The notes beneath the pieces are model-generated. The model was not told the origin of the DNA and did no database searches. It saw only the letters and a program-made list of their open reading frames with translations. A program made the position numbers and the translations under genes. DNA of 64,000 nucleotides. Source: a virus. Below, piece by piece: positions 1 to 64,000 of this stretch. Every line of letters starts with the position of its first letter. Positions within the stretch are counted from its first letter, which is position 1. Location: positions 310,001 through 374,000 of the IMG/VR virus record IMGVR_UViG_3300044797_000098; one strand, given 5' to 3'.

Positions 1-61
1 TTATATCACCAAGTTTTTCGATTGATGCTACGAATTGTGAGGTTTTAGTTAGTAAATCCAT
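1..61 (-). CDS. Partial small protein (N-terminus only)
   Basis: The frame starts at the ATG 61-59 and runs off the left edge of the window, giving about 20 residues beginning MDLLTKTSQFVASIEK. It follows the metallophosphoesterase gene on the same strand with an 18-nt gap, so it is probably the next gene of that operon. Too little is present to assign a function. Confidence 0.45.
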   Translation of the reverse strand, partial: MDLLTKTSQFVASIEKLGDI

Positions 62-79
62 TAGTAAAATACTGAATTA

Positions 80-742
80 TTAGATATCGATTACTCTCAC
101 TGGATTGACAACTTCGTATTTGGCATTCAAAATTGCACAATTAGCGAATACGATATCGTTAATTACTTTAACCCCGCTGCTTGGATGACAATGCCCGAAA
201 AGATGAGCCTTCAATGATTTTAATTGTTGGATGCGTTTTGCAAGCATTTCGCATCCGATATTACGAATAATCTCTTCTCCAAACCAAACCTCTCCTGTTG
301 GAACCCGATCGAGAATGTCATATGGCGGTGAATGTGTTATGAGTATATCAACATCATTAGGGATAGCATTCCATCTTTTTGCAATATCTTCACCTCTCGA
401 AGCCATGAACCAATACTCACCATATGCAGGTGTCCAAGGCGAACCATAAAACTTTACTCCATCAATTACATCTTCGTTATCTTCCAGATATGTGATGCCA
501 GCATCTTGTAAGTATGCCAGAGCCGTATCACGATAGTATGATTGTGCTTGGAACCGATCATGATTACCGAATATGACATACTTCTTTTTATGAGGAAGTT
601 CTCCCATCCATTCTGCAAAATCATTCATAATTTTTAATTGACCGCTAATGGTAATATCACCACAACACACCGCAACATCTCCATCGGGAACATCAATACC
701 CCTATGATGTCCATGCATATCTGAAAAACTACATATTCTCAT
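80..742 (-). CDS. Calcineurin-like metallophosphoesterase
   Basis: The protein has 220 residues. The ordered metal-binding motifs of the metallophosphoesterase fold are all visible: D-x-H near the N-terminus (SDMHGHH), GD (CGDIT), GNHD (FGNHDRF), a central histidine (THSPP) and GHCH near the C-terminus. Such enzymes hydrolyse phosphomonoesters or phosphodiesters with a di-metal centre. The substrate cannot be read from the sequence. It has no signal peptide, so it should act in the host cytoplasm. Its ATG overlaps the stop codon of the upstream endonuclease gene (TAATG), so the two are translationally coupled. A second, diverged metallophosphoesterase is encoded at 24379-25179. Confidence 0.85.
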   Translation of the reverse strand: MRICSFSDMHGHHRGIDVPDGDVAVCCGDITISGQLKIMNDFAEWMGELPHKKKYVIFGNHDRFQAQSYYRDTALAYLQDAGITYLEDNEDVIDGVKFYGSPWTPAYGEYWFMASRGEDIAKRWNAIPNDVDILITHSPPYDILDRVPTGEVWFGEEIIRNIGCEMLAKRIQQLKSLKAHLFGHCHPSSGVKVINDIVFANCAILNAKYEVVNPVRVIDI

Positions 743-1416
743 TATACACCAAAAAACATTTTTATTTTTTCAATAATTTCATTACGAAACTCTAACGTTA
801 TTTTTTTCCATTTTATGCGTAAAATAATCCAACCATTATCTATTAAAAATCTATCTTTCTTTTCATCTGAAAGCTTTCGTTCTAATATTTCGTGTTGTTT
901 TCCGTCAATTTCCATCGCTAATTTTTTATCTATATTGGCAAAATCAATAAACCATTTCCCTACTTTGTATTCACGTTGATATGAAACATTAAGTTCGTCC
1001 AACATAGATATAATATATTTTTCTGGGTAGGATGGTTCTATTTTAGATCTTGATGTCCATCCAGTATGGGTTCCATTAGCCACACGTTCTTTGGCTTTAA
1101 TTGAAAGACGTTTTCTAGTTTCTGGGTTTGTAGGAGCTTGTGATTTACACTTGGTAGAGCAGTATTGTTGTGTTTTTCTATGTTTAATAACGAAGACTTT
1201 ATTACAAAATAAACAGTTTCTTTCTTGTTTTGGTTTCTGCAACGCTAATGATGTTTTTAATTTGGATGAATCTGTATGTCGTAAGTTAGAAAAATATGTA
1301 TTAGAACATCCTAATGAACATGTTGTTTTCTCTTTCGGACTACCTTGTGTAGTAGTAAATACTTTATCGCAGACTGGACAGTTTTTATTTATTAATTTAT
1401 ATTTTCTTACACCCAT
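742..1416 (-). CDS. Zinc-finger VSR/DUF559-like endonuclease, probably a homing nuclease
   Basis: The start at 1416 (MGVRKYKLINKN) is preferred over an upstream ATG because a terminator hairpin lies at 1439-1468. The 224-residue protein has two N-terminal cysteine clusters (CPVCDK, then CSLGC; CLFCNK, then CSTKC) resembling zinc fingers. Its C-terminal half looks like a VSR/DUF559-type PD-(D/E)xK fold: SYPEKYI at the start, then FIDFAN and MEIDGKQHE, then a DRFLIDNGW helix and an ILRIKW strand. Nucleases of this fold occur as free-standing homing endonucleases in phages. The fold call is from motif recognition. The homing role is inferred from that knowledge and from the many other homing genes in this window. 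Confidence 0.7.
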   Translation of the reverse strand: MGVRKYKLINKNCPVCDKVFTTTQGSPKEKTTCSLGCSNTYFSNLRHTDSSKLKTSLALQKPKQERNCLFCNKVFVIKHRKTQQYCSTKCKSQAPTNPETRKRLSIKAKERVANGTHTGWTSRSKIEPSYPEKYIISMLDELNVSYQREYKVGKWFIDFANIDKKLAMEIDGKQHEILERKLSDEKKDRFLIDNGWIILRIKWKKITLEFRNEIIEKIKMFFGV

Positions 1417-1438
1417 TAATTCCAATATAGTATAAAAA

Positions 1439-1468
1439 CTCACCCAGCATTTTGACATACTGGGTGAG
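1439..1468 (-). terminator. Rho-independent terminator
   Basis: A perfect 9-bp stem (CTCACCCAG with CTGGGTGAG, 12-nt loop) is followed on the minus strand by TTTTTATAC. It would end transcripts from the 1526-1867 gene just before the endonuclease gene. Confidence 0.75.
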
Positions 1469-1525
1469 CAGACCAACGAACAACACAACTAACAACGAAA
1501 GGAAACAAACAATGAAACGAACGAA

Positions 1526-1867
1526 TTAAACTTTTGGAAGATTAATCTTCGATGCTACCCATTGATAGATAGTTTCGAATGATTGAACTGGGCAGAAAAA
1601 CAAGTTTTGAAGAAAGGCTTCGAGATATTGTAATTTATTTGGCATGAATGGTGTTTTATCGATGAACAATGATTTTAGTGTAAGTGCAACACCGAGACAA
1701 CCACCAACGAGAAAATATAAACCTGTGTGGAACAATACACCAAACGCTCCACCAAGAACAACTACTGCATGGGCAAGCAACCAAGGAATTGGTTTTGAGC
1801 GATCTACCATGAAAAATACATAAACTGCGTATAATGCAAGGAAAACGAAGTGAAGGATGTTAGGCAT
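1526..1867 (-). CDS. Small integral membrane protein
   Basis: The 113-residue protein has at least three hydrophobic stretches: residues ~3-20 (HFVFLALYAVYVFFMV), ~28-48 and ~50-66 (glycine-rich). These are predicted membrane segments. A ribosome-binding site (AGGGAG) lies 8 nt before the ATG at 1867. The family is not recognised. It is the last gene before the terminator at 1439-1468 and lies downstream of the DUF444-like gene, so both may share a transcript. Confidence 0.65.
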   Translation of the reverse strand: MPNILHFVFLALYAVYVFFMVDRSKPIPWLLAHAVVVLGGAFGVLFHTGLYFLVGGCLGVALTLKSLFIDKTPFMPNKLQYLEAFLQNLFFCPVQSFETIYQWVASKINLPKV

Positions 1868-1936
1868 TGATTTGACTCCCTGTATATTTTGGGATTAGTC
1901 CCAGATTACTAATGTATGCAGGATTATGCCTATTTA

Positions 1937-3031
1937 CTATTGCCCTTTTTTAAAGAATGACTTTATACAAGGCAATATATCATCATCAGATCCGATTGTT
2001 GCGACATTGATTTGATCATTATCCCCGAAGTCTTTTTCGAGATATCTGGCAAAATCACCGCTACCAGCATTGGTTTTTGTTTCACCAAAATTGAACGCAT
2101 TACAATTTGGCAAAATACGATCTCTTAATAATTGACCACACAAACGATTGTCTTCATCACTAAAATTATCTCCATCACCCCCAGCGAATACATAAGAATT
2201 ATATTCCGAAAACGGAAACTCTTCTTCAAGTAATTTCGCTACCAATTTGAATGCGGAAGATATTTGAGTTCCGCCGGAGGAATTGATTTTGAAAAAATCA
2301 TCGCGTTCAACAACCTTGGCTTTCGTGTCATGAATAATAAAAATACTTTCGATGTTTTTATATGTTTTACCGAGAATGAGATCAATCCAAAAACATATTT
2401 TTTGAAACCTTTGACGGGCCTCATCACTCATGGAACCGCTACAATCGAGAGTGTATGCGATGAAACAAGATGTTTCTGGTTTAGGCTGAACACTGGAAGT
2501 TTTATATCTCACATCTTTTCTAATAGGAATTACAATCGATGTGTCTGGTGAATAAATGCCAGACGCAATAGATCTCTGCAATGCGTTTTTATATGTTCTT
2601 TTAAAATTCCGAATGACGCCGTTGTCTCCAACTTTATTGTATTTTGCTTTTTCTGAATTGACCCCGCCTTTACCTTTTGGTAAAAGATCGGGTAATTGTA
2701 ATTCCTCTCGGATCATGTCTGCCAATTCATCCCTATCAAACTCAATGTATGAATGCTCTCCTTCATCATCCCCGGCCTCTTTACCGCCTTTTCCTTTGCC
2801 TTTACCTTGTCCGGGCATCGGATCGCCGATTTCTCCATCACCGCTTCCAGCCCCACCATTCTGCCCGCCAAACGAAAATCTCGGTAAGTCAATGCTTGCT
2901 AACGGCACTTTAATAATTTTGCCTGAAACTTGTGCTGTCATAGCGTCTGATGTAGCAAACTTTTTGAGATCTTTTCGAACTTTACCTTTAATAATCGAGT
3001 GAAACCGATCAACATCATTACCGATTTTCAT
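1937..3031 (-). CDS. DUF444 (YeaH/YhbH-like) VWA-domain protein
   Basis: The 364-residue protein has a Gly/Lys-rich low-complexity stretch (residues ~55-90) and a von Willebrand A-like C-terminal half. The metal-ion-dependent adhesion site is DCSGSMS (D196), followed by SSGGTQISSAF and a late FNFGETKTNAGSG segment. This layout matches DUF444 proteins such as E. coli YeaH and Bacillus YhbH, which in bacteria lie beside the PrkA kinase and SpoVR genes. No such partners are seen here. Family assignment is from motifs and architecture; the phage function is unknown. It has its own promoter at 3056-3084, and an AAAGG ribosome-binding site precedes the ATG. Confidence 0.75.
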   Translation of the reverse strand: MKIGNDVDRFHSIIKGKVRKDLKKFATSDAMTAQVSGKIIKVPLASIDLPRFSFGGQNGGAGSGDGEIGDPMPGQGKGKGKGGKEAGDDEGEHSYIEFDRDELADMIREELQLPDLLPKGKGGVNSEKAKYNKVGDNGVIRNFKRTYKNALQRSIASGIYSPDTSIVIPIRKDVRYKTSSVQPKPETSCFIAYTLDCSGSMSDEARQRFQKICFWIDLILGKTYKNIESIFIIHDTKAKVVERDDFFKINSSGGTQISSAFKLVAKLLEEEFPFSEYNSYVFAGGDGDNFSDEDNRLCGQLLRDRILPNCNAFNFGETKTNAGSGDFARYLEKDFGDNDQINVATIGSDDDILPCIKSFFKKGQ

Positions 3032-3055
3032 AGCAGCATCCTTTGGTTAAATGCT

Positions 3056-3084
3056 ATAATAATCACCGCCAGCCAACCTGTCAA
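3056..3084 (-). promoter_or_regulatory. Sigma70-type promoter for the DUF444-like gene
   Basis: TTGACA (3084-3079), a 17-nt spacer and TATTAT (3061-3056) lie about 25 nt upstream of the ATG at 3031. Confidence 0.8.
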
Positions 3085-3097
3085 GGCTTACATTGTC

Positions 3098-3427
3098 CTA
3101 CATCAGCAACTGATATTTATCCCATTCTTCTTGTGGTAAAAACACATACCCATCATTTTGTAATTCTTTATCAAGCAAGTTCTGTAAATCTACTAGTGAG
3201 TTAGAATAATCCCTGTGCCCGCCAAACACTGTTATACCTTCATTTGGCCAAACAACTCTTCCCTCATATGAAAATCCACTTAAATGCCCGTCAGGATTCG
3301 GCGATACCCAACACAATGTCGTTCTCATATTTTTATTTTTTCTATACCTAATATGATATCTTCGCCATCTTACAATTCCCCTGATTTCTTCGGGTGTCCA
3401 AGGCGACACTAATTTTGTTATATCCAT
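3098..3427 (-). CDS. Family A paralogue 1 (SPW domain, DKYQLLM tail)
   Basis: The 109-residue protein begins MDITKLVSPW. The ATG at 3427 is preferred to the GTG two codons earlier because the other family A members start 2-6 residues before their SPW/TPY motif. The C-terminal block reads DKELQNDGYVFLPQEEWDKY and ends in QLLM. It is the last and longest of six tandem copies and ends just before the promoter of the DUF444-like gene. No known domain is recognised. Confidence 0.7.
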   Translation of the reverse strand: MDITKLVSPWTPEEIRGIVRWRRYHIRYRKNKNMRTTLCWVSPNPDGHLSGFSYEGRVVWPNEGITVFGGHRDYSNSLVDLQNLLDKELQNDGYVFLPQEEWDKYQLLM

Positions 3428-3429
3428 AA

Positions 3430-3660
3430 TCACACCAGCAACCTATACTTATCAAACCCATCTTCCGAAGAACACAATTTATACCCGGCACTTATTAGTT
3501 CCCTATCTATACTACCCATAACAATCCAAAACTCATGATTGGAATTATGCCCCACAATATGTTCTGCTCGAATGATATTATTTAACGATATTCTGTAATA
3601 TCGCGTGTAATAGTCAAACTTTCGTGCTCGCCAAGGTGATAGTATATAACTTTCTTTCAT
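3430..3660 (-). CDS. Family A paralogue 2 (short)
   Basis: This 76-residue protein starts MKESYILSPWRARKFDYY and ends DGFDKYRLLV. It lacks about 30 residues of the central part seen in its neighbours, although both ends are conserved. Its ATG overlaps the stop of the next gene by 4 nt. Function unknown. Confidence 0.65.
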   Translation of the reverse strand: MKESYILSPWRARKFDYYTRYYRISLNNIIRAEHIVGHNSNHEFWIVMGSIDRELISAGYKLCSSEDGFDKYRLLV

Positions 3661-3971
3661 ATCAATAACGAATACTTATCCCATTGTTCCTGATCGCATA
3701 ATATATAACCAAGATCAGTTAGTTCTTTATCAATCAGATTCTGTCCCTCTTGTATAGAGGAAAAATCAATCATCCTATTATGAGATGAGCGTATTATATA
3801 ATGTATCGCACGACTAAATGATTTATCAAAACCGTAATAAGCCACCCACGCACCCCACAACTCTGGCTGTAAATCGTTTCCACCAACTCTCCATCTAACA
3901 AAAATATTTGCATCGATCTGTTGTTCATCAACAAAAACTGACCAAGGTGATAGTAATTTACTTTCTTTCAT
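3657..3971 (-). CDS. Family A paralogue 3
   Basis: The 104-residue protein starts MKESKLLSPWSVFVDEQQ and ends DKELTDLGYILCDQEQWDKY-SLLI. It shares the first residues almost exactly with paralogue 2 (MKES-x-LSPW) and the last block with paralogue 1, so exchange between copies is likely. Both gene junctions are ATGA overlaps. Confidence 0.7.
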   Translation of the reverse strand: MKESKLLSPWSVFVDEQQIDANIFVRWRVGGNDLQPELWGAWVAYYGFDKSFSRAIHYIIRSSHNRMIDFSSIQEGQNLIDKELTDLGYILCDQEQWDKYSLLI

Positions 3972-4231
3972 ATCAACAACACCTGCTCTTCTGTCAAAAG
4001 AATATAATCATTATTGACTAACATTTTATCCATGCTCGTCATTGCGCTTTCCATTGTATTGAAAATCCTTCTATCGTGGTATTTTTGATTGAACTTATCA
4101 CCTATATAGGTATGAGACCACTCGTTAGAGACTAATTCATATACTAATCCAATACACACGTTATCCAACGAATATCTTGCATAACTATCATCTAATTTAT
4201 AATAGGGTGTTAGACATTTTCCTTTATTCAT
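3968..4231 (-). CDS. Family A paralogue 4 (TPY type)
   Basis: The 87-residue protein starts MNKGKCLTPYYKLDDSYARY and ends MDKMLVNNDYILLTEEQ-VLLI. It is closest to paralogue 5: both have EWxHx(S/T) in the middle, an F(N/D)T(M/K)E(S/G)A segment and the LLTEEQ ending. Function unknown. Confidence 0.7.
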   Translation of the reverse strand: MNKGKCLTPYYKLDDSYARYSLDNVCIGLVYELVSNEWSHTYIGDKFNQKYHDRRIFNTMESAMTSMDKMLVNNDYILLTEEQVLLI

Positions 4232-4476
4232 TAGATTAATAACATTTGTTCTTCTGTCAAAAGAATATAACCTTTATTCACAAGCAATGTATCCATACTT
4301 GTAATCGCGCCTTCTTTTGTGTCAAAATATCTTTGCTTCTCAGTATAAAATGAATGCGTCCATTCTTTACCTATTGTTTGATACACTACACAAACAAAAC
4401 TATAATTTTCTAAATTGCGTCTGCGATGATATCCATCTATCGAACTATATGGCGTGAGGTATCTGGATTTGTCCAT
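4231..4476 (-). CDS. Family A paralogue 5 (TPY type)
   Basis: The 81-residue protein starts MDKSRYLTPYSSIDGYHRRR and ends LLVNKGYILLTEEQ-MLLI. Its high similarity to paralogue 4 over the final 35 residues, at both protein and DNA level, points to a recent duplication. Confidence 0.7.
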   Translation of the reverse strand: MDKSRYLTPYSSIDGYHRRRNLENYSFVCVVYQTIGKEWTHSFYTEKQRYFDTKEGAITSMDTLLVNKGYILLTEEQMLLI

Positions 4477-4477
4477 T

Positions 4478-4768
4478 TTATATTAACAATGCTTGTTCTT
4501 CTGTCAGAATGACATAACCAAGTTTAATTAGATTCTTATCTAAATCTACCATTGCTTCTCGTAATGAATAATATTGTTTATGTCTACAAGGTGTTATAAA
4601 CCAGTATTTTCCTATGTCAAACTTTGTCGAATATAATATATGCCCATCATATATTGGATCTAATTCTTTTCCTGATAAAAACCTACGAATATATCTATGC
4701 GTATCGAGCTTTTTATCAAGTGAAAATTGAACTTTTTCATATGGCAACAAGTATTTAGAACGACTCAT
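4478..4768 (-). CDS. Family A paralogue 6
   Basis: The start MSRSKYLLPYEKV at 4768 is chosen to match the MDKSRYLTPY start of paralogue 5. The 96-residue product ends LDKNLIKLGYVILTEEQ-ALLI. Its first 14 nt overlap the end of the 4755-4973 gene in another frame. It is the first gene of the array in transcription order. Confidence 0.7.
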   Translation of the reverse strand: MSRSKYLLPYEKVQFSLDKKLDTHRYIRRFLSGKELDPIYDGHILYSTKFDIGKYWFITPCRHKQYYSLREAMVDLDKNLIKLGYVILTEEQALLI

Positions 4769-4973
4769 CTGTTTCAATAACCTTTTTTAATTCAATCTTT
4801 GCCAACCATTCTTTTTGCCAAGATTTTGTTTCTTCAATGTATTGTAATGCTTCTTCTTTTGAATCGAAGTGTTTCGTTCTGGCAGTTCGATCGTCAAGAT
4901 CATTTGTTATATTGCCAAGACTATCTGGAAGCCAACATATAAAATATACTTTATAGTAAGTTTTAGTATCCAT
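4755..4973 (-). CDS. Small acidic hypothetical protein
   Basis: The 72-residue protein (MDTKTYYKVYFICWLPDS) contains HFDSKEEALQYIEETKSW. The SKEEA-x-x-x-E helix recalls the TKEEAMAVCERH block of family E at 52.8-55.9 kb. It has no family tail. It overlaps its neighbours by 11-14 nt, consistent with coupled translation. Confidence 0.6.
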   Translation of the reverse strand: MDTKTYYKVYFICWLPDSLGNITNDLDDRTARTKHFDSKEEALQYIEETKSWQKEWLAKIELKKVIETDESF

Positions 4974-5220
4974 AGTATTCTGCTGTTGCCTCTTTACACA
5001 TAGTTATATAATTCGCCATATGCGTTAGCGCTTCTTCCAAGCCAATACATCCGTCGAAGTCATCACCAACTTCCATTCCGCATTCGGTTTTACCATCGAT
5101 ATCCAACCGAAGATACCCGCCACGGTATCTAATATAAATATCGTGGTCATCAACTGTTTTTCCTTCCCATTGTGATGGGCAACCAAAACAAGTCTGTTTT
5201 ATTGTTTTTATTTGATACAT
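4963..5220 (-). CDS. Hypothetical protein with N-terminal CxxC
   Basis: The 85-residue protein has CFGC near the N-terminus, a predicted beta-strand region (DIYIRYRGGYLRLDID) and an acidic centre with an alpha-helical end containing the EEALTHMANYI helix. No family is recognised. It overlaps the genes on both sides. Confidence 0.55.
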   Translation of the reverse strand: MYQIKTIKQTCFGCPSQWEGKTVDDHDIYIRYRGGYLRLDIDGKTECGMEVGDDFDGCIGLEEALTHMANYITMCKEATAEYYGY

Positions 5221-5522
5221 TCTGTTTTAATCTCCGTGTATAATTTATCGTATTCTTTTCCGAATACCTTTTTTGCTTCGCCAATCAATAACTCCAAAAA
5301 CTTTTCTTCATCCTTTGGTTTTGCCACGGTATGTTTGTTTTTAGTTATATGCTGGATGAACCGCTCTTGTTCAATAATAAATCTAAATACCGCATCAACT
5401 GCAAACTTATTTTTTTGTTCTTCGAGATTGGAACGAAACTGTTCCAATGATATTTTACGATTGTAAAAATAGTTTTCTCGATGAAGAACTATATCAATGG
5501 GGTCTGCTCCGCCTTGTTTCAT
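5208..5522 (-). CDS. Hypothetical helical protein
   Basis: The start MKQGGADPIDIVLHREN at 5522 is chosen because its ATG overlaps the stop of the 59-residue gene upstream (ATGA). The 104-residue product is charged and predicted mostly helical, with no recognised domain. Confidence 0.6.
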   Translation of the reverse strand: MKQGGADPIDIVLHRENYFYNRKISLEQFRSNLEEQKNKFAVDAVFRFIIEQERFIQHITKNKHTVAKPKDEEKFLELLIGEAKKVFGKEYDKLYTEIKTECIK

Positions 5523-5698
5523 TTGTGTTCGGGGCAAAATGCTTTGATTACTTTGGCATCTTCCATATCAAGTTTCCAACCAGCATCATACAACGCTTTA
5601 ATTAGATCTCCCCAAGTTTCCTCAAACTGATCGAATCCAATTGATTGACATAATTTGCAGCCATCATGATCGCATACGACATTTATATGTATTGCCAT
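5519..5698 (-). CDS. Small zinc-finger-like protein (59 residues)
   Basis: The reading frame starts at the ATG 5698-5696 (MAIHINVVCDHDGCKLCQ) and ends with AFCPEHK. Cysteines and a histidine are spaced C-x4-C-x2-C near the start and C-x2-H at the end, a plausible zinc site. It fits exactly between its neighbours: the stop of the upstream gene is 2 nt away, and its own stop overlaps the next ATG as ATGA. That packing is the main support. Confidence 0.65.
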   Translation of the reverse strand: MAIHINVVCDHDGCKLCQSIGFDQFEETWGDLIKALYDAGWKLDMEDAKVIKAFCPEHK

Positions 5699-5699
5699 C

Positions 5700-6218
5700 T
5701 TATACTCCGAGATATTCGTTCAACATAGTATCAATTTGCAATTTGACAAAAGAATCACTAATTAATTCTGCTGGTAAATCATAACCTTGGAATGGATTCA
5801 TCCATAAATATATTGCAGAATGAAAATTGTAATCGACTATTTCTTTCCAATTAGCAACAACATCAAAACTTGGATTTATTCTTTTATTAGCATAACATTG
5901 CGCCAAGTATGCTTTCTTTTCATAATTGGCACGAAACAAAAATGGAAACGGCAAAAGGTATAAAAACGAATAGAATATGTTCCTGCTACGATCCATTACA
6001 TGAACGCTCTCATGCAATATTCTGGCTGGGTCTTGTTCAACTTGGTCGAGTGATACCACATAAATTGTATTTCCGATTGTTGTCCAATAATTGGTCATAA
6101 ATGCATTTGTTTGCCAAAACATTATTGCTGCAATGGCTTTCATGAACCACGAAGATTTTTTCTCAACTATATTCACTTGTGGGAAGTGTTCCTTCACAAT
6201 ATTAACTATTGATGCCAT
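5700..6218 (-). CDS. Putative HExxH zinc peptidase-like protein
   Basis: The 172-residue protein contains ILHESVHVMDR, a typical zincin HExxH motif, at about residues 87-97. A hydrophobic segment (FYSFLYLLPFPFLF) follows, and an acidic PAELISDSF near the C-terminus could supply the third zinc ligand or glutamate. It may be membrane associated. Metallopeptidase activity is inferred from the motif alone. Confidence 0.6.
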   Translation of the reverse strand: MASIVNIVKEHFPQVNIVEKKSSWFMKAIAAIMFWQTNAFMTNYWTTIGNTIYVVSLDQVEQDPARILHESVHVMDRSRNIFYSFLYLLPFPFLFRANYEKKAYLAQCYANKRINPSFDVVANWKEIVDYNFHSAIYLWMNPFQGYDLPAELISDSFVKLQIDTMLNEYLGV

Positions 6219-6229
6219 AATAGTTTCCT

Positions 6230-6619
6230 TTATTTCAATATCTCTAATCTATCCACATTAGAAAACTTCTTTAAATCTTCTAAATCAATTTTAAATCTTG
6301 CTGTTTTATTCATTGTATAATGGTCTTCAATATATGGTATTTCGCTATTATCTAATTCTTGTCTAATATAAGGAAGCATCTGATCATATACGCTGGTTCT
6401 TTCATGAGGCGGGTAATTACCAGAATATGATGATACAATAAAATCATCAACAACTATTTCTTTTCTACCTGATTTTATCGCAGACTTGCAACTATCGAAT
6501 ATATTTTTCCACATCACGCGAATAAAATTAGCAACGAACTTATTATCGATATAAGCATACTCGTATTTGGTTTCGGAAAATATCTTTATTAATTCTAATT
6601 TAGCGTCTCTTTTTTCCAC
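6230..6619 (-). CDS. Hypothetical protein
   Basis: The 129-residue charged protein (MEKRDAKLELIKIFSETKYE) has a VDDFIVSSYSGNYPPHERT segment. No known domain is recognised. It is followed 11 nt later by the HExxH gene on the same strand. Confidence 0.55.
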   Translation of the reverse strand: MEKRDAKLELIKIFSETKYEYAYIDNKFVANFIRVMWKNIFDSCKSAIKSGRKEIVVDDFIVSSYSGNYPPHERTSVYDQMLPYIRQELDNSEIPYIEDHYTMNKTARFKIDLEDLKKFSNVDRLEILK

Positions 6620-6620
6620 A

Positions 6621-6938
6621 TTATCCTAATATAAAAAATATCTTACTATCCTTTACGCATAATTTATATAATTTATTTTTTGGTAATTTAGATTTCTTCA
6701 CAATAGAATTAATAATCGCCATCGCAATTTTCAATTCCTCATCTGGAAGAAAAAAATTATTCGTTTTATATCTTAATATTTTTTCTTTATTATGAGGGTA
6801 TTCAAGACTTGGATTATAGCAAACTGCTTCAATTATTAATGATTTACCACGAATGAACTCTAAATTAAGCACACGAAACTCGAAGCGCTGCTTCTGGTAG
6901 CGACATTCGCCAGATGATGCTGTGCTCGGTGAGTTCAT
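6621..6938 (-). CDS. Hypothetical protein
   Basis: The 105-residue protein has a basic C-terminal half (SIVKKSKLPKNKLYKLCVK). The N-terminal dozen residues (MNSPSTASSGEC) are unlike the rest, so the true start could be internal. No ribosome-binding site decides this. Function unknown. Confidence 0.5.
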   Translation of the reverse strand: MNSPSTASSGECRYQKQRFEFRVLNLEFIRGKSLIIEAVCYNPSLEYPHNKEKILRYKTNNFFLPDEELKIAMAIINSIVKKSKLPKNKLYKLCVKDSKIFFILG

Positions 6939-6959
6939 AATAATTATGCCATTTTATTG

Positions 6960-7003
6960 TTAGTAATTAACTTTATTTTACTTAGTAATTAACTTTATTT
7001 TAC
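6960..7003. repeat. Tandem 22-bp duplication at a gene 3' end
   Basis: Two perfect adjacent copies of a 22-bp unit (TTAGTAATTAACTTTATTTT followed by AC) cover 6960-6981 and 6982-7003. The stop codon of the NRDE gene (6980-6978) lies in the first copy and its last codons in the second. Confidence 0.9.
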
Positions 7004-7859
7004 TTAGACATTTATCTAAGAACTCTAATGCAGCGAATGGTGAGGCCGTTTCTTCCTTGTCCTCATCCTCATCGTCTATTTCTTCTGAAACTTGTTTTTC
7101 ATTTGAGTTTCTGAAAAGATCGATGTAATCTTTGTATTTTGGAATACTTGGTTCATCTGGCTTTCTTGGCAATCGTTGTATGGTTCTATCATAGAGTTTA
7201 TATCTTGCTAATCCTTGTTCTGAAAAGGCTAATATAGACGATGATTTTGTGCATACACCAGTGATTTTGTCATCTTTTTTAGATGGTTTTATTCTTAAAT
7301 AATCTTTATTTGCAAGAGTTCTTTTTAATATTTTGTAATATGCAAGCCAATCTTTATCTGTGATTGCATCAAGTTTAGAATGGACATATTGATTTTTTGC
7401 TGGTATTCTACTAAATACCATATCATTTGATATGACATGCACCCCATGAGTTAATTCTTTTATTACCATTGAATGCAAAATATATGAATGTGCTATGAAA
7501 ACTTTATCCTGATTCCCGAATATTAAATTGAAACCGTTATACAACAACGGATCAATTTCTTCAACGAACTGAATAAGATCATTAAGCTTTGTGGATTTCA
7601 ACGCTTCCATTACAATTTTACCGCGAGTTTCTAATACCGGATTTGTATTACCTTGGTTAGTTATTCCAACGAATAAGGAATGACCATTTACCGCAAGCCA
7701 AGTTCCACCTTTTAATTCGTCTCTTCCGCCCATAATCAACGGGTTTGTTGATAGTAATTGAACACCGGATGATGGGCGTGCAATATCTTCATCCCGATTG
7801 GACGCGATTACGAGCGGAAAACCTTTGTAGTGATGATTTATTACTATGATGGAACACAT
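6978..7859 (-). CDS. NRDE-family (TANGO2-like) protein
   Basis: The 293-residue protein starts MCSIIVI and carries ASNRDEDIARPS and GGTWLAVN. This is the hallmark N-x-x-NRDE-x-x-RP and GGTW pattern of the NRDE/TANGO2 family. Cys2 is the expected N-terminal nucleophile of its NTN-hydrolase-like fold. The final ~40 residues are strongly acidic (EEIDDEDEDKEE). The family is found in bacteria, eukaryotes and some viruses; its biochemical role is not settled. A tandem 22-bp duplication has altered the C-terminal codons. Confidence 0.8.
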   Translation of the reverse strand: MCSIIVINHHYKGFPLVIASNRDEDIARPSSGVQLLSTNPLIMGGRDELKGGTWLAVNGHSLFVGITNQGNTNPVLETRGKIVMEALKSTKLNDLIQFVEEIDPLLYNGFNLIFGNQDKVFIAHSYILHSMVIKELTHGVHVISNDMVFSRIPAKNQYVHSKLDAITDKDWLAYYKILKRTLANKDYLRIKPSKKDDKITGVCTKSSSILAFSEQGLARYKLYDRTIQRLPRKPDEPSIPKYKDYIDLFRNSNEKQVSEEIDDEDEDKEETASPFAALEFLDKCLSKIKLITK

Positions 7860-7869
7860 TATGTTCGGA

Positions 7870-8097
7870 TTAGCCTCGTGTTGCTTGTATTACTTTATTA
7901 CCTTCAATGATGAGATTGACTCTGTCTGAACGATGTTCCGCAGTATATGGTGCTTTTGGATCTTTCATAACTCTGATATTATCGACGCCGTTCAATTTTA
8001 ATGTCCTAACTGCTTGTTCTTCTGTCATACCGACAATATGATCAATTACATCATCGTGTGATGCTTTTACTGTTGTTGTGTGTTTAATTGTTGTCAT
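7870..8097 (-). CDS. Peptidase inhibitor I78-like protein
   Basis: The 75-residue protein has the order seen in I78 inhibitors: a G-M-T-E-E-Q-A helix, a VDNIRVMKD strand, then EHRSDRVNLIIEGNKVIQ, resembling the family's x-R-x-x-R-v-n-v-x-x-d-x-x-g-x-I ending. I78 proteins inhibit serine peptidases. There is no signal peptide, so any target would be cytoplasmic. Its ATG overlaps the stop of the following gene region (8097). Confidence 0.55.
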   Translation of the reverse strand: MTTIKHTTTVKASHDDVIDHIVGMTEEQAVRTLKLNGVDNIRVMKDPKAPYTAEHRSDRVNLIIEGNKVIQATRG

Positions 8098-8900
8098 TAT
8101 GCTACCCTCTTTAATACCATATCAACTCTACTGGATTTCAGTTTTATTAAATGATCTCTTACTTTGTTCAGAAAATAACTTCTCTCTTTTAGATTTTCTA
8201 AATCTTTTGTTGCTTCGAGCAGACTAACCATAACTGGTATATTGATTTTATCGATCATAATCATACGCAACGCATCATCTACTATTGATTGTTTGTTTTC
8301 TTTATTCATTTTACTTACTGTTTCAGATATAAAATCTGTTGCTTGTGCGGTTTTATTTGCTTTTACAAGATCGTTTATTTTATCAATGAATGCTTCGCGT
8401 TCCTTATATGCTGGGCTCCCGTAATAATTGTTATTATTATAGGTTTGCGTTTGGTGTGATTGTTGTGATTGATATGGTTTATCATACGGCGCATATGATT
8501 GCGTGGACTTTGGTCTATCGTTATATTGTTGGGAATATGGATATGTGGCGTTTGACAATTCTTTTATATTCAATGCGAAAAAATTATAGATACTACTTTC
8601 TACTTCTTTACACCATTCTATAATGCCAGTGGATTCATTTATTCTATCGCCAGTGATATAGTCTTTGATGTCAAAAGAATAAAACTGAACTTTTCTATTA
8701 ATAACATCCACATGAACATAAAACTCTTCCTTTGTATAATGCTTATGATATACAAGTGGAAGTGATTTTAGTTTTTCACCCATAACAATGAACTTCTTGG
8801 CTTCATCGAAGAAAAAATAATTTACATCCTTTTTAGGATGTTCTTTGATTAAATCAAGAAAATTAAGTATCTTGTTGTAATTTGTCAGATCATTAATCAT
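8097..8900 (-). CDS. Hypothetical protein with Gln/Asn/Tyr-rich linker
   Basis: The 267-residue protein has an N-terminal domain (residues 1-115), a low-complexity linker rich in Q, N, Y, P and S (~120-165) and a helical C-terminal domain (~170-267). No known family is recognised. The linker is typical of two-domain phage proteins; anything further would be a guess. Confidence 0.6.
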   Translation of the reverse strand: MINDLTNYNKILNFLDLIKEHPKKDVNYFFFDEAKKFIVMGEKLKSLPLVYHKHYTKEEFYVHVDVINRKVQFYSFDIKDYITGDRINESTGIIEWCKEVESSIYNFFALNIKELSNATYPYSQQYNDRPKSTQSYAPYDKPYQSQQSHQTQTYNNNNYYGSPAYKEREAFIDKINDLVKANKTAQATDFISETVSKMNKENKQSIVDDALRMIMIDKINIPVMVSLLEATKDLENLKERSYFLNKVRDHLIKLKSSRVDMVLKRVA

Positions 8901-9385
8901 TGTGTTGGCTCTGGTGGTGTTTCTGGTTTAATTTCTGGCTCTGTTGTTTCTTGTGCTACCGGTGTTTCTTCCTCGATATCTTCCTCAACATCTTCTTCAC
9001 TGTCTTCGTCTTGTGTAAATTTAACCAATTTAAGATGCGTTGCCTTAGCCTTTTTTGTGGATGAACCAATATCTGTTTTTGCTGATGTGCTTTGGGTCGA
9101 CCAAGCAAAACGCGATCCTCCAACGCTAACTGAAACAATGAATGTATAAAAAGGAATGTTGCTCTCGACTAACATAGATACCAATGTTGTTCTAATTTCT
9201 TCTGCATCTATATTGTCATTGGAACTAACCAATAATGCGAATAGTGCCGTTGGACAATTTTGATCTGTAAGCAGATGGCTTTTGCCGAATGGCGCAATAC
9301 CATATCCAGCCCTGAAAATCAGCGCAACAACTTTATCTATTGATGTATCGTTTGGCACACACATAAAAACTGCACAAGTATTCAT
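8897..9385 (-). CDS. Hypothetical protein with acidic tail (paralogue of 9387-9761)
   Basis: The first ~95 residues resemble the next gene upstream: both have a VDK-(V/A)-V/I start, then a RAGYG/KKGYK turn, an LxxDQ(N/S) segment and a mid-length helix before an LVE/LSD loop. The last 50 residues are highly acidic and Pro/Thr-rich (EEDVEEDIEEETPVAQETT). The two genes are 1 nt apart and probably arose by duplication. Function unknown. Confidence 0.6.
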   Translation of the reverse strand: MNTCAVFMCVPNDTSIDKVVALIFRAGYGIAPFGKSHLLTDQNCPTALFALLVSSNDNIDAEEIRTTLVSMLVESNIPFYTFIVSVSVGGSRFAWSTQSTSAKTDIGSSTKKAKATHLKLVKFTQDEDSEEDVEEDIEEETPVAQETTEPEIKPETPPEPTQ

Positions 9386-9386
9386 T

Positions 9387-9761
9387 TTAGTTTTCCAACT
9401 TTTCTTCTTTTGTTTCTGGTTTCAATACTTTGAGATATGGAATATCTCGTTTTATTTTTGGTTTTCGTGTTAGTGTTATATTTGAACGGATGATGGCGTG
9501 GAAACTTCCATCTATATAATAGATGGAATGATATTTAGTATCACTAAGCATTTGCTTTATTTCAATTAAAGTTTTGTCAGCATTTTCTTGATTATTTGTC
9601 AACTGGTTTTCTAACAAAAACTCAATAACATATGAGGGTGAATTGGACTGATCTTTAATAAATAATTGTTTTGAAACCTTATATCCTTTTTTAACAAAAG
9701 CAACAATTGCTTTATCTACATAACTTTCTAATAAAAAAGTTATCGTTAATCTTATTTGCAT
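9387..9761 (-). CDS. Hypothetical protein (paralogue of 8897-9385)
   Basis: The 124-residue protein (MQIRLTITFLLESYVDKAIV) aligns with the folded N-terminal part of its downstream neighbour. It has a basic rather than acidic C-terminal tail. It lacks the long acidic extension. No known domain is recognised. Confidence 0.6.
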   Translation of the reverse strand: MQIRLTITFLLESYVDKAIVAFVKKGYKVSKQLFIKDQSNSPSYVIEFLLENQLTNNQENADKTLIEIKQMLSDTKYHSIYYIDGSFHAIIRSNITLTRKPKIKRDIPYLKVLKPETKEEKLEN

Positions 9762-9764
9762 AGT

Positions 9765-10520
9765 TTAATTGCTTTCTCTAATACAAGATGATTTTATCGC
9801 ATCCAGCATAGCAACCGGATCACATCCATATATACCAGATGCATATATTGGATTTTCTTCAATGATAGTATATCTATCTTTGTCGAACCTGCCAACATCA
9901 ATGGTGCAACTATTCACACATTCAACCCTATCATCTTTTAGCATTTTATTCACAAAATTAACTACATCGTGAAATTTGTTATCATAATTTTTAGAAAGAT
10001 TAAGTTCTGCTGCTTGGTTTAAGTTTTGCATTTGTTTTGTATGAAGCCAATAACAACACGATGATATAACTTGTCTGTTTTTTACAATACACCTATATTC
10101 CGAAGTAAAACTCATTACATCCGATATTAAAACCGGTATATTATCCTCTAATGAATTAGTTAACTCACTCCCAGAATTATATATTTTAGCCTGAAACAAT
10201 TTATTATCTGCTGGCTTGATGAACTTTCTTTCTGTTAACCTTCTTGCTTCGCCTAAATTAGTGAAAACAACTTTACGATTGACATATTCTTCTGGAAGTT
10301 TTGCAAGCCAATTTAATGGATTTCTTTGCAACTTATATCCTGTTTGTTCTGCAACGGTTTCGCAAAACAACCATTCACCATAAATTGCTATATCTGTATT
10401 GGTTTTCAACCGATCTGGAATACGCCAACTATCATTATACACCGCCCAACCTAATCCTTGGGCAGCGTTAATTATTTTTCTTGTTTCTGATTTTACATTT
10501 GGTGTTGTAATTAATAGCAT
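9765..10520 (-). CDS. R2K-type ATP-grasp domain protein
   Basis: The 251-residue protein has an ATP-grasp arrangement: RKFIKPADNKLFQAKIY for nucleotide-binding lysines, VLISDVMSFTSEYRC, then CTIDVGRFDKDRY and IIEENPIYASGIYG. The late D and E-x-N are the expected metal ligands. The R2K clade of ATP-grasp proteins is common in phages and in peptide-tagging contexts. A ligase joining a carboxylate to an amine is therefore likely; the substrates are unknown. An S51-type peptidase lies two genes upstream, which may be relevant to its chemistry. Confidence 0.7.
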   Translation of the reverse strand: MLLITTPNVKSETRKIINAAQGLGWAVYNDSWRIPDRLKTNTDIAIYGEWLFCETVAEQTGYKLQRNPLNWLAKLPEEYVNRKVVFTNLGEARRLTERKFIKPADNKLFQAKIYNSGSELTNSLEDNIPVLISDVMSFTSEYRCIVKNRQVISSCCYWLHTKQMQNLNQAAELNLSKNYDNKFHDVVNFVNKMLKDDRVECVNSCTIDVGRFDKDRYTIIEENPIYASGIYGCDPVAMLDAIKSSCIRESN

Positions 10521-10528
10521 TTATTTAC

Positions 10529-10867
10529 TCATACTAATAGCAGATACTTTTCTATTTCATCCGCATACTTTGCGTATTTTTCTGGATTTCCTGTTTGACA
10601 CTCAAAACTTGCATATTTAATGTTATAGTCAGTATAATTAAAATTATTAATTAGGTAATCCACATACCATTTTAATACTCTGATTATATTTTTAGCAACT
10701 GGAAGATTACGTTTTTCATACGTATCAAAACATGAATACCATATCCCTATCCCATATTCTATGCCTTCTTCTGTAAAATCATCATCAACAATTTTATATT
10801 TCCATCTATTAATATGATTTTCAGGATCCTCACCGAGGTTCTCAATATATTCATAACGAATGAACAT
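10529..10867 (-). CDS. Family B paralogue (DFTE domain, EKYLLLV tail)
   Basis: The start MFIRYEYIENLGED at 10867 is chosen because other family B members begin MF(I/K) and the upstream gene stops at 10870. The 112-residue protein carries the family core: KIVDDDFTEE, IWYSCFDTYEKRNLPVAKNI and the ending YADEIEKYLLLV. It is the longest typical member because of an insertion before the tail. Function unknown. Confidence 0.7.
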   Translation of the reverse strand: MFIRYEYIENLGEDPENHINRWKYKIVDDDFTEEGIEYGIGIWYSCFDTYEKRNLPVAKNIIRVLKWYVDYLINNFNYTDYNIKYASFECQTGNPEKYAKYADEIEKYLLLV

Positions 10868-10869
10868 AA

Positions 10870-11607
10870 CTATACCAAGTGGGAAAATGTCGGCGAACTC
10901 CATACAAACTCACTCATTGCTTTTTTATCGAGGTAATGCGTATGGATTTCTTTCTGCTGGAATGTTTTATCTATAAAACAATCATACGATTTAGATTGAC
11001 CGTTGATTGAAACGCTTCGGATTGGATCTCCATTAACGAAGTGAAGCGCTGCATGATCATCAATTGCATATCCACTTCCGATACGGCCAATAACCATTTC
11101 TTTTTCGTATGCTTCTCGTCGTTTATCTGAACTATAATGAGGACAATTGCTAAATGGCAAAATACCAAGGCAAGGCATCACACTTAATTTTCCGGGCACG
11201 CTATCAGTGATGCATTCTTTGAACCATACTACGCTACCAGCGCTTCCACCTGATAGGATGACGCCGTTGTCATAAGCCTTGCGAAGTATGACATCAAGTC
11301 CCCAAGATTTCCATAAAACTAATGCGTTGCGTGAATGTCCGCCCGATACGAAAACAATATCGTTCTCTAATACAATGCTTTCTAAGTCTTTATTTGGCGG
11401 GCTGAACAATGAAAGATATGATGGCTCGCAAGAAAAACGATCGAAGTATTCCATAAAATATTTTATGTAGCCACCGTCATCTCCTGACGGCGTTCCAAGG
11501 AATAATATTTTTGGATTTTGCTTCTTTGTTTGTGCCAATATGTATAATTCGATGGATGGATTTTTACCGTCCATTCCACCAGAACCGATTGCAATTATTT
11601 GCTTCAT
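10870..11607 (-). CDS. Peptidase S51 (dipeptidase E / cyanophycinase-like)
   Basis: The ATG at 11607 (MKQIIAIGSGGM) is preferred to an upstream in-frame ATG because it begins at the first strand of the fold. The 245-residue protein has FLGTPSGDDGG, VFVSGGHSRN and the nucleophile elbow LSGGSAGSVVWF, in which Ser of G-x-S-A-G is catalytic. HYSSDKRREAYE and a late YAIDDHAAL complete the S51 pattern. Such enzymes cleave Asp-X or isoaspartyl bonds. The target here is not known. Confidence 0.8.
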   Translation of the reverse strand: MKQIIAIGSGGMDGKNPSIELYILAQTKKQNPKILFLGTPSGDDGGYIKYFMEYFDRFSCEPSYLSLFSPPNKDLESIVLENDIVFVSGGHSRNALVLWKSWGLDVILRKAYDNGVILSGGSAGSVVWFKECITDSVPGKLSVMPCLGILPFSNCPHYSSDKRREAYEKEMVIGRIGSGYAIDDHAALHFVNGDPIRSVSINGQSKSYDCFIDKTFQQKEIHTHYLDKKAMSEFVWSSPTFSHLV

Positions 11608-11617
11608 TTGATTTCTT

Positions 11618-11914
11618 TCATAGCAATACCATGTTCTTAACAATCTTATCTAAATACTCACGTAAGTCTTGTGGAACGAATACACTGATCATACCTTGCT
11701 CATCTCGTTCCTTATTTTCCCAATAAATTATACCTGCAATAGGATCATAGTATGGTGCTATTGCATATACTCTGTCATCACCTGAACCATCATCACGACA
11801 TCTGATTGGATCGCCTTTTATGATTTCAAGGTAAAATCTATTATCTTCCAACCAAGAATATCTTCTGTTGAAGTCTGCTTTGTATGTGCGACCATTGGAA
11901 GACTTAAAAATCAT
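11618..11914 (-). CDS. Hypothetical protein with KNMVLL end
   Basis: The 98-residue protein starts MIFKSSNGRTYKADFNRR and ends REYLDKIVKNMVLL, a possible variant of the shared hydrophobic C-terminus. Its start overlaps nothing; about 120 nt of sequence upstream (11915-12035) shows only a 13-nt palindrome (CCTATTGAATAGG) and no gene I can support. Confidence 0.6.
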   Translation of the reverse strand: MIFKSSNGRTYKADFNRRYSWLEDNRFYLEIIKGDPIRCRDDGSGDDRVYAIAPYYDPIAGIIYWENKERDEQGMISVFVPQDLREYLDKIVKNMVLL

Positions 11915-12035
11915 AATAGATTAGAATGGCTTCCTATTCAATAGGTGTTTCCTAACAAGATTACTCGTGCGAATATAATACACCGCCGAATATTTCATTA
12001 GATATTTACGAACAATCAACACAAAATATGTCGGA

Positions 12036-12329
12036 CTATATTTTGGTGGGTTCGGTAGCAATGACTGTCCGTGTTTCTGTTGGTTTTGTAAGTCGTGCAT
12101 CGTGCTCATCCTTAATCCTTTGTAAATCAACCACAATCGTGTCTATTGACTTTGACGCATTAATGAATGTTGCTCCCCACGAATGAGCAACTTTGTCTTG
12201 TGTTGTGAAGGCGTAATCTTGCCACTCTTTACCAAGGGTTTTCAATACACTCGAAACTGTATCGAAAAATCCCACAAAACTATTATGAAAACGAACCATG
12301 TAAGAACGCATAATTAGGTGATCAATCAT
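12036..12329 (-). CDS. Hypothetical protein, leaderless
   Basis: The start MIDHLIMRSYM at 12329 is set by the promoter, whose -10 box ends exactly 6 nt upstream. A longer upstream frame would include the promoter itself. The 97-residue protein has FFDTVSSVLKTLGKEWQDYA and a Thr/Pro-rich C-terminus. Family not recognised. Confidence 0.65.
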   Translation of the reverse strand: MIDHLIMRSYMVRFHNSFVGFFDTVSSVLKTLGKEWQDYAFTTQDKVAHSWGATFINASKSIDTIVVDLQRIKDEHDARLTKPTETRTVIATEPTKI

Positions 12330-12335
12330 CGTCAT

Positions 12336-12364
12336 AATATAATGACGGAATCTGCCCGTGTCAA
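12336..12364 (-). promoter_or_regulatory. Sigma70-type promoter with leaderless start
   Basis: TTGACA (12364-12359), 17-nt spacer, TATATT (12341-12336), then 6 nt and the ATG at 12329. No leader long enough for a ribosome-binding site is possible. Confidence 0.8.
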
Positions 12365-12399
12365 GGTGCGTGCTGGTAATACAACGGCATACATATGCG

Positions 12400-12618
12400 A
12401 TGGATGATCTTCTAAAACTTGCCGATCTATTCAATAAGGAAGTATCTAAGGATATGTTCGGAACCGTTTCATATGCCGATGAGGCGAAACAATTATCCTT
12501 ATTGGCAGGGAAACTTCATTATCGTTCGGCTGAACAAGCAGATCCTGAAAAGAAAAAACAACTGGGACATATTGCTAAATTGGTATTGGAAGCAAGTGAT
12601 ATGTTGAAGAGGGTGTAG
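12400..12618 (+). CDS. Small hypothetical protein on the plus strand
   Basis: The 72-residue protein (MDDLLKLADLFNKEVSKDMF) is predicted mainly helical. It is the only plus-strand gene here that does not look like a mobile element. It faces the helicase gene, with 3 nt between the two stop codons. A GTG 14 codons upstream is possible, but it lies inside the divergent promoter. Function unknown. Confidence 0.6.
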   Translation: MDDLLKLADLFNKEVSKDMFGTVSYADEAKQLSLLAGKLHYRSAEQADPEKKKQLGHIAKLVLEASDMLKRV

Positions 12619-12621
12619 TGA

Positions 12622-15117
12622 TTATTTTACTAAGAATAATTTAGATTTACTGCGGGTTATTGCCACATATTCGCAATTTTTCTCTTCTTGACTCATATCT
12701 CTGCGAAGCGTTCTTGTCAAAAGAAACACGCGTTCTCTCTCATCTCCCTTGGCACGATGAATACTACTAAGGATTACCATATCTTGATCTTCACCATCTG
12801 TAAATAATTCTTTTAGATTATTTTTTACTTCTTCCAAACTTTTTGCATCATTTAATAATGCTCGCAAACACGATGCTTTATCGGTGCTTATTATTGGGTC
12901 TCGTCCTTTTTCTTGAAGTCTTTTTATCTCGTTTCGCTCCCATTTATCAAGCCATTCTTTAAACTCTGGTATAGTTTTAGCCTCTGATTTTTTAATCATA
13001 TAAGATAGGCTTGCCCCAATATCTCTTCCTTTTATATTTGCTCTAACGCCTTTTTTAAGTAAGGTTAAACAATGGTATATTAGTGGGGCATTTATTCTTG
13101 ACAATATAAAATCACCAGTCTTTACTTCATCTAAAAAATCATCCTCTGATATGGATATAATTTCACCTTCTTTGGCATCTGAATGATATTCAATTTCTGG
13201 CACAAGTTTTTGCGCAAGTCTAACTATATTTTTTGCACATCTATATGATATAGATAGTGGTAAAACTTTTGCATTTAATTGTTTAATTACATTATTAACT
13301 GCATTACTATCTGCTCCACGAAACGCATATAATGAATTATGACTTAATATATCATTGCCAATAAAATTATGAGTATCTGCTACTTCAATATCGTAAAAAA
13401 CTCCATTTATTTTTTCTATATTTATGATTTCATCATCAATTATTTCGCCATTAATATTTGACAAAACTTTCATACCAATAAATAATCCTGATGCGGTTAT
13501 TAACTTAAAATCTCTTTCCGGTGCATTTCTAATGTTTATATTTTCGGTTAAATTTGCTCCAAGCAAGCTACTTATTCTCTGCGCAATATCTAAAATAACT
13601 GAATAATTTTTATTACATTTTCTATAACTAAAATGCTCTCTGTCAGTTTCTCGTCTTTTATATCTTTTAAAATTATTAAATCCATTATCCATCAATAATT
13701 GATATGTTGCCGGATCACTAAATTCAAAGTTAATTGTAGAATATCGTTTTGATATTGTATGAGCATTAATTCTTACTACATATCTACTATGTTCTGCAAC
13801 TGATGAGTTTCTTTGTGTCCAATGAGGATACTCTAATAATAATCCCTTGTATTCTAAAACTTTAAAGCCATTATGACCAAAAACTTTAAATATCATATTA
13901 ATTCTATCTTGATTTAATCCTCTTTCTGTTCCATTAAAAACCGCCGTTGGCACACCAAAGCTTAATGAGTACCATTCCTCAAACCATATTGCTTCTTCAT
14001 TTGAATCTACAACCTCCAAAACCCATAATTTATCTGCTTGTTCACTGACTGCTCTATTACCAAGTGGGGCAGTTTTTGCTTTCCATTTATTAGTTTTTCC
14101 AACCCTGAACCCCAAGTCTGATCTATACATTAAATAAACTAAAAACTTTCCATCAACACATTGTTGCTCTGCCCATATTTTATGATTCGGGCTCATTGTT
14201 AATGACTTACCTAATTTTGTAGTTATCTTTATGCCGTTTTCCCACGAGCTCTTTACTTTATTAACGACTGGTTTAAAAACTAAATTACCATTTTCATATG
14301 ATAAAATCTTTTCACCAACTTCAATATCTTTTATTAGTTTTGTTCCGTCCTCTATTTGTAGAATTGTATTTTCATCCACACATTGTTTTGGGTCTCCCAC
14401 CGCTAATATACGACCACCCGTTTTACACGCTGACAATGCCATATGTATTTGTGAGGCATTTAAATCCTGAGTCTCATCGATGCAAACTCTATGCCATTTA
14501 CCAACTGGTAAATTGAATATAAACGGAAAATATACCATATCATCATAATCGATTACGTTTTTTATATTTTTACATTCCCTTAATGTTTGACAAACATTTC
14601 GTATAAATACATCTCTATCAAGCAATCCATTATCAATATCGAAACGATCCATCAATTCATCTATTTTTGATGGAATATCGAAAAGATATCCTTTACACAA
14701 TGATACCGTTCGTTTTAATGAATTGATGGTATCGAATGTATTTTTGTCGGTTCCTTTATATCCTTGTGTTGCAAGAATAGATTTTATTATATCTTGTGTT
14801 TTATCAGGATTTAACTTGACGTCTTTACCGAATGAGTTTTTTATTGCCCTAAATCCCAGCGAATGAAGTGTCATACAATCAACATAACTCGGTGCTCGTT
14901 CGCGTAATTCATCTGCTACGCTTTTATTGAAAGCAATCATTAGCGTTTTTACACGCTCATTACCTATCTTTTTAGGAATATGTTTGAACCCTTCAACAAG
15001 TGTTGAAGTTTTACCCGATCCAGCGACTGCTATAACAACGGTATGACCTTGTCCTTCACGAATGTCTTTGAATATATTTTCTTGATATGACGACCAAACT
15101 CTTTTAGGCTTTTGCAT
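12622..15117 (-). CDS. UvrD/Rep-like SF1 DNA helicase interrupted by an intein
   Basis: Start MQKPKRVWSS at 15117 is fixed by a leaderless promoter; the upstream in-frame ATG lies in that promoter. The precursor has 831 residues; the spliced protein would have 482. Walker A is VAGSGKTS (residues 31-38), the DExx box is CIDETQD (212-218), and motif III begins GDPKQ (241-245). The motif resumes after the intein as SLYAFRGAD. Later motifs include SISYRCAKNI, a SSIHRAKGDE segment and the C-terminal EYVAITRSKSKLF. This is the SF1A order. A role in phage replication or recombination is likely. It is followed by convergent transcription from the 12400-12618 gene. Confidence 0.9.
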   Translation of the reverse strand: MQKPKRVWSSYQENIFKDIREGQGHTVVIAVAGSGKTSTLVEGFKHIPKKIGNERVKTLMIAFNKSVADELRERAPSYVDCMTLHSLGFRAIKNSFGKDVKLNPDKTQDIIKSILATQGYKGTDKNTFDTINSLKRTVSLCKGYLFDIPSKIDELMDRFDIDNGLLDRDVFIRNVCQTLRECKNIKNVIDYDDMVYFPFIFNLPVGKWHRVCIDETQDLNASQIHMALSACKTGGRILAVGDPKQCVDENTILQIEDGTKLIKDIEVGEKILSYENGNLVFKPVVNKVKSSWENGIKITTKLGKSLTMSPNHKIWAEQQCVDGKFLVYLMYRSDLGFRVGKTNKWKAKTAPLGNRAVSEQADKLWVLEVVDSNEEAIWFEEWYSLSFGVPTAVFNGTERGLNQDRINMIFKVFGHNGFKVLEYKGLLLEYPHWTQRNSSVAEHSRYVVRINAHTISKRYSTINFEFSDPATYQLLMDNGFNNFKRYKRRETDREHFSYRKCNKNYSVILDIAQRISSLLGANLTENINIRNAPERDFKLITASGLFIGMKVLSNINGEIIDDEIINIEKINGVFYDIEVADTHNFIGNDILSHNSLYAFRGADSNAVNNVIKQLNAKVLPLSISYRCAKNIVRLAQKLVPEIEYHSDAKEGEIISISEDDFLDEVKTGDFILSRINAPLIYHCLTLLKKGVRANIKGRDIGASLSYMIKKSEAKTIPEFKEWLDKWERNEIKRLQEKGRDPIISTDKASCLRALLNDAKSLEEVKNNLKELFTDGEDQDMVILSSIHRAKGDERERVFLLTRTLRRDMSQEEKNCEYVAITRSKSKLFLVK
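13336..14382 (-). other. Intein in helicase motif III
   Basis: Residues 246-594 of the helicase precursor (349 residues) form an intein. Block A starts with Cys246 (CVDENTILQIEDGTKL), block B includes SPNHKIW, block F is FYDIEVADTHNFIG and block G ends in LSHN, followed by extein Ser595. Splicing restores GDPKQ-SLYAFRG, a classic conserved-motif insertion site. The central part (YLMYRSDLGFRVGKT, then ADKLWVLEVVDSNEEA and FGVPTAVF) resembles a diverged GIY-YIG-like nuclease more than LAGLIDADG. That is my inference from pattern, not a computed match. Confidence 0.85.
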
Positions 15118-15123
15118 CACAAC

Positions 15124-15152
15124 AATATAAACCCACCACCATTTTCGCACAA
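15124..15152 (-). promoter_or_regulatory. Helicase promoter with leaderless start
   Basis: TTGTGC (15152-15147), 17-nt spacer, TATATT (15129-15124), then GTTGTG and the ATG at 15117. The -35 is weaker than its relatives but the geometry is identical. Confidence 0.65.
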
Positions 15153-15176
15153 CCCACAACAAAATAATTTAATATC

Positions 15177-15440
15177 TCACATCAACAATAAATATTTTGC
15201 AATATCTTCTCTATATGGATCTAATTTTTGGGTCCTCGGTAATCCGTGTCTTTGAAAATAAAAATGTTTATATGCCAATACGAAGTTAGCCGCAACATCT
15301 AATCCACGAGATTTGTATAATTCAATGAATTCATCTGTCCATGAATCCCAAAAATCATCTTTACATTTAATTAATTCCGTAAAATTAGTATCTACTATTT
15401 CATATGTATGCGATCCAATATAAATACTGTTTTTAAACAT
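15177..15440 (-). CDS. Family B paralogue (AKYLLLM tail)
   Basis: The 87-residue protein (MFKNSIYIGSHTYEIVDTNF) has TNFTELI in place of the usual DFTE, then an FIELYKSRGLDVAANFVLAY helix pair and the ending YREDIAKYLLLM. It is the last gene of a run starting at ~19.7 kb and lies just upstream of the helicase promoter. Confidence 0.7.
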   Translation of the reverse strand: MFKNSIYIGSHTYEIVDTNFTELIKCKDDFWDSWTDEFIELYKSRGLDVAANFVLAYKHFYFQRHGLPRTQKLDPYREDIAKYLLLM

Positions 15441-15446
15441 ATGATC

Positions 15447-15746
15447 TCATACCAATATTAAATACTTTTCAATATCATCTTTATATTTAAATAAATCTTC
15501 ACTATCAAGTAATTGTCGCAATTGCGAAAGATTAAGTTCTTTCATCCATCCTGATTTTTTCAATGCAAAAAATACATTTTTAACAACACTATCTGGCGTA
15601 TGTGTTTCATATGCATGAACAATCCCACCCCATACCATTTCACTTGTAAGGTCTTCTGCTCTCCTACAATTTTTTACAATACACATAGTAAAATCACTAT
15701 CTACCATAAATAAATCTCCATTGTTTTCAACTGTATGACTAAACAT
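15447..15746 (-). CDS. Family B paralogue (EKYLILV tail)
   Basis: The 99-residue protein has FMVDSDFTMCIVKN, a VWGGIVHAYETHTPDSVVKN segment in place of the YEKRNLNVAAN block, and KYKDDIEKYLILV at the C-terminus. It is one of the more diverged members. Its ATG overlaps the end of the upstream gene by 8 nt. Confidence 0.65.
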   Translation of the reverse strand: MFSHTVENNGDLFMVDSDFTMCIVKNCRRAEDLTSEMVWGGIVHAYETHTPDSVVKNVFFALKKSGWMKELNLSQLRQLLDSEDLFKYKDDIEKYLILV

Positions 15747-16074
15747 CTTCTAATTCCTCATACAAGAAAACTTCACTTTCAACAAGGTCTCTCATCACGA
15801 GTAATCCTTTATCGAGCAATTCTCCCTCATTCTCCTCGGGAATGTTCCACAACCCGGCGCTAATTGCCCTAACCAATTTTGGATTTCTCGTATCTTTCAG
15901 TTCAATTAGATATTCGCCAAGCGTTTTATTCAACTTTGTTTTATCAATCCAAAAATTGCGGAATGTTGGAAGATAGATATTTAGAATATGAAAAATATCA
16001 TTCCAATAAGCATCTACTATATTCCAATACTCTGTGGGATTTGTGGGACTTCTATATATCTTTTCGCTCGTCAT
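15739..16074 (-). CDS. Hypothetical protein
   Basis: The 111-residue protein (MTSEKIYRSPTNPTEYWNIV) has an acidic end (EVFLYEELEDV). No domain or family tail is seen. It overlaps both neighbours, consistent with coupled translation. Confidence 0.55.
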   Translation of the reverse strand: MTSEKIYRSPTNPTEYWNIVDAYWNDIFHILNIYLPTFRNFWIDKTKLNKTLGEYLIELKDTRNPKLVRAISAGLWNIPEENEGELLDKGLLVMRDLVESEVFLYEELEDV

Positions 16075-16240
16075 AGTATCTGTTCATATAATTTATATAC
16101 GTATCCTGTAAATCTTTTATTAATTGATTTAGATACTCTTCTTCATTATTTTCATTTATATCTTTAACGATGGCAATTAAATCCTCTAATATTCTTTGCA
16201 TACCATAATTATAGATTAATTTTTTAATATCTTTTCTCAT
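16052..16240 (-). CDS. Small helical protein
   Basis: The 62-residue protein (MRKDIKKLIYNYGMQRILED) is predicted to be helical, with an ENNEEEYLNQLIKDLQDTY segment. Short proteins with a QRILEDLI-type start are frequent in large phages; I cannot name the family. It overlaps the next gene by 23 nt. Confidence 0.55.
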   Translation of the reverse strand: MRKDIKKLIYNYGMQRILEDLIAIVKDINENNEEEYLNQLIKDLQDTYINYMNRYYDERKDI

Positions 16241-16428
16241 ACATCAATCTTCTTCTTTTTGCCAGCGGTTTTCATTTTTACAATTTCCGCCATCAATGTA
16301 TCTGTTATGGTATTAGCGAACTCTTGTATCCACGCTTTATATTGCTCGGGCGTGATATTGATTTCTTGTTTTACTGGTTTTGTTTCTTTGATTGATTTTT
16401 TAGATTTTATCGTTTTCTTTTTGGGCAT
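16237..16428 (-). CDS. Small lysine-rich protein
   Basis: The 63-residue protein begins with a Lys/Thr-rich stretch (MPKKKTIKSKKSIKETK), then an ITPEQYKAWIQEFANTI helix, and ends KTAGKKKKIDV. The basic ends suggest nucleic-acid contact, but no domain is recognised. It joins the downstream gene by an ATGA overlap. Confidence 0.55.
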   Translation of the reverse strand: MPKKKTIKSKKSIKETKPVKQEINITPEQYKAWIQEFANTITDTLMAEIVKMKTAGKKKKIDV

Positions 16429-16437
16429 ATTAGTCTT

Positions 16438-16746
16438 TCACATCAATAGTAATATATTTTCAATTTGTTGTTTTGCTTTTTCTAAATCGAAACTAATCCA
16501 TTTGTTCAGTTCAACTTCGTGTCGTTTCTTATTTGGATTAAATATAACAATACGACATTTATTATTATGACTAAACCAAGTGGTAGGATATTTAAAATGC
16601 AGGCTGGAAAGATTATCGTAATAATAAAAACTATTACTACGCTTAACTAGATCTAACCCACAATCACAACCATACCATTCGTAAGATTGTTCTTTCTCAT
16701 TTTTCTCTGACCACTCAATATTACATCGTGGGCAGTGAGTTTCCAT
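16438..16746 (-). CDS. Zinc-ribbon paralogue (family C) with LLLM tail
   Basis: The 102-residue protein starts METHCPRCNIEW and has a second pair CDCGLDL, forming a four-cysteine zinc ribbon. The middle is beta-rich. It ends EKAKQQIENILLLM, the shared hydrophobic C-terminus. Related zinc-ribbon members are at 25201, 45587, 45889, 46149 and 46457. Function unknown. Confidence 0.65.
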   Translation of the reverse strand: METHCPRCNIEWSEKNEKEQSYEWYGCDCGLDLVKRSNSFYYYDNLSSLHFKYPTTWFSHNNKCRIVIFNPNKKRHEVELNKWISFDLEKAKQQIENILLLM

Positions 16747-17466
16747 TTACTTCTTGTCTGGTGTGCCAATTACGACTGGTGGAACAACTACTGCTGGTGT
16801 TTGCGTTGTTTGATCGAGATTGAAAAACCCAACACCTTCGCTAATTTCATTAGCGCTCAATGATGAGGATCTATAACTTGTTATATTACGGCGCAACGAG
16901 TTATACATTTGACCAACACCAGCGCTTGTCGGGGCGAACTTCATTGTGTTGCTTGCATACATACCAAGTGATTTAGCATTAGAGAATGCATCAATTCCTG
17001 ATGAACCTATGAATACGAATAGCCAACTATATTTATTGGTTTGATGCTCAATCATTTCTTTGATTTTTGCTAAATTATATTCTGTTCCGAAGTGATGACT
17101 ATAATTTTCCTCACCATCTGTGATCAGGACATTTAAGACACGTGATGGCCTATCTTCTTCTGGTAATGCTGCTAATTTTTGACCAACGGAAGTAATAAGA
17201 TTTGAGGCCGAATATAACAACGCCGTGTTTCCATTTGTTCTATATGATAGTGATGTTAGTTCTGGAACGCTTTGTAAATCAACGAAGTCATGTATTAGTG
17301 TATAATCACTTGCGAATGTGGCAAGAGATAGTGTTGCTTTTCCATCTAACGCTTTTTGTTCCCGTATGAAACTATTAAACCCACCTATTGTATCATTAGC
17401 AATAGATGTCATTGATCCAGAACGATCAAGTAAAATTGATATATGCGTATAATTTGGATTTGTCAT
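16747..17466 (-). CDS. VWA-domain protein
   Basis: The 239-residue protein is a von Willebrand A domain almost from the first residue: ISILLDRSGSMTSI is the metal-binding DxSxS site, TNGNTALLYSA supplies the threonine, and LNVLITDGEENYSHH the later aspartate. It ends in a Pro/Val-rich tail (TPAVVVPPVVIG). VWA proteins mediate metal-dependent protein contacts. This is the second VWA gene in the window and is not closely related to the DUF444-type protein. Confidence 0.8.
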   Translation of the reverse strand: MTNPNYTHISILLDRSGSMTSIANDTIGGFNSFIREQKALDGKATLSLATFASDYTLIHDFVDLQSVPELTSLSYRTNGNTALLYSASNLITSVGQKLAALPEEDRPSRVLNVLITDGEENYSHHFGTEYNLAKIKEMIEHQTNKYSWLFVFIGSSGIDAFSNAKSLGMYASNTMKFAPTSAGVGQMYNSLRRNITSYRSSSLSANEISEGVGFFNLDQTTQTPAVVVPPVVIGTPDKK

Positions 17467-17488
17467 TGTGTATATTTTCCTTTATAGT

Positions 17489-17791
17489 TTAAATTATATG
17501 TCGAATATTTTTCGCGATGCCAGAAAATCTGCTTGGCTCCCCCAATATATATCCTGCTTGTTTTTGATCAACTGCAAAATAATCATTTGAGTTTCCAACG
17601 GTGCAGACTAAAAAATCGGAATAAAACGCTTCCCATATAATCTTTTCAATTTGAACAACCGAAAGATCAATGGATAGTTTATCGAATATCTTTTTCGCAG
17701 CACGATCATATTGATTATGGTCTGCTCCTGCTTTTATGAAACCGAGGACATCGGCGTCTTCGAGCAATTCTTGTATGATTTGTAATGACAT
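17489..17791 (-). CDS. Hypothetical protein
   Basis: The 100-residue protein (MSLQIIQELLEDADVLGFIK) has DHNQYDRAAKKIF and a KIIWEAFYSDFLV helix. No known domain is recognised. Its ATG overlaps the stop of the interrupted gene upstream by 1 nt. Confidence 0.55.
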   Translation of the reverse strand: MSLQIIQELLEDADVLGFIKAGADHNQYDRAAKKIFDKLSIDLSVVQIEKIIWEAFYSDFLVCTVGNSNDYFAVDQKQAGYILGEPSRFSGIAKNIRHII

Positions 17792-18020
17792 TAGATTAGC
17801 ACCATTAGTTTGTCAAGTTTTTCAATTAGATGAGGTCTCGTTGTTTTGATTGAATAATATAGAGGTTCAATTGCATCTCTGTCTTTTAGAGCAATTTGCA
17901 CAAAATCTTTTATTACTTCTTCATCACTATCTTTTGATCGGCTTCCAATTTTTAAAAACCTATCTAAAAGACAAAAATTAATATAATCGACTTGACAAGC
18001 CTTACGATTTCCGTAGCAAG
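17791..18020 (-). pseudogene. 3' part of a family D gene split by the tnpB element
   Basis: The frame reads SCYGNRKACQVDYINFCLLD and ends TTRPHLIEKLDKLMVLI. The final block matches the intact relative at 19426-19701 (RPHLIEKIDKLMVLI). Upstream, the frame runs into the left hairpin of the tnpB element (18025-18045) with no proper start codon or ribosome-binding site. The missing 5' end, beginning MKCAGANI, is found across the element at 19396-19429. The insertion therefore broke the gene, although translation from an internal TTG cannot be excluded. Confidence 0.65.
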
Positions 18021-19395
18021 AAAGCCCCAATGATTTATCTTGGGGATGAATTGCGTTATTAGAAATATTTTCGTAGTAATGTCGATTTTCTTAAAAAACT
18101 ATACATAATCTGATATATACTATAAGATGTATAATAAAACATATTCCATTCGCCTCTTTCCAACCGCTGATCAACAAAATCAACTAATGGAACTTATTGC
18201 TATTCGCAATGACATTTGGAATACACTAATCGATGTAGCAAACGCGTTTTATACTGATACAAAGAAAACGCTAAATAATTATGCAATGCATAAAGAAATA
18301 ACAATTCTAAAACAAACAATAGAAAAACAACACTGGTCAAAACTAAACGCAAAAGCAGCACAACGAGTGGCAACAGGGTTATTCGCTTCATATCAACAAT
18401 TTTTCAACAATATCAAAAAGAATAAACCAGCATCGCTTCCGAATAAACTTGAACCAACAGTCAAAAAATCAATCATATTCAATCAGTCAGGTTGGAATAT
18501 TTTGAAACAAAATAATTCAATCGATGGCAACATAATCGTAATAAATAAAATACCGTTTCAATATAAATCACATATCAAAAATCTCGATGAACTGAATGTC
18601 AAAGAATTAAAAATAAAATACAGAAACGATAAGTGGTTATGTGATTTATGCGTTGAATATAACGAAACCTATCCAGAAACTATCGAACCTAAACGAGTAT
18701 TAGCCATTGATCTCGGATTGAAAAATCTTGGAACAGGTATCGACAGTAATGGCACCATTGTAATAATTCCAAACAAAGCAAAGAAAGTATCCAAACACTT
18801 TGGAGAACAAATAGCAAAAATAGATACAAAAATATCAAAAAAGAAAAAAGGTAGCAGACGATATAAAAAATTGAGAGCAATACGAAGAAAATTATTCAAT
18901 AAAAAGAACGCACAGGTAAAACAAACTCTACATATTCAGAGTAAAAGAATTGTGAATATGAACTATCATACGATAGTAATTGGTGATCTATCCGTAAAAG
19001 AACTAATGAACAAGCAGAACAATAATAAAAAAGGTGTAAGAAAATCTTTCGGTCAATCGAATGTCAGTATGTTTCTAACATATCTATCATATAAAAGCAT
19101 TGGCAAAACCAATATCATAAAAATAGATGAGCGACATACGACGCAACTAAACTCGCTAACAGGTAAGAAGTTTCCAGAAAAAATTGAATTAAAAGATCGA
19201 ACAGTAAAACTAACGGATAGTATTGAGATCGATCGTGATCTCAACTCGGCTATAAATATCTATAACAGATGGTATAGCAACCAAATTGTGCCACTGACAG
19301 CGCCACTGGATTTATTCAGTGTGCTTGAAAAGAGTAATCTTTTCAAGAAAACTTGAAACATAAGAACCCCCGAACATTTATGTCGGGGAGTATGT
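18021..19395 (+). mobile_element. IS200/IS605-type element carrying only tnpB
   Basis: The element has tnpB but no tnpA. It is bounded by two subterminal hairpins: CCCCAA/TTGGGG with a 9-nt loop at 18025-18045, and CCCCGA/TCGGGG with a 9-nt loop at 19368-19388; the loops share ATTTAT. Hairpins of this kind are recognised by the Y1 transposase of this family, so mobility would need a TnpA elsewhere. The exact ends are uncertain by several bases. The two flanks together reconstruct one interrupted small gene. Confidence 0.7.
18127..19356 (+). CDS. tnpB: TnpB-like protein lacking zinc-finger cysteines
   Basis: The 409-residue protein has the TnpB order: N-terminal SIRLFPTADQQ, RuvC-I with Asp195 (AIDLGLKNLG), a Lys/Arg-rich bridge region (~235-262), RuvC-II (IVIGDLSVKEL, 283-293) and RuvC-III with Asp369 (EIDRDLNSA). 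In RuvC-II the position usually held by catalytic Glu is Gly286. A TnpB subgroup with IGDL at this place is known to me, so this alone does not prove inactivity. The zinc-ribbon CxxCG pairs are replaced by LNSLTGKK and KLTDSIEID, so no zinc site is left. TnpB proteins are RNA-guided nucleases; this one may be diverged, repurposed or decaying. Confidence 0.85.
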   Translation: MYNKTYSIRLFPTADQQNQLMELIAIRNDIWNTLIDVANAFYTDTKKTLNNYAMHKEITILKQTIEKQHWSKLNAKAAQRVATGLFASYQQFFNNIKKNKPASLPNKLEPTVKKSIIFNQSGWNILKQNNSIDGNIIVINKIPFQYKSHIKNLDELNVKELKIKYRNDKWLCDLCVEYNETYPETIEPKRVLAIDLGLKNLGTGIDSNGTIVIIPNKAKKVSKHFGEQIAKIDTKISKKKKGSRRYKKLRAIRRKLFNKKNAQVKQTLHIQSKRIVNMNYHTIVIGDLSVKELMNKQNNNKKGVRKSFGQSNVSMFLTYLSYKSIGKTNIIKIDERHTTQLNSLTGKKFPEKIELKDRTVKLTDSIEIDRDLNSAINIYNRWYSNQIVPLTAPLDLFSVLEKSNLFKKT

Positions 19396-19429
19396 CAGAT
19401 AATCTTATATTTGCACCTGCACATTTCAT
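19396..19429 (-). pseudogene. 5' stub of the split family D gene
   Basis: The ATG at 19429 overlaps the stop of the upstream gene as ATGA, the spacing typical of this operon. It reads MKCAGANIRL before entering the right end of the tnpB element. Its partner is the 3' part at 17791-18020. Confidence 0.55.
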
Positions 19430-19701
19430 ATCAATACCATCAACTTATCTATTTTTTCAATTAGGTGAGGGCGGTCAATTTTAATTGCATTGTATAAAAA
19501 ATATAATAACTCACTATGAATACCAAGTGATTTTAGTTCATCAAAATAACATTTCATTATTTCCGCATCTCTAAAAGATTTAATATATTCTCTCTGACCT
19601 TTAAAATAACATCCTTCATATTCATCTGAACCATAATTTTCGCACGCGAGACATATATCTAATCCTGATTCAACGCAGTCTTCTATTGCTATAAAACTCA
19701 A
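19426..19701 (-). CDS. Family D protein (DKLMVLI tail)
   Basis: The 91-residue protein has three cysteines near its start (DICLACENYGSDEYEGC), a possible metal site, and a helical end IDRPHLIEKIDKLMVLI. It is the intact relative of the split gene at 17791-18020. Function unknown. Confidence 0.65.
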   Translation of the reverse strand: MSFIAIEDCVESGLDICLACENYGSDEYEGCYFKGQREYIKSFRDAEIMKCYFDELKSLGIHSELLYFLYNAIKIDRPHLIEKIDKLMVLI

Positions 19702-20045
19702 AACAACACCATCAATTTATCAAAACGCTTTATGAAAGTATCCTTATCAAAATTATCTAATGAATAGATTGTATTCTGTTTTGTTGTGTGTATGAAACGA
19801 TTTTCTTTTGTCATTGCGAAGAATGTATTCTCATCATCATAATTTACATCAACAACATATCCAATATCATTTACAACATTATACACCATAACTTCTTCCG
19901 AAAACAATGCTCCATTATCTTTTATGATGATTGAATAATTGTGATCTGCTGGAAGAATGAAAATATCATTTCCAGCGCAAGACATTAGATTTTTTGACAA
20001 TGCTGATAGTTCTTTATTACATACCTTGCAGGTATATGTTTTCAT
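19698..20045 (-). CDS. Zinc-ribbon protein with DKLMVLF tail
   Basis: The 115-residue protein begins MKTYTCKVCNKELSALSKNL, a CxxC knuckle with only one further Cys (SCAGND), then a beta-rich middle. It ends TFIKRFDKLMVLF, nearly the same tail as family D although the rest is unrelated. Both ends are ATGA overlaps. Confidence 0.65.
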   Translation of the reverse strand: MKTYTCKVCNKELSALSKNLMSCAGNDIFILPADHNYSIIIKDNGALFSEEVMVYNVVNDIGYVVDVNYDDENTFFAMTKENRFIHTTKQNTIYSLDNFDKDTFIKRFDKLMVLF

Positions 20046-20176
20046 ATAAGTAATAGATATTTTTCTAATTGTTCAGATGTAAATTGCGTCCTATGGATGA
20101 AGTTATATATTTCAATAAAATCATTCAGTGATGTTATGATGCTTGTTGCTTTATATGTTTCCAATAAATGTTTCAT
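20042..20176 (-). CDS. 44-residue protein with EKYLLLI tail
   Basis: The frame starts at 20176 (MKHLLETYKATSIITSLNDF) and ends TSEQLEKYLLLI. Its last 25 residues match the end of the next gene upstream, including FIE-x-YNFI, and the DNA is also repeated. ATGA overlaps join it to both neighbours, which strongly supports that it is translated. Confidence 0.65.
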   Translation of the reverse strand: MKHLLETYKATSIITSLNDFIEIYNFIHRTQFTSEQLEKYLLLI

Positions 20177-20397
20177 GTTAGTAATAGATATTTTTCCAAT
20201 TGTTCGACTGTAAAATGTGTATGACGAATAAAATTATATGTTTCAATAAATGTTTCTGTCTTAACGTATAAATGTTTTGATACAACATAAGTATCCACTA
20301 ATAATTTGATTTCGTGTTTTAGATTTGTCATATCGTTGTTTAGATCTACACCTAATTCACCAGCAATAAACGCTATATATAATGCCACAAAATACAT
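20173..20397 (-). CDS. Hypothetical protein with EKYLLLT tail
   Basis: The 74-residue protein has a hydrophobic N-terminus (MYFVALYIAFIAGELGVDLN), a helical middle and the end FTVEQLEKYLLLT. It is the parent or sister of the 44-residue gene next to it, which keeps only the C-terminal half. Confidence 0.65.
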   Translation of the reverse strand: MYFVALYIAFIAGELGVDLNNDMTNLKHEIKLLVDTYVVSKHLYVKTETFIETYNFIRHTHFTVEQLEKYLLLT

Positions 20398-20403
20398 TTA
20401 TTT

Positions 20404-21354
20404 TTATGGATTATCACCTAAATAATATGATTTTACAATTTCTGAAACAAACCTCATTGTATCTCGTGCTTCTGATATTTCAATATATTCGTTAGTCTGC
20501 GCTCCGCGCGAATTATGGTATCCGCATGTAAGATTAACTGCATTCTTTGCGTATCCATTCTTGTATAACGCATACACATCAGTGCTCAATCCGCATACAA
20601 TTTCTCGTGGCATTCCTAAATTAAAAGCAAGTTCGAGCATATGCACAACCTTTTCGTATGTGCATATTACTGTGTTGCTAATTTTTGGAACCAATTGATT
20701 GCTATGATTTCCACGATCGACCTGAACCAATAACTCAAACTCCTTCAATTTATCCATTTTGCAAGCACTTGCGCTTTGCAACCCAATCTCTTCATCGGTC
20801 GGGAAAAACAATCCCATATCATATCCAGTATTCAGCGCAATCCAAGTATTGATTGCGACACCAAGCCTGTCATCACCGCCAACTTGCAATTTGCAGTCTT
20901 TATCCTGAATAATTCTTCGTATCTCACCCTCGTGTTCAATCATTTTGATCACTGGTTCAACTTTTTGGCTGGACAATTGGCTTCGATTTTCAATCGTGCT
21001 TTCTTCCTTATCCGTTAGCCAAGAATACTCGCCAAGCATACTGTATCGACTACTCTCATGATCACGACAAACATCTGTATGTGCAACGAGGCAAACTTTC
21101 GGCTCGCCTCTAATTGCAAGCATATTATGCACCGTCGAATAACGCTTGTCTTTCTTTACGCGATCCGTCTGATACCCATCTTCGTAGATAGTGAAACCTG
21201 CTCGTCCAAGGACTTTATGTAGCCATTTTCTCAGCGTCCATTCATCTGATTTGCAGCATTGAATGATATGGTATTCAAACGCTGACATATCTTTTGATTT
21301 CATTTCTTCTTTAACAATTTGTTCAACTTGTTCGCTACCTGATGAATATGACAT
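20404..21354 (-). CDS. M20/M28-like zinc metallopeptidase
   Basis: The 316-residue protein has the expected co-catalytic zinc motifs in order: VAHTDVCRDH, GGDDRLGVA, the acidic TDEEIGLQSA, VQVDRGNHSN and a late CGYHNSRGAQTNEY histidine. These match aminopeptidases/deacylases of the M20/M28/M42 clan. It probably removes an amino acid or acyl group from a small substrate. It has its own promoter (21431-21459) and a structured leader of about 70 nt with CCCTGAACAGG- and TTCCC-AAAGC-GGGAA-type hairpins. Confidence 0.75.
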   Translation of the reverse strand: MSYSSGSEQVEQIVKEEMKSKDMSAFEYHIIQCCKSDEWTLRKWLHKVLGRAGFTIYEDGYQTDRVKKDKRYSTVHNMLAIRGEPKVCLVAHTDVCRDHESSRYSMLGEYSWLTDKEESTIENRSQLSSQKVEPVIKMIEHEGEIRRIIQDKDCKLQVGGDDRLGVAINTWIALNTGYDMGLFFPTDEEIGLQSASACKMDKLKEFELLVQVDRGNHSNQLVPKISNTVICTYEKVVHMLELAFNLGMPREIVCGLSTDVYALYKNGYAKNAVNLTCGYHNSRGAQTNEYIEISEARDTMRFVSEIVKSYYLGDNP

Positions 21355-21430
21355 TTGTTTTTCTTAACTTTCTTCCCGCTTTGGGAATGGTTTTTCACGC
21401 TACCCAAAACACCTGTTCAGGGCAACCACT

Positions 21431-21459
21431 AATGTAAGGCTTCCGACGCACGAAGTCAA
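21431..21459 (-). promoter_or_regulatory. Sigma70-type promoter for the metallopeptidase gene
   Basis: TTGACT (21459-21454), 17-nt spacer, TACATT (21436-21431). It begins 3 nt after the stop of the macro-domain fragment. Confidence 0.8.
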
Positions 21460-21461
21460 GC

Positions 21462-21593
21462 CTACATCCACTTATACAATACTACATCAACTTTATGCAA
21501 TTCATTTGCAATAATCTCGAAGTTTTCGAGCATCTTATAGTAATGTTCCCAATTACCATTTGCTAAACCGCAACCTATGTATAATTTTTGCAT
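21462..21593 (-). pseudogene. Orphan 3' fragment of a macro-domain gene
   Basis: The 43-codon frame (MQKLYIGCGLANGNWEHYYK) matches the last third of the intact macro-domain protein next door (RIGCGLSAGNWGKYYKMLEW). It ends at a TAG at 21464-21462. The GIY-YIG gene on the other strand lies between the two copies. It contains no ADP-ribose-binding N-terminal half, so it is not a functional macro domain. Confidence 0.65.
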
Positions 21594-21599
21594 AACGAT

Positions 21600-22310
21600 A
21601 TGCAATACTTAATATATAAAATAACCAACACAATCAACAATAAAATATATATCGGGCAGACTAAAAATTTAAAAATGAGAATTGCAAGGCATAAATCCGA
21701 AGCATTAAAAATACATAACACTAAACCTTTATATAGAAGTATAAGAAAAAACGGATTTAAAACTTTTTTATTTTCTATAATAGAGGAATGTAGCAACGCT
21801 AATGTTGATGAACGAGAGATATTTTGGATTAATTATTATAAATCGACTAATAAAAAATATGGTTATAATCTTAGCACAGGCGGTAAAGGGTATGTTGGCA
21901 CAATAAAACCACGAATTTCACCAATGAAAGGCAAAAAACACTCGAAAAAAACTAAAAGAAAAATGTCCGAACAAAGAAAAGGATCTAAAAATCCATTTTA
22001 TGGAAAAACACACACACAAGAAGTGAAAGAAAAATTATCAAAAAATCCTAATAGGAAACATTTTGGAGAGGAAAATCCATTTTACGGTAAAAAACATTCG
22101 AAAAAAACAAAAAATGCTATATCGAAAATGGCATCAAAAAGAGTGGGTGAAAAAAATCCATTCGCAAAATTAAATGCAGTCACCGTATTAGAGATACGGG
22201 AAAAATTTAAAAATAATAAAATATATATGGCCCAGTTAGCAATAGATTATAATATCAGTGAAACAACCGTGGCTAACATAATCAAAAGACGAACTTGGAA
22301 ACATATATAA
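21600..22310 (+). CDS. GIY-YIG homing endonuclease with NUMOD-type repeats
   Basis: The start ATG at 21600 gives MQYLIYKITNTINNKIYIGQ, the GIY-YIG core (YLIYK, then YIGQT). The arginine follows in MRIARH, and the catalytic Glu in the EREIFWINYY region. NUMOD3-like repeats (GKKHSKKTKRKMSE, NPFYGKTHTQEVKEK, NPFYGKKHSKKTK) come next. A C-terminal helix-turn-helix (AQLAIDYNISETTVANI, then WKHI) completes the 236-residue protein. It stands on the opposite strand between an intact macro-domain gene and an orphan copy of that gene's 3' end. Confidence 0.9.
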   Translation: MQYLIYKITNTINNKIYIGQTKNLKMRIARHKSEALKIHNTKPLYRSIRKNGFKTFLFSIIEECSNANVDEREIFWINYYKSTNKKYGYNLSTGGKGYVGTIKPRISPMKGKKHSKKTKRKMSEQRKGSKNPFYGKTHTQEVKEKLSKNPNRKHFGEENPFYGKKHSKKTKNAISKMASKRVGEKNPFAKLNAVTVLEIREKFKNNKIYMAQLAIDYNISETTVANIIKRRTWKHI

Positions 22311-22312
22311 AA

Positions 22313-22777
22313 TTATAATTTATAAATAACAACATTTGTTTTTTGTTTATCATAAACAATTTGATCAAACCATTCTAACATTTTATAGTATTTTCCCCAG
22401 TTTCCAGCAGAAAGTCCACAACCTATACGGAACGGGAATGCTATGCTTTCCAAGTTTTCAATCTTTGCAATCTGACGAAGACATTGCCAAAAATATCCTT
22501 CTCTAACAATTGAACTATCAATCAATGATTTTTCATTGGATCGTCCGGGGTAATATTGGGCTAATAATCCTATTACATTGCCTCTAATAACTATATGTCC
22601 GGGCAAGTCATCACCTTTTGCGACATAAGGATATGGTCGATGCGAGTATATATTTGACTGTGGAAAGCGGTCGAATAAACTCTTCGCCAATCCTAATGCT
22701 CCTCGTGAAACACAATTACATTGATGTCCAATAAATTGTTCTTTTGCGTCCAGTATATTGCCATTGATTGTTTTCAT
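22313..22777 (-). CDS. Macro-domain protein
   Basis: The 154-residue protein has the macro-domain signatures: GNILDAKEQFIGHQCNCVSR, then GALGLAKSLFDRFP, and the phosphate-loop-like FRIGCGLSAGNW near the end. Macro domains bind or hydrolyse ADP-ribose derivatives such as ADP-ribose-1''-phosphate, or remove ADP-ribose from proteins. In a phage it might act in NAD or ADP-ribose-based conflict with the host; that is inference. It ends 2 nt from the GIY-YIG gene on the other strand. Confidence 0.8.
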   Translation of the reverse strand: MKTINGNILDAKEQFIGHQCNCVSRGALGLAKSLFDRFPQSNIYSHRPYPYVAKGDDLPGHIVIRGNVIGLLAQYYPGRSNEKSLIDSSIVREGYFWQCLRQIAKIENLESIAFPFRIGCGLSAGNWGKYYKMLEWFDQIVYDKQKTNVVIYKL

Positions 22778-22784
22778 TTTATAC

Positions 22785-23057
22785 CTATACTAAAATTAAA
22801 TACCTCTCTAATTTATCCGTATTTATTCCCAAGTCTTCATTTATATATTTTAACATATGTGGAATATTTCCTTCTTTGCAATAATTAATAAAACAACGAG
22901 CAAAATTACTCCACACATCCAATTCTCTTTTAGAATAAACTTCAATCATTGCTTCCCATATAGAACTTACACGTCTACTATCTACATGCTCTACAAAATC
23001 ATCATCTATTATCGTAAATAATTTATCATACGGATCATGTGAAAAAGACTTGAACAT
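22785..23057 (-). CDS. Family B paralogue (ERYLILV tail)
   Basis: The 90-residue protein starts MFKSFSHDPYDKLFTIIDDD, with DDDFVEH for the DFTE motif, SIWEAMIEVYSKRELDVWSN for the central helix pair, and INTDKLERYLILV at the end. It is closely related to the next gene upstream and separated from it by 5 nt. Confidence 0.7.
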   Translation of the reverse strand: MFKSFSHDPYDKLFTIIDDDFVEHVDSRRVSSIWEAMIEVYSKRELDVWSNFARCFINYCKEGNIPHMLKYINEDLGINTDKLERYLILV

Positions 23058-23062
23058 TTTAT

Positions 23063-23395
23063 TTATACCAACATTAAATATTTTTCAACTTCATCAATGT
23101 TTATATTTAAATCTGAATAATGTTTATCAGTGGCAAGCATACGGATCATATCTTCATATATTGAAAATTTATTTTCAATACAATATTTTTTTAACGCAAT
23201 TGCTAAGTTTCCATATACGTTTAATTCTTTTTTAGAATAAACATGAAAAATAGCGTGCCATATTGAATACCCTTCCCAATCATCAGTAAAATCTGAATCA
23301 GTTATTACATAATGATACGGGGCAATATATAATGGATCGTCCTCATCAGAATATGATATTCCATCAATATATTTGGATTCGAATTTAATAAACAT
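23063..23395 (-). CDS. Family B paralogue (EKYLMLV tail)
   Basis: The 110-residue protein starts MFIKFESKYIDGISYSDEDD, has VITDSDFTDDW, SIWHAIFHVYSKKELNVYGN, and a long C-terminal helix ending NINIDEVEKYLMLV. The YSKKELNV block matches the downstream copy (YSKRELDV), supporting local duplication. Confidence 0.7.
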   Translation of the reverse strand: MFIKFESKYIDGISYSDEDDPLYIAPYHYVITDSDFTDDWEGYSIWHAIFHVYSKKELNVYGNLAIALKKYCIENKFSIYEDMIRMLATDKHYSDLNINIDEVEKYLMLV

Positions 23396-23673
23396 TATTC
23401 TCTAATCAATCTCTGTAAAACAATATCCACAATATAACTAACACTTGCCCCAGCCAATCCGAATAATATAAAATCGCGAAAACTAAATTGATCGAATGAT
23501 AGCAGATATACTAAATATCCTGCATGGAATCCAACACATGCGTAGCAAGAAAATAATTGGTAAAATAGTGGGTGCTGACGGATTAACCATATACGAGGCT
23601 TATCAAAAAGACTACTGTCTTTTATAATAAATGTCAATCCATAGAACGCGAATAAAATTATTACTATATTCAT
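23395..23673 (-). CDS. Small membrane protein with CYACVGFH motif
   Basis: The 92-residue protein has hydrophobic segments at ~1-15 (MNIVIILFAFYGLTF), ~37-60 (containing CYACVGFHAGYLVYLL) and ~65-87. The C-x-x-C-x-G-x-(H/W) pattern occurs in small phage membrane proteins of the DUF1360-like kind, but I hold that only loosely. It lies inside a run of tail-bearing genes but lacks the tail. Confidence 0.6.
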   Translation of the reverse strand: MNIVIILFAFYGLTFIIKDSSLFDKPRIWLIRQHPLFYQLFSCYACVGFHAGYLVYLLSFDQFSFRDFILFGLAGASVSYIVDIVLQRLIRE

Positions 23674-23675
23674 TT

Positions 23676-23891
23676 TTACATCAACACAAGTAAATGTTCC
23701 ACTTCTTCAAGTTTTATATTATGCAATTGTCTTCCGGTTCTAACAAGTCTATGTGCTTCAATCCATAAATCACCATTGAAAATTTCAATCAATGTTTTTA
23801 TTGGGAATAGGTATTCTTCATTTAGTCTCGCCGTAGTCCATACAAGATCAACAAAATCTAAAAACTCTTTGATTTCTTCTGGCGTGCTCAT
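23676..23891 (-). CDS. Hypothetical protein with EHLLVLM tail
   Basis: The 71-residue protein starts MSTPEEIKEFLDFVDLVWTT and ends NIKLEEVEHLLVLM. It lacks the DFTE motif of family B, yet it ends with the same kind of C-terminus and joins the family B copy upstream by an ATGA overlap. Confidence 0.65.
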   Translation of the reverse strand: MSTPEEIKEFLDFVDLVWTTARLNEEYLFPIKTLIEIFNGDLWIEAHRLVRTGRQLHNIKLEEVEHLLVLM

Positions 23892-24228
23892 ATTAGCATC
23901 AAGTATTTCTGCACATCGTCTGCATATTTTTTATATTTTACACAACGATCTATATTGAATTTAATTAAATCATTCATATTATTCATATGAGTTTTACAAA
24001 AATATCTAAACGCTCTTACTAAATTGGCACCAACATTTAGATTTCGTTTTTCATATACCTCTATAACCGCTTCGCCAATACCACCGCTCCCGACCCAATG
24101 AAGTATAATGTTTTCCACAAAATCTGTATCAATTATCGTATAACGAATACATTTATTTACCTCGTAAATGGAACGATCTGTATCATTATATTTATGTAGA
24201 TCATCAGCACGAAAAAGAACATATAAAT
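23888..24228 (-). pseudogene. Family B gene with 5' end cut by a homing-gene remnant
   Basis: The body is typical: IIDTDFVEN, then GEAVIEVYEKRNLNVGANLV and YADDVQKYLMLI. The open frame continues upstream without an ATG through RADDLHKYN and RYTIIDTDF until it meets plus-strand homing-endonuclease sequence near 24229. An internal GTG (24118) could still start a shorter product, but the DFTE region would be lost. The original start codon has been removed by the insertion. Confidence 0.6.
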
Positions 24229-24378
24229 ACTAATGGGAAGTTCTCTTCAATAGAAATTAAATTAATTAGAAATGATTATGCTACTGGCAAATACACTTAT
24301 TCTGATTTAAACGAAAAATATAATACGACAAATGCATATAATATAGTTAATAAATTAGCCTATGCACATATAATATAA
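24229..24378 (+). pseudogene. Remnant of a homing endonuclease (C-terminal HTH only)
   Basis: Plus-strand codons from 24229 read TNGKFSSIEIKLIRNDYATG, then KYTYSDLNEKYNTTNAY, and end with a TAA at 24376-24378. This is the helix-turn-helix DNA-binding end found on GIY-YIG and HNH homing nucleases, as in IREKFKNNKIYMAQLAIDYN of the 21600-22310 gene. The catalytic domain is gone and no start is visible. The remnant abuts the stop codon of the metallophosphoesterase gene exactly. Confidence 0.65.
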
Positions 24379-25179
24379 CTATATATAAATGGTTTCATCT
24401 TCGGATATTTTATAGTATGATCCGCGACCAACACGACATTCTACATTACGTTTTATTGTTGTGCTTGGTGTATGTATGTGTCCCGTTAGCAGAATTAGAT
24501 TTCTCTTTTTATGTTTTTCCATAACCTTCTCTAACTCTTCTCCCAAAATTAGATTACAATTATATGGTTCCCAAAACTTTTCAGGCAACCAACCATCTGA
24601 TCTGTTCGCACTTCTGACCGTCGGGTAATGAGTTAAGCAAAATATTGTCTTATGTGTTTCGATTGCTTTTTCTAATTTTGCAACTGCTTTTTTAGCACTT
24701 TGTTCTGCCATACTTTGAAACATTTCAATTCTGTGTTTCATTGTTGGAAGATCTCTCAACTCTTTAATAAATATCCAATCCAATGTGTATGTTAGATATC
24801 GTGAATCACCTACCCTTGCATCATACCAGCCCTCCACTCCAATACAAGCAGTTTCTTCATTTAATGATATAACGCCCTCATCTTCCATCCATATGAGATT
24901 TTTATATTGTTTGCATAATTCTCTAACTTTTTTATATATTTCTTGGAAAGAAGAAAACCATATGCAATGATTTCCGAGATTAAAATAGAATGGGCAATTA
25001 ATATTTTTTCCAATATATTCAAGATCAGATATGGCTGTTAGCCCTGACTGAGATATATCCCCAGTATGAAAAACACCTTTTGAGGCTTCATCAAGAATGA
25101 TATTTAATACTTTACGCCTATCGAATGGCGTAGTAATATGTGTATCTGTTAACCATATGTATTTTGATTTTTGTTTCAT
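24379..25179 (-). CDS. Metallophosphoesterase with altered GNH motif
   Basis: The 266-residue protein has TDTHITT, FHTGDISQ, FNLGNHCIWF, CLTHYPTV and LTGHIHTPS. These correspond to motifs I-V of calcineurin-like enzymes. In motif III the usual GNHD is GNHC; the Asn and His are kept. The 100-residue gap between motifs III and IV is large and contains a coiled-coil-like MAEQSAKKAVAKLEKAIE helix. The substrate is unknown. It is not closely similar to the 80-742 enzyme. Confidence 0.75.
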   Translation of the reverse strand: MKQKSKYIWLTDTHITTPFDRRKVLNIILDEASKGVFHTGDISQSGLTAISDLEYIGKNINCPFYFNLGNHCIWFSSFQEIYKKVRELCKQYKNLIWMEDEGVISLNEETACIGVEGWYDARVGDSRYLTYTLDWIFIKELRDLPTMKHRIEMFQSMAEQSAKKAVAKLEKAIETHKTIFCLTHYPTVRSANRSDGWLPEKFWEPYNCNLILGEELEKVMEKHKKRNLILLTGHIHTPSTTIKRNVECRVGRGSYYKISEDETIYI

Positions 25180-25200
25180 ACAATTATTCCAATTTAGTAA

Positions 25201-25470
25201 TCACAACAACATCAACAATGCTTCTAATTGTTCTAATGTTATATCATAAGGAAACTTAATGTTTGTTGATATAAATCCTATATAATCTTCCCAGACTGTA
25301 CATCTATCATCAGCATACCAATATATAGTATATTTAGTGCCACCCAATCTTCTATGAATACATTCTGCGTTTTTGTTTATATAAATAAAATGAGTGATTT
25401 CGCAATTGACACAATACAGTCCGTTGTATTGCCAATCTTTATTGCATACTGGACAATTATGGAAAAACAT
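25201..25470 (-). CDS. Zinc-ribbon paralogue (family C) with ALLMLL tail
   Basis: The start MFFHNCPVCNKDWQYNG at 25470 is preferred because it begins just after the upstream stop and at the zinc ribbon. The second cysteine pair is CVNCEITHF. The protein (89 residues) ends ITLEQLEALLMLL. The layout is that of the 45587-46813 zinc-ribbon genes, which lie 20 kb away. Confidence 0.65.
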   Translation of the reverse strand: MFFHNCPVCNKDWQYNGLYCVNCEITHFIYINKNAECIHRRLGGTKYTIYWYADDRCTVWEDYIGFISTNIKFPYDITLEQLEALLMLL

Positions 25471-25471
25471 T

Positions 25472-25747
25472 TTAGTATAATGCCCTATACTTCTCGCAAT
25501 AAAACATAGCCGTTTCATTAAGATTATTGGCTACACATATTCTATATTCTTTTTCCGATCCACCATATCGTCCAAGGATTATCATAATATCACATATTTT
25601 ACATTTTAAATCCATACGACATCGATATGAATCATTAAATGAATATTCGGTTTTATAATTGAGAACTAAACTGTGTCCATACTTCTGTAAAAATTCAATC
25701 GCTTCATTAGCGTCTTCTGTATATGGAATTGAAGCCCAAGTAATCAT
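25472..25747 (-). CDS. Hypothetical cysteine-containing protein
   Basis: The start MITWASIPYTEDANEAIEFL at 25747 is chosen for its ATGA overlap with the upstream gene. The 91-residue protein has C-x-x-C-x-x-C spaced residues (DLKCKICD and an earlier RCRM) and a later CVANN and YCEKY. It may bind zinc. Function unknown. Confidence 0.55.
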   Translation of the reverse strand: MITWASIPYTEDANEAIEFLQKYGHSLVLNYKTEYSFNDSYRCRMDLKCKICDIMIILGRYGGSEKEYRICVANNLNETAMFYCEKYRALY

Positions 25748-25953
25748 TTTGACCAACCAATAATAACACCATCAATTATAATAAAATTATTATCAGAATG
25801 ATCGGATGGGTATGCGTAATCATGTTCGATTACTTCACCAAGTAAATTAATAAATTCATCATAACCAATGAGTATCTTTTTTGGCTTATTTCCAGTTCCA
25901 CTATGGAAGTTAGATATCATTGTGCGAATGGCGAGTAAGATTGTGTTGTTCAT
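25744..25953 (-). CDS. Hypothetical small protein
   Basis: The 69-residue protein (MNNTILLAIRTMISNFHSGT) has KKILIGYDEFINLLGEV and ends with a beta-rich IIIDGVIIGWSK. The layout of a helix, then a YDEF helix and paired strands is often seen in short phage proteins, but no family can be named. It is transcribed after ligA, with a 41-nt gap. Confidence 0.55.
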   Translation of the reverse strand: MNNTILLAIRTMISNFHSGTGNKPKKILIGYDEFINLLGEVIEHDYAYPSDHSDNNFIIIDGVIIGWSK

Positions 25954-25994
25954 CTTTTATACCAATGTTTAATATTGGGCTGGAAACCGAATGG

Positions 25995-27875
25995 CTATTC
26001 CTCAATCATTGACATTAGTTCGTTTTCACTAATAATTTTAACACCAGCAGATCGTGCTTTATTTGTTTTCAATGATGTGCTGTCTTCCGAGGCGCATACT
26101 AAATGTGTGCTTGCTTTTCCAATTGTTTTAGCATATTTACCGCCAGCCTCTTCAATCATAATTGCAAGATCATCTCGTTTCACCGAAGTTTTTCCAGTTA
26201 TGGTTATAACAAACCCATTCAGTTTTCCAGTATTACTCATCGTCTTTACCTTTATTCCTAATTCTAATAACTCTTCAATAATTTTTCTATTCTTTTTTAA
26301 TCCATCAAAAAGATTTTTAGCCTTCACAACTCCAAGCCCTTTCACTGCTTGCAAGCAATTTTCAGGCGCGTTCATAATTTTGTCAAGCGTATCCAAACCA
26401 GCATTCATTACCATTTTAATCGAGGATTTTCCAACAATTGGAATGCTCAAACTTCCAAGGAATGTATCTAATGGTATTTCCGTAATGCTCCACAATGACT
26501 TATAAACATTCTCTGCCGACTTCTTGCCCATCCGTTCCAGCCCTGCCAAGTCGTCCAGCGTCAATTTATACAAGTCCGCGGGCGTGGCAACGAGACCTGC
26601 CTCGACCAACTTGTCAATCAATCCATCACCAACTTCCAAGACATTCAATCCGCTAATCCAATTAGATATACGACCTTTTATTTGGGCAGGGCAATTATCA
26701 ACATTCGTGCATTGAAGATTTTCACCATTCATTACCAAGTCGCCATTGCAAGTCGGGCAATGTTTTGGTGCTTTGAATACTGTTCCAGTTCCTTCAATCA
26801 CTTCTTTAACGCTTGGTATGACATCGTTATTTCTTGCAACAATTACTCTTGCTCCAATATCGATTTCCATAGTTTCAAGAAACGACATATTGTAGCAACT
26901 TGCGTTAGTAATTTTTGCACCAGCAAGTTCTACTTCATCGAAAACTGCTACCGGTGTTATACGACCCGAGTTCCCGCACTGTGGGCGAATGTCTCTAACT
27001 GTTGTTTCTGCTTCTTCGTTTTCAAACTTTGCTGCTATGGCTGCTTTTGGCTTGTTATTCGTCATACCATAACTATCAAACTTATCCATATTATTATTTG
27101 ATATAACCAATCCATCAAGATCATATGGTATAGTATCTCTTATCTCATTTTGAAAACGAGTGAAGTATGCATATGTATCTTTGGCAGTATCGAATAATGA
27201 ATAATCAGGGATATTAAATCCTAATTGTCTTAATCTAACAAACTGATCTACCAATGTTTTATTGTCGAGATCATCTGTCTGTATTTGATATGTTAGGATT
27301 TCTAAATACTTGCAGCCTTCACCGTCATAGGCTCTGGCAATACCACTTGCACTATTTCGTGCATTAGAATAATTTTGGAAGTATTTTTGGTGATTTTCTT
27401 TTGATAGGACTATTTCACCACGAACTGTTGCAGTAATTTTATTAGGAAGTGTTTTTGGAACACCTTGCATTTTTAATACATTGACCGTGATATCTTCTCC
27501 AATCCCTGACTTTCCTCCACGTGTTGCAGCAACAACTAATTTTCCGTCCTCATACACAAGACTTACACTCAATCCATCAATTTTCCAAGTCGTAAAAAAC
27601 TGTTCATCGGAACAATAATCATTAGCCCATTTCAAAAACTGCTGTTCTGTATTACATTTGTTCAATGAACCGAGCGGGGATTTATGTTGATACTTTTTCC
27701 ATTCACTAACTGGCTCTGCTCCAATATCAACTATCTCGTCATCATTTGGATCAAGTTTTTCAATTTCATCGTGAAGCGCATCGTATGTAGCATCTGAAAC
27801 AATCGGTTCATCGTTGTAATATGCAATACGATACTTACGAAGTAAGTCTTTCTTCGCTTTAATACTATCTGACAT
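25995..27875 (-). CDS. ligA: NAD+-dependent DNA ligase
   Basis: The 626-residue protein is full length for LigA. Domain Ia features YYNDEPIVSDATYDAL near the N-terminus. The adenylation site is WKIDGLSVSL with Lys98. RGEIVLSKENHQKY and YDLDGLVI are the nucleotidyltransferase motifs. The four-cysteine zinc finger is CPTCNGDLV...CTNVDNCPAQ, the helix-hairpin-helix region includes LAGLERMGKKSAENVY, and a BRCT domain (GFVITITGKTSVKRDDL) forms the end. It seals nicks in phage replication and repair, using NAD+. It works alongside the helicase and 5'-nuclease encoded in this window. Confidence 0.95.
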   Translation of the reverse strand: MSDSIKAKKDLLRKYRIAYYNDEPIVSDATYDALHDEIEKLDPNDDEIVDIGAEPVSEWKKYQHKSPLGSLNKCNTEQQFLKWANDYCSDEQFFTTWKIDGLSVSLVYEDGKLVVAATRGGKSGIGEDITVNVLKMQGVPKTLPNKITATVRGEIVLSKENHQKYFQNYSNARNSASGIARAYDGEGCKYLEILTYQIQTDDLDNKTLVDQFVRLRQLGFNIPDYSLFDTAKDTYAYFTRFQNEIRDTIPYDLDGLVISNNNMDKFDSYGMTNNKPKAAIAAKFENEEAETTVRDIRPQCGNSGRITPVAVFDEVELAGAKITNASCYNMSFLETMEIDIGARVIVARNNDVIPSVKEVIEGTGTVFKAPKHCPTCNGDLVMNGENLQCTNVDNCPAQIKGRISNWISGLNVLEVGDGLIDKLVEAGLVATPADLYKLTLDDLAGLERMGKKSAENVYKSLWSITEIPLDTFLGSLSIPIVGKSSIKMVMNAGLDTLDKIMNAPENCLQAVKGLGVVKAKNLFDGLKKNRKIIEELLELGIKVKTMSNTGKLNGFVITITGKTSVKRDDLAIMIEEAGGKYAKTIGKASTHLVCASEDSTSLKTNKARSAGVKIISENELMSMIEE

Positions 27876-27896
27876 TTTGTCTTACTGCTTTCTAAA

Positions 27897-28301
27897 TTAT
27901 AGCAATCGTAATCGATTTATCGATTTACTAACACTACTTTTCAACATAGGCGATAGACTTGCGCAGGTTTCAGTTCCCGGTTCGAGTTTGCCGTTATCTT
28001 TCACAACAAAAAAATTATCTTTTCCGAACTCTGCCTTTAACTCTTCCCACTCTTTTTCGGTCGCCTTCAATATAATCTTGGTCGAGCCGTTTGTCAACCA
28101 GCGCGTAGTTAGTTCCGTATGATTTATTTCGTTTTGCGGAAGACAATGTAATTTTGCGTTTATTGCAAGGGCTTTAAAATAATGAATCAACGCATACTGA
28201 ATCGAATGACCTATCTGTTCCCCAGTCTTTCCGATGCTCATATTCAGTTCTTCTCTTACAATAACATACATAACCACTGGGTCGTAATTATTTTCAGGCA
28301 T
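27897..28301 (-). CDS. PTH2-family peptidyl-tRNA hydrolase-like protein
   Basis: The 134-residue protein has VMYVIVREELNMSIGKTGEQ followed by IGHSIQYAL, matching the PTH2 start (K-x-x-x-V-V-R-x-D-L-x-M-x-x-G-K-x-x-A-Q-x-x-H). TKIILKATEKEWEELK and VVKDNGKLEPGTETC fit the later conserved blocks. PTH2 enzymes release peptides from peptidyl-tRNA. Together with GluRS, an IleRS-like domain and a tRNA gene it belongs to a small translation set. The D-A-G-R-T motif is KDNGKLE here, so activity is not certain. Confidence 0.75.
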   Translation of the reverse strand: MPENNYDPVVMYVIVREELNMSIGKTGEQIGHSIQYALIHYFKALAINAKLHCLPQNEINHTELTTRWLTNGSTKIILKATEKEWEELKAEFGKDNFFVVKDNGKLEPGTETCASLSPMLKSSVSKSINRLRLL

Positions 28302-28348
28302 TGTTTTCTACCTTCGTTTTTACATTCTATTCTTATGTGTTGGAATGC

Positions 28349-28645
28349 CTAAATTAGCATTAAATACTTTTCAATATCTTTTGCATACTTCTCATATAAT
28401 GGATTATATACTTTATTGTCTTCAATAATTTCTTCTATTGTAAGTTCATCATCGGGATAGGAACGTTCTTTTGCCCAATGTTTGAATGCTAATGCCATAT
28501 TAGCACCGACATTTAATCCTCTGTGTTCATATATACGAAACATTCCATACCATCCGCCAATCCCATTACCGGGATTTGGTATTCGACTATATTCTTCAAC
28601 AAAATCTGTATCTATAATACAACCATTATCCGTTTTTATGAACAT
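28349..28645 (-). CDS. Family B paralogue (EKYLMLI tail)
   Basis: The 98-residue protein (MFIKTDNGCIIDTDFVEEYS) has a very short lead-in before the DFTE motif, then GWYGMFRIYEHRGLNVGANM and KYAKDIEKYLMLI. It is the last gene after the five large paralogues, in transcription order, and may be co-expressed with them. Confidence 0.7.
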   Translation of the reverse strand: MFIKTDNGCIIDTDFVEEYSRIPNPGNGIGGWYGMFRIYEHRGLNVGANMALAFKHWAKERSYPDDELTIEEIIEDNKVYNPLYEKYAKDIEKYLMLI

Positions 28646-28646
28646 A

Positions 28647-30293
28647 TTAATTACTCTTCTTGATCATTGCTTTACAATCAGCAAGAAAATAACCCTTCAT
28701 CTGTACAAAAATCATTTCGAAAAACCTCTCACCAGATTTGGGGAAAGATTTCATCCACGATCCTTGCAAAAACTTCTTATGCGCCTCTTCTTTTACGCTC
28801 TTTGGGTTTTTCAGGAATGTCATTAGATACTTGCGATGATATTCTTCTTTGCTAATGTATTCCATATTTTCTGCGACAATGATGTTATCCAAAAATAGTT
28901 TGGCGAACGCTGTGCCTGCGTGTCCTTTTCCGTGTCGTTTTTCAATATGTGATAGCAAGTTTATTATTCCTCCACCACCGAATGCCCTTAATTCGTCATC
29001 AATTCTTGGCTGAACCATATCGAACGGTGCTAAAATTGGCTTATCTCCACCATCCGGTTCCCACTCTTGTAAGTAAGCGTTTTCTTTTTCCCATTTATTT
29101 TTTGCAGCATAATAGCCAACACTAAGTTCTGCAACTCGTTTTTCTGCTGCTTCATATAGTTCTTTCTTTACATTGATCATATTATCGAGATCGACGCATA
29201 CTTTTTTCTTGAACTCTTCTGTTAGCGTTTTTACATTTGCTGGAATAACTTTGATCGAAGATAGGTGTTCTTTTATTTCAATAGGAAAATCAGCGTATGA
29301 TGTTTCCCCTTGTTTTAGCAATTTTCTCGAAGGCTCATCTGGTATGTAATAATCTGTTGCTTTAATTTCTTGTGTAGAAAATGTATCGAGGCCAGATTTA
29401 TCTTTTAGGACCTTCTTGAATGTTGCCATTGTATCCGTATTCATATTCGGATACATATTGTCAATCAGTAATGCTGGTTTTTTAGTGGTTCTATTAATTA
29501 CGAAACGAACCATACAACGATTGAGCATCTTGCTACCATAACCCGGAACCTCATCTTTATCGGATGATATATAAATAACTCCTACATATCTTGATGATAT
29601 TGATCCTATTAATCCTCTTGATTGAGGCGCATTCCACGCTTGACACGATACAATACCACGCATAGATATAGTTCCGATATCCCAAGCGCCTTCTTCTCCA
29701 TATGAAGAAAAATTAACCATATATTTTTTATTCGGGATATTTACACGAGAAAAGTTTTTGAACTCTTGGTATTGGTCTAATTTCATTAGATTGACGCCAA
29801 GAGGCTCTAACTCCGTCCATATTTTTCCAGCAAGACGAAGAATTGCTTCATCTTTGCGGAATGTTGGGTTTTTATCACCATTGAATACATCTGATTGTAA
29901 TCTTAAAACTACTTTACCGTCTTCTACTTTGACACAATTAGCCTGTTTCATTGTATATTGAACGGTTTGTAGCAGGCTGATCATAGATTGTATTTTACAA
30001 CACAATTCGTTTCTATTTTTTTCTGTTGATTTTAATGCTGCTTCGAGAATGGGATATAATCTGCTTTGTGCTGCATACATCTCATTAAGTATTTTATTAT
30101 TGAGACGAGTTCCTTCCGTTGTTGCCTCAGCGGTATTCATAATTGTGCAAGGCTCTCGGAAGTTTGCAAGCCCAATCTTTGGAAAGACTTTATCTATTTT
30201 AGATAGGGATTTAAATACTTCGTGGTTTTTTATCCACTCTGGGAATGGTCGTTTAGTATTAACTATGTATTCGATACCTTTTGCGTTATTCAT
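28647..30293 (-). CDS. Family G paralogue 1 (548 residues), unknown function
   Basis: The N-terminus has FPEWIKNHEVFKSL and KIDKVFPKIGLANF, common to all five copies. The core (~180-282) has FSRVNIPNKKY, FSSYGEEGAWDIGTISMRGI with SCQAW, GSISSRYVGVIYISS, YGSKMLNRCMVRFVI and LLIDNMYP. The C-terminal ~200 residues differ from its relatives and contain VQPRIDDELRAFGGGGI and EKRHGKGHAGTAF. No known family is recognised. It has no signal peptide or membrane segment. A GAGG ribosome-binding site precedes the ATG. Confidence 0.75.
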   Translation of the reverse strand: MNNAKGIEYIVNTKRPFPEWIKNHEVFKSLSKIDKVFPKIGLANFREPCTIMNTAEATTEGTRLNNKILNEMYAAQSRLYPILEAALKSTEKNRNELCCKIQSMISLLQTVQYTMKQANCVKVEDGKVVLRLQSDVFNGDKNPTFRKDEAILRLAGKIWTELEPLGVNLMKLDQYQEFKNFSRVNIPNKKYMVNFSSYGEEGAWDIGTISMRGIVSCQAWNAPQSRGLIGSISSRYVGVIYISSDKDEVPGYGSKMLNRCMVRFVINRTTKKPALLIDNMYPNMNTDTMATFKKVLKDKSGLDTFSTQEIKATDYYIPDEPSRKLLKQGETSYADFPIEIKEHLSSIKVIPANVKTLTEEFKKKVCVDLDNMINVKKELYEAAEKRVAELSVGYYAAKNKWEKENAYLQEWEPDGGDKPILAPFDMVQPRIDDELRAFGGGGIINLLSHIEKRHGKGHAGTAFAKLFLDNIIVAENMEYISKEEYHRKYLMTFLKNPKSVKEEAHKKFLQGSWMKSFPKSGERFFEMIFVQMKGYFLADCKAMIKKSN

Positions 30294-30300
30294 TTTAGCC

Positions 30301-31881
30301 TCAATTTATCACTTTCGCTAATTCGAGTTTGATGAACTCTGTCATTGTTGAATATAAAAACTCTGTGAATGTTTCCATATTGACTGTTCTCGATGTGTTT
30401 GCTGACACAATCGCTTTAACATTTGCTAATACTCTTGGGAACGCCTTTCTTCTATTCATCATAAGGTCCATTAAGTATCTTCTGTAATAAGATTTACTAT
30501 CAGTAAATCCTTTACTATCTGTTTGCGGAATGTTTGTTAACATATGTAAAACTATGTTTTCACATAACGGCGTGAATGGTGTATTCATTCGTATATTTTT
30601 AATTGTTTTTTGTATTTCATCATCAACAATAAGATTACCATCATAGATATCTTCCATCTTTTTAGCGAAAAACAATGGAAGACCTACACGAAAACTTTTA
30701 ACATTTCGTTCGATTTCCTCTTTATTATTATTGAGAAAATAAAACACATTTAGATCGTGTCGTGATTTTAGCGGTGTGTCCTGATATGACCAATCTCTAT
30801 TAGATATTTGATCTCTAATTTTTTCTGGTGGTGAATAGATATGTCTTATCTTATTACCGAGTTCTGGTGCATAATACACCGGAAGTTTTGTTCTTGATTG
30901 AAGCGATTTTGTGAAAATCGTGCATACTTCTTTATCATATTCAGGATACATTTTATCGATTAAAATACACGGTGATTTTTCATCTGCATCGATTGCATAT
31001 CTAACAACACAACGACGGATCATCTTGGTTCCAAGATTAGAATAACTTGGGTGATCTTCTGATTTAACTCCTGATGTGAGGTAAATAATACCAACGAACC
31101 TCGATAGGATCGATCCTACAAGGCAACGAGGATATTCACCATCCCATCGCTGACAAGACTTTATTCCTCGCATTGACATTGTTGCAATATCCCAAGCGCC
31201 TTCTTTTCCTTCGGAAGAGAATATAACACTATACTCTTTGTTTGGCATATTTTCTTTGCTGAAAACTTTGAACTGCGTTGTTTGTTCGAGATTTATGAAT
31301 GGTATTCCAAAAGCACCACATTTATCCTTTATTGCATTCATTATGCGCAATAATGGCTCTCCCTTACGGAAAACATTCTTGCCTTTATCATCGACAATAT
31401 CACCAATTAATTTCAATACGATTTTACCATCAGCCGAAACGACTGAACCATTTATGACATTGCCATCATACGGATCCATATATGTATGAAGTCGTTTCAT
31501 AATATCAGAAAATAAGTATAAATCATTCATTCTGATTTTATTTGTTGCTCTATCTTCTTTTGAATATAGATACTGTATAGTATCAGCCATATTAAATGAT
31601 GCGTCTCTTGCTTGGGCAACCGCATCAGCCATTATTGCCATCAGATTAAATACATAACTTCCTTCTTTTTTAACATTTTCAAAAGGCTTATCGATTATTG
31701 TTTTATCAATAAAATTAGGAAGCCCAACATTACGGAAAACTTTTTTGACCTTTGTTGGATTTTTAAATAATGTATGCTCTTTTAGAAACGGTGGAATGTT
31801 TTTATCCTTAAAAAGATCTGTTGAAAGAATAACTTTACTGTCTGTGGTTTCAGACTTTTTAATTTTTGCTTCGTCTTTCAT
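30301..31881 (-). CDS. Family G paralogue 2 (526 residues), unknown function
   Basis: The N-terminus is longer by ~25 charged residues than in the other copies. Shared blocks are VKKVFRNVGLPNF, FSKENMPNKEYSVIFSSEGK, EGAWDIATMSMRGIKSCQRW, LVGSILSRFVGIIYLTSG, KMIRRCVVRYAI, ILIDKMYPEYD and IYSPPEKIRDQI...SYQD. The upstream GGAG box is 8 nt from the ATG. It keeps all core positions; only the C-terminal third is private. Confidence 0.75.
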   Translation of the reverse strand: MKDEAKIKKSETTDSKVILSTDLFKDKNIPPFLKEHTLFKNPTKVKKVFRNVGLPNFIDKTIIDKPFENVKKEGSYVFNLMAIMADAVAQARDASFNMADTIQYLYSKEDRATNKIRMNDLYLFSDIMKRLHTYMDPYDGNVINGSVVSADGKIVLKLIGDIVDDKGKNVFRKGEPLLRIMNAIKDKCGAFGIPFINLEQTTQFKVFSKENMPNKEYSVIFSSEGKEGAWDIATMSMRGIKSCQRWDGEYPRCLVGSILSRFVGIIYLTSGVKSEDHPSYSNLGTKMIRRCVVRYAIDADEKSPCILIDKMYPEYDKEVCTIFTKSLQSRTKLPVYYAPELGNKIRHIYSPPEKIRDQISNRDWSYQDTPLKSRHDLNVFYFLNNNKEEIERNVKSFRVGLPLFFAKKMEDIYDGNLIVDDEIQKTIKNIRMNTPFTPLCENIVLHMLTNIPQTDSKGFTDSKSYYRRYLMDLMMNRRKAFPRVLANVKAIVSANTSRTVNMETFTEFLYSTMTEFIKLELAKVIN

Positions 31882-31904
31882 TTGTCAAGTTTCTCCGATT
31901 ACTA

Positions 31905-33452
31905 CTATATTTTAGCCACTGTTTGATCGTTAGTCAAGTCGTTAGATTTATTAGTTAATAACTCTTTTAATTGCAATTTTATACCAGTCGATATTTGGTT
32001 ATGAGCTGGTTCAAGCAGTTTAGTAAGAATTGCAGAATTAATTCTTTCGTTTTTATTTAAATTGAAGTATTTGTTTATACGCTTAACAAAAGATTGTATA
32101 ACTTTTTTGTTATATTTTTTTGATAGAAAAGAAAAACATAACTGTTTATAGTAATCTGATGAACTATCGAATGTATTTTTGGATACTTCTTTTATTATCG
32201 TATCAGCAATAGAATTAAAATACTCGTCAGTCAGATATTTCATATCATTACAAACAATTATTTTTTGCAATGATTTTTTAATCTTATCGTTTTTTGATAT
32301 GCAAGATATATCTGAATTAAAACTAATTGGTTTGGAATGAGATCTAATTGCATTACGAAGTCTGGTTTCTCTATTTTTTAGATTTGTTTTGAGAGGTGGT
32401 TCTTTAATAGGCAATTTTGTAGCAACCATAGTATCCATATATGATTTTGTGCGTTCTGGAAGACTTTCTCTAATTTTATTAGGTGGAAGATATAGATTTT
32501 TAATCTGGATATAAGTATTATTATACGGATAGGCTACGACTCGTATTTTGTTATTTGTTTTATTTTCTATGAATGCCCTGAATGATTCCATCACTTTACC
32601 ATCATATTCAGGATACATTTTATCAATGAGAATAATCGGTTTTTGAGTTTGAGAATCAATTGTATATCTAACAACTGACCTTCTTATCATTTTTGATCCA
32701 AGACCATCAACATCTTTTCCTGATGTTAAATATATTATACCAACACAAGGATCAATAAGTGAGCCAACTAATTGTGTCTTAAATCTTCCACCCCAACTTT
32801 GACAAGACTTTATTCCACGCATAGACATTGTTGCAATGTCCCATAACCCTTCATTGCCATTTGATGAAAAAACTATTTGATAGTTTTTCATTGGAACATT
32901 ATCGGTGCTAAATCGTTTAAAATCTTTCATTTCTTCGAGTTTTGGAAGCACTTTACCTATGTGCAATGATTTAATTTCATTATATATTTTATTATATACT
33001 TTAAATATGCTTTCGTTTTCTCTGAAAACAATTTTGCCTTGTTGATCGAGAACATCATATGTCAATTTTATCGTTATTTTACCATCATCTGATGTTTTAA
33101 CAAAACTGGATATGTTATAGGTATCTGGCATTCTTTCAACAACATATCTCCAATAATTAAGTCTATTGATTTTTTCGATTGTTTTAGGGTTTTTATTATG
33201 ATTTTTATTTTCTAAAACATACGACTTGGCTCTAATCTTATTAGAAAGAATATAATATATTGACCAAAATAAATTATTACCAGCCTCTTTTGCAATGTCA
33301 GAATTGTCGAACTTACAAGTTTCGGAACAATTAAATAATCCTATTGATGGAAAAACTTTACTTACTTTTGTCAATGATGTAAGTTTTTTATGACTTACAA
33401 GAAACTTCGGAAGTTTTTCATTTTTTAGAAACTCTTGAATGTTAGTCCGCAT
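31905..33452 (-). CDS. Family G paralogue 3 (515 residues), unknown function
   Basis: Core blocks are VSKVFPSIGLFNCSE, FSTDNVPMKNYQIVFSSNGN, EGLWDIATMSMRGIKSCQSW, LVGSLIDPCVGIIYLTSG, GSKMIRRSVVRYTI (Ser replaces the usual Cys), ILIDKMYPEYD and LYLPPNKIRESL...SYMD. The RRSVVR change shows that the cysteine in that block is not invariant, unlike the one in SCQ. Confidence 0.75.
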   Translation of the reverse strand: MRTNIQEFLKNEKLPKFLVSHKKLTSLTKVSKVFPSIGLFNCSETCKFDNSDIAKEAGNNLFWSIYYILSNKIRAKSYVLENKNHNKNPKTIEKINRLNYWRYVVERMPDTYNISSFVKTSDDGKITIKLTYDVLDQQGKIVFRENESIFKVYNKIYNEIKSLHIGKVLPKLEEMKDFKRFSTDNVPMKNYQIVFSSNGNEGLWDIATMSMRGIKSCQSWGGRFKTQLVGSLIDPCVGIIYLTSGKDVDGLGSKMIRRSVVRYTIDSQTQKPIILIDKMYPEYDGKVMESFRAFIENKTNNKIRVVAYPYNNTYIQIKNLYLPPNKIRESLPERTKSYMDTMVATKLPIKEPPLKTNLKNRETRLRNAIRSHSKPISFNSDISCISKNDKIKKSLQKIIVCNDMKYLTDEYFNSIADTIIKEVSKNTFDSSSDYYKQLCFSFLSKKYNKKVIQSFVKRINKYFNLNKNERINSAILTKLLEPAHNQISTGIKLQLKELLTNKSNDLTNDQTVAKI

Positions 33453-33460
33453 ATTATGAC

Positions 33461-35053
33461 CTATGGAAGTGGCAAGGGTTCGATTTTCATTTCGTTTCTT
33501 TTATCAACTACTTTTTTCAACTCTTCTTTTATTTCTTTTTCCATCAATGGGAAAACACTTTGCATCAATGGCACGAAGTTTCTTATACCGAAACGATGTC
33601 CTGCTTTTAGATACAACTCACCGTTTAGTTTTTTAATCAGTTCATTCTTTGACGAATGAATGGCTTTATTTCTATGATTGAAAAAACTATAATATACACG
33701 ACGAATATAAGTATCAGAATTAGTAAATTGTGTCTTATCAACATTATCAATTATTTGTTTGGCAAGACTACTACCGATAGCATTCAATGTATGATCATAT
33801 GAATAGTATCTATTTTTATTTGGAAGAATAAGCAATTTCATTGCTGGCTTTATTGTTCTTGGAACTTTTTCTATATCTATTTTTTTAATAGCATCAACAA
33901 ATGCTTTTGAAAAGATTTTTATGAACTTATTCTCTTTTTTCCTGCTATTTTTGTCGAATAAGACTGCTTGTTTGTCTTTTTTATTGCCAGATTGATTTTT
34001 AATTTTACAATCCTGATATGACTGAATCGATTCATATTCATCATACGGACGAGATTTACCTTCCCTGCTGGTGTCTTTTAGTTTCTTTCTAATTGGATTT
34101 AGTGGAAGATATGACTCTTGTAATAATTTGTAATCCATATTTTCAGCATAAAAAACATCGAACTTGTTATTGGTTTTTGTTTCTATAAACTTTTTAAATT
34201 GAGCAATAACTTTATTATCGCCCGATGGATACATTCTGTCGATTAGAATATACGGTTTATGGTTTTTACCATCAATAACGAACCTAACAACGCATCGCCG
34301 AACCATTTTACTACCATATTCATTAAACTTACCATTGGTCGTCATATAAATTATGCCAACGAATGGATCTATGACTGAACCTATTGTGCAATACTTGTAT
34401 TCTCCTCTATCCCAACTTTGGCAGGAAGATATACCACGCATTGACATAGTGCCAATATCCCAAGCACCTTCTGCACCATCGGATGAAAATACTATTTTGA
34501 ACCCATTATTCGGAATGTTGTCCGTGCTAAATGCTTTAAACGAATAAGCGTTCTCCAACGGATCTAATCCAGCAACATTTGCCTCTTGAAGCATTTCGCT
34601 TAATTTATTATATACTCGGAATAGACTTTCATTCTTTCTGAAAACTGGTCTATTATCGCCTTCTATTGTTATGTTGTCGGATAGTTTTAATGAAACTCGA
34701 CCGTTATTAACTTGAATAATATCGTTGGATTTTTTTAATTGATTGAAAACTGCTTGAAGCAGGGTGGAACAATTTTCTGTTTTTTCTTTATTGACTTTGT
34801 TTTTTATTGTCTTTTTATGCCTATTAAGTAATGTAATGCTGTATGATATTATAGCATTAATATCACCAATCAAAATACCAGCAGATTGCTTTGCTTGATC
34901 TATATTATCTACATTCGCATCCTCAATACAATTAGGAAGTCCTATTGACGGAAAGACTTTTTTGATCGTCTTTACTTCCTTGAAAATGGGATGAGACGAA
35001 AACCATTTAGGATATTTTTTGTCTTTAAAGATTTCTTTTATTGGTGTTGCCAT
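33461..35053 (-). CDS. Family G paralogue 4 (530 residues), unknown function
   Basis: Blocks are IKKVFPSIGLPNCIED, FSTDNIPNNGFKIVFSSDGA, EGAWDIGTMSMRGISSCQSW, TIGSVIDPFVGIIYMT, YGSKMVRRCVVRFVI, ILIDRMYPSGD and SYLPLNPIRKKL...SYQD. Its C-terminal third is lysine-rich (KNQSGNKKDKQAVLF). Similarity to paralogue 5 is highest over the core. Confidence 0.75.
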   Translation of the reverse strand: MATPIKEIFKDKKYPKWFSSHPIFKEVKTIKKVFPSIGLPNCIEDANVDNIDQAKQSAGILIGDINAIISYSITLLNRHKKTIKNKVNKEKTENCSTLLQAVFNQLKKSNDIIQVNNGRVSLKLSDNITIEGDNRPVFRKNESLFRVYNKLSEMLQEANVAGLDPLENAYSFKAFSTDNIPNNGFKIVFSSDGAEGAWDIGTMSMRGISSCQSWDRGEYKYCTIGSVIDPFVGIIYMTTNGKFNEYGSKMVRRCVVRFVIDGKNHKPYILIDRMYPSGDNKVIAQFKKFIETKTNNKFDVFYAENMDYKLLQESYLPLNPIRKKLKDTSREGKSRPYDEYESIQSYQDCKIKNQSGNKKDKQAVLFDKNSRKKENKFIKIFSKAFVDAIKKIDIEKVPRTIKPAMKLLILPNKNRYYSYDHTLNAIGSSLAKQIIDNVDKTQFTNSDTYIRRVYYSFFNHRNKAIHSSKNELIKKLNGELYLKAGHRFGIRNFVPLMQSVFPLMEKEIKEELKKVVDKRNEMKIEPLPLP

Positions 35054-35060
35054 TATGATC

Positions 35061-36464
35061 TCATAGGTATTTAGAATAGATTTTTGCGTATTTTGACTTC
35101 GGTGATTTCGGTTTCTTTGAAAGTTTTGCTAACTCTTTATTTATAATTGGAATTACTTTCTTTGATGCTTCTGATACGATTTTTTTTCTTATATTTTCAG
35201 TCTTTTTTGAAGGTGAAAAAAAACCATACCATACATCACTCATATGGTTGTTTATGGCTTTCTTTACATCTTCCACATCAGATTTAAATTCTGGTTTGGT
35301 TATATACCGCGGATTATCATTCCACAATCTTAAATCATCTAAAACATTAACATAATCGACATCTTTATTTTTTACATCTCTAATAACATTTTTATATTCT
35401 TCGGGAACATCTGCGAGTTTTAATTTTTTCACACACGATATAAAACTTTTTGCTACTGCATTATCAATTCGATCTGATATTTTTTCCAATTCTCTACCGG
35501 TCCTATCATCATAAGTTTCATCATCAGTTTCATCATCATAATCGATCTCATTATCGCGATATGATCTGCAATCGTAATCTAAATTGCTAACTACTTCGCT
35601 TGTCGGTATAACAACATTGGAACGCAACCCATTTTTTAAATCGATTATATCGAACTTGTTTTTAGTTTTTTCTTTTAGAAAAGTAATGAACTCTTTCATT
35701 ACGGCTTTATTATATTCAGGATACATAGTATCTATAACAATGCTTGGTTCTTTGCTTCGTTCTTTTACAACGAACCTAACAATACATCGACGAAGCATCT
35801 TGCTACCATAATCTGTTTTTGTGCCAGAGGTTAGATATATAATACCAGTGAATGGATCGACAATTGATCCGACTAATTTACCACAATACTCCTTACCCCA
35901 GCCCTGACACGAAGATATACCACGCATTGACATCGTAGCAATATCCCATAGTCCTTCCATACCATCGGAAGAAAAACGAACTGTATGTTTAGCGTTTGGT
36001 ATATTTATTGAACTGAATTGCTTAAAAGCACTAATGTTTTCTAACGCTGGAAGATATGATTGGTATTGTTTATGTAATTTATTATATACTTTGAATACAC
36101 CCTCGCCTTGTTTGAACACAATTTTTTTATCTTTATCCGCAATAGGTTTTGTGAGATTGAGGGATATTTTACCATCTTTTTTTACAACCGATTTAACAAG
36201 AGTATTAGATAGATTGCTTATCAATGTATAGTCTTGTTTATAAATAGGAATATAATTATGTAATGCACAACTCATATTTTCAACTAAATTTAACGCAGTT
36301 TCCTTTATTTCTTCTGTGTTATCTATGCTTACAACTTTTTCACAATTAGGAAGTCCAATATCTGGGAAGATTTTCCTTACAACTTTTACTGTTTTGAATA
36401 TAGGATGTTGTCTTATGAAGACAGGAAAATCTTTTTTAGCGAATATCTGTTTTACTGTTGGCAT
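35061..36464 (-). CDS. Family G paralogue 5 (467 residues), unknown function
   Basis: The shortest copy. Blocks are VVRKIFPDIGLPNCEK, FSSINIPNAKHTVRFSSDGM, EGLWDIATMSMRGISSCQGW, LVGSIVDPFTGIIYLTSG, YGSKMLRRCIVRFVV, IVIDTMYPEYN and SYRD. An acidic patch (DYDDETDDETYDD) follows the core. The first in transcription order, so it may be the best expressed. Function unknown. Confidence 0.75.
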   Translation of the reverse strand: MPTVKQIFAKKDFPVFIRQHPIFKTVKVVRKIFPDIGLPNCEKVVSIDNTEEIKETALNLVENMSCALHNYIPIYKQDYTLISNLSNTLVKSVVKKDGKISLNLTKPIADKDKKIVFKQGEGVFKVYNKLHKQYQSYLPALENISAFKQFSSINIPNAKHTVRFSSDGMEGLWDIATMSMRGISSCQGWGKEYCGKLVGSIVDPFTGIIYLTSGTKTDYGSKMLRRCIVRFVVKERSKEPSIVIDTMYPEYNKAVMKEFITFLKEKTKNKFDIIDLKNGLRSNVVIPTSEVVSNLDYDCRSYRDNEIDYDDETDDETYDDRTGRELEKISDRIDNAVAKSFISCVKKLKLADVPEEYKNVIRDVKNKDVDYVNVLDDLRLWNDNPRYITKPEFKSDVEDVKKAINNHMSDVWYGFFSPSKKTENIRKKIVSEASKKVIPIINKELAKLSKKPKSPKSKYAKIYSKYL

Positions 36465-36467
36465 AAT

Positions 36468-36650
36468 TTATAGTCCTGTGATTTGTTTTCGATAGATTTC
36501 AATCTGTTCTGTTGTTAATTTATCTGAACTCTCTACACGAACTGCGAATGGAAGCCTTGCAAGTTCCCATTTAGCAACTCCTTCGTGATCATATTCCCAA
36601 TATGCAATGTCTCCACGCGACGAAGTAATCATTAGAAAATATGTTGCCAT
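36468..36650 (-). CDS. Hypothetical small protein
   Basis: The start MATYFLMITSSRGDIAYWEY at 36650 follows a good AGGAGA ribosome-binding site; an upstream in-frame ATG would begin with LIKPRRRRK and lacks one. The 60-residue product ends LTTEQIEIYRKQITGL. Function unknown. Confidence 0.6.
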   Translation of the reverse strand: MATYFLMITSSRGDIAYWEYDHEGVAKWELARLPFAVRVESSDKLTTEQIEIYRKQITGL

Positions 36651-36660
36651 TTTTCTTCTC

Positions 36661-37044
36661 CTACGAGGTTTTATTAACAAGAAACTCTAAATCATTAAAT
36701 TTCAATAGTAATTCTCGTGTGCGAGACAATCTTGAATTATTCGCTTTGGTTTTTATTTTTTCTTCTATTTTTGTGCGCAATGCTATGTATGCTCTATCAA
36801 TCCAAGGCTGTTCCAATTTTATTCCACCGATATACACATTTGGAAACTTTGATTGTGGCTGTCCGCCAGTTCCCGAATAACTCATAAATCCAGATCGTAA
36901 TAATCTAAAAACTTTTTCTGGTCTGTAATCGCTAACGACTATTTGTTCAGGTATCTTTAAATTGTATGATGGAATTACGAATGAATACTCATTACAATAA
37001 GCCATCATTTTCATTAATTGATCCATTGTTGGCTGTGATATCAT
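36661..37044 (-). CDS. Hypothetical protein
   Basis: The 127-residue protein (MISQPTMDQLMKMMAYCNEY) has FVIPSYNLKIPEQIVVSDYR in the first half and a basic helical end (RLSRTRELLLKFNDLEF). No domain is recognised. Its ATG overlaps the stop of the 56-residue gene upstream. Confidence 0.55.
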   Translation of the reverse strand: MISQPTMDQLMKMMAYCNEYSFVIPSYNLKIPEQIVVSDYRPEKVFRLLRSGFMSYSGTGGQPQSKFPNVYIGGIKLEQPWIDRAYIALRTKIEEKIKTKANNSRLSRTRELLLKFNDLEFLVNKTS

Positions 37045-37211
37045 TTGATTAATCCAATATGTTTGAACAATTCAACATTAAATTCACCGAATGTTTTTCC
37101 TTTAATAAGGATATCTGGTTCTAACCAACGCACAATGCCTTCATCACTTTCAACTATCGTTCCCGTATATGATTTTGGTGTAAAAACTTTAACGTTCCTA
37201 TCCATATTCAT
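37041..37211 (-). CDS. Small hypothetical protein (56 residues)
   Basis: The frame starts at 37211 (MNMDRNVKVFTPKSYTGTIV) and ends with LFKHIGLIK. ATGA overlaps with the genes on both sides support translation. A second ATG two codons later is also possible. Predicted beta-rich; function unknown. Confidence 0.6.
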   Translation of the reverse strand: MNMDRNVKVFTPKSYTGTIVESDEGIVRWLEPDILIKGKTFGEFNVELFKHIGLIK

Positions 37212-37582
37212 ACCAGCGTTAAATACTTTGCTAAGTTTTCTTTGCCATATATTTTCTTGTTATCGAGAGCCTTTATATGTTTGCCATCGATATAGTATTC
37301 TGTTGTTTTGCCATGGTTTCTAATAATTGCCGGACCATCATCACGATGATTGACATATCCGGATGCCACATATTTATTGTATGTTTTTATTCCATGAGAA
37401 TACTCATTAGCATAACCATCTGGTGTTCTCCAACTTTTCGAGATACCATAACCATCTTTTCTATAAGATATGAAAAAATTAGGTAATTTTATTTCTGAGT
37501 TAATTCCGAATCGATCGGCAAGTTTATATATTTGAAACTGCGTTTCTAATACTACATATTTTATATATTCAATAGCGATCAT
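37208..37582 (-). CDS. Protein with HRDDGPA repeat-like motif and KYLTLV tail
   Basis: The 124-residue protein contains GYVNHRDDGPAIIRNHGKTT followed by EYYIDGKHI, which resembles the G-x-x-H-R-x-x-G-P-A-x-x-x-x-D-G repeat found in many phage and bacterial proteins. The end KENLAKYLTLV is the shared tail. It joins the 56-residue gene by an ATGA overlap. Function unknown. Confidence 0.6.
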   Translation of the reverse strand: MIAIEYIKYVVLETQFQIYKLADRFGINSEIKLPNFFISYRKDGYGISKSWRTPDGYANEYSHGIKTYNKYVASGYVNHRDDGPAIIRNHGKTTEYYIDGKHIKALDNKKIYGKENLAKYLTLV

Positions 37583-37585
37583 AAA

Positions 37586-38557
37586 TCAATTCTCTTTACA
37601 CACATTCACATAAAAAACATTACCATCAATTTCAATCTTTTTTGCATCCTTAGGATCATCATTATATGACATCAGTGCAATTTCATTCGCGAGCAGTTCT
37701 TTTTTCAACTTATCTTTATACTTTACGATGACATTAGCGGGTTTTGGCATACAAAAGATTTCGATATATACTCGATCTGTCAATTCCAATTCGAGTTCTT
37801 TACGCACATTTTGCAATGCAGACTTAAAATCAGCAATAAATCCTCTTTCCAATAACTCATCGTTCAAGTTAGTATCAAGAATGATTACCCCTGATTTATT
37901 CGATGAGGAAGCATAACCCGCTTTTGATACGAACTCAACTTCAATATCTGCTAATGTTAGATCAATATCGCACATTCTAACTGCTTCTTTGTTTTCGAGC
38001 AGTTTATACAAGTCTTTACGATCAGCAAAACTCATCTTTGCCAGTTCAATTTTCAACGCATTACCTTGCTTGCCTCGTCCAGTTTTGCCAAGATTTCTAA
38101 AATTAGGCTTCAATACCATATCGGTGAATTGATTTGTGTCTTCGACGAATACAACTTTATCAACATTTAATTCATCGCCAAGCACATTAGCGTAATCGTT
38201 GTTCTTGCAATCAACATACACCATATAATTTTGCACTTGTTTATCTGCGAATAACACATATGCTGTGCTCAATGGTTGTCGATTACGGATTTTAACTTCC
38301 GCACGAACCTTATGTCCCATCTCGCACATATCACGAATTGACCGCATACGATAGATTAGTTCGTAATCGATATCACCAACTGGTGATTTATTTACACTAA
38401 CGATAGCGAAGTTCGGATCGTTTTGATATTCCGCCTGATATTCTTTGATCAACTGATCTGATTTATCATCAATGGAATTGAACGAGGCGAATGCAGTCCA
38501 TTGCTGAACAACACCTTCATCATTTGTGGAATTATAGCGAATTGTGTATTCACGCAC
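37586..38557 (-). CDS. Stand-alone IleRS C-terminal-like (DUF5915-type) domain
   Basis: A GTG at 38557 with GAGGG upstream is the preferred start; a TTG six codons earlier is possible. Residues ~70-145 follow the end of class I IleRS: a basic helix, RNRQPLSTAYVLF, then GDELNVDKVVFVED. LKPNFRNLGKTGRGKQGNAL comes next. The final ~120 residues match the IleRS C-terminal domain: VEFVSKAGYASSS, GVIILDTNLNDELLERGFIA and DRVYIEIFC. HIGH and KMSKS catalytic domains are absent. Full IleRS uses this region in tRNA recognition. A phage tRNA with anticodon UAU lies at 62831-62903. A role in tRNA-Ile binding is inference. Confidence 0.65.
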   Translation of the reverse strand: MREYTIRYNSTNDEGVVQQWTAFASFNSIDDKSDQLIKEYQAEYQNDPNFAIVSVNKSPVGDIDYELIYRMRSIRDMCEMGHKVRAEVKIRNRQPLSTAYVLFADKQVQNYMVYVDCKNNDYANVLGDELNVDKVVFVEDTNQFTDMVLKPNFRNLGKTGRGKQGNALKIELAKMSFADRKDLYKLLENKEAVRMCDIDLTLADIEVEFVSKAGYASSSNKSGVIILDTNLNDELLERGFIADFKSALQNVRKELELELTDRVYIEIFCMPKPANVIVKYKDKLKKELLANEIALMSYNDDPKDAKKIEIDGNVFYVNVCKEN

Positions 38558-38798
38558 GGTTTTTGTTTCCCTCAATCAGTCCTGTTGCATTCCAGTCTTT
38601 ACCATTGATCCACTGCATAAGATTTGCAATACCAGTTAGATTTTCTACAACACCGGCTTTACGGAAGTTTTTACTTGGTTCTCTTGCTACATAATAGATA
38701 TGACCGCCCCAAAATTGATCGCCCATATAATTGATAGACATTTCTCTACCATTATTTTCTTCTTCCCAAGATATTCCGCCATCCATATCTATAATCAT
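38550..38798 (-). CDS. Hypothetical protein
   Basis: The 82-residue protein (MIIDMDGGISWEEENNGREM) has QFWGGHIYYVAREPS and NLMQWINGKDWNATGL. No domain is recognised. It overlaps the genes on both sides; the ATG shares its A with the upstream stop. Confidence 0.55.
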   Translation of the reverse strand: MIIDMDGGISWEEENNGREMSINYMGDQFWGGHIYYVAREPSKNFRKAGVVENLTGIANLMQWINGKDWNATGLIEGNKNRA

Positions 38799-39277
38799 TA
38801 CAAAATCGCCTTGCTAAATTGTTTATAGTCTTTATATTGTTTAGTAATCCTATTCCAAAATCCCCACGAATTATTTTTTCTACTACCAGTGAAAAACAAT
38901 GTCCAAGGCCCATTATTTTCATCAATAAGTTCAACGCGATGAAAATCATTGTGTGTGAAAAAATTGAATGACAATGGCTTTACAAAACGACGAGTGATTG
39001 TATCATCGGGATTGCGTCGTTCTTCCCAATAACCTTGCGTCAATACGAAACTGAATGCCCACTTTGCAGGATGATGATGCAACAAGTATGTTTTTCCACC
39101 AACACCATCATTAGGATCAGTATCTAAATCGCTACTTCGGAAGTGGTGTAAAAATAGGTTTCCCAACTCTCTATCTTTCAATAATAGGTAATATCTTGTT
39201 AGATACGGATTGCCATCTGGTTTTGGAATTGTGATATTTGGGATATGTTCAATCAACGAACGAAGAATAGTAAGCAT
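38798..39277 (-). CDS. Cupin-like hypothetical protein
   Basis: The 159-residue protein has YLTRYYLLLKDRELGN, LFLHHFRSSDLD, YLLHHHPAKWAFSFVLTQGY followed by WEER, and HRVELIDENNGPWTLFF...WGFW. The repeated histidines, an acid residue and a beta-rich pattern resemble the cupin-like proteins common in phages that begin with an LHxFxxSDxD motif. Metal binding is likely; the function is unknown. It is first in an operon with its own promoter and a long structured leader. Confidence 0.6.
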   Translation of the reverse strand: MLTILRSLIEHIPNITIPKPDGNPYLTRYYLLLKDRELGNLFLHHFRSSDLDTDPNDGVGGKTYLLHHHPAKWAFSFVLTQGYWEERRNPDDTITRRFVKPLSFNFFTHNDFHRVELIDENNGPWTLFFTGSRKNNSWGFWNRITKQYKDYKQFSKAIL

Positions 39278-39502
39278 TGTTCTCTCCTAAAAATTGCGGG
39301 AATGACCACACTTTTGTGGTTTGGCATTTAACTTTGTCCAGTTTTCACTCTTATGAATAACGCTTTGCTATTCACCGCTTCGGGCACATTCAGCAGCGAG
39401 TGAAAGGGATTTAGTTTATTGCTTGCGGGCACGCCTCTGATGATTGGTTAGATTATCTTTCAACTTTGGACATTTACTTTAAATCTAAAAAATCCATTCC
39501 CT
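39278..39502 (-). promoter_or_regulatory. Structured ~225-nt leader RNA
   Basis: The leader between promoter and ATG is rich in helices: ACCACA-CTTT-TGTGGT (39305-39320); an 8-bp TTTCACTC/GAGTGAAA stem (39343-39350 with 39398-39405) enclosing GAATA/TATTC and CCG/CGG hairpins; and a TGTCC/GGACA closing helix (39335-39339 with 39468-39472). It does not match a riboswitch I know. AGGAG precedes the ATG. Confidence 0.55.
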
Positions 39503-39508
39503 GTTAAT

Positions 39509-39537
39509 ATTGTAAGCACTAACCCGACACCCGTCAA
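39509..39537 (-). promoter_or_regulatory. Sigma70-type promoter overlapping an upstream stop codon
   Basis: TTGACG (39537-39532), 17-nt spacer, TACAAT (39514-39509). The TGA stop of the upstream gene is inside the -35 box. Confidence 0.8.
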
Positions 39538-40037
39538 GGGGCTTTTGACTTTTTGTCCTTATTAGAAACAACTCTTGGCATTTCAACACCGAAGATAGTT
39601 CGATATATATTTGCCAAGCAAGTTTCCGAGCATGCAACTCTATTCGGTAAGTCCTGCGTTTCATATGCCTTGTTCATATTGCCAATGGGTTTTTGGCAAC
39701 TACAACATTTGGCCATACTTTTGAATGTTGATTGTGCCCATCGTTCAAGTTTTTCGAGGTCTTTTTTATTATGTGGACCGAAGTATGTTTTCGTTCCTTT
39801 ACCGTCGTGATTGACAAGTGATATGAGTTTTCGTTCATCCCAATATGAATTATTCCACTCATCTAAAATACGAATAGCAACATTTACTGCATCGATAGGA
39901 CTTAATAGATTTTTTTGTTCCCCCAAAAACTTTGCAGGAAGTATGTCTTTACCAGCATATTTTTTACCACCACAAGATATTTCAACAACTAATTGATTAT
40001 CTTCGTAATATCGTTGGCGACTCGTAAAAAAAGACAA
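39534..40037 (-). CDS. Hypothetical protein with C-terminal cysteine motif
   Basis: A TTG start at 40037 is chosen: GGAGG lies 6 nt upstream and the longer frame would read into the homing-gene region as an odd hydrophobic sequence. The 167-residue protein (MSFFTSRQRYYEDNQLVVEI) has a CCSCQKPIGN...ACSETCLANIY four-cysteine cluster near the end, probably a zinc knuckle, and a basic tail. Function unknown. Confidence 0.65.
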   Translation of the reverse strand: MSFFTSRQRYYEDNQLVVEISCGGKKYAGKDILPAKFLGEQKNLLSPIDAVNVAIRILDEWNNSYWDERKLISLVNHDGKGTKTYFGPHNKKDLEKLERWAQSTFKSMAKCCSCQKPIGNMNKAYETQDLPNRVACSETCLANIYRTIFGVEMPRVVSNKDKKSKAP

Positions 40038-40106
40038 AATACACCTCCAAAAAATTATCTTTGTCGATATATACATATAACCACATATGAATATATGGAG
40101 ACAAAA

Positions 40107-40949
40107 ATGACAAGAAAACAAAGATCGGATACGATTATTTTAGACAAAAACCAATTACAAAATGACTATAATGAATTAAAAAGTGTAAGGAAGGTTGGTA
40201 AAAAATACGGTATTTCTCGTGAAACGGTAAGAAAATATATACATTTATATAATCTTAATTATATTAAACCAATTAAATATAATTGTAATGAAAATTTTTT
40301 CAATGAAGAAACTGAATCTGCATATTATTTTGCTGGATTTTTAGCAGCCGATGGCTGCCTATTTAAGAAAAAAGGAGAAAGTTATGAAGTCAAACTCACA
40401 CTGAAAGACACCGACAAAGATATTTTATTTAAATTTAAACAATCAATTAATTCTGATGCACCAGTAATTGAGACGAAAAGATTGTGTAGAGTTTTTACTA
40501 GATATTTCAATATAACAACAGCGCAATTTAGAATTGCATCTAAAATTGTGTTCAATAATCTAAAACAAAAGTTTCAATTAACTCCTCGTAAATCATTAAC
40601 TCTTAAATTTCCGATAAAACTAAAAAACAACGAGTTAATTAGACATTTCATTCGTGGTTATTTCGATGGTGATGGGTCGATTTATATCAATCATACAGAT
40701 AAAAAAAGTGGTATAAAACATATGCGAATTAGTATTGTAGGAACAAAACATATGTTGGAAAACATTAGATATGTATTAATGCGTGAATGCATAATAAAAA
40801 AGGGAACAATTATAAAAATTAATAATATTTATGAACTTCGATATGGCGGTAATAATATTGTGTATGCTATATATAAATATTTATATAAAGATGCTACATT
40901 ATTTCTTGAACGAAAAAAACTTAAATTTGAATATATCTCACCAAGATAG
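40107..40949 (+). CDS. LAGLIDADG homing endonuclease
   Basis: GGAG lies 6 nt before the ATG at 40107 (MTRKQRSDTIILDKNQ). The 280-residue protein starts with a helix-turn-helix (VGKKYGISRETVRKYI). It then has the two LAGLIDADG helices: AGFLAADGCLF and RGYFDGDGSIYI, each with its metal-binding aspartate. It is free-standing, on the plus strand between two minus-strand genes, ending 2 nt from the stop of the 5'-nuclease gene. Its target is probably in this region of related phages. Confidence 0.9.
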   Translation: MTRKQRSDTIILDKNQLQNDYNELKSVRKVGKKYGISRETVRKYIHLYNLNYIKPIKYNCNENFFNEETESAYYFAGFLAADGCLFKKKGESYEVKLTLKDTDKDILFKFKQSINSDAPVIETKRLCRVFTRYFNITTAQFRIASKIVFNNLKQKFQLTPRKSLTLKFPIKLKNNELIRHFIRGYFDGDGSIYINHTDKKSGIKHMRISIVGTKHMLENIRYVLMRECIIKKGTIIKINNIYELRYGGNNIVYAIYKYLYKDATLFLERKKLKFEYISPR

Positions 40950-40951
40950 TT

Positions 40952-41791
40952 TTACCTCAATCTTTCGAATGTTTCAACGAACCTGTTCCAATACTTCTTT
41001 TCAAGAATGGTTTCGAACTCCATCCACTCGAACTCTTCCTTCAATGCATCAAAATCAATTTCATATTCCGAAAACTCTAATTCTTCATCTTCAATGATTT
41101 TAAACTCGACTAATTGCTTATTCAGGGAATAGTTCGCCCTGTTCTCTTCTTTGGAAAGAAACTCTGCTAACTTTTCTGGATCACTTGCAATTGCAATAGC
41201 CTTCTTCTTGCTAATCAGCGAGGGAATGTTGTCGCTCGTATCACCATTCAATGTTAGGAATGTTAGGAAGTGATAGTCTGGCGGGACAACATATGCTTTG
41301 AGTGCGTGGCTATATACTTTTAGATTATCATAACCTTTTTGCAATAACTGAATATAATCTTTATCCGACGATATGACAATTAGTTCTTCGTCTCGTAATG
41401 TAGAAACTAATGTTGCAATAACATCGTCTGCTTCGTATCTATTTGATTTTACTTGTGTAATTGGAAGATATTTTAGTAATTTTAGAATGATATTATATTG
41501 GCGAAGGAAGTCATCTCGTTTCTTTTGCTTATCATCCGATCCTACTTTGATGATACGGTTTGCTTTATATTCGGAAAATAATTCATATCGGAAGCACGAA
41601 TTGCCCTCGGTCGCAAAAAACACTTTATCGGGATCGAACTGCTCAATCAATGCACGGGTGTTGCGGAAAAAATTATATACTGCCGTGAAACTTTCTTTGT
41701 CTTCATCTTCTGGTTTTGGTTTTCCGAATGTTATATTACTGCGATATCCGAAGTTAAGTCCATCGATCAGTAATATCTTGTCTTTGCTCAT
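40952..41791 (-). CDS. 5'-3' exonuclease / flap nuclease (FEN-like)
   Basis: The 279-residue protein shows the FEN/PIN-like order: LLIDGLNFGYRS, FATEGNSCFRYELFSEYKAN, YEADDVIATLV, VISSDKDYIQLL and LNGDTSDNIPSL. All acidic metal ligands of the first and second clusters appear kept. It probably removes RNA primers and flaps in phage replication and acts with LigA. The C-terminal ~80 residues are acidic and end in RFVETFERLR. Confidence 0.85.
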   Translation of the reverse strand: MSKDKILLIDGLNFGYRSNITFGKPKPEDEDKESFTAVYNFFRNTRALIEQFDPDKVFFATEGNSCFRYELFSEYKANRIIKVGSDDKQKKRDDFLRQYNIILKLLKYLPITQVKSNRYEADDVIATLVSTLRDEELIVISSDKDYIQLLQKGYDNLKVYSHALKAYVVPPDYHFLTFLTLNGDTSDNIPSLISKKKAIAIASDPEKLAEFLSKEENRANYSLNKQLVEFKIIEDEELEFSEYEIDFDALKEEFEWMEFETILEKKYWNRFVETFERLR

Positions 41792-41897
41792 TATGATGAT
41801 GTCTCTTTACTTTCCTAACATACCCTTCAACCGACAATATAATAATAACTAACAATCCAGCGAATGCAAGTGGATGCCGTCGAATAAAATTAACCAT
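41754..41897 (-). CDS. Small membrane protein (47 residues)
   Basis: The frame starts at 41897 (MVNFIRRHPLAFAGLLVIII) and has one transmembrane segment followed by a basic and histidine-rich part. It fills an otherwise empty 117-nt gap but overlaps the 5'-nuclease gene start by 38 nt, which is more than usual here. Confidence 0.4.
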   Translation of the reverse strand: MVNFIRRHPLAFAGLLVIIILSVEGYVRKVKRHHHNEQRQDITDRWT

Positions 41898-41908
41898 CTA
41901 TTAGAATG

Positions 41909-42130
41909 CTACATTAGCAATAGATATTTTTCTATGCCTTCTCTGTATTTGGAATACCAATCACATTGCCTTATATAATCTAATGGCTCGTGCCCATATT
42001 CTTTCCTAATGAAAACTATCAGTCTAACAACTTCGCGTGAAACATCTAATCTCTGTTCCTCACATAATTTAATTATTTCAGACCAAGTGTTGGTTTTACA
42101 TAACTGTTTGTAATCAAGCACAATATACAA
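41909..42130 (-). CDS. Short family B-like paralogue (EKYLLLM tail)
   Basis: The 73-residue protein (MYIVLDYKQLCKTNTWSEII) keeps a reduced form of the family B middle (EEQRLDVSREVVRLI) and the end YREGIEKYLLLM. The DFTE motif is missing. It overlaps the upstream gene by 17 nt. Confidence 0.65.
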   Translation of the reverse strand: MYIVLDYKQLCKTNTWSEIIKLCEEQRLDVSREVVRLIVFIRKEYGHEPLDYIRQCDWYSKYREGIEKYLLLM

Positions 42131-42896
42131 TCTTTCTCAACCCAAGCAATAACTCATTCTTTTTCTCATCGTCAAGTTTTTCCAATACAACATTTACCGC
42201 AATTCCAGCCCAACCAGTATTTTCATTCAAGCCTTTTGCAATAGCATTTTCGAATGCAATTTTAGACCGCTCGTCATTCCACATTGACGCCATCAGATAT
42301 GCGCCCTTGTCATAATTTCTTTCAATCAATTTAGGCAATTCTTTTGCTGCCAATTCAGGATTAGAAACACGCATACCCAAGAATGCAGGGCTCCACCAAA
42401 ATACTGAACTATTCGACCATACATTGAACCACCATTGTTCAATGGCTTCTTGTCGAGTTTGGATATATGCGAATGCAATCATACCGTCTCGATATGTTGT
42501 TTTCCATTTAAGATCTTCGCAAAACATAGCGTCTTTTTTTGCCAATAACCATTTATACAATAATGTTTCGCAACGCTTTATTCGCGAATTGGCAATTATA
42601 GAAAACACTCCCCGCAATAATTCGTGGCTTTCTTTTTCTTTGTCGTGCAAAAGATTGTGCAATAACAAGCCAACCGCAGGAACAATGACATCATTTACAC
42701 CTTTATCAATGAATGTATTGATGATATCTGTTGGTTCCTCACCATTATGATGTCTAACATATGGCCCATTTACACCCGGACTAACTATTCTTTTTTTAAG
42801 CAGTTCAACAATTTCTTCTGGTGAATTGGTTTTTTTCATACCTTTCACCCAAGGATCTCGTTTTACATAACTGTCTGTTAAATCTTGCTGATACAT
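42114..42896 (-). CDS. Hypothetical protein, helical
   Basis: The 260-residue protein (MYQQDLTDSYVKRDPWVKGM) is predicted almost all helical with repeating hydrophobic spacing (VIVPAVGLLLHNLLHD; ERSKIAFENAIAKGL). It may be an alpha-solenoid like HEAT-repeat proteins, but no motif confirms this. Function unknown. Confidence 0.6.
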   Translation of the reverse strand: MYQQDLTDSYVKRDPWVKGMKKTNSPEEIVELLKKRIVSPGVNGPYVRHHNGEEPTDIINTFIDKGVNDVIVPAVGLLLHNLLHDKEKESHELLRGVFSIIANSRIKRCETLLYKWLLAKKDAMFCEDLKWKTTYRDGMIAFAYIQTRQEAIEQWWFNVWSNSSVFWWSPAFLGMRVSNPELAAKELPKLIERNYDKGAYLMASMWNDERSKIAFENAIAKGLNENTGWAGIAVNVVLEKLDDEKKNELLLGLRKIVYCA

Positions 42897-42904
42897 ATCT
42901 TCCT

Positions 42905-43198
42905 CTAATAATTTTTAGTTTCTGCTTCTTTTTTAGCAAAATCAATTAAAACTTCGAGTTCTTGCGGAATTGAACTGTTCAATACACTAAAATCAATACA
43001 ACCGCCACAAGCACAACCGGCATTAAGTTTCCCATTCTTTATTAGAAAATCTTCTGCTAATTTATATGCTGGTTCTTCGGGTTTGATATAATTTTTAAGT
43101 TTTGCCGGATTTAAAATTAAATCCTTATACATAAGAATTAAAGCATCTCTTATAGCCTGAACCTTATCTGGTTCTGAAAGGTGTATATAGGCTGCCAT
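42905..43198 (-). CDS. Hypothetical protein with CACGGC motif (paralogue of 43198-43494)
   Basis: The ATG at 43198 shares its A with the upstream stop codon (TGATG). The 97-residue protein has three cysteines in GCACGGCID and ends PQELEVLIDFAKKEAETKNY. The same layout occurs in the next gene, so the two arose by duplication. A zinc or metal cluster is possible. Confidence 0.6.
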   Translation of the reverse strand: MAAYIHLSEPDKVQAIRDALILMYKDLILNPAKLKNYIKPEEPAYKLAEDFLIKNGKLNAGCACGGCIDFSVLNSSIPQELEVLIDFAKKEAETKNY

Positions 43199-43494
43199 CA
43201 ATAACTTTTCTTTTCTGCATTCGAACGAGCAACATCAAGCAATGGTTCAAGTTCTGGATCAATCGGAACCATTTTGATTTTTGTTGGATCGAACCGTCTG
43301 CAACATACGCAAGTTTTGGAATTGAACCTATTTACAAAATTGAGTATGGATTTTGATTGAGCGTTATCGATGAACTTTTGTGCTACATAAGTTTTTAATA
43401 CTTCTGGTGTATCAAAAATAGATTTGATCACTGCTGAAAACTCTTGTTTTAATACTGTAATTTTATCATTTGGTGAAAAATCTGAATAATGCAT
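43198..43494 (-). CDS. Hypothetical protein with CVCC motif (paralogue of 42905-43198)
   Basis: The 98-residue protein (MHYSDFSPNDKITVLKQEFS) has TCVCCRRFD in place of the sister's GCACGGC. It ends DPELEPLLDVARSNAEKKSY; the PELE-x-L-(I/L)-D-x-A-(K/R)-x-x-A-E-x-K ending is shared with its sister. Function unknown. Confidence 0.6.
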   Translation of the reverse strand: MHYSDFSPNDKITVLKQEFSAVIKSIFDTPEVLKTYVAQKFIDNAQSKSILNFVNRFNSKTCVCCRRFDPTKIKMVPIDPELEPLLDVARSNAEKKSY

Positions 43495-43495
43495 T

Positions 43496-43747
43496 TTAGT
43501 TCATCTCTTTTTTGTTGTCGCTATATTCGGCGCGAACAATTAGGTTTTGACTGTCTTTTGCGGAAACGAATATGATTTTGTTTGGAAGATTAATGCGAAG
43601 TGATTTGATACGCTTATCGAGAATAAAATCGGAACATCGAATAAGGATTTTTGATCCGATATCCTCATCTGGTGCTGATACCTCGATTGAGTTATTCAAC
43701 ATAACTGCATCCTGACCAATTAATTTGAATGATACTGGTTCGTTCAT
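43496..43747 (-). CDS. Hypothetical beta-rich protein
   Basis: The start MNEPVSFKLIGQDAVMLNNS at 43747 follows GAGGA and the promoter at 43766-43794; the longer frame would extend into the -10 box. The 83-residue protein is predicted mainly beta. Function unknown. Confidence 0.6.
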   Translation of the reverse strand: MNEPVSFKLIGQDAVMLNNSIEVSAPDEDIGSKILIRCSDFILDKRIKSLRINLPNKIIFVSAKDSQNLIVRAEYSDNKKEMN

Positions 43748-43765
43748 CACATTATCCTCGAATAC

Positions 43766-43794
43766 AATGTAAGGCTCGACAAGCCCCAAGTCAA
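43766..43794 (-). promoter_or_regulatory. Sigma70-type promoter
   Basis: TTGACT (43794-43789), 17-nt spacer, TACATT (43771-43766); the ATG at 43747 follows after 18 nt with GAGGA in between. Confidence 0.8.
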
Positions 43795-43820
43795 TGTGGA
43801 TACTTAGCTACTGATGTGTG

Positions 43821-44243
43821 CTACCGTCCTACAACCAGCGCGCCAGCAATAATCAATACCATCCCAATAACTTTCATCATCGTTATTTGCTCTCTGAAAA
43901 ATATCGAAGTCAAAATCAATGTTATTACGATTGGCATTGTTGTTGATATAGCATACAATGTAGCAACATTATTGCTATATTTTACGCCATATATGAATGC
44001 AAGTCCTGCCATCGTTGCTGATAGCGTTGCAAGCATTGCCCACATCACGCCAGTTATATTGAATGGTTGTGCTGAAACTTTCGTATTCAATATATGTAAA
44101 TATATTGGCAACAAGCATATTCCAACACAACAATTTACAATGTGGATTTGGAATGGATGTATGTGTTTTACTGCAAGTTTTAAAAAGAAACTCCAACATC
44201 CATATCCTATAATAGATAGGATTATTAGATATTTGCTATTCAT
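43821..44243 (-). CDS. EamA-like half transporter
   Basis: The 140-residue protein has about five hydrophobic segments and the EamA-type start (SIIGYGCWSFFLKLAVKHIH) and end (FFREQITMMKVIGMVLII). This is a single EamA repeat, half the size of a typical DMT-superfamily transporter, so it would need to dimerise. Metabolite export or uptake is the family role; its substrate in a phage setting is unknown. Confidence 0.75.
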   Translation of the reverse strand: MNSKYLIILSIIGYGCWSFFLKLAVKHIHPFQIHIVNCCVGICLLPIYLHILNTKVSAQPFNITGVMWAMLATLSATMAGLAFIYGVKYSNNVATLYAISTTMPIVITLILTSIFFREQITMMKVIGMVLIIAGALVVGR

Positions 44244-44244
44244 A

Positions 44245-44958
44245 TCACGACCACAAGTATTTTCTAATTTTCAGCAATCGAATAAGCATCTCTTCCAATT
44301 TATCTTCGTTTCTTTTATCGATGTTTTTTAATTCTTCCCATAGTATTTTTGTGTATGGGGATTTGGATTTTTTAGCATTGTGCCATTTTGTTAATGCTTC
44401 GTCGCCTTCTTTACATTCGAGTTTTCGACCCTTATTCCACCAATTATAGATCGCAATGATTTCATTATTCTGATCTAATTGATGTTGCAAGTGCGGTTCT
44501 TTTGCAATATCTTCTTGCGTCGGAAAATACATATGCACAAGTTGTTCTTCTACGAAGTTAGTCAATAGATTGAACATCGCATATATCATTTTGGTATCCG
44601 TATCAATATATCCAGATCGATAGCAATCAACATCGAATTGCTTATTGCGTTTTGGCTGGCGAAGATCGAGCATATGATCTCGACGAATAATGAAAGATAG
44701 GAACCAGTATTTGAACTCTCGAAGTTTCCATCCAATTAATTTTAGCCAAGTATGATAAATGAACTCGGGAAGCGTTGAGGCGAAGAAAAACTTTACGGGG
44801 TAAGTCTTTTTGAGATAGTTATAGTAATAAGCCCAAGTTTTTTCACCATGATCGTCTTCTTCCTCGTCATCCCAATCCATTGCCATAGCATTGCAGTGCT
44901 TCGACATTCCTAATTGTTTAGGATTGGGGAACTTGAAAATCTTTTGGAAGTATAGCAT
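44245..44958 (-). CDS. Hypothetical phage protein
   Basis: The 237-residue protein has an acidic patch (DWDDEEEDDHGE), then RRDHMLDLRQPKR and YRSGYIDTDTKMIYAMFNLL. This central block is familiar from unassigned proteins of large phages. Aromatic residues are frequent (WAYYYNYLKK). No function is known to me. Confidence 0.6.
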   Translation of the reverse strand: MLYFQKIFKFPNPKQLGMSKHCNAMAMDWDDEEEDDHGEKTWAYYYNYLKKTYPVKFFFASTLPEFIYHTWLKLIGWKLREFKYWFLSFIIRRDHMLDLRQPKRNKQFDVDCYRSGYIDTDTKMIYAMFNLLTNFVEEQLVHMYFPTQEDIAKEPHLQHQLDQNNEIIAIYNWWNKGRKLECKEGDEALTKWHNAKKSKSPYTKILWEELKNIDKRNEDKLEEMLIRLLKIRKYLWS

Positions 44959-45228
44959 TTATGCTCTCTCACACAAAACATTTTCTTTGGCTAACCTTAT
45001 TAGACATTTTACTCCACGAACCTCATTTTCAATATATGCTTCACTTACTTTTACTTCCCACGGTGATCCCATATCACTAATAGTGTAGGAATGGTTCTTT
45101 ACAACAACTGTTTCTGTTGTTTCATCTCCATTAGCCCAACGAACTAATAATAGTTCGCCGTTTTTCAATGGTTTTTCATCCAATCGATCAATATAACACC
45201 AATTACTATAAATCTCTACCTTTTTCAT
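44959..45228 (-). CDS. Hypothetical beta-rich protein
   Basis: The 89-residue protein (MKKVEIYSNWCYIDRLDEKP) is predicted to form a small barrel-like beta fold, with LVRWANGDETTETVVVK. Function unknown. It joins the upstream gene by an ATGA overlap. Confidence 0.55.
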   Translation of the reverse strand: MKKVEIYSNWCYIDRLDEKPLKNGELLLVRWANGDETTETVVVKNHSYTISDMGSPWEVKVSEAYIENEVRGVKCLIRLAKENVLCERA

Positions 45229-45590
45229 TTGACCAATTCCTCTCTAATCATAACGCCCAATTCATAAGCAAAATCTTCCTGATCATATTCGGATTTTGGA
45301 TATCCGTCGAAACCTTTTTGGAATGAACGAACCCAATTTACATTTGTTTCCAAAATCTTTTCGATTGAATAACTTCTCCAATTGGTGAGGTGTGCTGGTA
45401 TAACATTTTGTTTTGCCAACATTACACACGCGAGCGCACAACAATTAGCATCCTTCTTTGGCACCCATTGTTCTTTGCCTTTGATTTTTTTGAGTTCGAT
45501 GCCCCAAGATTGAATGCCAAGTTTTACACCATTGGCCGTGATGGTTTTGATTGCATCACGAATAATCTGTTCTCGTTCTCCGTCATTCAT
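45225..45590 (-). CDS. Hypothetical protein
   Basis: The 121-residue protein (MNDGEREQIIRDAIKTITAN) has a KKDANCCALACVMLAKQ segment with three cysteines and an acidic helical end (EYDQEDFAYELGVMIREE). No known family is recognised. Confidence 0.55.
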   Translation of the reverse strand: MNDGEREQIIRDAIKTITANGVKLGIQSWGIELKKIKGKEQWVPKKDANCCALACVMLAKQNVIPAHLTNWRSYSIEKILETNVNWVRSFQKGFDGYPKSEYDQEDFAYELGVMIREELVK

Positions 45591-45892
45591 AGTAATAGCA
45601 ACAATTTTTCTAATTGTTCCACTGTTTTAGCATCGAATAGTTTCGCCCCATACAATTCAGTTATACAGTGAATGTCGATTGCTAATCCGTTCTCCATTCT
45701 AACCCTGCTAACAATGGTTTTAAAACCTGTGTTTTCCAACTCCCATTCTATTCTATATGTCGCCCCAACTGTGCGGAATGCATACCCATTCCATTGACTA
45801 ATATCGCATTCGTGGCATTTAGAAAATGAACCACCAAAACCATTATCCCATATCAATGGCTGTTTGCAACATATACAATTTTTGTTTATCAT
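45587..45892 (-). CDS. Zinc-ribbon paralogue (family C) with EKLLLLL tail
   Basis: The 101-residue protein starts MINKNCICCKQPLIWDNGFG, with the second pair KCHECDISQW. The middle is beta-rich (TYRIEWELENTG). It ends FDAKTVEQLEKLLLLL, the most leucine-rich form of the tail. Three more copies follow upstream. Function unknown. Confidence 0.7.
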   Translation of the reverse strand: MINKNCICCKQPLIWDNGFGGSFSKCHECDISQWNGYAFRTVGATYRIEWELENTGFKTIVSRVRMENGLAIDIHCITELYGAKLFDAKTVEQLEKLLLLL

Positions 45893-46152
45893 AGTAAAAT
45901 CAATAGTTTCTCAATTTGTTCCACTGTTCTAACATCGAATAATTTATACCCAACAAAAGACTTAATCGCTTTTGGTGAGCCACTGTGTCTTGAAAAAATA
46001 AATGTATGATTGTTTGACCACTCAATATCATATGAATATATTTGTCTGATCGAAAAAAGAGTGTAATGATAAATATCACATTGATTACAATACCTTACCA
46101 AGGCGAATGGATCCAGCGGTATATTACAAGCGATACAATTCATACGCCTCAT
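45889..46152 (-). CDS. Zinc-ribbon paralogue (family C) with EKLLILL tail
   Basis: The 87-residue protein starts MRRMNCIACNIPLDPFALVR, second pair YCNQCDIYHY, then SYDIEWSNN. It ends FDVRTVEQIEKLLILL, nearly identical to the downstream copy over the last 16 residues, while the middle is shorter. Confidence 0.7.
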   Translation of the reverse strand: MRRMNCIACNIPLDPFALVRYCNQCDIYHYTLFSIRQIYSYDIEWSNNHTFIFSRHSGSPKAIKSFVGYKLFDVRTVEQIEKLLILL

Positions 46153-46460
46153 ATCAAAATCAACAATTTTTCTAATTGTTCTTTCGTCTTTATATCGAAC
46201 AATTTCCAGCCATCGATTACTTTGATTTCATCTGGATACCATTGTTTTATGGATTCGAACCACTTATCCTTGAGTATGGCAGTTATTGGATCTGCACTAT
46301 ATTCATCCCTATTCCATTGGATCACATAATTCTCTATGTATCTTCCGCAATCATTACCATCATAATTCATATCACCAAAATATATTATATCACATTCATC
46401 ACATTTGTTTGTGGTTTGTGTTGCGTTTCGTGTTGGTTTCTTGCAAGATATACATCTCAT
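46149..46460 (-). CDS. Zinc-ribbon paralogue (family C) with EKLLILI tail
   Basis: The 103-residue protein starts MRCISCKKPTRNATQTTNKC, second pair CDECDIIYFG, then NYVIQWNRD. It ends WKLFDIKTKEQLEKLLILI. ATGA overlaps link it with both neighbours. Confidence 0.7.
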   Translation of the reverse strand: MRCISCKKPTRNATQTTNKCDECDIIYFGDMNYDGNDCGRYIENYVIQWNRDEYSADPITAILKDKWFESIKQWYPDEIKVIDGWKLFDIKTKEQLEKLLILI

Positions 46461-46813
46461 ATTAATATAAACAATCTTTCAATCTCTTCTGGCGTTTTAG
46501 TCTTTGCCAATTTCAATATCATATCAATATGATTTATTGTTTTTACCCAAAACAATTTTAGACCATCGAATGATATAATCTCATCCCATATCTCTCTTGT
46601 GCTTTCCGGACTATCATTAATATCTTCCTGAATAACTGTTCGTATAGGTTCTCCATCGTGCCATAGCCAAGTTATTTGTAGATATTCTACTGATCGTTCT
46701 GCTTGCCCACCACCTTTTAGATAGGCAATATCGCAACTATAACACCAAGTATAACGATATTTTTCATTGAACTCAATTTTATTTCCACAACATATGCAAT
46801 CAAAACTCGTCAT
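46457..46813 (-). CDS. Zinc-ribbon paralogue (family C) with ERLFILI tail
   Basis: The start MTSFDCICCGNKIEFNEK at 46813 is chosen to match the other zinc-ribbon copies. The second pair is WCYSCDIAY. The 118-residue protein ends KTPEEIERLFILI. At present its frame is open upstream into the 46800-47146 gene because of a one-base change there, so a fused product is possible. Confidence 0.65.
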   Translation of the reverse strand: MTSFDCICCGNKIEFNEKYRYTWCYSCDIAYLKGGGQAERSVEYLQITWLWHDGEPIRTVIQEDINDSPESTREIWDEIISFDGLKLFWVKTINHIDMILKLAKTKTPEEIERLFILI

Positions 46814-47146
46814 CGTCATCATCAATCCCACCACCAGTATTATCTTCCTTTGTTCATCTGTTAGTGATTGAAGGAGCCCCGGAGCATTTGCTATTTTCTC
46901 TACCATATCGTCATAATGCTTTTTGAACTCTGGATTTTTCATTTGTTCATCGAACCATTTAGCGAAGCCGGTTTCGTCTTCTTTATCTTCTTCCACTTCT
47001 TCGAGCAGTTCTCGCTGTTCATTCTTTTGACCACCGCGAGGTGCGTTCTTTGATTTCATTGGTGCCATTCCTGCCACACGCGAGCGCGCTGACATAACAT
47101 TGGAATTGCGAGGAACGGATTTGGTTTTCTTTTTATTTTTTGACAT
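46800..47146 (-). pseudogene. Charged protein with a -1 frame change near its end
   Basis: The frame starts MSKNKKKTKSVPRNSNVMSA and reads to SLTDEQRK near 46850. From there, reading in the -1 frame gives KEDNTGGGIDDDDDEF and a TGA at 46802-46800, a natural acidic end that overlaps the next ATG. In the zero frame the ORF instead runs into the zinc-ribbon gene. A single missing base in the AAA run (46849-46851, TTT on plus) explains this. It may be a real mutation, a sequencing error or frameshifting. Confidence 0.6.
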
Positions 47147-47151
47147 AATTT

Positions 47152-47547
47152 TTATATTGTTTGATTGATGCTATCCATGTCTTCAATTTTTTTATTAAGA
47201 CCGAAGTCTTTTAGGAACATTTCCACTGCATCACGGTCGTTAGAAAACACCGCATAATCATGTTCTCCAACATCCGAGTATTCGTCCGTATTAATGAGAC
47301 ATACTTCTTTACCGTTTTTTGTAGCATAATCTCCGAATAGTCTATTCCTCTTGCCTTCATGACGCATAGGTTTTTCGGCATACGCAAATGCAGCGTCGGC
47401 ATACGCAAATGCAGCGATAGTCCATCCATTACCGAGATCGCAATCTCTACCGATGTTATCAGCGTCCTCATATAGATCGATCATAGGACGAAACTTTCCA
47501 AGCATTGCTACATTTTTTACGATGTCTGAATATGTATGTCTGCTCAT
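47152..47547 (-). CDS. Hypothetical protein with AAFAYA repeat
   Basis: The 131-residue protein (MSRHTYSDIVKNVAMLGKFR) contains two copies of AAFAYA(D/E) from a 21-bp tandem DNA repeat. The second half includes YATKNGKEVCLINTDEYSDV and a helical AVFSNDRDAVEMFLKDF. AGGAG lies 7-8 nt before the ATG. It has its own promoter and a hairpin at the start of the mRNA. Function unknown. Confidence 0.6.
   Translation of the reverse strand: MSRHTYSDIVKNVAMLGKFRPMIDLYEDADNIGRDCDLGNGWTIAAFAYADAAFAYAEKPMRHEGKRNRLFGDYATKNGKEVCLINTDEYSDVGEHDYAVFSNDRDAVEMFLKDFGLNKKIEDMDSINQTI
47375..47416. repeat. Tandem 21-bp repeat in a coding region
   Basis: Two perfect 21-bp copies (47375-47395 and 47396-47416) encode the repeated AAFAYA peptide; the reading frame is kept. 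Confidence 0.9.
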
Positions 47548-47577
47548 TTTTTTGCTCCTATGTAGGGAAAACTGCGA

Positions 47578-47605
47578 GAAACGGCTACCGCTTTGGCGCC
47601 GTTTC
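47578..47605 (-). promoter_or_regulatory. Hairpin at the 5' end of the 47547 mRNA
   Basis: A perfect 8-bp stem GAAACGGC/GCCGTTTC encloses a 12-nt loop that can pair further (CC/GG). It begins about 2 nt after the predicted start site of the promoter at 47614-47642, so it would cap the transcript. Confidence 0.55.
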
Positions 47606-47613
47606 CTGCTCTA

Positions 47614-47642
47614 ACAATAGCCATCGATCACCGCTTCGTCAA
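47614..47642 (-). promoter_or_regulatory. Sigma70-type promoter
   Basis: TTGACG (47642-47637), 17-nt spacer, TATTGT (47619-47614), upstream of the gene starting at 47547. Confidence 0.7.
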
Positions 47643-47812
47643 GCCCATATTAACTTAATCTTTTATATCATAACATATGGATATTATTGCATAATAGTAT
47701 GCAAAAATATAATTATAAAATTTAATATATTATCCAAACAATAAATTATCTTTGCAACGAAAACTCGAAAAATCTCAAAAAATACTTTATTTTAGAAAAA
47801 ATATGAAAACAC

Positions 47813-48152
47813 GGGGCAACGTGTTGCTTTAACACGCGTGCCCCATTTCTATATCAATAGACTATTGACTTATTATTCATGAAAACTTTTCATCTTTAAT
47901 ACTATTAGATATATCGCCTGTTTTTTGACAAAATCCCTTCCATGGATCATTTGGCTTTACTCGGATGGTTAATCCGTCTGGCGAGGTTGCATCTCTGCGA
48001 GCAGAATACCATTCTGCGTTTTTCGTGTTTTGAATGCCGTCGCATTATTTTGTTGTCGAGTCAATGCCCTTTGAGTTTATGCTCTTGGGTTCATTGCCAG
48101 CCCACAATCGGAGATACATTACATATCAAGCGATTGCGCCCGACATCTGGGT
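47813..48152 (-). ncRNA. Candidate ornate structured RNA
   Basis: This ~340-nt region lacks a convincing gene. Its right-hand part (47940-48150) is clearly richer in G+C than its AT-rich surroundings. Hairpins follow one another: CGGAT/ATCCG (47962-47976), GCAGAAT/ATTCTGC (48001-48017), AATGC/GCATT (48033-48046), CAATG-CCC/GGG-CATTG (48062-48096), CAATCG/CGATTG with an inner GATA/TATC (48105-48136), TCAATAG/CTATTGA (47854-47868) and ATGAAAA/TTTTCAT (47879-47893). The minus-strand 3' end has a GGGGCA/TGCCCC hairpin (47813-47844) followed by T-rich sequence, like a terminator. The strand is inferred from this. No known RNA family is recognised. The stretch 47643-47812 is AT-rich and empty. Confidence 0.55.
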
Positions 48153-48155
48153 AAG

Positions 48156-48350
48156 TCAATAATCATTTCCTCTTTCAAGAGATTTTACTCTATCCCGTAA
48201 GCAATCTAACTCATTACACAAAAACCTTACACAATCTTTTATGTTTTCGTGGTCAATTTCTTTGTATCTTGGATATCCGTGAAAATCATTGTCTGGATTT
48301 TCTATCACCTGACTACACACGCTACATATTATTCCGGGCTTCGGTTTCAT
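48156..48350 (-). CDS. Small CxxC protein
   Basis: The 64-residue protein (MKPKPGIICSVCSQVIENPD) has one CSVC knuckle and later isolated cysteines (DCVRFLCNELDC), which could complete a zinc site, plus a helical end. It is the last gene before the structured RNA region. Function unknown. Confidence 0.55.
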   Translation of the reverse strand: MKPKPGIICSVCSQVIENPDNDFHGYPRYKEIDHENIKDCVRFLCNELDCLRDRVKSLERGNDY

Positions 48351-49051
48351 TATGGTTTCGTGCTAACCTTTTTGATTGGTTTCATTTTCTTTGTTGGGGT
48401 TGGAACTGGATTTGCTGGCATTGGAACTGGAACTGTTTTTGTTCCACTGCCACCAATATATTGTCCTGATCCTGCTGGCGGTGTAGCAGAAATACTTTGC
48501 GTTGGTTTAGTTGTTTTCAATGTTTTCAGTTGATTTACCGCATTCTTCATCTTCTCTTCGAGCGTTTTCTTTGCTTCCTTTTTCACTGTTGGCTTGGAAG
48601 ATAGATCAATTTTCTTCGGTGTATAACCGATGCTCTTATACATATCTTCTCTTGGGAACCTATAATACTTTACGTTATCTTGTTCTGCGTTTTCTGGTTG
48701 TGATATATTATCACGCACCCGAATGATTGCGTTTCCATTCTTTACATCTTTACCAATTAGCCACACTGCTTTTTGCAGCACATAATCTTTGCCCGGTGCG
48801 CTGTGATCGAATGTGCTTGGCATATCCCACATAGCATCAATCTCTGCGAGGACAATAAAAACATCCGTTGGATCAAGTGATTTAGCAATGTTTTCCATAT
48901 CGGTTAAATTTAAATCACCAGCACCAATTCGCTCGCCCGCACCATTATACCAGCCAGCATTTTTTATTATGCTGTTCCAGCGCATTTGGTTATTAGATAG
49001 ACCGAATGCTTTGCATTTGAGATCGCCGAACATTGATTTTGTGAGTTTCAT
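48350..49051 (-). CDS. Hypothetical protein with Pro/Lys/Thr-rich tail
   Basis: The 233-residue protein has a folded N-terminal domain (~1-140; VFIVLAEIDAMWDMPSTFDH) and a low-complexity basic C-terminus (~150-233) with TPPAGSGQYIGGSG and repeated PTPTKK. No family is recognised. The ATG overlaps the end of gltX, so it is probably co-translated. Confidence 0.6.
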   Translation of the reverse strand: MKLTKSMFGDLKCKAFGLSNNQMRWNSIIKNAGWYNGAGERIGAGDLNLTDMENIAKSLDPTDVFIVLAEIDAMWDMPSTFDHSAPGKDYVLQKAVWLIGKDVKNGNAIIRVRDNISQPENAEQDNVKYYRFPREDMYKSIGYTPKKIDLSSKPTVKKEAKKTLEEKMKNAVNQLKTLKTTKPTQSISATPPAGSGQYIGGSGTKTVPVPMPANPVPTPTKKMKPIKKVSTKP

Positions 49052-50475
49052 AGTTGTGCCTTTATTCTATTCAATACTGTTTCTTTTCCGAGCACGCCCA
49101 TTACTTGGAATAGTTCAGGGCTTTGAGTTCGGCCGTATAGTGCCACACGAGTGCTTTGTCCAACATCGCGGATTGTTAGATTGTTTTGTGTTAGCCAATC
49201 ATTCGTTGCTGTCCGAAGATTGGTTTCCGTCCAATCATTTACGGATTGTAGGAATGTATTGAATGCGGATAGTTTCGTTTTGGCTTCCGGTGTTAGTATT
49301 TTTTCTACTGCGGATTGGTCAATGGAGATGTCGGAACGGAGAACTGGCTCTAACTCTACGCTGGCTTCCCGAAAATTTTTTGAACGCGTTCTGACGAGAT
49401 TAGTTAGGGAAGCAAGACGATCGCGGGAAACATCAAGCCCCAATTCTGCAACGAACGGATGTAAGTGTTTTGCATACACATCGTCAGGCGTAAGCGTCGA
49501 TGACTTTAAGTGTTCATAGTTAATGACACTGAATTTCTTGAAATCATATTTGCCGTCATTACGACCCACTGCTTCTAATGAAAACTTTTCGATCAGTTCA
49601 TCAATGCTAAATACCTCTTGGGACTTCCATCCCCATCCAAACCTTACAAGATAATTTAAAACTGCATTTGGAGTAAAACCTAATTGCCTAAATTCAGCAA
49701 CGCTTACTGCACCATCGCGTTTCGAGAGCTTCCCGCCATTGCTATTTAATAATAATGGCAGATGACAATATGTCGCACGATCAATTCCTAATGCCTCGTA
49801 TAACATCAGTTGGCTGGGTAGATTTTTTAAATGGTCAGATCCCCTGATAATATGCGTTATATGATCTATAACGCCGTCATCTATGGCGTTTGCGAAGTTG
49901 AAGAGAGGGATACCATTTTGTCTAAAAATTACGAAGTCAAAATTTTCCTTGTTTGGAATTGCTCGCTTACCAAACGCTATATCATTAAATTCGATTACAC
50001 CATCTGTTGGAGCTTTGAAACGAACAACATAATCTTTGCTTAATTGTTTCGTTATATTTCTACAAGTTCCGGGATACTTCCAAGGATTTTTAGGATTTTT
50101 CGCAAGCGCTTCTTCGCGTTGCTTATTTAGATCTTCCTCGGAACAATAGCATAAATAAGCTTTACCGCTTGCTATTAGTTCTTCTGCATACTTCTTGTAT
50201 ATTGGAAGGCGTTCCATTTGTGTATAAACACCAGCAGGCTTATTATTCGTTCCATAACCCATCGTTGGGATTAGTCCGAGCCATTTAAGATCTTCAAGTA
50301 TTTTATCTGCGCCACCTTCAACAACACGAGCCTGATCGGTATCTTCTATTCTTAATAGGAATTCGGCATTATATTTTTTGCTGAATAACCAATTGAACAA
50401 AAAACTTTTTGCATTTCCGCAATGTAAGGTGCCACTGGGCGACGGAGCACATCTAACACGAAGATTATTTGACAT
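49048..50475 (-). CDS. gltX: Glutamyl-tRNA synthetase
   Basis: The 475-residue protein is full length for bacterial class I GluRS. The N-terminus is RVRCAPSPSGTLHCGNAKSF, with the HIGH-equivalent HCGN at 18-21. RIEDTD, YLCYCSEEDL, IIRGSDHLKN and the KMSKS-equivalent KLSKR (249-253) follow. The last third is the helical anticodon-binding domain and looks complete. It would charge tRNA-Glu during infection. A complete GluRS in a phage is unusual. Its start overlaps the upstream ribbon-helix-helix gene by 11 nt. Confidence 0.95.
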   Translation of the reverse strand: MSNNLRVRCAPSPSGTLHCGNAKSFLFNWLFSKKYNAEFLLRIEDTDQARVVEGGADKILEDLKWLGLIPTMGYGTNNKPAGVYTQMERLPIYKKYAEELIASGKAYLCYCSEEDLNKQREEALAKNPKNPWKYPGTCRNITKQLSKDYVVRFKAPTDGVIEFNDIAFGKRAIPNKENFDFVIFRQNGIPLFNFANAIDDGVIDHITHIIRGSDHLKNLPSQLMLYEALGIDRATYCHLPLLLNSNGGKLSKRDGAVSVAEFRQLGFTPNAVLNYLVRFGWGWKSQEVFSIDELIEKFSLEAVGRNDGKYDFKKFSVINYEHLKSSTLTPDDVYAKHLHPFVAELGLDVSRDRLASLTNLVRTRSKNFREASVELEPVLRSDISIDQSAVEKILTPEAKTKLSAFNTFLQSVNDWTETNLRTATNDWLTQNNLTIRDVGQSTRVALYGRTQSPELFQVMGVLGKETVLNRIKAQL

Positions 50476-50662
50476 TTTTATTGTCCTTTTTATTATTGTT
50501 TTCTGTTGCTTTTTTGCATTGTGTTTCTAATATGGCACGAATATATTCTGCCTTCGTGATATACTTGTTGGTCTTTTTGAGATACAAAAAAAACGCTTCG
50601 TCAATCATCTTCATTAGTTCAGGGGTTAGCCGAAGAACTAATTGTTTAGTCTTTTTTTTCAT
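50465..50662 (-). CDS. Ribbon-helix-helix DNA-binding protein
   Basis: The 65-residue protein starts MKKKTKQLVLRLTPELMKMI. The beta-strand KQLVLRL, helix TPELMKMIDEAF and second helix (ITKAEYIRAILETQ) match the CopG/Arc/MetJ-type fold. It ends in a charged Asn/Lys-rich tail. A near-perfect palindrome lies in its own promoter (50684-50697), so it probably represses itself and the overlapping gltX gene. That regulation is inferred. Confidence 0.7.
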   Translation of the reverse strand: MKKKTKQLVLRLTPELMKMIDEAFFLYLKKTNKYITKAEYIRAILETQCKKATENNNKKDNKNVK

Positions 50663-50675
50663 TTTTTACCTACTA

Positions 50676-50704
50676 ATGATATAGCATACTTGTATGCAGT
50701 GCAA
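50676..50704 (-). promoter_or_regulatory. Promoter with palindromic operator upstream of the RHH-gltX operon
   Basis: TTGCAC (50704-50699), 17-nt spacer, TATCAT (50681-50676). Between the boxes is the palindrome GCATAC-TT-GTATGC (50684-50697), a plausible site for the RHH protein. Confidence 0.65.
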
Positions 50705-50735
50705 TGCATAGTTTTATTTGTGAAAAGGATTTTCG

Positions 50736-51545
50736 ATGAGCCATTATGTATATATATTGCAAAATAAAATTAACTTGAAGATTTATGTCGGATATTCCGC
50801 AAATCCAAAAATAAGATGGAATAGTCATAAAAACACCGCGAATAACCCAAAACATAAAAATCATCACGAACTAATATATAATGCAATACGCAAACACGGT
50901 TGGGAAAATTTTGACAAACAAATTATTGAAGAATGGGAAACTAAAAAAGAAGCGCTAGAAGCAGAGATGTTTTGGATAGAATTTTTTCGAACCAATATTC
51001 ATATTTATGGAAAAGAATATGGGTATAATCTTGGCCCAGGTGGAACTGGCGGTCGCGTAAAAGGTGGAAAACTTTCTATTGAACATAGGCGCAAATTAAG
51101 TGAAGCGCATAAAGGAAGAACCGCGTGGAATAAAGGGAAACCGTCCCCACTAAAAGGTCGAAAAAGAACAACACCGCTTACTGAAAATGAAAAACAAAAC
51201 CTTGCAAGACTTGCTGATTTTCATAGAGGTAGAAAACATTCACCAGAACGAATAGAAAAATCAAGACAATCACGCTTAGGAAAGAAAACAAAACCACATA
51301 CGGAAGAACATAAGCGCAAAATAAGTGAGGCTCAAAAAGGAAAAAAGAAACCAAAACACATATTTTCAGAAATAATTGAAAAACAAATTGTTCAAGAATA
51401 TAAATCTGGTAAATCTATAAATAAATTAAAAATTGAATATAAATGTAGTTGGACTGCAATCAAATCAATATTACTTATGTATATAGCGGAAAACGATATA
51501 AGAAAAGATGATGGTAAAAAAACGAGAAAAATTATTCGAAAATAA
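50736..51545 (+). CDS. GIY-YIG homing endonuclease, possibly truncated by a frameshift
   Basis: The 269-residue protein starts MSHYVYILQNKINLKIYVGY, the GIY-YIG core, with the Glu-containing EAEMFWIEFFR. NUMOD3-like repeats follow (LSIEHRRKLSEAHKG, HTEEHKRKISEAQKG), then a helix-turn-helix (KSGKSINKLKIEYKCSWTA). The frame ends at 51545, but homologous DNA-binding sequence continues in the +1 frame in the overlapping ORF. The A7 run at about 51516-51523 is a likely slip site. An AAAAGG box precedes the ATG. Confidence 0.85.
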   Translation: MSHYVYILQNKINLKIYVGYSANPKIRWNSHKNTANNPKHKNHHELIYNAIRKHGWENFDKQIIEEWETKKEALEAEMFWIEFFRTNIHIYGKEYGYNLGPGGTGGRVKGGKLSIEHRRKLSEAHKGRTAWNKGKPSPLKGRKRTTPLTENEKQNLARLADFHRGRKHSPERIEKSRQSRLGKKTKPHTEEHKRKISEAQKGKKKPKHIFSEIIEKQIVQEYKSGKSINKLKIEYKCSWTAIKSILLMYIAENDIRKDDGKKTRKIIRK

Positions 51546-51888
51546 CTCAACCATTGAGCAAAAAATAATAAACGATTATCTTTCTGGAAAGAGCATAAAC
51601 TATATATCAAAAATATATAAATGTTCTTGGAATGTTGTAAATAGAATAATAAAAGACGCAATAAATAATAATCTAATTATTTATAAAAAAATACGAGGCG
51701 GGGCACAGTCTAAATTGACTGAACATGATGTGTATCAAATACTAATTGAATATAATTCAACCGAAATATCACAAGAAAAACTTGCTAAAAAATATAATAT
51801 TGAAAGAAGCACTGTAAGAAATATAGTAAATGGAAAAACATGGAAAGATATTTATCTCAAATATGTTAGTGCCACCAAGACAACCTAA
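51508..51888 (+). CDS. Continuation of the GIY-YIG gene: tandem HTH repeats
   Basis: The 126-residue frame holds two further helix-turn-helix units: YLSGKSINYISKIYKCSWNV, a repeat of the preceding gene's KSGKSINKLKIEYKCSWTA, and EKLAKKYNIERSTVRNIV with the WKDI end typical of these nucleases. It shows no catalytic domain. It is most likely the original C-terminus of the 50736 gene, separated by a change in a run of A, or else a separately translated DNA-binding subunit. Confidence 0.6.
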   Translation: MMVKKREKLFENNSTIEQKIINDYLSGKSINYISKIYKCSWNVVNRIIKDAINNNLIIYKKIRGGAQSKLTEHDVYQILIEYNSTEISQEKLAKKYNIERSTVRNIVNGKTWKDIYLKYVSATKTT

Positions 51889-51912
51889 TCATTCCACCGC
51901 ACCCCGTCAAGC

Positions 51913-52125
51913 CTAACCGTTTTCTTTTCTGCCAGCCCAAACATATTGTCCCAGTAAAAACAAAACAGTCATTACAATTCCAGCGGGAAAACCAAACATA
52001 AATAACACTTCATTTATATCATGTGATGAATAGCACATACATAATATGAATAGCACGCCTAATCCAACGATAGAACTTAAAATTAAACTGCTGTCTCTAA
52101 TAACTTTTCGTTGTTCGTTATTCAT
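51913..52125 (-). CDS. Small membrane protein
   Basis: The 70-residue protein (MNNEQRKVIRDSSLILSSIV) has two hydrophobic segments (~14-32 and ~41-62) and a basic C-terminus (YVWAGRKENG). It is the last gene in the long family E transcription unit. Function unknown. Confidence 0.6.
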   Translation of the reverse strand: MNNEQRKVIRDSSLILSSIVGLGVLFILCMCYSSHDINEVLFMFGFPAGIVMTVLFLLGQYVWAGRKENG

Positions 52126-52186
52126 TGTTCTTCATCCATTCTCTACCAACAACCTTCCACCAACGAACGCGAATGTTATTACTCAT
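52121..52186 (-). CDS. Very short ORF (21 residues) related to the 52416 gene
   Basis: The frame reads MSNNIRVRWWKVVGREWMKN and stops at NE. It resembles VRYNVSWGKVVGGEWVKSEP of the 52416-52667 gene, so it may be a truncated 3' end of a third copy. Overlaps with both neighbours fit the operon style, but a protein this short is uncertain. Confidence 0.3.
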
Positions 52187-52419
52187 TATGCTTTTCTCCA
52201 ATCATAACTTTGATCTGGTAATCTCGTGTATTTTACCTTATTCCAATAACCTAACATATTAGGGTTATCAATCTCCCACTCCTCAATTGAGACAATTCTA
52301 TCACCATTATTCAGTAGATGCTTATCTCCTGCTTGTTTTGCATCATCAAGTGATTGATGAACACTAAGCATGTCATCACATTCGCCATTGCCATGGAATA
52401 ATATAAATACACTATTCAT
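52186..52419 (-). CDS. Hypothetical protein (paralogue of 52416-52667)
   Basis: The start MNSVFILFHGNGECDDMLSV at 52419 overlaps the upstream stop as ATGA. The 77-residue product shares MNS-(V/I)-F, GNG, SLD(D/E)A and the following helix with its upstream neighbour. Function unknown. Confidence 0.6.
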   Translation of the reverse strand: MNSVFILFHGNGECDDMLSVHQSLDDAKQAGDKHLLNNGDRIVSIEEWEIDNPNMLGYWNKVKYTRLPDQSYDWRKA

Positions 52420-52667
52420 TTTGATATGATTTCTCCAAGTGTAAAAGATGGTTCTGATTTTACCCATTCTCCACCAACAACCTTCCCCCAACTCACATTA
52501 TATCTCACCGCCCCAATATACCATTCAAAAATATTTACATATTTTGATTCCCATCCAGCCAACAATATTTCATCACCATATTTCATAGCCTCATCCAATG
52601 AATAAAAACAAGGCGTATTATTACCCATATAACCATTGCCCGGAACAACTTGAAAGATACTATTCAT
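52416..52667 (-). CDS. Hypothetical protein (paralogue of 52186-52419)
   Basis: The 83-residue protein (MNSIFQVVPGNGYMGNNTPC) has FYSLDEAMKYGDEIL and VSWGKVVGGEWVKSEPSF. It is a sister to the downstream gene, and its VVGGEWVK part recurs in the 21-residue ORF. Its start overlaps the upstream gene by 8 nt. Confidence 0.6.
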   Translation of the reverse strand: MNSIFQVVPGNGYMGNNTPCFYSLDEAMKYGDEILLAGWESKYVNIFEWYIGAVRYNVSWGKVVGGEWVKSEPSFTLGEIISK

Positions 52668-52836
52668 TTTTCATCTCATCCTTTACCCATTCAATCAATT
52701 CTATAATAAAATTACACTTACCATTATTCTCGTGATCGTAATCTGACATTGAGGTAATATAAGGATCGCCAGCGTTTTGAATTGAACGAAGTTCTTCTTG
52801 TAAATGTTCAAGTAATTTTTGCTGGAATGTTATCAT
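52660..52836 (-). CDS. Hypothetical small protein (58 residues)
   Basis: The frame starts at 52836 (MITFQQKLLEHLQEELRSIQ) and ends LIEWVKDEMKNE. It is helical and acidic, with a SDYDHENNGKCNF loop. An ATGA overlap with the upstream family E pseudogene and an 8-nt overlap downstream support translation. Confidence 0.6.
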   Translation of the reverse strand: MITFQQKLLEHLQEELRSIQNAGDPYITSMSDYDHENNGKCNFIIELIEWVKDEMKNE

Positions 52837-53098
52837 TGTAATATCAATAACTCATTATGTCTTTCACAAACTGCCATCGCTTCTTCTTTTGTGTCAAACT
52901 TACAATCATCTGGCGTGCTATTGCCAAAAATAGTAATATCACTTGTACGAAGATTTTTGGTCAGAAAACGAATATTACCATTATTGACAATATATTATAA
53001 TATAATTCATTTTTTACGGAAGCAACGGAATACTTATATGGCACAAACCAAGTTTCATTCCATTTATGTTGATGCTTACCTCCATATACCCATTCCAT
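52833..53098 (-). pseudogene. Family E copy broken by a 2-nt insertion
   Basis: The frame starts MEWVYGGKHQHKWNETWF and stops early. The +2 frame continues as NGNIRFLTKNLRTSDITIF and the family end DDCKFDTKEEAMAVCERHNE-LLILQ. Length 266 nt is 88 codons plus 2. The extra bases fit a slip in the TATATTATAATATAT-type region near 52990-53000. The family E ending and ATGA junction remain intact, so this is a recent mutation or a sequencing error. Confidence 0.65.
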
Positions 53099-53106
53099 AA
53101 TAAATC

Positions 53107-53400
53107 CTATTGCAAAACCAGTCGTTGATTATATCTTTCACAAGCTACCATTGCTTTTTCTTTTGTGGCAAACTTATGATCTGGTCGAAGACCATTGTTA
53201 TTTAGTAATGTTGTAGATACTGAACTTTTATTTAGCCAATGTATTTCGATATCGTCGATATGATTTTGACAAACCATAGTGCACCACCAACCGTTATTTT
53301 CTACACCTTGATACATCACACTGTAAGTATAGGATCCTTCGCGAGCAACAAAATAATGCAAATAACAATTATTCTCTTTTGCTATTGACCATTCTAACAT
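53107..53400 (-). CDS. Family E paralogue (RLVLQ end)
   Basis: The 97-residue protein starts MLEWSIAKENNCYLHYFVAR, has SYTYSVMYQGVENNGWWCTM, a WLNKSSVSTTLL block and the end HKFATKEKAMVACERYNQ-RLVLQ. The variant ending (NQRLVLQ) differs from the HY-x-LLILQ of its neighbours. Function unknown. Confidence 0.7.
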   Translation of the reverse strand: MLEWSIAKENNCYLHYFVAREGSYTYSVMYQGVENNGWWCTMVCQNHIDDIEIHWLNKSSVSTTLLNNNGLRPDHKFATKEKAMVACERYNQRLVLQ

Positions 53401-53409
53401 ATCATCTCC

Positions 53410-53691
53410 TTATTGTAATATCAATAACTCATAATGTCTTTCACAAACGGCTTTTGCTTCTTCTGGCATCTTGAAAAAACAATCATCTGGCAAACTATCA
53501 ACCCTACTTGTAATACAATGCATATGAAGTCTGTTTGACACATATCCGCCCAAACTTTTTGGCGGAGTATAAACTATATACCACCCACTTTTACTATATT
53601 GTAAATACACAATGTCATACCATCCACGATCTGTATTTGATATGTATCGGTCATCACCACTCAATGCATCACTATCATTTTCCCATTCCAT
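53410..53691 (-). CDS. Family E paralogue
   Basis: The 93-residue protein starts MEWENDSDALSGDDRYISNT, has GWYDIVYLQYSKSGWYIVYT, PPKSLGGYVSNRLHMHC and the end KMPEEAKAVCERHYE-LLILQ. PEEAKA replaces TKEEAMA. The LGGYVSN-x-L block is shared with the 54256 copy. Confidence 0.7.
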   Translation of the reverse strand: MEWENDSDALSGDDRYISNTDRGWYDIVYLQYSKSGWYIVYTPPKSLGGYVSNRLHMHCITSRVDSLPDDCFFKMPEEAKAVCERHYELLILQ

Positions 53692-53699
53692 AATAAATC

Positions 53700-53987
53700 C
53701 TATTGAAGAATAAGCAGTCTATAATGTCTTTCACAAACTGCCATTGCTTCTTCTTTTGTAGCAAACTTATGTTCTTCTTGAATACCAGTGTTAGTATGTA
53801 AATCCGTTTTTATACTCTTTGTTATGTATAAACCGATCTTAGTGGAATTATAATCTGAAAAGAAAATAGAACACCAGCAATCTACACCTACGATATTTTT
53901 GCGAAACAAAATAACCTTATAAGATATATCACCTATATGTGATATATAATCATCTGGATGTCGAGTTCCCTGTTTTATCCAGTTCAT
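53700..53987 (-). CDS. Family E paralogue
   Basis: The 95-residue protein starts MNWIKQGTRHPDDYISHIGD, has SYKVILFRKNIVGVDCWCSI and the end HKFATKEEAMAVCERHYR-LLILQ. It belongs to the W-x-L-(T/D)-K subtype only in part; its middle is ITKSIKTDLHT. Confidence 0.7.
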   Translation of the reverse strand: MNWIKQGTRHPDDYISHIGDISYKVILFRKNIVGVDCWCSIFFSDYNSTKIGLYITKSIKTDLHTNTGIQEEHKFATKEEAMAVCERHYRLLILQ

Positions 53988-54259
53988 TGTAAAATCAATA
54001 ACCTATAATGTCTTTCGGCGATTGCCATTGCTTCTTCTTTTGTCGCAAAAATAAGTCCAACTGAATTTGCTTGAATGGTATTTGTTCTTCTGGCTTTTAG
54101 ATTTTTAGATATAAATTTACCCATACTTCGAGGCGAATTAGTATGATATCTTATTACCCAGCCGTTATAGGTTCTTCCGTGAAATTCTACATCGTAGCAA
54201 TGAAAATTATCAACTGTTAGACACCAATGATCGAAGGTAGAAAACTGTTCCCAATTCAT
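53984..54259 (-). CDS. Family E paralogue
   Basis: The start MNWEQFSTFDHWCLTVDNFH at 54259 overlaps the upstream stop as ATGA. The 91-residue protein has CYDVEFHGRTYNGWVIRYHT, SPRSMGKFISKNLKARR and the end LIFATKEEAMAIAERHYR-LLILQ, where AIAERH replaces AVCERH. Confidence 0.7.
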   Translation of the reverse strand: MNWEQFSTFDHWCLTVDNFHCYDVEFHGRTYNGWVIRYHTNSPRSMGKFISKNLKARRTNTIQANSVGLIFATKEEAMAIAERHYRLLILQ

Positions 54260-54522
54260 TGTAAAATCAATAATTTGTGATGGCGTTCGCATATCTCTTG
54301 CGCTTCTTCTTTCGTGGCGAACTCACAATTAGATTGTAGTCCTTGTGCTTCTGCTATTCCATAACCGCATTCTATGTTAAGATTATTAGATAGGAAGCCA
54401 CCAAGCATATCTGGTGGATTATATGATGAACACCACTTGCCATAATAACTGATCACACAATAATCATTTCCATCATCAAGATGAGCTTCCCAATAACCTA
54501 TATCAGTTTCTAACCAATTCAT
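54256..54522 (-). CDS. Family E paralogue
   Basis: The 88-residue protein starts MNWLETDIGYWEAHLDDGND, has YCVISYYGKWCSSYN, PPDMLGGFLSNNLNIECGYG and CEFATKEEAQEICERHHK-LLILQ. The PP-x-x-LGG-(F/Y)-(L/V)-SN block links it to the 53410 copy. Confidence 0.7.
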   Translation of the reverse strand: MNWLETDIGYWEAHLDDGNDYCVISYYGKWCSSYNPPDMLGGFLSNNLNIECGYGIAEAQGLQSNCEFATKEEAQEICERHHKLLILQ

Positions 54523-54532
54523 TTTATAAACC

Positions 54533-54796
54533 TTATTGTAAAATCAATAATTTGTAATGTCTTTCAGCAGCGCTGATTGCTTCTTCTTTCGTATGAAACT
54601 TATGTTCATCCAAAAAATGACCATAATTTGTGCTCAATGGCTTTGAGTTTTTGTCAAGCCAGTTTATTGGTAATCCGTTTCCATCTGAATATAAAACGCT
54701 CCAAGTCATATTTGATTGTAAGTAAATTACATTATATCTGTAATCACTTCCTATTGCAAGAAACTCTTTGCTTTCTATTTGTTTCCATTCTAACAT
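54533..54796 (-). CDS. Family E paralogue
   Basis: The 87-residue protein starts MLEWKQIESKEFLAIGSDYR, has YNVIYLQSNMTWSVLYSDGN, LPINWLDKNSKPLSTNYG and HKFHTKEEAISAAERHYK-LLILQ. The WL-(D/N/T)-KNS block is shared with 53107 and 55055. Cys of CERH is Ala here. Confidence 0.7.
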   Translation of the reverse strand: MLEWKQIESKEFLAIGSDYRYNVIYLQSNMTWSVLYSDGNGLPINWLDKNSKPLSTNYGHFLDEHKFHTKEEAISAAERHYKLLILQ

Positions 54797-55047
54797 AGGA
54801 TTAGTAATTTGTGATATCGCTCACAAACCTCCATTGCTTCTTCTTTTGTTTTGAATTGACATTCTGGTAAGTTTGTAATCATTCTTCTGTTTTCTTCCAT
54901 TATATGTAAGTTTTTAGGTATCCATGCTCCACTTGGTTCTCTTCGTAAGGCTCCCCAACAACCTACAATATATGAAGCACTATATCTATGTAAGCCATCT
55001 ATATTAGCAGTTATAGTATAGGGTGATATAATCTTCCATTCCAACAT
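54790..55047 (-). CDS. Family E paralogue (LLILC end)
   Basis: The 85-residue protein starts MLEWKIISPYTITANIDGLH, has RYSASYIVGCWGALRRE, SGAWIPKNLHIME and CQFKTKEEAMEVCERYHK-LLILC. It ends in Cys instead of Gln and overlaps the next gene by 7 nt. Confidence 0.7.
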   Translation of the reverse strand: MLEWKIISPYTITANIDGLHRYSASYIVGCWGALRREPSGAWIPKNLHIMEENRRMITNLPECQFKTKEEAMEVCERYHKLLILC

Positions 55048-55054
55048 ATGAATC

Positions 55055-55336
55055 CTACTGCAAAATCAGTAATCTATAATGTCGTTCTACAACTATTATC
55101 GCTTCTTCTTTTGTAGCAAAAAGATGCTTCGATGATATCAAGCCATCATTATAATCCAAGTCTATCGCCAATGAGTTTTTAGTTAACCATAATGATTTAT
55201 TGAACCTATTTCCATCTGTAATATTTACACACCAACAATTCTCTTGTTTTGAAAATCCTACTAAATACCTTATATTACCTGCTTGCGCAATAATTTCGCC
55301 ATATTTATTTGTTTCTATATTTCTCCATTTTAACAT
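55055..55336 (-). CDS. Family E paralogue
   Basis: The 93-residue protein starts MLKWRNIETNKYGEIIAQAG, has IRYLVGFSKQENCWCVNITD, KSLWLTKNSLAIDLDY and HLFATKEEAIIVVERHYR-LLILQ. VVERH replaces the usual VCERH. It belongs to the WL-x-KNS subtype. Confidence 0.7.
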   Translation of the reverse strand: MLKWRNIETNKYGEIIAQAGNIRYLVGFSKQENCWCVNITDGNRFNKSLWLTKNSLAIDLDYNDGLISSKHLFATKEEAIIVVERHYRLLILQ

Positions 55337-55345
55337 ATTATGAAC

Positions 55346-55612
55346 CTATTGCAACAATAATAATTTGTAATGTCGCTCACAAACCTTCATGGCTTCTTCT
55401 TTTGTGGGAAACTTGCAATTATCTTTCAATTTATCGCCGTAATAAGATTCTATGCGAAGATTGCTTGATAGATAGCCAGCATACCTATTTAGATTTGGAG
55501 TATAATTAGCAACCCAGATATTATTTTTATCTTTCTCAAAAACTCTATAATTATGATCGATATCTGTGAATGGATGAGCGTAAAAATATGTAGGCTTGGA
55601 TTTCCATTCCAT
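55346..55612 (-). CDS. Family E paralogue
   Basis: The 88-residue protein starts MEWKSKPTYFYAHPFTDIDH, has YRVFEKDKNNIWVANYTP, NRYAGYLSSNLRIESYYG and CKFPTKEEAMKVCERHYK-LLLLQ. It shares SN-(L/K)-(R/K)-(I/L)-ESYYG with the first copy upstream, its closest relative. Confidence 0.7.
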   Translation of the reverse strand: MEWKSKPTYFYAHPFTDIDHNYRVFEKDKNNIWVANYTPNLNRYAGYLSSNLRIESYYGDKLKDNCKFPTKEEAMKVCERHYKLLLLQ

Positions 55613-55623
55613 GTGTTAGAATC

Positions 55624-55893
55624 CTATTGCAACAATAATAATTTGTAATGTCTCTCGCATATTGCGAACGCTTCTTCTTTTGTAGAAAATCGGCAATTTG
55701 TCGGCACACCATATCCATAATAACTTTCTAATTTCAACTTATTTGATAAGTATCTTCTTATTTTATTGTTCTCGGAATATTCTGAACTCCAAGGTATATT
55801 ATTGCCGGATGCGTAAGATACCCGATAAAATCTGTTATCGATATATGCTATGAATATTTCGTCCCCATTGCCATATGGATCAAACTTCAACAT
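55624..55893 (-). CDS. Family E paralogue, first of the array
   Basis: The 89-residue protein starts MLKFDPYGNGDEIFIAYIDN, has RFYRVSYASGNNIPWSSEYS, RRYLSNKLKLESYYGYG and CRFSTKEEAFAICERHYK-LLLLQ. It lies 75 nt downstream of the array promoter and should be the first gene translated. Confidence 0.7.
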   Translation of the reverse strand: MLKFDPYGNGDEIFIAYIDNRFYRVSYASGNNIPWSSEYSENNKIRRYLSNKLKLESYYGYGVPTNCRFSTKEEAFAICERHYKLLLLQ

Positions 55894-55967
55894 TGTATTA
55901 GAAACCTATACACTGTGCGGTGGGAAGACGGGCTTTCATAATTTTTACTGCGTCGGGGTTAGTAGTG

Positions 55968-55996
55968 AATATAAGGATGGGTGGGGCGGTTGTCAA
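55968..55996 (-). promoter_or_regulatory. Promoter of the family E array
   Basis: TTGACA (55996-55991), 17-nt spacer, TATATT (55973-55968). The stop codon (TGA) of the upstream gene lies in the -35 box. The leader of about 70 nt shows no strong structure. Confidence 0.85.
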
Positions 55997-56217
55997 GCAT
56001 CCACGATAGAAAGTAATTTTTTGATTTCCTTGATTTCAAGGTTCGATGAACACACTTTGTTATAGAACGCGGTGAAACGATCTATTGTTGTGTTTTTGTA
56101 AAACTTGAATGGCTCCCAGCCAGTCAATCGAAGCACGAGACATTTACAATCTTGTGCTTCGGATCTATGTTCGATATATTGTCGAAGGCATTCGGAATAT
56201 GAAGGCTTGATTTTCAT
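55993..56217 (-). CDS. Hypothetical protein
   Basis: The 74-residue protein (MKIKPSYSECLRQYIEHRSE) has QDCKCLVLRLTGWEPFKFYK and a helical end (EIKEIKKLLSIVDA). No known family. It follows the HARE-HTH gene with an ATGA overlap and may share its role. Confidence 0.55.
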   Translation of the reverse strand: MKIKPSYSECLRQYIEHRSEAQDCKCLVLRLTGWEPFKFYKNTTIDRFTAFYNKVCSSNLEIKEIKKLLSIVDA

Positions 56218-56519
56218 TTATTGAATTTAGGATATTTAGTAGGGTTTAGCCCATATGTTCCTCTATCATAAACTCCACCTTTGAAGGAACCATTAGTAAT
56301 CAATACGCCCCCATATGAGGCAAAATCAGTATCAATTTTATCCAGATCTCCCCTAATGACTTGTAGAAGACTTGCTTCTGGTGAAGCTGCCTTTTTTACG
56401 GCAGGCTTGTGGTTAGCATATCCTAACTGCTTCATGCGTTTCCATATATCATTATAGTTCAATGGCTGATTGGCTCTAATCAAAACTTCAATAGCAAACT
56501 CTCTCATAGTGGTTATCAT
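56214..56519 (-). CDS. HARE-HTH-like DNA-binding protein
   Basis: The 101-residue protein has REFAIEVLIRANQPLNYNDI followed by WKRMKQLGY, the start of the HARE-HTH (HB1/ASXL/restriction endonuclease HTH) domain. It continues with SLLQVIRGDLDKI and ends in a beta hairpin (GGVYDRGTYGLN). Such domains occur in restriction and chromatin proteins. The next gene upstream encodes a nuclease, suggesting a DNA-targeting pair. A second ATG four codons in is also possible. Confidence 0.65.
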   Translation of the reverse strand: MITTMREFAIEVLIRANQPLNYNDIWKRMKQLGYANHKPAVKKAASPEASLLQVIRGDLDKIDTDFASYGGVLITNGSFKGGVYDRGTYGLNPTKYPKFNK

Positions 56520-56534
56520 TTATTATTTTCCTTT

Positions 56535-57491
56535 CTATTTTTCATAGTTTTTATTCAAAAACTTTTTTGCATTTTCAAAATCTTCTATACTACGAATAGT
56601 AATTTCTAAATCATCTGGACAAAAATCTTTACTTACATCTTTCGTAAAACCCTCTATTAGGGGAAGATTAGTATTAGATTTGGTATATATTTTTATTATT
56701 TTTGTTTTAGCGTCAATCGCTATTGATGCAAAATTATCTAACCCGCGCTTGAATATAAAATATAATTCAATTTCTTTTTCTTGTAAATCATTTCCAAGAT
56801 TTAATATATAAGATTTTATATTATCGAAAAGATCTTTGATATTTTTATCCGCTTCGTGTAATTGAATATTGAATGTTTTCGGACTACTATCATCTATTGA
56901 TGCAATATCGTTTCTAATTTCTTGAAGATCGGGTATGGTAGGAGGCAGAATACTTTTCGCCATTTTCGAAGGGCGGTCATTATCAATCGCATTTATTAGT
57001 TCAAGGATCATAAACCCTTCATCGTATTTTTTATACCTAATCAGTTCTATGTTATATTGACTAATCATTTCTGCTGAACGAAGATCATATTTGGTAAAAT
57101 CCTCTGCAATACATAAAATACGCGGACTTTTCCAGTCAATATCATTTATTGAATGATCGGCTAATTGTTCTCTAACAAGTATTTTGAAGTCGCTTTTATG
57201 ATCTAATAGCCATCCTAAATAATATAACCCTTGACTAATTACATTTTCATTTATTGAACGCTTATATTCAATAATAACTGGACATCCGTTTCTGTCTATA
57301 CCAAGCGTATCAATACGACATTTATGTAGTTTCTCTTTTGGATATTCGGTAGCAAGAAACCTAACCCCAAGAAACCCTTCTAAATTAGCTTCAATTGAGG
57401 ACTGTAATGATCTTTCTAACTGAACCGATTTTCCTGTCAATTCTATTATTGAATTATCATCTTTGAACTGGAATAACTTGATATTACTCAT
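56535..57491 (-). CDS. NucS/DUF91-like PD-(D/E)xK nuclease with DUF5655-like end
   Basis: The 318-residue protein has an N-terminal ~45 residues, then SIEANLEGFLGVRFLATEYP, CRIDTLGIDRNGCPVIIEYK and ISQGLYYLGWLLDHK. D...E-x-K in this order is the PD-(D/E)xK core of NucS/DUF91 endonucleases. The C-terminal ~110 residues (LFDNIKSYILNLGNDLQEKE; FASIAIDAKTKIIKIY) resemble DUF5655. It could cut mismatched or foreign DNA. The HARE-HTH gene lies 15 nt downstream. Confidence 0.75.
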   Translation of the reverse strand: MSNIKLFQFKDDNSIIELTGKSVQLERSLQSSIEANLEGFLGVRFLATEYPKEKLHKCRIDTLGIDRNGCPVIIEYKRSINENVISQGLYYLGWLLDHKSDFKILVREQLADHSINDIDWKSPRILCIAEDFTKYDLRSAEMISQYNIELIRYKKYDEGFMILELINAIDNDRPSKMAKSILPPTIPDLQEIRNDIASIDDSSPKTFNIQLHEADKNIKDLFDNIKSYILNLGNDLQEKEIELYFIFKRGLDNFASIAIDAKTKIIKIYTKSNTNLPLIEGFTKDVSKDFCPDDLEITIRSIEDFENAKKFLNKNYEK

Positions 57492-57554
57492 ATTTTTGAT
57501 GCCATTAGTGCCACAAAAAGATTAATCATTTGACTTAAAAATTAAATAACAACA

Positions 57555-57581
57555 TTGGGTTATATAAAAAATATAACCCAA
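57555..57581 (-). terminator. Hairpin terminator
   Basis: A perfect 11-bp stem TTGGGTTATAT/ATATAACCCAA with a 5-nt loop lies between the 57611 gene and the nuclease gene. On the minus strand it is followed by T-rich sequence. It probably ends the operon that starts at 59902-59930. The rest of 57492-57610 is AT-rich and shows no gene. Confidence 0.65.
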
Positions 57582-57610
57582 TAATAATTACTATTTTATA
57601 AAATCTCTCC

Positions 57611-57979
57611 CTACGATATCTTCGCTAAATCTTCAACACTCACATACATCTCAATCGCATTCTTTGCGCCTTTGATTAGATCACGCGATATCTTTTCATC
57701 TATTGCATACGAAAGATCTATCATGTATTTTTCAGTCAATCTCCAACCACCATCATTTTCTTTGCTAAACTCATACATAACTTCTTCTTCGGTAGGATCT
57801 CTTCGCAACCACCAACACCAACGACTGTTCATCCGCTTCTTCAATGATGCCCTAATCTTATCCATCGTCTCTTTATATCGTGTTTCTTTTCTTGCTTTCG
57901 CCCAAGCAAGATATTTTTCCGCAACATGAACAACTTCCTTCGGATCCATCTTCACGAGCGATTGATTTGGACAAGTCAT
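57611..57979 (-). CDS. Hypothetical protein
   Basis: The start MTCPNQSLVKMDPKEVVHVA at 57979 has GAGGAAA upstream and overlaps the stop of a small membrane-protein gene. The 122-residue helical protein has RWCWWLRRDPTEEEVMYEFS. No known family. Confidence 0.6.
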   Translation of the reverse strand: MTCPNQSLVKMDPKEVVHVAEKYLAWAKARKETRYKETMDKIRASLKKRMNSRWCWWLRRDPTEEEVMYEFSKENDGGWRLTEKYMIDLSYAIDEKISRDLIKGAKNAIEMYVSVEDLAKIS

Positions 57980-58089
57980 TTTATTTTCCTCGCAATTTTT
58001 CTCTGATGAAACGGTTCCGTTATCGTTATCCAAAATCCTATTCCACAAAATACCATTGATACAAAAAACCAAGTATTGACAATACTCAT
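57976..58089 (-). CDS. Small membrane protein (37 residues)
   Basis: The frame starts at 58089 (MSIVNTWFFVSMVFCGIGFW) and ends EPFHQRKIARKIK: one membrane segment then a basic tail. It joins the downstream gene by an ATGA overlap. Confidence 0.5.
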   Translation of the reverse strand: MSIVNTWFFVSMVFCGIGFWITITEPFHQRKIARKIK

Positions 58090-58110
58090 TAATATTGTAT
58101 ATATCATAAT

Positions 58111-58302
58111 TTATCCACCAAGCATTGTGGCACTAACTGCCATTGCTATCCATAGCACTAATGTTGCAATCGCAGTTAGCAATGTGAAACCTCCTAACAC
58201 AATTGAAACTTTGTCCTTATTTACAATAGATCGGCTCAACCAAAAAATAGTTGTTGCTAACGCAATTGAATACAAAACAATCATACATATGATCAAAAAC
58301 AT
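58111..58302 (-). CDS. Small membrane protein (63 residues)
   Basis: The protein (MFLIICMIVLYSIALATTIF) has two hydrophobic segments (~1-22 and ~35-60) separated by a short charged loop (SRSIVNKDKV). Function unknown. Confidence 0.55.
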   Translation of the reverse strand: MFLIICMIVLYSIALATTIFWLSRSIVNKDKVSIVLGGFTLLTAIATLVLWIAMAVSATMLGG

Positions 58303-58310
58303 TTTTTACC

Positions 58311-58679
58311 TCATTTCAATAACACGCATACATCACATTCACATCGAAGCCAATAATTATTTTGTCTAATCTCGCCCGGTCTTCCGCATCTTTCACAAGT
58401 CTTTGCGCTTTGTGCTTCTGCTTCGTGTATTGCATCATACATCTCTGATGTGCCTGCCGAAAGATAGAAACGAAGCGTTGCAAACTTGGACTTGCATTGG
58501 CTTGCTCTGTGTTTTAATCGTTCTACTTCTGGTAGCGCCAGTATCATCGTTTCAAGTTTCTTACTTAACGCTTCGATCAACAAAAACCAACCATCGCCAA
58601 TACCTTCAAACCCATATCGTAGTTCTGAATATAGATTGGGATATGTTTTGATTAGTTCTTGTTCAAGTTCTTTTTTCAT
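58311..58679 (-). CDS. Zinc-ribbon phage protein
   Basis: The 122-residue protein has YPNLYSELRYGFEGIGDGWF, CKSKFATLRFYLSAGTSEMY and AKTCERCGRPGEIR...CECDVC. This layout is common among phage proteins of unknown role: a GDGWF block, a K-x-K-(F/Y)-G/A-T-L-R-F-Y strand and a C-terminal four-cysteine ribbon. Confidence 0.65.
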   Translation of the reverse strand: MKKELEQELIKTYPNLYSELRYGFEGIGDGWFLLIEALSKKLETMILALPEVERLKHRASQCKSKFATLRFYLSAGTSEMYDAIHEAEAQSAKTCERCGRPGEIRQNNYWLRCECDVCVLLK

Positions 58680-58960
58680 TTTGTATCTTTCATATATTCT
58701 TTTCCAATTGCATGCAAGTTCTTTGTTAGCAATTGATCTTGCGTATCATAACTTATATCGATACGAGTAAGTTTTCCTGTGTTCAACTCTCCGCGAGAAA
58801 CACAAAAATAATAACTATAACCTAAATCCTCATCATATTCTTCTTCCAACCAAGCCTTTGCGCCATCAATAACCAGTTCTGGTGAGGAATAAAATCCAAT
58901 ACTAAAATTATCAACTATTCTACTGTCGTCAATAACATCAACCCATAAATAATAAATCAT
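58676..58960 (-). CDS. Hypothetical protein
   Basis: The 94-residue protein (MIYYLWVDVIDDSRIVDNFS) has AKAWLEEEYDEDLGYSYYF. No domain is recognised. ATGA overlaps join it to both neighbours. Confidence 0.55.
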   Translation of the reverse strand: MIYYLWVDVIDDSRIVDNFSIGFYSSPELVIDGAKAWLEEEYDEDLGYSYYFCVSRGELNTGKLTRIDISYDTQDQLLTKNLHAIGKEYMKDTK

Positions 58961-59562
58961 TGTAGTAAATACCCCGTTCCGTTTTGTCCAACCTTCACCG
59001 TCATCAATCGATCTCTCAACTCTGGCACCAATCGACGAATGTTATTTACTCTTCGTCCAATTGCGTCCCACCATCTTGCAGGAAGTTTTGATCCGTATTG
59101 AGGATACACAACCTTATCGCGAAGTTCTTCCAATGTAATTACTTTTTCGGGATTGGAATAAATATATTCGAACACGAAAAAATCATCATCATTCAATGTT
59201 CGCACACCATTTTTCGATCTGACTTGTCTATTGAACTTATTAATCACGAAGTCTTTTTGACATTGCTTCGTTGTATCTTGCGGAATAATTGGGCGAGAAA
59301 CCTTTACAAGTTTTTGGTTATTGATCATAATTGAGGTTTCTGGGTCTTGTATTTTTTGATCGCTCAATCGTATAAGTTTTGTTTTTATTGGGCACTCCAT
59401 ATTATTATCTTTGTATTTCTTTTTGATTTCTGATACTGCTCTTTTAATTGATTTTAGTTTTACTCGTGTAGGATCTTTGCTAAATTGAGCGAGTTCTTCC
59501 CAATATGCCTCTGGCTTATCTTTGAGAAAATTGATTATATTTTGTTCTTGTTGTGTTAGCAT
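58957..59562 (-). CDS. Winged-helix (OmpR/PhoB-like) DNA-binding protein
   Basis: The 201-residue protein has a charged N-terminal half with a helical start (MLTQQEQNIINFLKDKPEAY). Its C-terminal ~75 residues follow the OmpR-type winged helix: FFVFEYIYSNPEKVITLEEL, then WWDAIGRRVNNIRRLVPEL and a wing ending VGQNGTGYLLQ. There is no receiver domain. It may control phage or host genes. Confidence 0.65.
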   Translation of the reverse strand: MLTQQEQNIINFLKDKPEAYWEELAQFSKDPTRVKLKSIKRAVSEIKKKYKDNNMECPIKTKLIRLSDQKIQDPETSIMINNQKLVKVSRPIIPQDTTKQCQKDFVINKFNRQVRSKNGVRTLNDDDFFVFEYIYSNPEKVITLEELRDKVVYPQYGSKLPARWWDAIGRRVNNIRRLVPELRDRLMTVKVGQNGTGYLLQ

Positions 59563-59895
59563 TTAATTCACCGTTATCATATAAATTATGAACCAAACGA
59601 TTTTACAAACGATATGCAAAATCTGATCTGTATGGATGCTATATTTGCCTTCACATTTGAAAAAATCAATCCAATAATGCGCAACTGTTTCTGCAATACC
59701 GAGCCAAACATTCTGTGTGATCAATGCTACTGCACCACCATGTATTAGGGCGTGGCTTCCCAACCAGTAATAAAATGGGACGGCTTTTTGTAATGGCGTA
59801 TTAGCATTACGATTTTTGTTGATTGCTGTGGCATCGCCCTGCAACGGGAAGTCGCATAAGGCATGCGCAGCAATTAGGAAGAATAGTATTATCAT
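59563..59895 (-). CDS. DUF3307-type membrane protein, leaderless
   Basis: The 110-residue protein has HALCDFPLQGDATAINKNRN, YYWLGSHALIHGGAVALIT and AETVAHYWIDFFKCEG...HTDQILHIVCK, the conserved H-x-x-x-D-F-x-L-Q and H-x-x-x-H pattern of DUF3307. It has several membrane segments. The ATG lies 6 nt after the -10 box. Function unknown. Confidence 0.75.
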   Translation of the reverse strand: MIILFFLIAAHALCDFPLQGDATAINKNRNANTPLQKAVPFYYWLGSHALIHGGAVALITQNVWLGIAETVAHYWIDFFKCEGKYSIHTDQILHIVCKIVWFIIYMITVN

Positions 59896-59901
59896 CGGGT
59901 T

Positions 59902-59930
59902 AATGTAAGTCTCCGTGGCTCGGCTGTCAA
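59902..59930 (-). promoter_or_regulatory. Sigma70-type promoter with leaderless start
   Basis: TTGACA (59930-59925), 17-nt spacer, TACATT (59907-59902), 6 nt, ATG at 59895. The TGA stop of the aminotransferase gene overlaps the -35 box. Confidence 0.8.
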
Positions 59931-60952
59931 GGTATAGCGTTCAATCTTTCAACAACTTCAATTAATACCTCTTTTTCCACCGCAAGATTTATCCTAACCT
60001 TACTCGCATCACCAAAACCTTCTCCATCTGCCACATTGATTTTAGCGTGTTGCAACTTTTGATATTCTTTCCCTTTTCTAAACCAACCAAACATCCCCGG
60101 AATATCAACAATATCTTCCGGCACATCAAGAATATCTTTACGAATAGATTTGATGATTGTCTTGTTTTCAATCAATCCTTCTTGGCATCGTTGAATGAAT
60201 ATATCGTATGTCTCTTTTTGTTCAAGATCGGTTAGCAATTCGAGAACAATACTTTGACTAACTGTCGATACACCGACTGTCATCATTTCCATATATTCTT
60301 GGATATCGTGGTGGAATTGTTCATTACTACAAACCGTATAACCAATCCTTAAACCTGACAAACCTAAAAACTTACTCATTGAATAAATCTGAACATCACC
60401 CAATGCAGGGAAGTCCTTATATGTCGGAAGATAGATTGGGTTGTAATACACCGCGTCATGTATGAATGGAACATTGTTGTCCTTGTGCCATTCAACAAGC
60501 GTTTTTATTCGTTCGGGACAATCGAACATATTACCACACGGATTACCCGGAAGCACTGCAAGATATGCATCATAAGATCGATCCACTGTTTCAAGACCGT
60601 GTGCTTTTAGCAACGGAGGAATTAATGGCCAAACTGGTCTCGTCAATGCTACTCGTTTTTTATTCATTTTATTGAGCGCATATGCCACTGCCCCAAGTGC
60701 ATTCTTCGCCCCATTTGTAATTACGACTGGTGCCTGATGCTTATCTTCCAAAAACTTTACAAGCGGTGGATATCCTGTTGGTGGCTGATATTCACATTTG
60801 TTATTTGAGTATAAATCAACGCTCAACTGATTTTGAGATCGATATAGGTCGAGCGTTGTTAGCAATGCATTACGAACAATATGAGCCTCGCCCACTGACA
60901 AGTCAATAAAACCCTCACCTAATTTTGGAATTGCAAGTAATAAATTACTCAT
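59927..60952 (-). CDS. PLP-dependent aminotransferase (class I/II)
   Basis: The 341-residue protein has the fold type I landmarks: TNGAKNALGAVAY for phosphate binding, LPGNPCGN with the Asn, HDAVYYNPIY with Asp and Tyr, the PLP lysine in SMSKFLGLSGLRIGY, and the late Arg in VRINLAVEK. The substrate amino acid is unknown. It could supply or alter an amino acid during infection; the R2K ATP-grasp enzyme is another amino-acid-related gene in this window. Confidence 0.85.
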   Translation of the reverse strand: MSNLLLAIPKLGEGFIDLSVGEAHIVRNALLTTLDLYRSQNQLSVDLYSNNKCEYQPPTGYPPLVKFLEDKHQAPVVITNGAKNALGAVAYALNKMNKKRVALTRPVWPLIPPLLKAHGLETVDRSYDAYLAVLPGNPCGNMFDCPERIKTLVEWHKDNNVPFIHDAVYYNPIYLPTYKDFPALGDVQIYSMSKFLGLSGLRIGYTVCSNEQFHHDIQEYMEMMTVGVSTVSQSIVLELLTDLEQKETYDIFIQRCQEGLIENKTIIKSIRKDILDVPEDIVDIPGMFGWFRKGKEYQKLQHAKINVADGEGFGDASKVRINLAVEKEVLIEVVERLNAIP

Positions 60953-61233
60953 ATTAGCACCAAGTATTTTTCCATTTCTTTATCATACTTACCGTTCGTG
61001 CATCTACTAACGACACCATATAAATGATGTATTTGTTTTCTATCAATGCCATTGGTCATTCCTCGAACTAAATTACGAGCAACATCCAATCCCTTTTCCT
61101 CATATATTAAAACCGTTGCTTCCCAATAATTACTTGCCATTATGGTCTCGGTAAAATCATCATCAACGATTGTAATATAATATGTCTTATTTGATCCAAG
61201 TGGAGTGTATTTCCAATCATATGATTTTAACAT
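60949..61233 (-). CDS. Family B paralogue (EKYLVLI tail)
   Basis: The 94-residue protein starts MLKSYDWKYTPLGSNKTYYI, has IVDDDFTETIMASNYWEATV, LIYEEKGLDVARNLVRGMTN and NGKYDKEMEKYLVLI. The last gene of a four-gene array; the ATG of the aminotransferase gene overlaps its stop. Confidence 0.75.
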   Translation of the reverse strand: MLKSYDWKYTPLGSNKTYYITIVDDDFTETIMASNYWEATVLIYEEKGLDVARNLVRGMTNGIDRKQIHHLYGVVSRCTNGKYDKEMEKYLVLI

Positions 61234-61535
61234 AACAACATATACTTTTCTATTTCTTTGTCGTATTTCCCGTTTGATTTTGCCATCATAAAATCATAGT
61301 ATTCCGTTTTAGACCATGCTTTGTTACAGAGTTCCATAACAATCTTATATGTCAATACCAAGTTCTTTGCAACATTCAAGTTTCGTTTTTCATATTCTTG
61401 TATTACCGCTTCCCAATAACTATTAGCGCGAACCAAGGCACAAAAATCAGTATCAGTTATTTCAAAACTGAACCTATACTTATCTGGCATAGGAGGGATT
61501 TCACGATCGTCGAGTAATCTAATTGATTTTAGCAT
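61227..61535 (-). CDS. Family B paralogue (EKYMLLC tail)
   Basis: The 102-residue protein starts MLKSIRLLDDREIPPMPDKY, has EITDTDFCALVRANSYWEAV, QEYEKRNLNVAKNLVLTYKI and NGKYDKEIEKYMLLC. DFCAL replaces DFTET. It overlaps the downstream gene by 7 nt. Confidence 0.75.
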   Translation of the reverse strand: MLKSIRLLDDREIPPMPDKYRFSFEITDTDFCALVRANSYWEAVIQEYEKRNLNVAKNLVLTYKIVMELCNKAWSKTEYYDFMMAKSNGKYDKEIEKYMLLC

Positions 61536-61825
61536 TATAGCAACATCAAGTATTTTTCGATTTCTTCATCATATATACCGCCAGTAAATTGACTGGCAAG
61601 TTTCCTGTTGTCATTAGACGAACCTTTACTGATCCATTTAATGGCACGCGCTAGATTAGCAGCAATGTTCAGGTTTCTTTTTCCATATTCTAAAACTAAC
61701 GCTTCCCACAAATTATTGGCAATCGTTGTCTCGGTAAAATCAGTATCAATAATAGTAATCATGATTGTCTTACCACCATTTACATATCTATTAGGATTAT
61801 AGTCCCAAGTTATAGATTTGAACAT
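61535..61825 (-). CDS. Family B paralogue (EKYLMLL tail)
   Basis: The 96-residue protein starts MFKSITWDYNPNRYVNGGKT, has TIIDTDFTETTIANNLWEAL, LEYGKRNLNIAANLARAIKW and GGIYDEEIEKYLMLL. It is the member closest to the family consensus. Confidence 0.75.
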   Translation of the reverse strand: MFKSITWDYNPNRYVNGGKTIMITIIDTDFTETTIANNLWEALVLEYGKRNLNIAANLARAIKWISKGSSNDNRKLASQFTGGIYDEEIEKYLMLL

Positions 61826-62112
61826 TATAGCAACATCATATATTTTTGGAGTTCGTCTTTGTATGGTTCAACGCTTGGTATATTATGAATAATATGATTA
61901 TATAAATCCGCAGTAGTTATATTGGGATTACTCCAATTAATAATGGCGCGTGCTAAGTTTTTGGCAACATTAAGATTTCGTTTTTTATACTCTATAACTA
62001 TCGTATCCCATACTGTGTGGGAGTCCGATTTTACTTCGAAGTCATCATCAGTAATAATCCATTCTTTCAAACCAGTGGATGTATTTTCTCTTAGGCTGCA
62101 TTTGATATACAT
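61825..62112 (-). CDS. Family B paralogue (QKYMMLL tail)
   Basis: The 95-residue protein starts MYIKCSLRENTSTGLKEWII, has DDDFEVKSDSHTVWDTIVIE, YKKRNLNVAKNLARAIINWS and VEPYKDELQKYMMLL. It lies just downstream of the copy broken by the mini-IS. Confidence 0.75.
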   Translation of the reverse strand: MYIKCSLRENTSTGLKEWIITDDDFEVKSDSHTVWDTIVIEYKKRNLNVAKNLARAIINWSNPNITTADLYNHIIHNIPSVEPYKDELQKYMMLL

Positions 62113-62115
62113 CTG

Positions 62116-62205
62116 TTATACCAGCATCAAGTATTTATCAACTTCACTTGCATACTTTGCAAACTTTTTTTGGGTTTTATAATTATTCCATGTTTCTAAT
62201 ATCAA
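62116..62205 (-). pseudogene. 3' remnant of a family B gene broken by the mini-IS
   Basis: The frame reads LETWNNYKTQKKFAKYASEV and then DKYLMLV, the normal family ending, but starts only at the hairpin of the mini-IS. On the far side (62376-62326) an ATG opens MFLRAEPIIKTNTSPIE, a typical family B start. The middle ~45 residues, including DFTE, are missing, so the insertion came with a deletion or one followed. Confidence 0.6.
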
Positions 62206-62325
62206 GCGGGGCTTCGCCCCGCTGGATCGGGCTCAGTCAATAGTCCTAACGGAAGCAATTCCAATGTATCGTCAACGGCAACGTTGGCAGATACAAGCCC
62301 TTGCCTTTAGGCAAGGGTAGTTGAC
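62205..62325 (+). mobile_element. 120-bp hairpin-ended mini-IS (IS200/IS605-like)
   Basis: A GC-rich segment has a strong hairpin at each end: AGCGGGGC-TTC-GCCCCGCT (62205-62223) and CCCTTGCC-TTTA-GGCAAGGG (62298-62317) followed by TAGTTGAC. A third stem, CAACG-GCAA-CGTTG (62273-62286), lies between. The right side resembles the right end of tnpB-type elements. It has no transposase gene. It sits between two parts of a broken family B gene. The remaining 62326-62381 holds only the 5' stub of that gene. Confidence 0.5.
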
Positions 62326-62376
62326 CTCAATTGGAGATGTATTAGTTTTGATGATTGGTTCAGCGCGGAGGAACAT
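62326..62376 (-). pseudogene. 5' stub of the broken family B gene
   Basis: The ATG at 62376 opens MFLRAEPIIKTNTSPIE, then enters the mini-IS. MF plus a charged lead-in is the standard family B beginning. Confidence 0.45.
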
Positions 62377-62381
62377 TGTGC

Positions 62382-62762
62382 CTAAAATCTAAAATAGGTA
62401 TCAGTGTTGTTATGCGGATACCAACAACCATACTCATTGGGGCTGATAGAATAGAATACTTTCTTTACTCGTTTTGCTTTTAGTGCATTGGCACAATCGG
62501 GACAAGGACGAGCAATAGCAAGCGAATTATCACGGCGAAGTATTCTAACTACATAAAAGGTTCCGTTAAAATCCACTTTTTTCAGCGTCCTGTATTCGGC
62601 GTGGGCTTTACGATCTGGTTCTGCCACTGGCGAATTGGGAGCACCAACAAGCACGCCGTCATTTCTCACACATAGGGCACCTACTTTGAACGAGCGTTTA
62701 TCGTCTTTGGAAAGAGCAATTTTTACTGCCAGATCAAAATAGTAATGAACGGAATTGCGCAT
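62382..62762 (-). CDS. Cytidine/deoxycytidylate deaminase-like protein, leaderless
   Basis: Start MRNSVHYYFDLAVKIALSKD at 62762 is fixed by the promoter 6 nt upstream; a longer frame would run through it. The 126-residue protein has the zinc motifs KAHAEYRTLK (H-A-E) and RPCPDCANALK (P-C-x-x-C). These belong to the cytidine deaminase superfamily, which includes dCMP and tRNA/RNA-editing types. A nucleotide-metabolism role is likely; the exact substrate cannot be told. Confidence 0.8.
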   Translation of the reverse strand: MRNSVHYYFDLAVKIALSKDDKRSFKVGALCVRNDGVLVGAPNSPVAEPDRKAHAEYRTLKKVDFNGTFYVVRILRRDNSLAIARPCPDCANALKAKRVKKVFYSISPNEYGCWYPHNNTDTYFRF

Positions 62763-62768
62763 CAGGGA

Positions 62769-62797
62769 TAGGTAAGGCTCGGACGCTGGTTTGTCAA
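62769..62797 (-). promoter_or_regulatory. Sigma70-type promoter with leaderless start
   Basis: TTGACA (62797-62792), 17-nt spacer, TACCTA (62774-62769), 6 nt, ATG at 62762. It lies just downstream of the tRNA gene. Confidence 0.75.
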
Positions 62798-62830
62798 GTC
62801 CAGTCAAAAAACTCAATGATATCAAGGCAG

Positions 62831-62903
62831 TCGGCGTGGTAGGGGTCGAACCTACTAATCGAAGAATATAAGTCTTCTGTCTTAACCGTTTGACGACACG
62901 CCG
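62831..62903 (-). tRNA. tRNA with anticodon UAU (Ile, reads AUA)
   Basis: The 73-nt gene folds into a cloverleaf: acceptor stem CGGCGTG/CACGCCG, a 3-bp D stem GTC/GAC with GG in the loop, anticodon stem GAAGA/TCTTC with loop CTTATAT, T stem GTAGG/CCTAC with TTCGACC loop, and discriminator A73. Anticodon TAT reads AUA, a frequent codon in this AT-rich DNA. CCA is not encoded; CTGCCT follows. The first pair is C-G, unusual for a bacterial tRNA-Ile. A stand-alone IleRS C-terminal-like protein is encoded at 37586-38557. Confidence 0.9.
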
Positions 62904-62916
62904 GTATCACGAAACT

Positions 62917-63264
62917 CTAAAACGCCAACACTTCTTCATCAAAACTTTTTACACCAACATCAACCACTTTCTTATACTCACTAAAAACTTCTGGCAACGG
63001 ATTAGCAGCAACTACTTCAACCTTCTTCACCTCATACCCCAACGCCTTCACCAACGCTTGCCTATCCTTCTCCGCAATCTCAACACCATACTTATTCGGC
63101 AATACCTTCAATGTCTCAGCATCAAAAATCACTCTTGTATTCACTGCAAAATCAGTTAGATACAAAACAAACAACGGAGATCCAATTCTTTGCTTTGCCG
63201 AGATTACATACAATCCGTTCGACAACATCATATTGACTTTTCGATTTTGTTGCTTGTTTTTCAT
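62917..63264 (-). CDS. Hypothetical protein
   Basis: The 115-residue protein (MKNKQQNRKVNMMLSNGLYV) is beta-rich in its first half (SPLFVLYLTDFAVNTRVIF) and ends with acidic helices (SEYKKVVDVGVKSFDEEV). Function unknown. The tRNA gene begins 14 nt after its stop and may share its transcript. Confidence 0.55.
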   Translation of the reverse strand: MKNKQQNRKVNMMLSNGLYVISAKQRIGSPLFVLYLTDFAVNTRVIFDAETLKVLPNKYGVEIAEKDRQALVKALGYEVKKVEVVAANPLPEVFSEYKKVVDVGVKSFDEEVLAF

Positions 63265-63265
63265 A

Positions 63266-63490
63266 TCATTTATCCTTCAATAGCAAGATCATGTTTTCTG
63301 TGTCTTCATACACTTTGAGTAATTCAGGATACTTTTCTTCAACGAATGCTCTCCTGTATGGCGACTTGTCATAACTATAAATACCATAATAACGATCTTT
63401 CACCAATGCACGAATAGCGTCTTTTGGCGATAGTCCTGCTTTCTTTGCCAACTCCATATAACTAATCAATCCCTTATATCGATTACACAT
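63266..63490 (-). CDS. Hypothetical helical protein
   Basis: The 74-residue protein (MCNRYKGLISYMELAKKAGL) has a helix-turn-helix-like start (MELAKKAGLSPKDAIRALVK) but no clear second helix. A DNA-binding role is possible, not shown. Its start overlaps the upstream stop by 1 nt. Confidence 0.55.
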   Translation of the reverse strand: MCNRYKGLISYMELAKKAGLSPKDAIRALVKDRYYGIYSYDKSPYRRAFVEEKYPELLKVYEDTENMILLLKDK

Positions 63491-63714
63491 TACGAGACCA
63501 CATTCATTCCATCAAACCAAGGTAATAGATTAGCATGACGTGTTTCCATATGCTTACGGATCATCATCATATTGTGATATATGTTTCCGTGATGGGCTTC
63601 CTTCATACGATTGCGATATGCTGTTTTAACATTGGCATGATTAATCGATAGATCATACTCCATCGCCTTATCAATATTAAGGATATCCACCGTATCCGTA
63701 TCAACAATAATCAT
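63490..63714 (-). CDS. Hypothetical protein
   Basis: The 74-residue protein (MIIVDTDTVDILNIDKAMEY) has several His and Met residues (KEAHHGNIYHNMMMIRKHME). No known family. It lies 2 nt after the stop of the M50-like gene. Confidence 0.55.
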   Translation of the reverse strand: MIIVDTDTVDILNIDKAMEYDLSINHANVKTAYRNRMKEAHHGNIYHNMMMIRKHMETRHANLLPWFDGMNVVS

Positions 63715-63716
63715 AA

Positions 63717-64000
63717 CTAAACCGTTTCTACTGGAACTTTCTCAACAACACCGGTAGTCTTTGCCAATTTCGCTCGTTGCTTCTTGGCACCTACCCCCGT
63801 CCCAAGTTTTGCGTCGAGCAGAGCAATCTTCTGCGAAGCGGAAAGGGCAAAGGCTCATGCACGCCATACCAACTTTTTCACTGATAGACATAGCAATCGC
63901 TTTCATAACTTGGCCACCATCTAACATACCTAATGGAAAGCAATTAAACAAGTTTAACATTGCCATCCATCCCGCAGCAGCAGCAAGCATTGGTAATCCA
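63717..64000 (-). pseudogene. C-terminal part of an M50-like membrane peptidase with a frame change
   Basis: The frame enters from the right edge and reads GLPMLAAAAGWMAMLNLFNC, then FPLGMLDGGQVMKAI. The N-x-x-P-x-x-x-L-D-G-G block is the second zinc motif of M50 (site-2) peptidases. Near 63853 the frame derails: the zero frame turns into a Cys/Arg-rich sequence. The +1 frame gives AFALSASQKIALLDAKLGTG followed by VGAKKQRAKLAKTTG, ending VEKVPVETV with a TAG at 63719-63717. One extra base would explain it. Confidence 0.5.

Follow-up and report, generated by a model that had tools for sequence, protein, structure and literature searches.

A foreign 3′ end carried with a GIY-YIG nuclease gene probably replaced the end of a macro-domain gene in a large phage

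A macro-domain gene, whose product is of an ADP-ribose-binding type, carries a foreign 3′ end in a large phage genome, is followed by an antisense GIY-YIG nuclease gene and has its own original end displaced beyond that gene. We consider it very probable that the locus is an end-replacing homing element, in which a nuclease borne by a donor cut the resident gene and the repair brought in both the foreign end and the nuclease gene. The window analysed here is a stretch of 64,000 nucleotides, bases 310001-374000 of a 406-kb virus record from a metagenomic assembly, and this genome is a large phage by its gene content. The reference for identity comparisons was L003 (IMGVR_UViG_3300031595_000166, a 157-kb contig), a relative that lacks the nuclease. 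In the reading direction of the macro gene, the order is the complete macro gene (22777 to 22313), the antisense GIY-YIG gene and an orphan 3′ end. The features of the locus are as follows.

22427-22777, minus strand: resident 5′ part of the macro-domain gene, codons 1-117; 79.5% DNA and 81.2% protein identity to the uninterrupted L003 gene; GC 37.9%
22313-22426, minus strand: foreign 3′ end of the macro gene, codons 118-154 and stop; 62.2% DNA and 56.8% protein identity to L003; GC 26.1%, nuclease-like
21600-22310, plus strand: GIY-YIG and NUMOD3 homing endonuclease gene (Pfam, phrog_314), tail-to-tail with the macro gene
21579-21599, no strand: 21-bp spacer from the nuclease start codon to the orphan edge, the right border of the insert; homology to L003 ends at 21578/21579
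21465-21578, minus strand (stop codon 21462-21464): orphan, the displaced original macro 3′ end, 38 codons; 79.3% DNA and 81.1% protein identity to the L003 3′ end
21579-22426, no strand: whole insert, 848 bp, comprising the foreign macro end, the nuclease gene and the spacer; the flanks when joined restore a 155-aa frame

The complete macro gene (22313-22777, minus strand) has its stop 2 bases from the end of the nuclease gene on the opposite strand, and the insert is made up of 114 bp of foreign macro end including the stop, these 2 bp, the 711-bp nuclease gene and the 21-bp spacer. When the flanks are joined without the insert they give a frame of 155 codons, the length of the L003 protein, with 126 of the 155 residues identical to it. 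The orphan and the complete macro gene both match phrog_335, and the orphan aligns with the end of the complete gene at 58% identity over 36 residues (E about 3e-13) and 61% in DNA. The initial annotation had described this three-part layout and placed every element correctly; the orphan that it took for the last third of the macro gene is the last quarter (37-38 codons). It was also right that a complete macro gene, a nuclease gene and an orphan end do not amount to a simple insertion, and that the nuclease arrived with an extra gene end; the foreign end and the nuclease gene lie on the one 848-bp insert.

The locus in L003 has the same neighbours as that in the window, with small ORFs upstream and a peptidase gene downstream, and holds a single macro gene of 155 codons. 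The segments compared with it are short (37 codons) and L003 is the sole close empty-site relative found. Gene front and orphan stand equally close to L003, to which the end of the complete gene is much less similar; the first two thus have a common history, from which that of the complete gene's end differs. Identity at third codon positions follows the same division, with 65.0% for the gene front, 64.9% for the orphan and 37.8% for the end of the complete gene. The best breakpoint within the complete gene falls at nucleotide 362 (codon 121; support range 342-428; permutation p=0.0075). Read against L003, the complete gene is a chimera in which a foreign 3′ end has been joined to the resident 5′ part, and the orphan is the 3′ end that originally belonged to this phage and was displaced. 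This comparison establishes, at the level of sequence, which end is displaced and which is foreign, that the site is empty in L003, and where the borders of the insert lie. The window between 23116 and 24165 is 97-100% identical to L003, as against 74-80% in the macro region and the peptidase gene, and represents a tract of recent exchange, with its edge only a few hundred bases away from the nuclease locus.

It had been proposed that the nuclease came with, or caused, a partial duplication of its target, in which insertion of the nuclease gene would have duplicated the phage's own macro 3′ end. This would account for a nuclease flanked by two copies of the same gene end, and it fails on the origin of the copies, as the orphan is as close to L003 as the gene front and it is the end of the complete gene that is foreign. 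DNA identity is only 61% between the two copies, as against 79% between the non-functional copy and L003. A Tajima-type count with L003 as reference gives 28 DNA changes confined to the end of the complete gene and 9 confined to the orphan (chi-square 9.8), so that the expressed copy would need to have diverged about three times faster than a dead fragment. The foreign end moreover has the GC of the nuclease gene (26% and 28%, against 38% in the gene front and 33% in the orphan), and we regard the duplication as very unlikely. The donor of the foreign end was sought among 80 macro loci from viral contigs, of which none was closer to this end than L003 and the best others reached about 47%; one scan of genome contigs for a donor gave no relative and a distant DNA search against a phage collection gave no match.

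A different origin would be from two tandem macro genes, one of which was truncated before a nuclease gene was inserted between them. Phages can carry tandem paralogues, and the nuclease gene of locus L130 sits between two complete genes. The initial annotation had named tandem macro genes in nuclease-free relatives as the observation that would speak against its reading; we looked for such relatives and found none. L003 has one macro gene, not two, and in L100, another relative as judged by its peptidase (76%), the corresponding place beside this same neighbour holds no macro gene. The orphan has also diverged from the single L003 gene to the same degree as the front of the complete gene, which is what the halves of one gene would do, and a tandem origin is the least probable of the alternatives that we weighed.

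The nuclease ORF matches Pfam GIY-YIG (PF01541, 5.5e-11, above the cut-off) and NUMOD3 (PF07460, 5.2e-18, in two stretches), and it matches the phrog_314 homing endonuclease at 3.6e-40. The listed ORF opens with TTG at 21588, the likely start is the ATG at 21600 and the stop ends at 22310. The features of a NUMOD3-type GIY-YIG homing endonuclease are present, a catalytic domain followed by NUMOD3 DNA-binding motifs, and the sporadic presence expected of such genes is borne out by the empty site between the same flanking genes in the close relative L003. A group I intron or an intein was considered and rejected, as there was no Rfam match up to E=1 in 20400-23700, the nuclease ORF is antisense to the macro gene and the macro frame is complete without it. 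Promoter-like sites in the insert showed no excess over shuffled sequences, and the other five GIY-YIG genes of the 406-kb genome have no flanking gene-end repeats of this kind.

Pfam's Macro model stayed below threshold on the macro sequence of the window, and the identity of the gene therefore rests on profile and fold evidence. A profile of seven sequences matched macrodomains in the PDB (best E 7e-18), and the AlphaFold model of the protein (pLDDT 92) matched TARG1, DarG and viral macrodomains in Foldseek (best E 1.7e-6). The break lies at codons 118-122, at IGCGL, and GCGL is invariant in 30 viral macro proteins; conserved codons of this kind are common targets of homing nucleases. In the AlphaFold model GCGL lies in the loop between a strand and the last helix, and the swapped module is therefore the last helix and strand.

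For the end-replacing element that we favour, these features suggest the following course of events. A GIY-YIG nuclease from a donor phage would cut the resident macro gene at or beside the codons for the conserved IGCGL loop. Repair would then copy in the 848-bp block, which continues the reading frame of the resident 5′ part with a divergent and presumably uncuttable macro 3′ end and then carries the antisense nuclease gene. The resident 3′ end would stay behind as the orphan and could at best act as the right homology arm when the element homes again. We infer that the nuclease encoded here made the cut, and the element may still be mobile. The initial annotation had anticipated that the intact copy would be altered at the predicted cut site, and the sequence at the inferred target does differ between the chimeric and the resident end, which is compatible with resistance and says no more; it is plausible that the chimeric gene resists the predicted nuclease.

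Nucleases also lie beside macro genes in other phages. The closest homologue of the nuclease among the loci compared is in L116, with 44% aligned identity over the full length, and immediately precedes a macro gene on the 268-kb contig of another large phage. L116 came from a macro search; it also ranks first in a later scan with the nuclease profile, a result that is not independent because this homologue was one of the two queries. In L130 a different GIY-YIG gene lies between the macro and PARP genes, which abut each other in L128. The nucleases of L116 and L130 both stand beside macro genes, and this module has therefore been hit repeatedly; their adjacency supports, and does not prove, that the macro gene is the target. 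An end replacement was rejected for the macro genes of L116 and L130, in which there is no abrupt step at the gene end relative to the nuclease-free L119 and L128. A PARP-like gene adjoins the macro-domain gene in L116 (1535-4468, WGR-PARP), L130 (3998-6555), L128, L119, L110, L150 and L153, and the phage PARP-like and macro genes could form a writer and eraser pair of ADP-ribosylation. The search of the 406-kb genome for a PARP gene gave no match, as did the same search of control genomes, and the negative result thus does not establish that the gene is lacking. In L107 (1462-3396, Pseudoalteromonas phage PH357) the macro gene adjoins genes for ribose-phosphate pyrophosphokinase and nicotinamide phosphoribosyltransferase, neighbours that suggest a role in NAD metabolism.

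The same layout was looked for in an unbiased way at 105-107 distinct related nucleases, with the tandem nuclease pairs L007, L035 and L197 discarded. Flanking protein repeats were found at 3 of 105 nucleases and at 6 of 465 control ORFs and are thus not clearly commoner at nucleases, so that each case rests on its relatives and not on the rate. Two cases beyond the window were obtained.

L230 (IMGVR_UViG_3300024999_000675), 4717-6262: RusA 5′ stub, GIY-YIG nuclease and complete chimeric RusA gene
L220 (IMGVR_UViG_3300028048_000089), 7764-9274: 5′ stub of a Holliday-junction-resolvase-like gene broken at PNSGA, GIY-YIG nuclease and complete gene

In L265, a syntenic relative of L230 that lacks the nuclease, the same upstream gene stands directly before RusA, and the stub of L230 with its leader is 76% identical to L265 over 71 bp. 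The complete RusA gene of L230 changes its affinity at about codon 55, from L266 or L271 before it to L265 beyond it, with informative sites split 24:14 between L266-like and L265-like before the breakpoint and 20:89 after it (permutation p=0.0005). This supports the same process for L230 in mirror image, acting putatively at the 5′ end of RusA. The relatives of L220 have one copy and no nuclease and are too distant to tell the resident from the foreign end; L220 is suggestive and probably a third case. The nuclease gene is oriented alike at all three loci, with its start towards the stub and its 3′ end abutting or overlapping the complete gene.

These loci bear on ordinary mosaic recombination, by which illegitimate joining would have swapped the macro end and left the old one behind, with the nuclease coming separately at a later time. 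Phage genomes are mosaic, and the tract upstream of the locus (about 24165-23116) is nearly 100% identical to L003 with the macro region at about 80%. Chance joining leaves unexplained that the border falls at the most conserved codons of the gene, that only 2 and 21 bp of the insert separate the nuclease from its neighbours, that the foreign end and the nuclease are alike in composition and that the same coupling is seen in L230 and L220. We judge this history improbable, slightly less credible than the duplication. Taking the three loci as end-replacing elements, we lean, by a small measure, towards the view that such elements form a class in phages, one that has originated at several genes and at 5′ as well as 3′ ends (the macro 3′ end, the RusA 5′ end and the 5′ end of the resolvase-like gene), which would act as natural rescue drives. 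On this same tentative reading each homing event would swap a gene end, leave a dead stub and force mosaic evolution of the target.

Elsewhere in the window there are about 15 small ORFs, many in overlapping tandem, with a common C-terminal tail such as LEKYLLLI; they lie on the minus strand at 10529-10903, 15177-15746, 20042-20397, 22785-23395, 28349-28645, 45587-46460 and 60949-62112. A similar series of ORFs in L085 ends in IKTLKEII, and the tail may be a shared tail or a coupled ribosome-binding site. An ORF of 409 aa at 18127-19356 (plus strand) has, as judged by eye, the look of a TnpB/OrfB-type transposon protein.

The macro locus has two features of an end-replacing element of the WHO or fungal mobile ORF type, a chimeric full-length target and a displaced resident end beyond the nuclease gene. 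To our knowledge, the seg and mob nucleases of T4-like phages sit between genes or split genes and bring no replacement gene end. These nucleases and the macro locus are alike in having a free-standing GIY-YIG nuclease gene beside its presumed target, and the review text on T4-like nucleases makes no mention of duplicated, truncated or fragmented target copies (PMC2988022). The WHO elements of the yeasts Torulaspora and Lachancea, which have been tested experimentally, replace the 3′ end of FBA1; in them too the nuclease gene separates a chimeric target gene of full length from a displaced 3′ fragment, the divergent 3′ end brought in confers resistance and the cut site marks where the fragments start (PMC7282813). 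WHO is a LAGLIDADG, intein-like zinc-finger protein of yeast nuclei, whereas the phage locus encodes an antisense GIY-YIG/NUMOD3 protein with predicted nuclease activity. With this nuclease type and a macro gene as the target in place of FBA1, the locus does not belong to the WHO family proper.

Mobile ORF elements of fungal mitochondria (Allomyces atp6; Glomus atp6, atp9, cox2 and nad3) consist, like the macro locus, of an inserted foreign C-terminus and endonuclease ORF, with the native C-terminus displaced downstream and closer to the gene of a relative; one case, atp9, is GIY-YIG (PMC3630166). In these cases identity to the relative is 91-98% for native C-termini and 64-81% for inserted ones (PMC3630166), figures that those at the macro locus resemble. 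The fungal elements lie in organelle genes with the ORF often in phase with the host gene, in contrast to the phage gene and antisense nuclease here. The synthetic home-and-rescue drive HomeR has the same layout, with a resident 5′ part, a re-coded 3′ end, a nuclease cassette and the displaced native end as right homology arm; HomeR is an engineered CRISPR system, and the likeness is an analogy of design without kinship (PMC7968924). A literature search (full text, few subscription journals) gave no report of an end-replacing homing element in phages.

The usual view is that free-standing homing nucleases of phages spare their host through their location, which is an intergenic region, an intron or an intein. 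If our reading is true, phages also have a fourth way, described to date in yeast and fungal mitochondria, in which the element enters a gene at its most conserved codons and supplies a functional substitute for the end of that gene. Such elements would be a natural counterpart of engineered home-and-rescue drives, and would explain why phage genomes contain stubs of gene ends and sudden steps in divergence.
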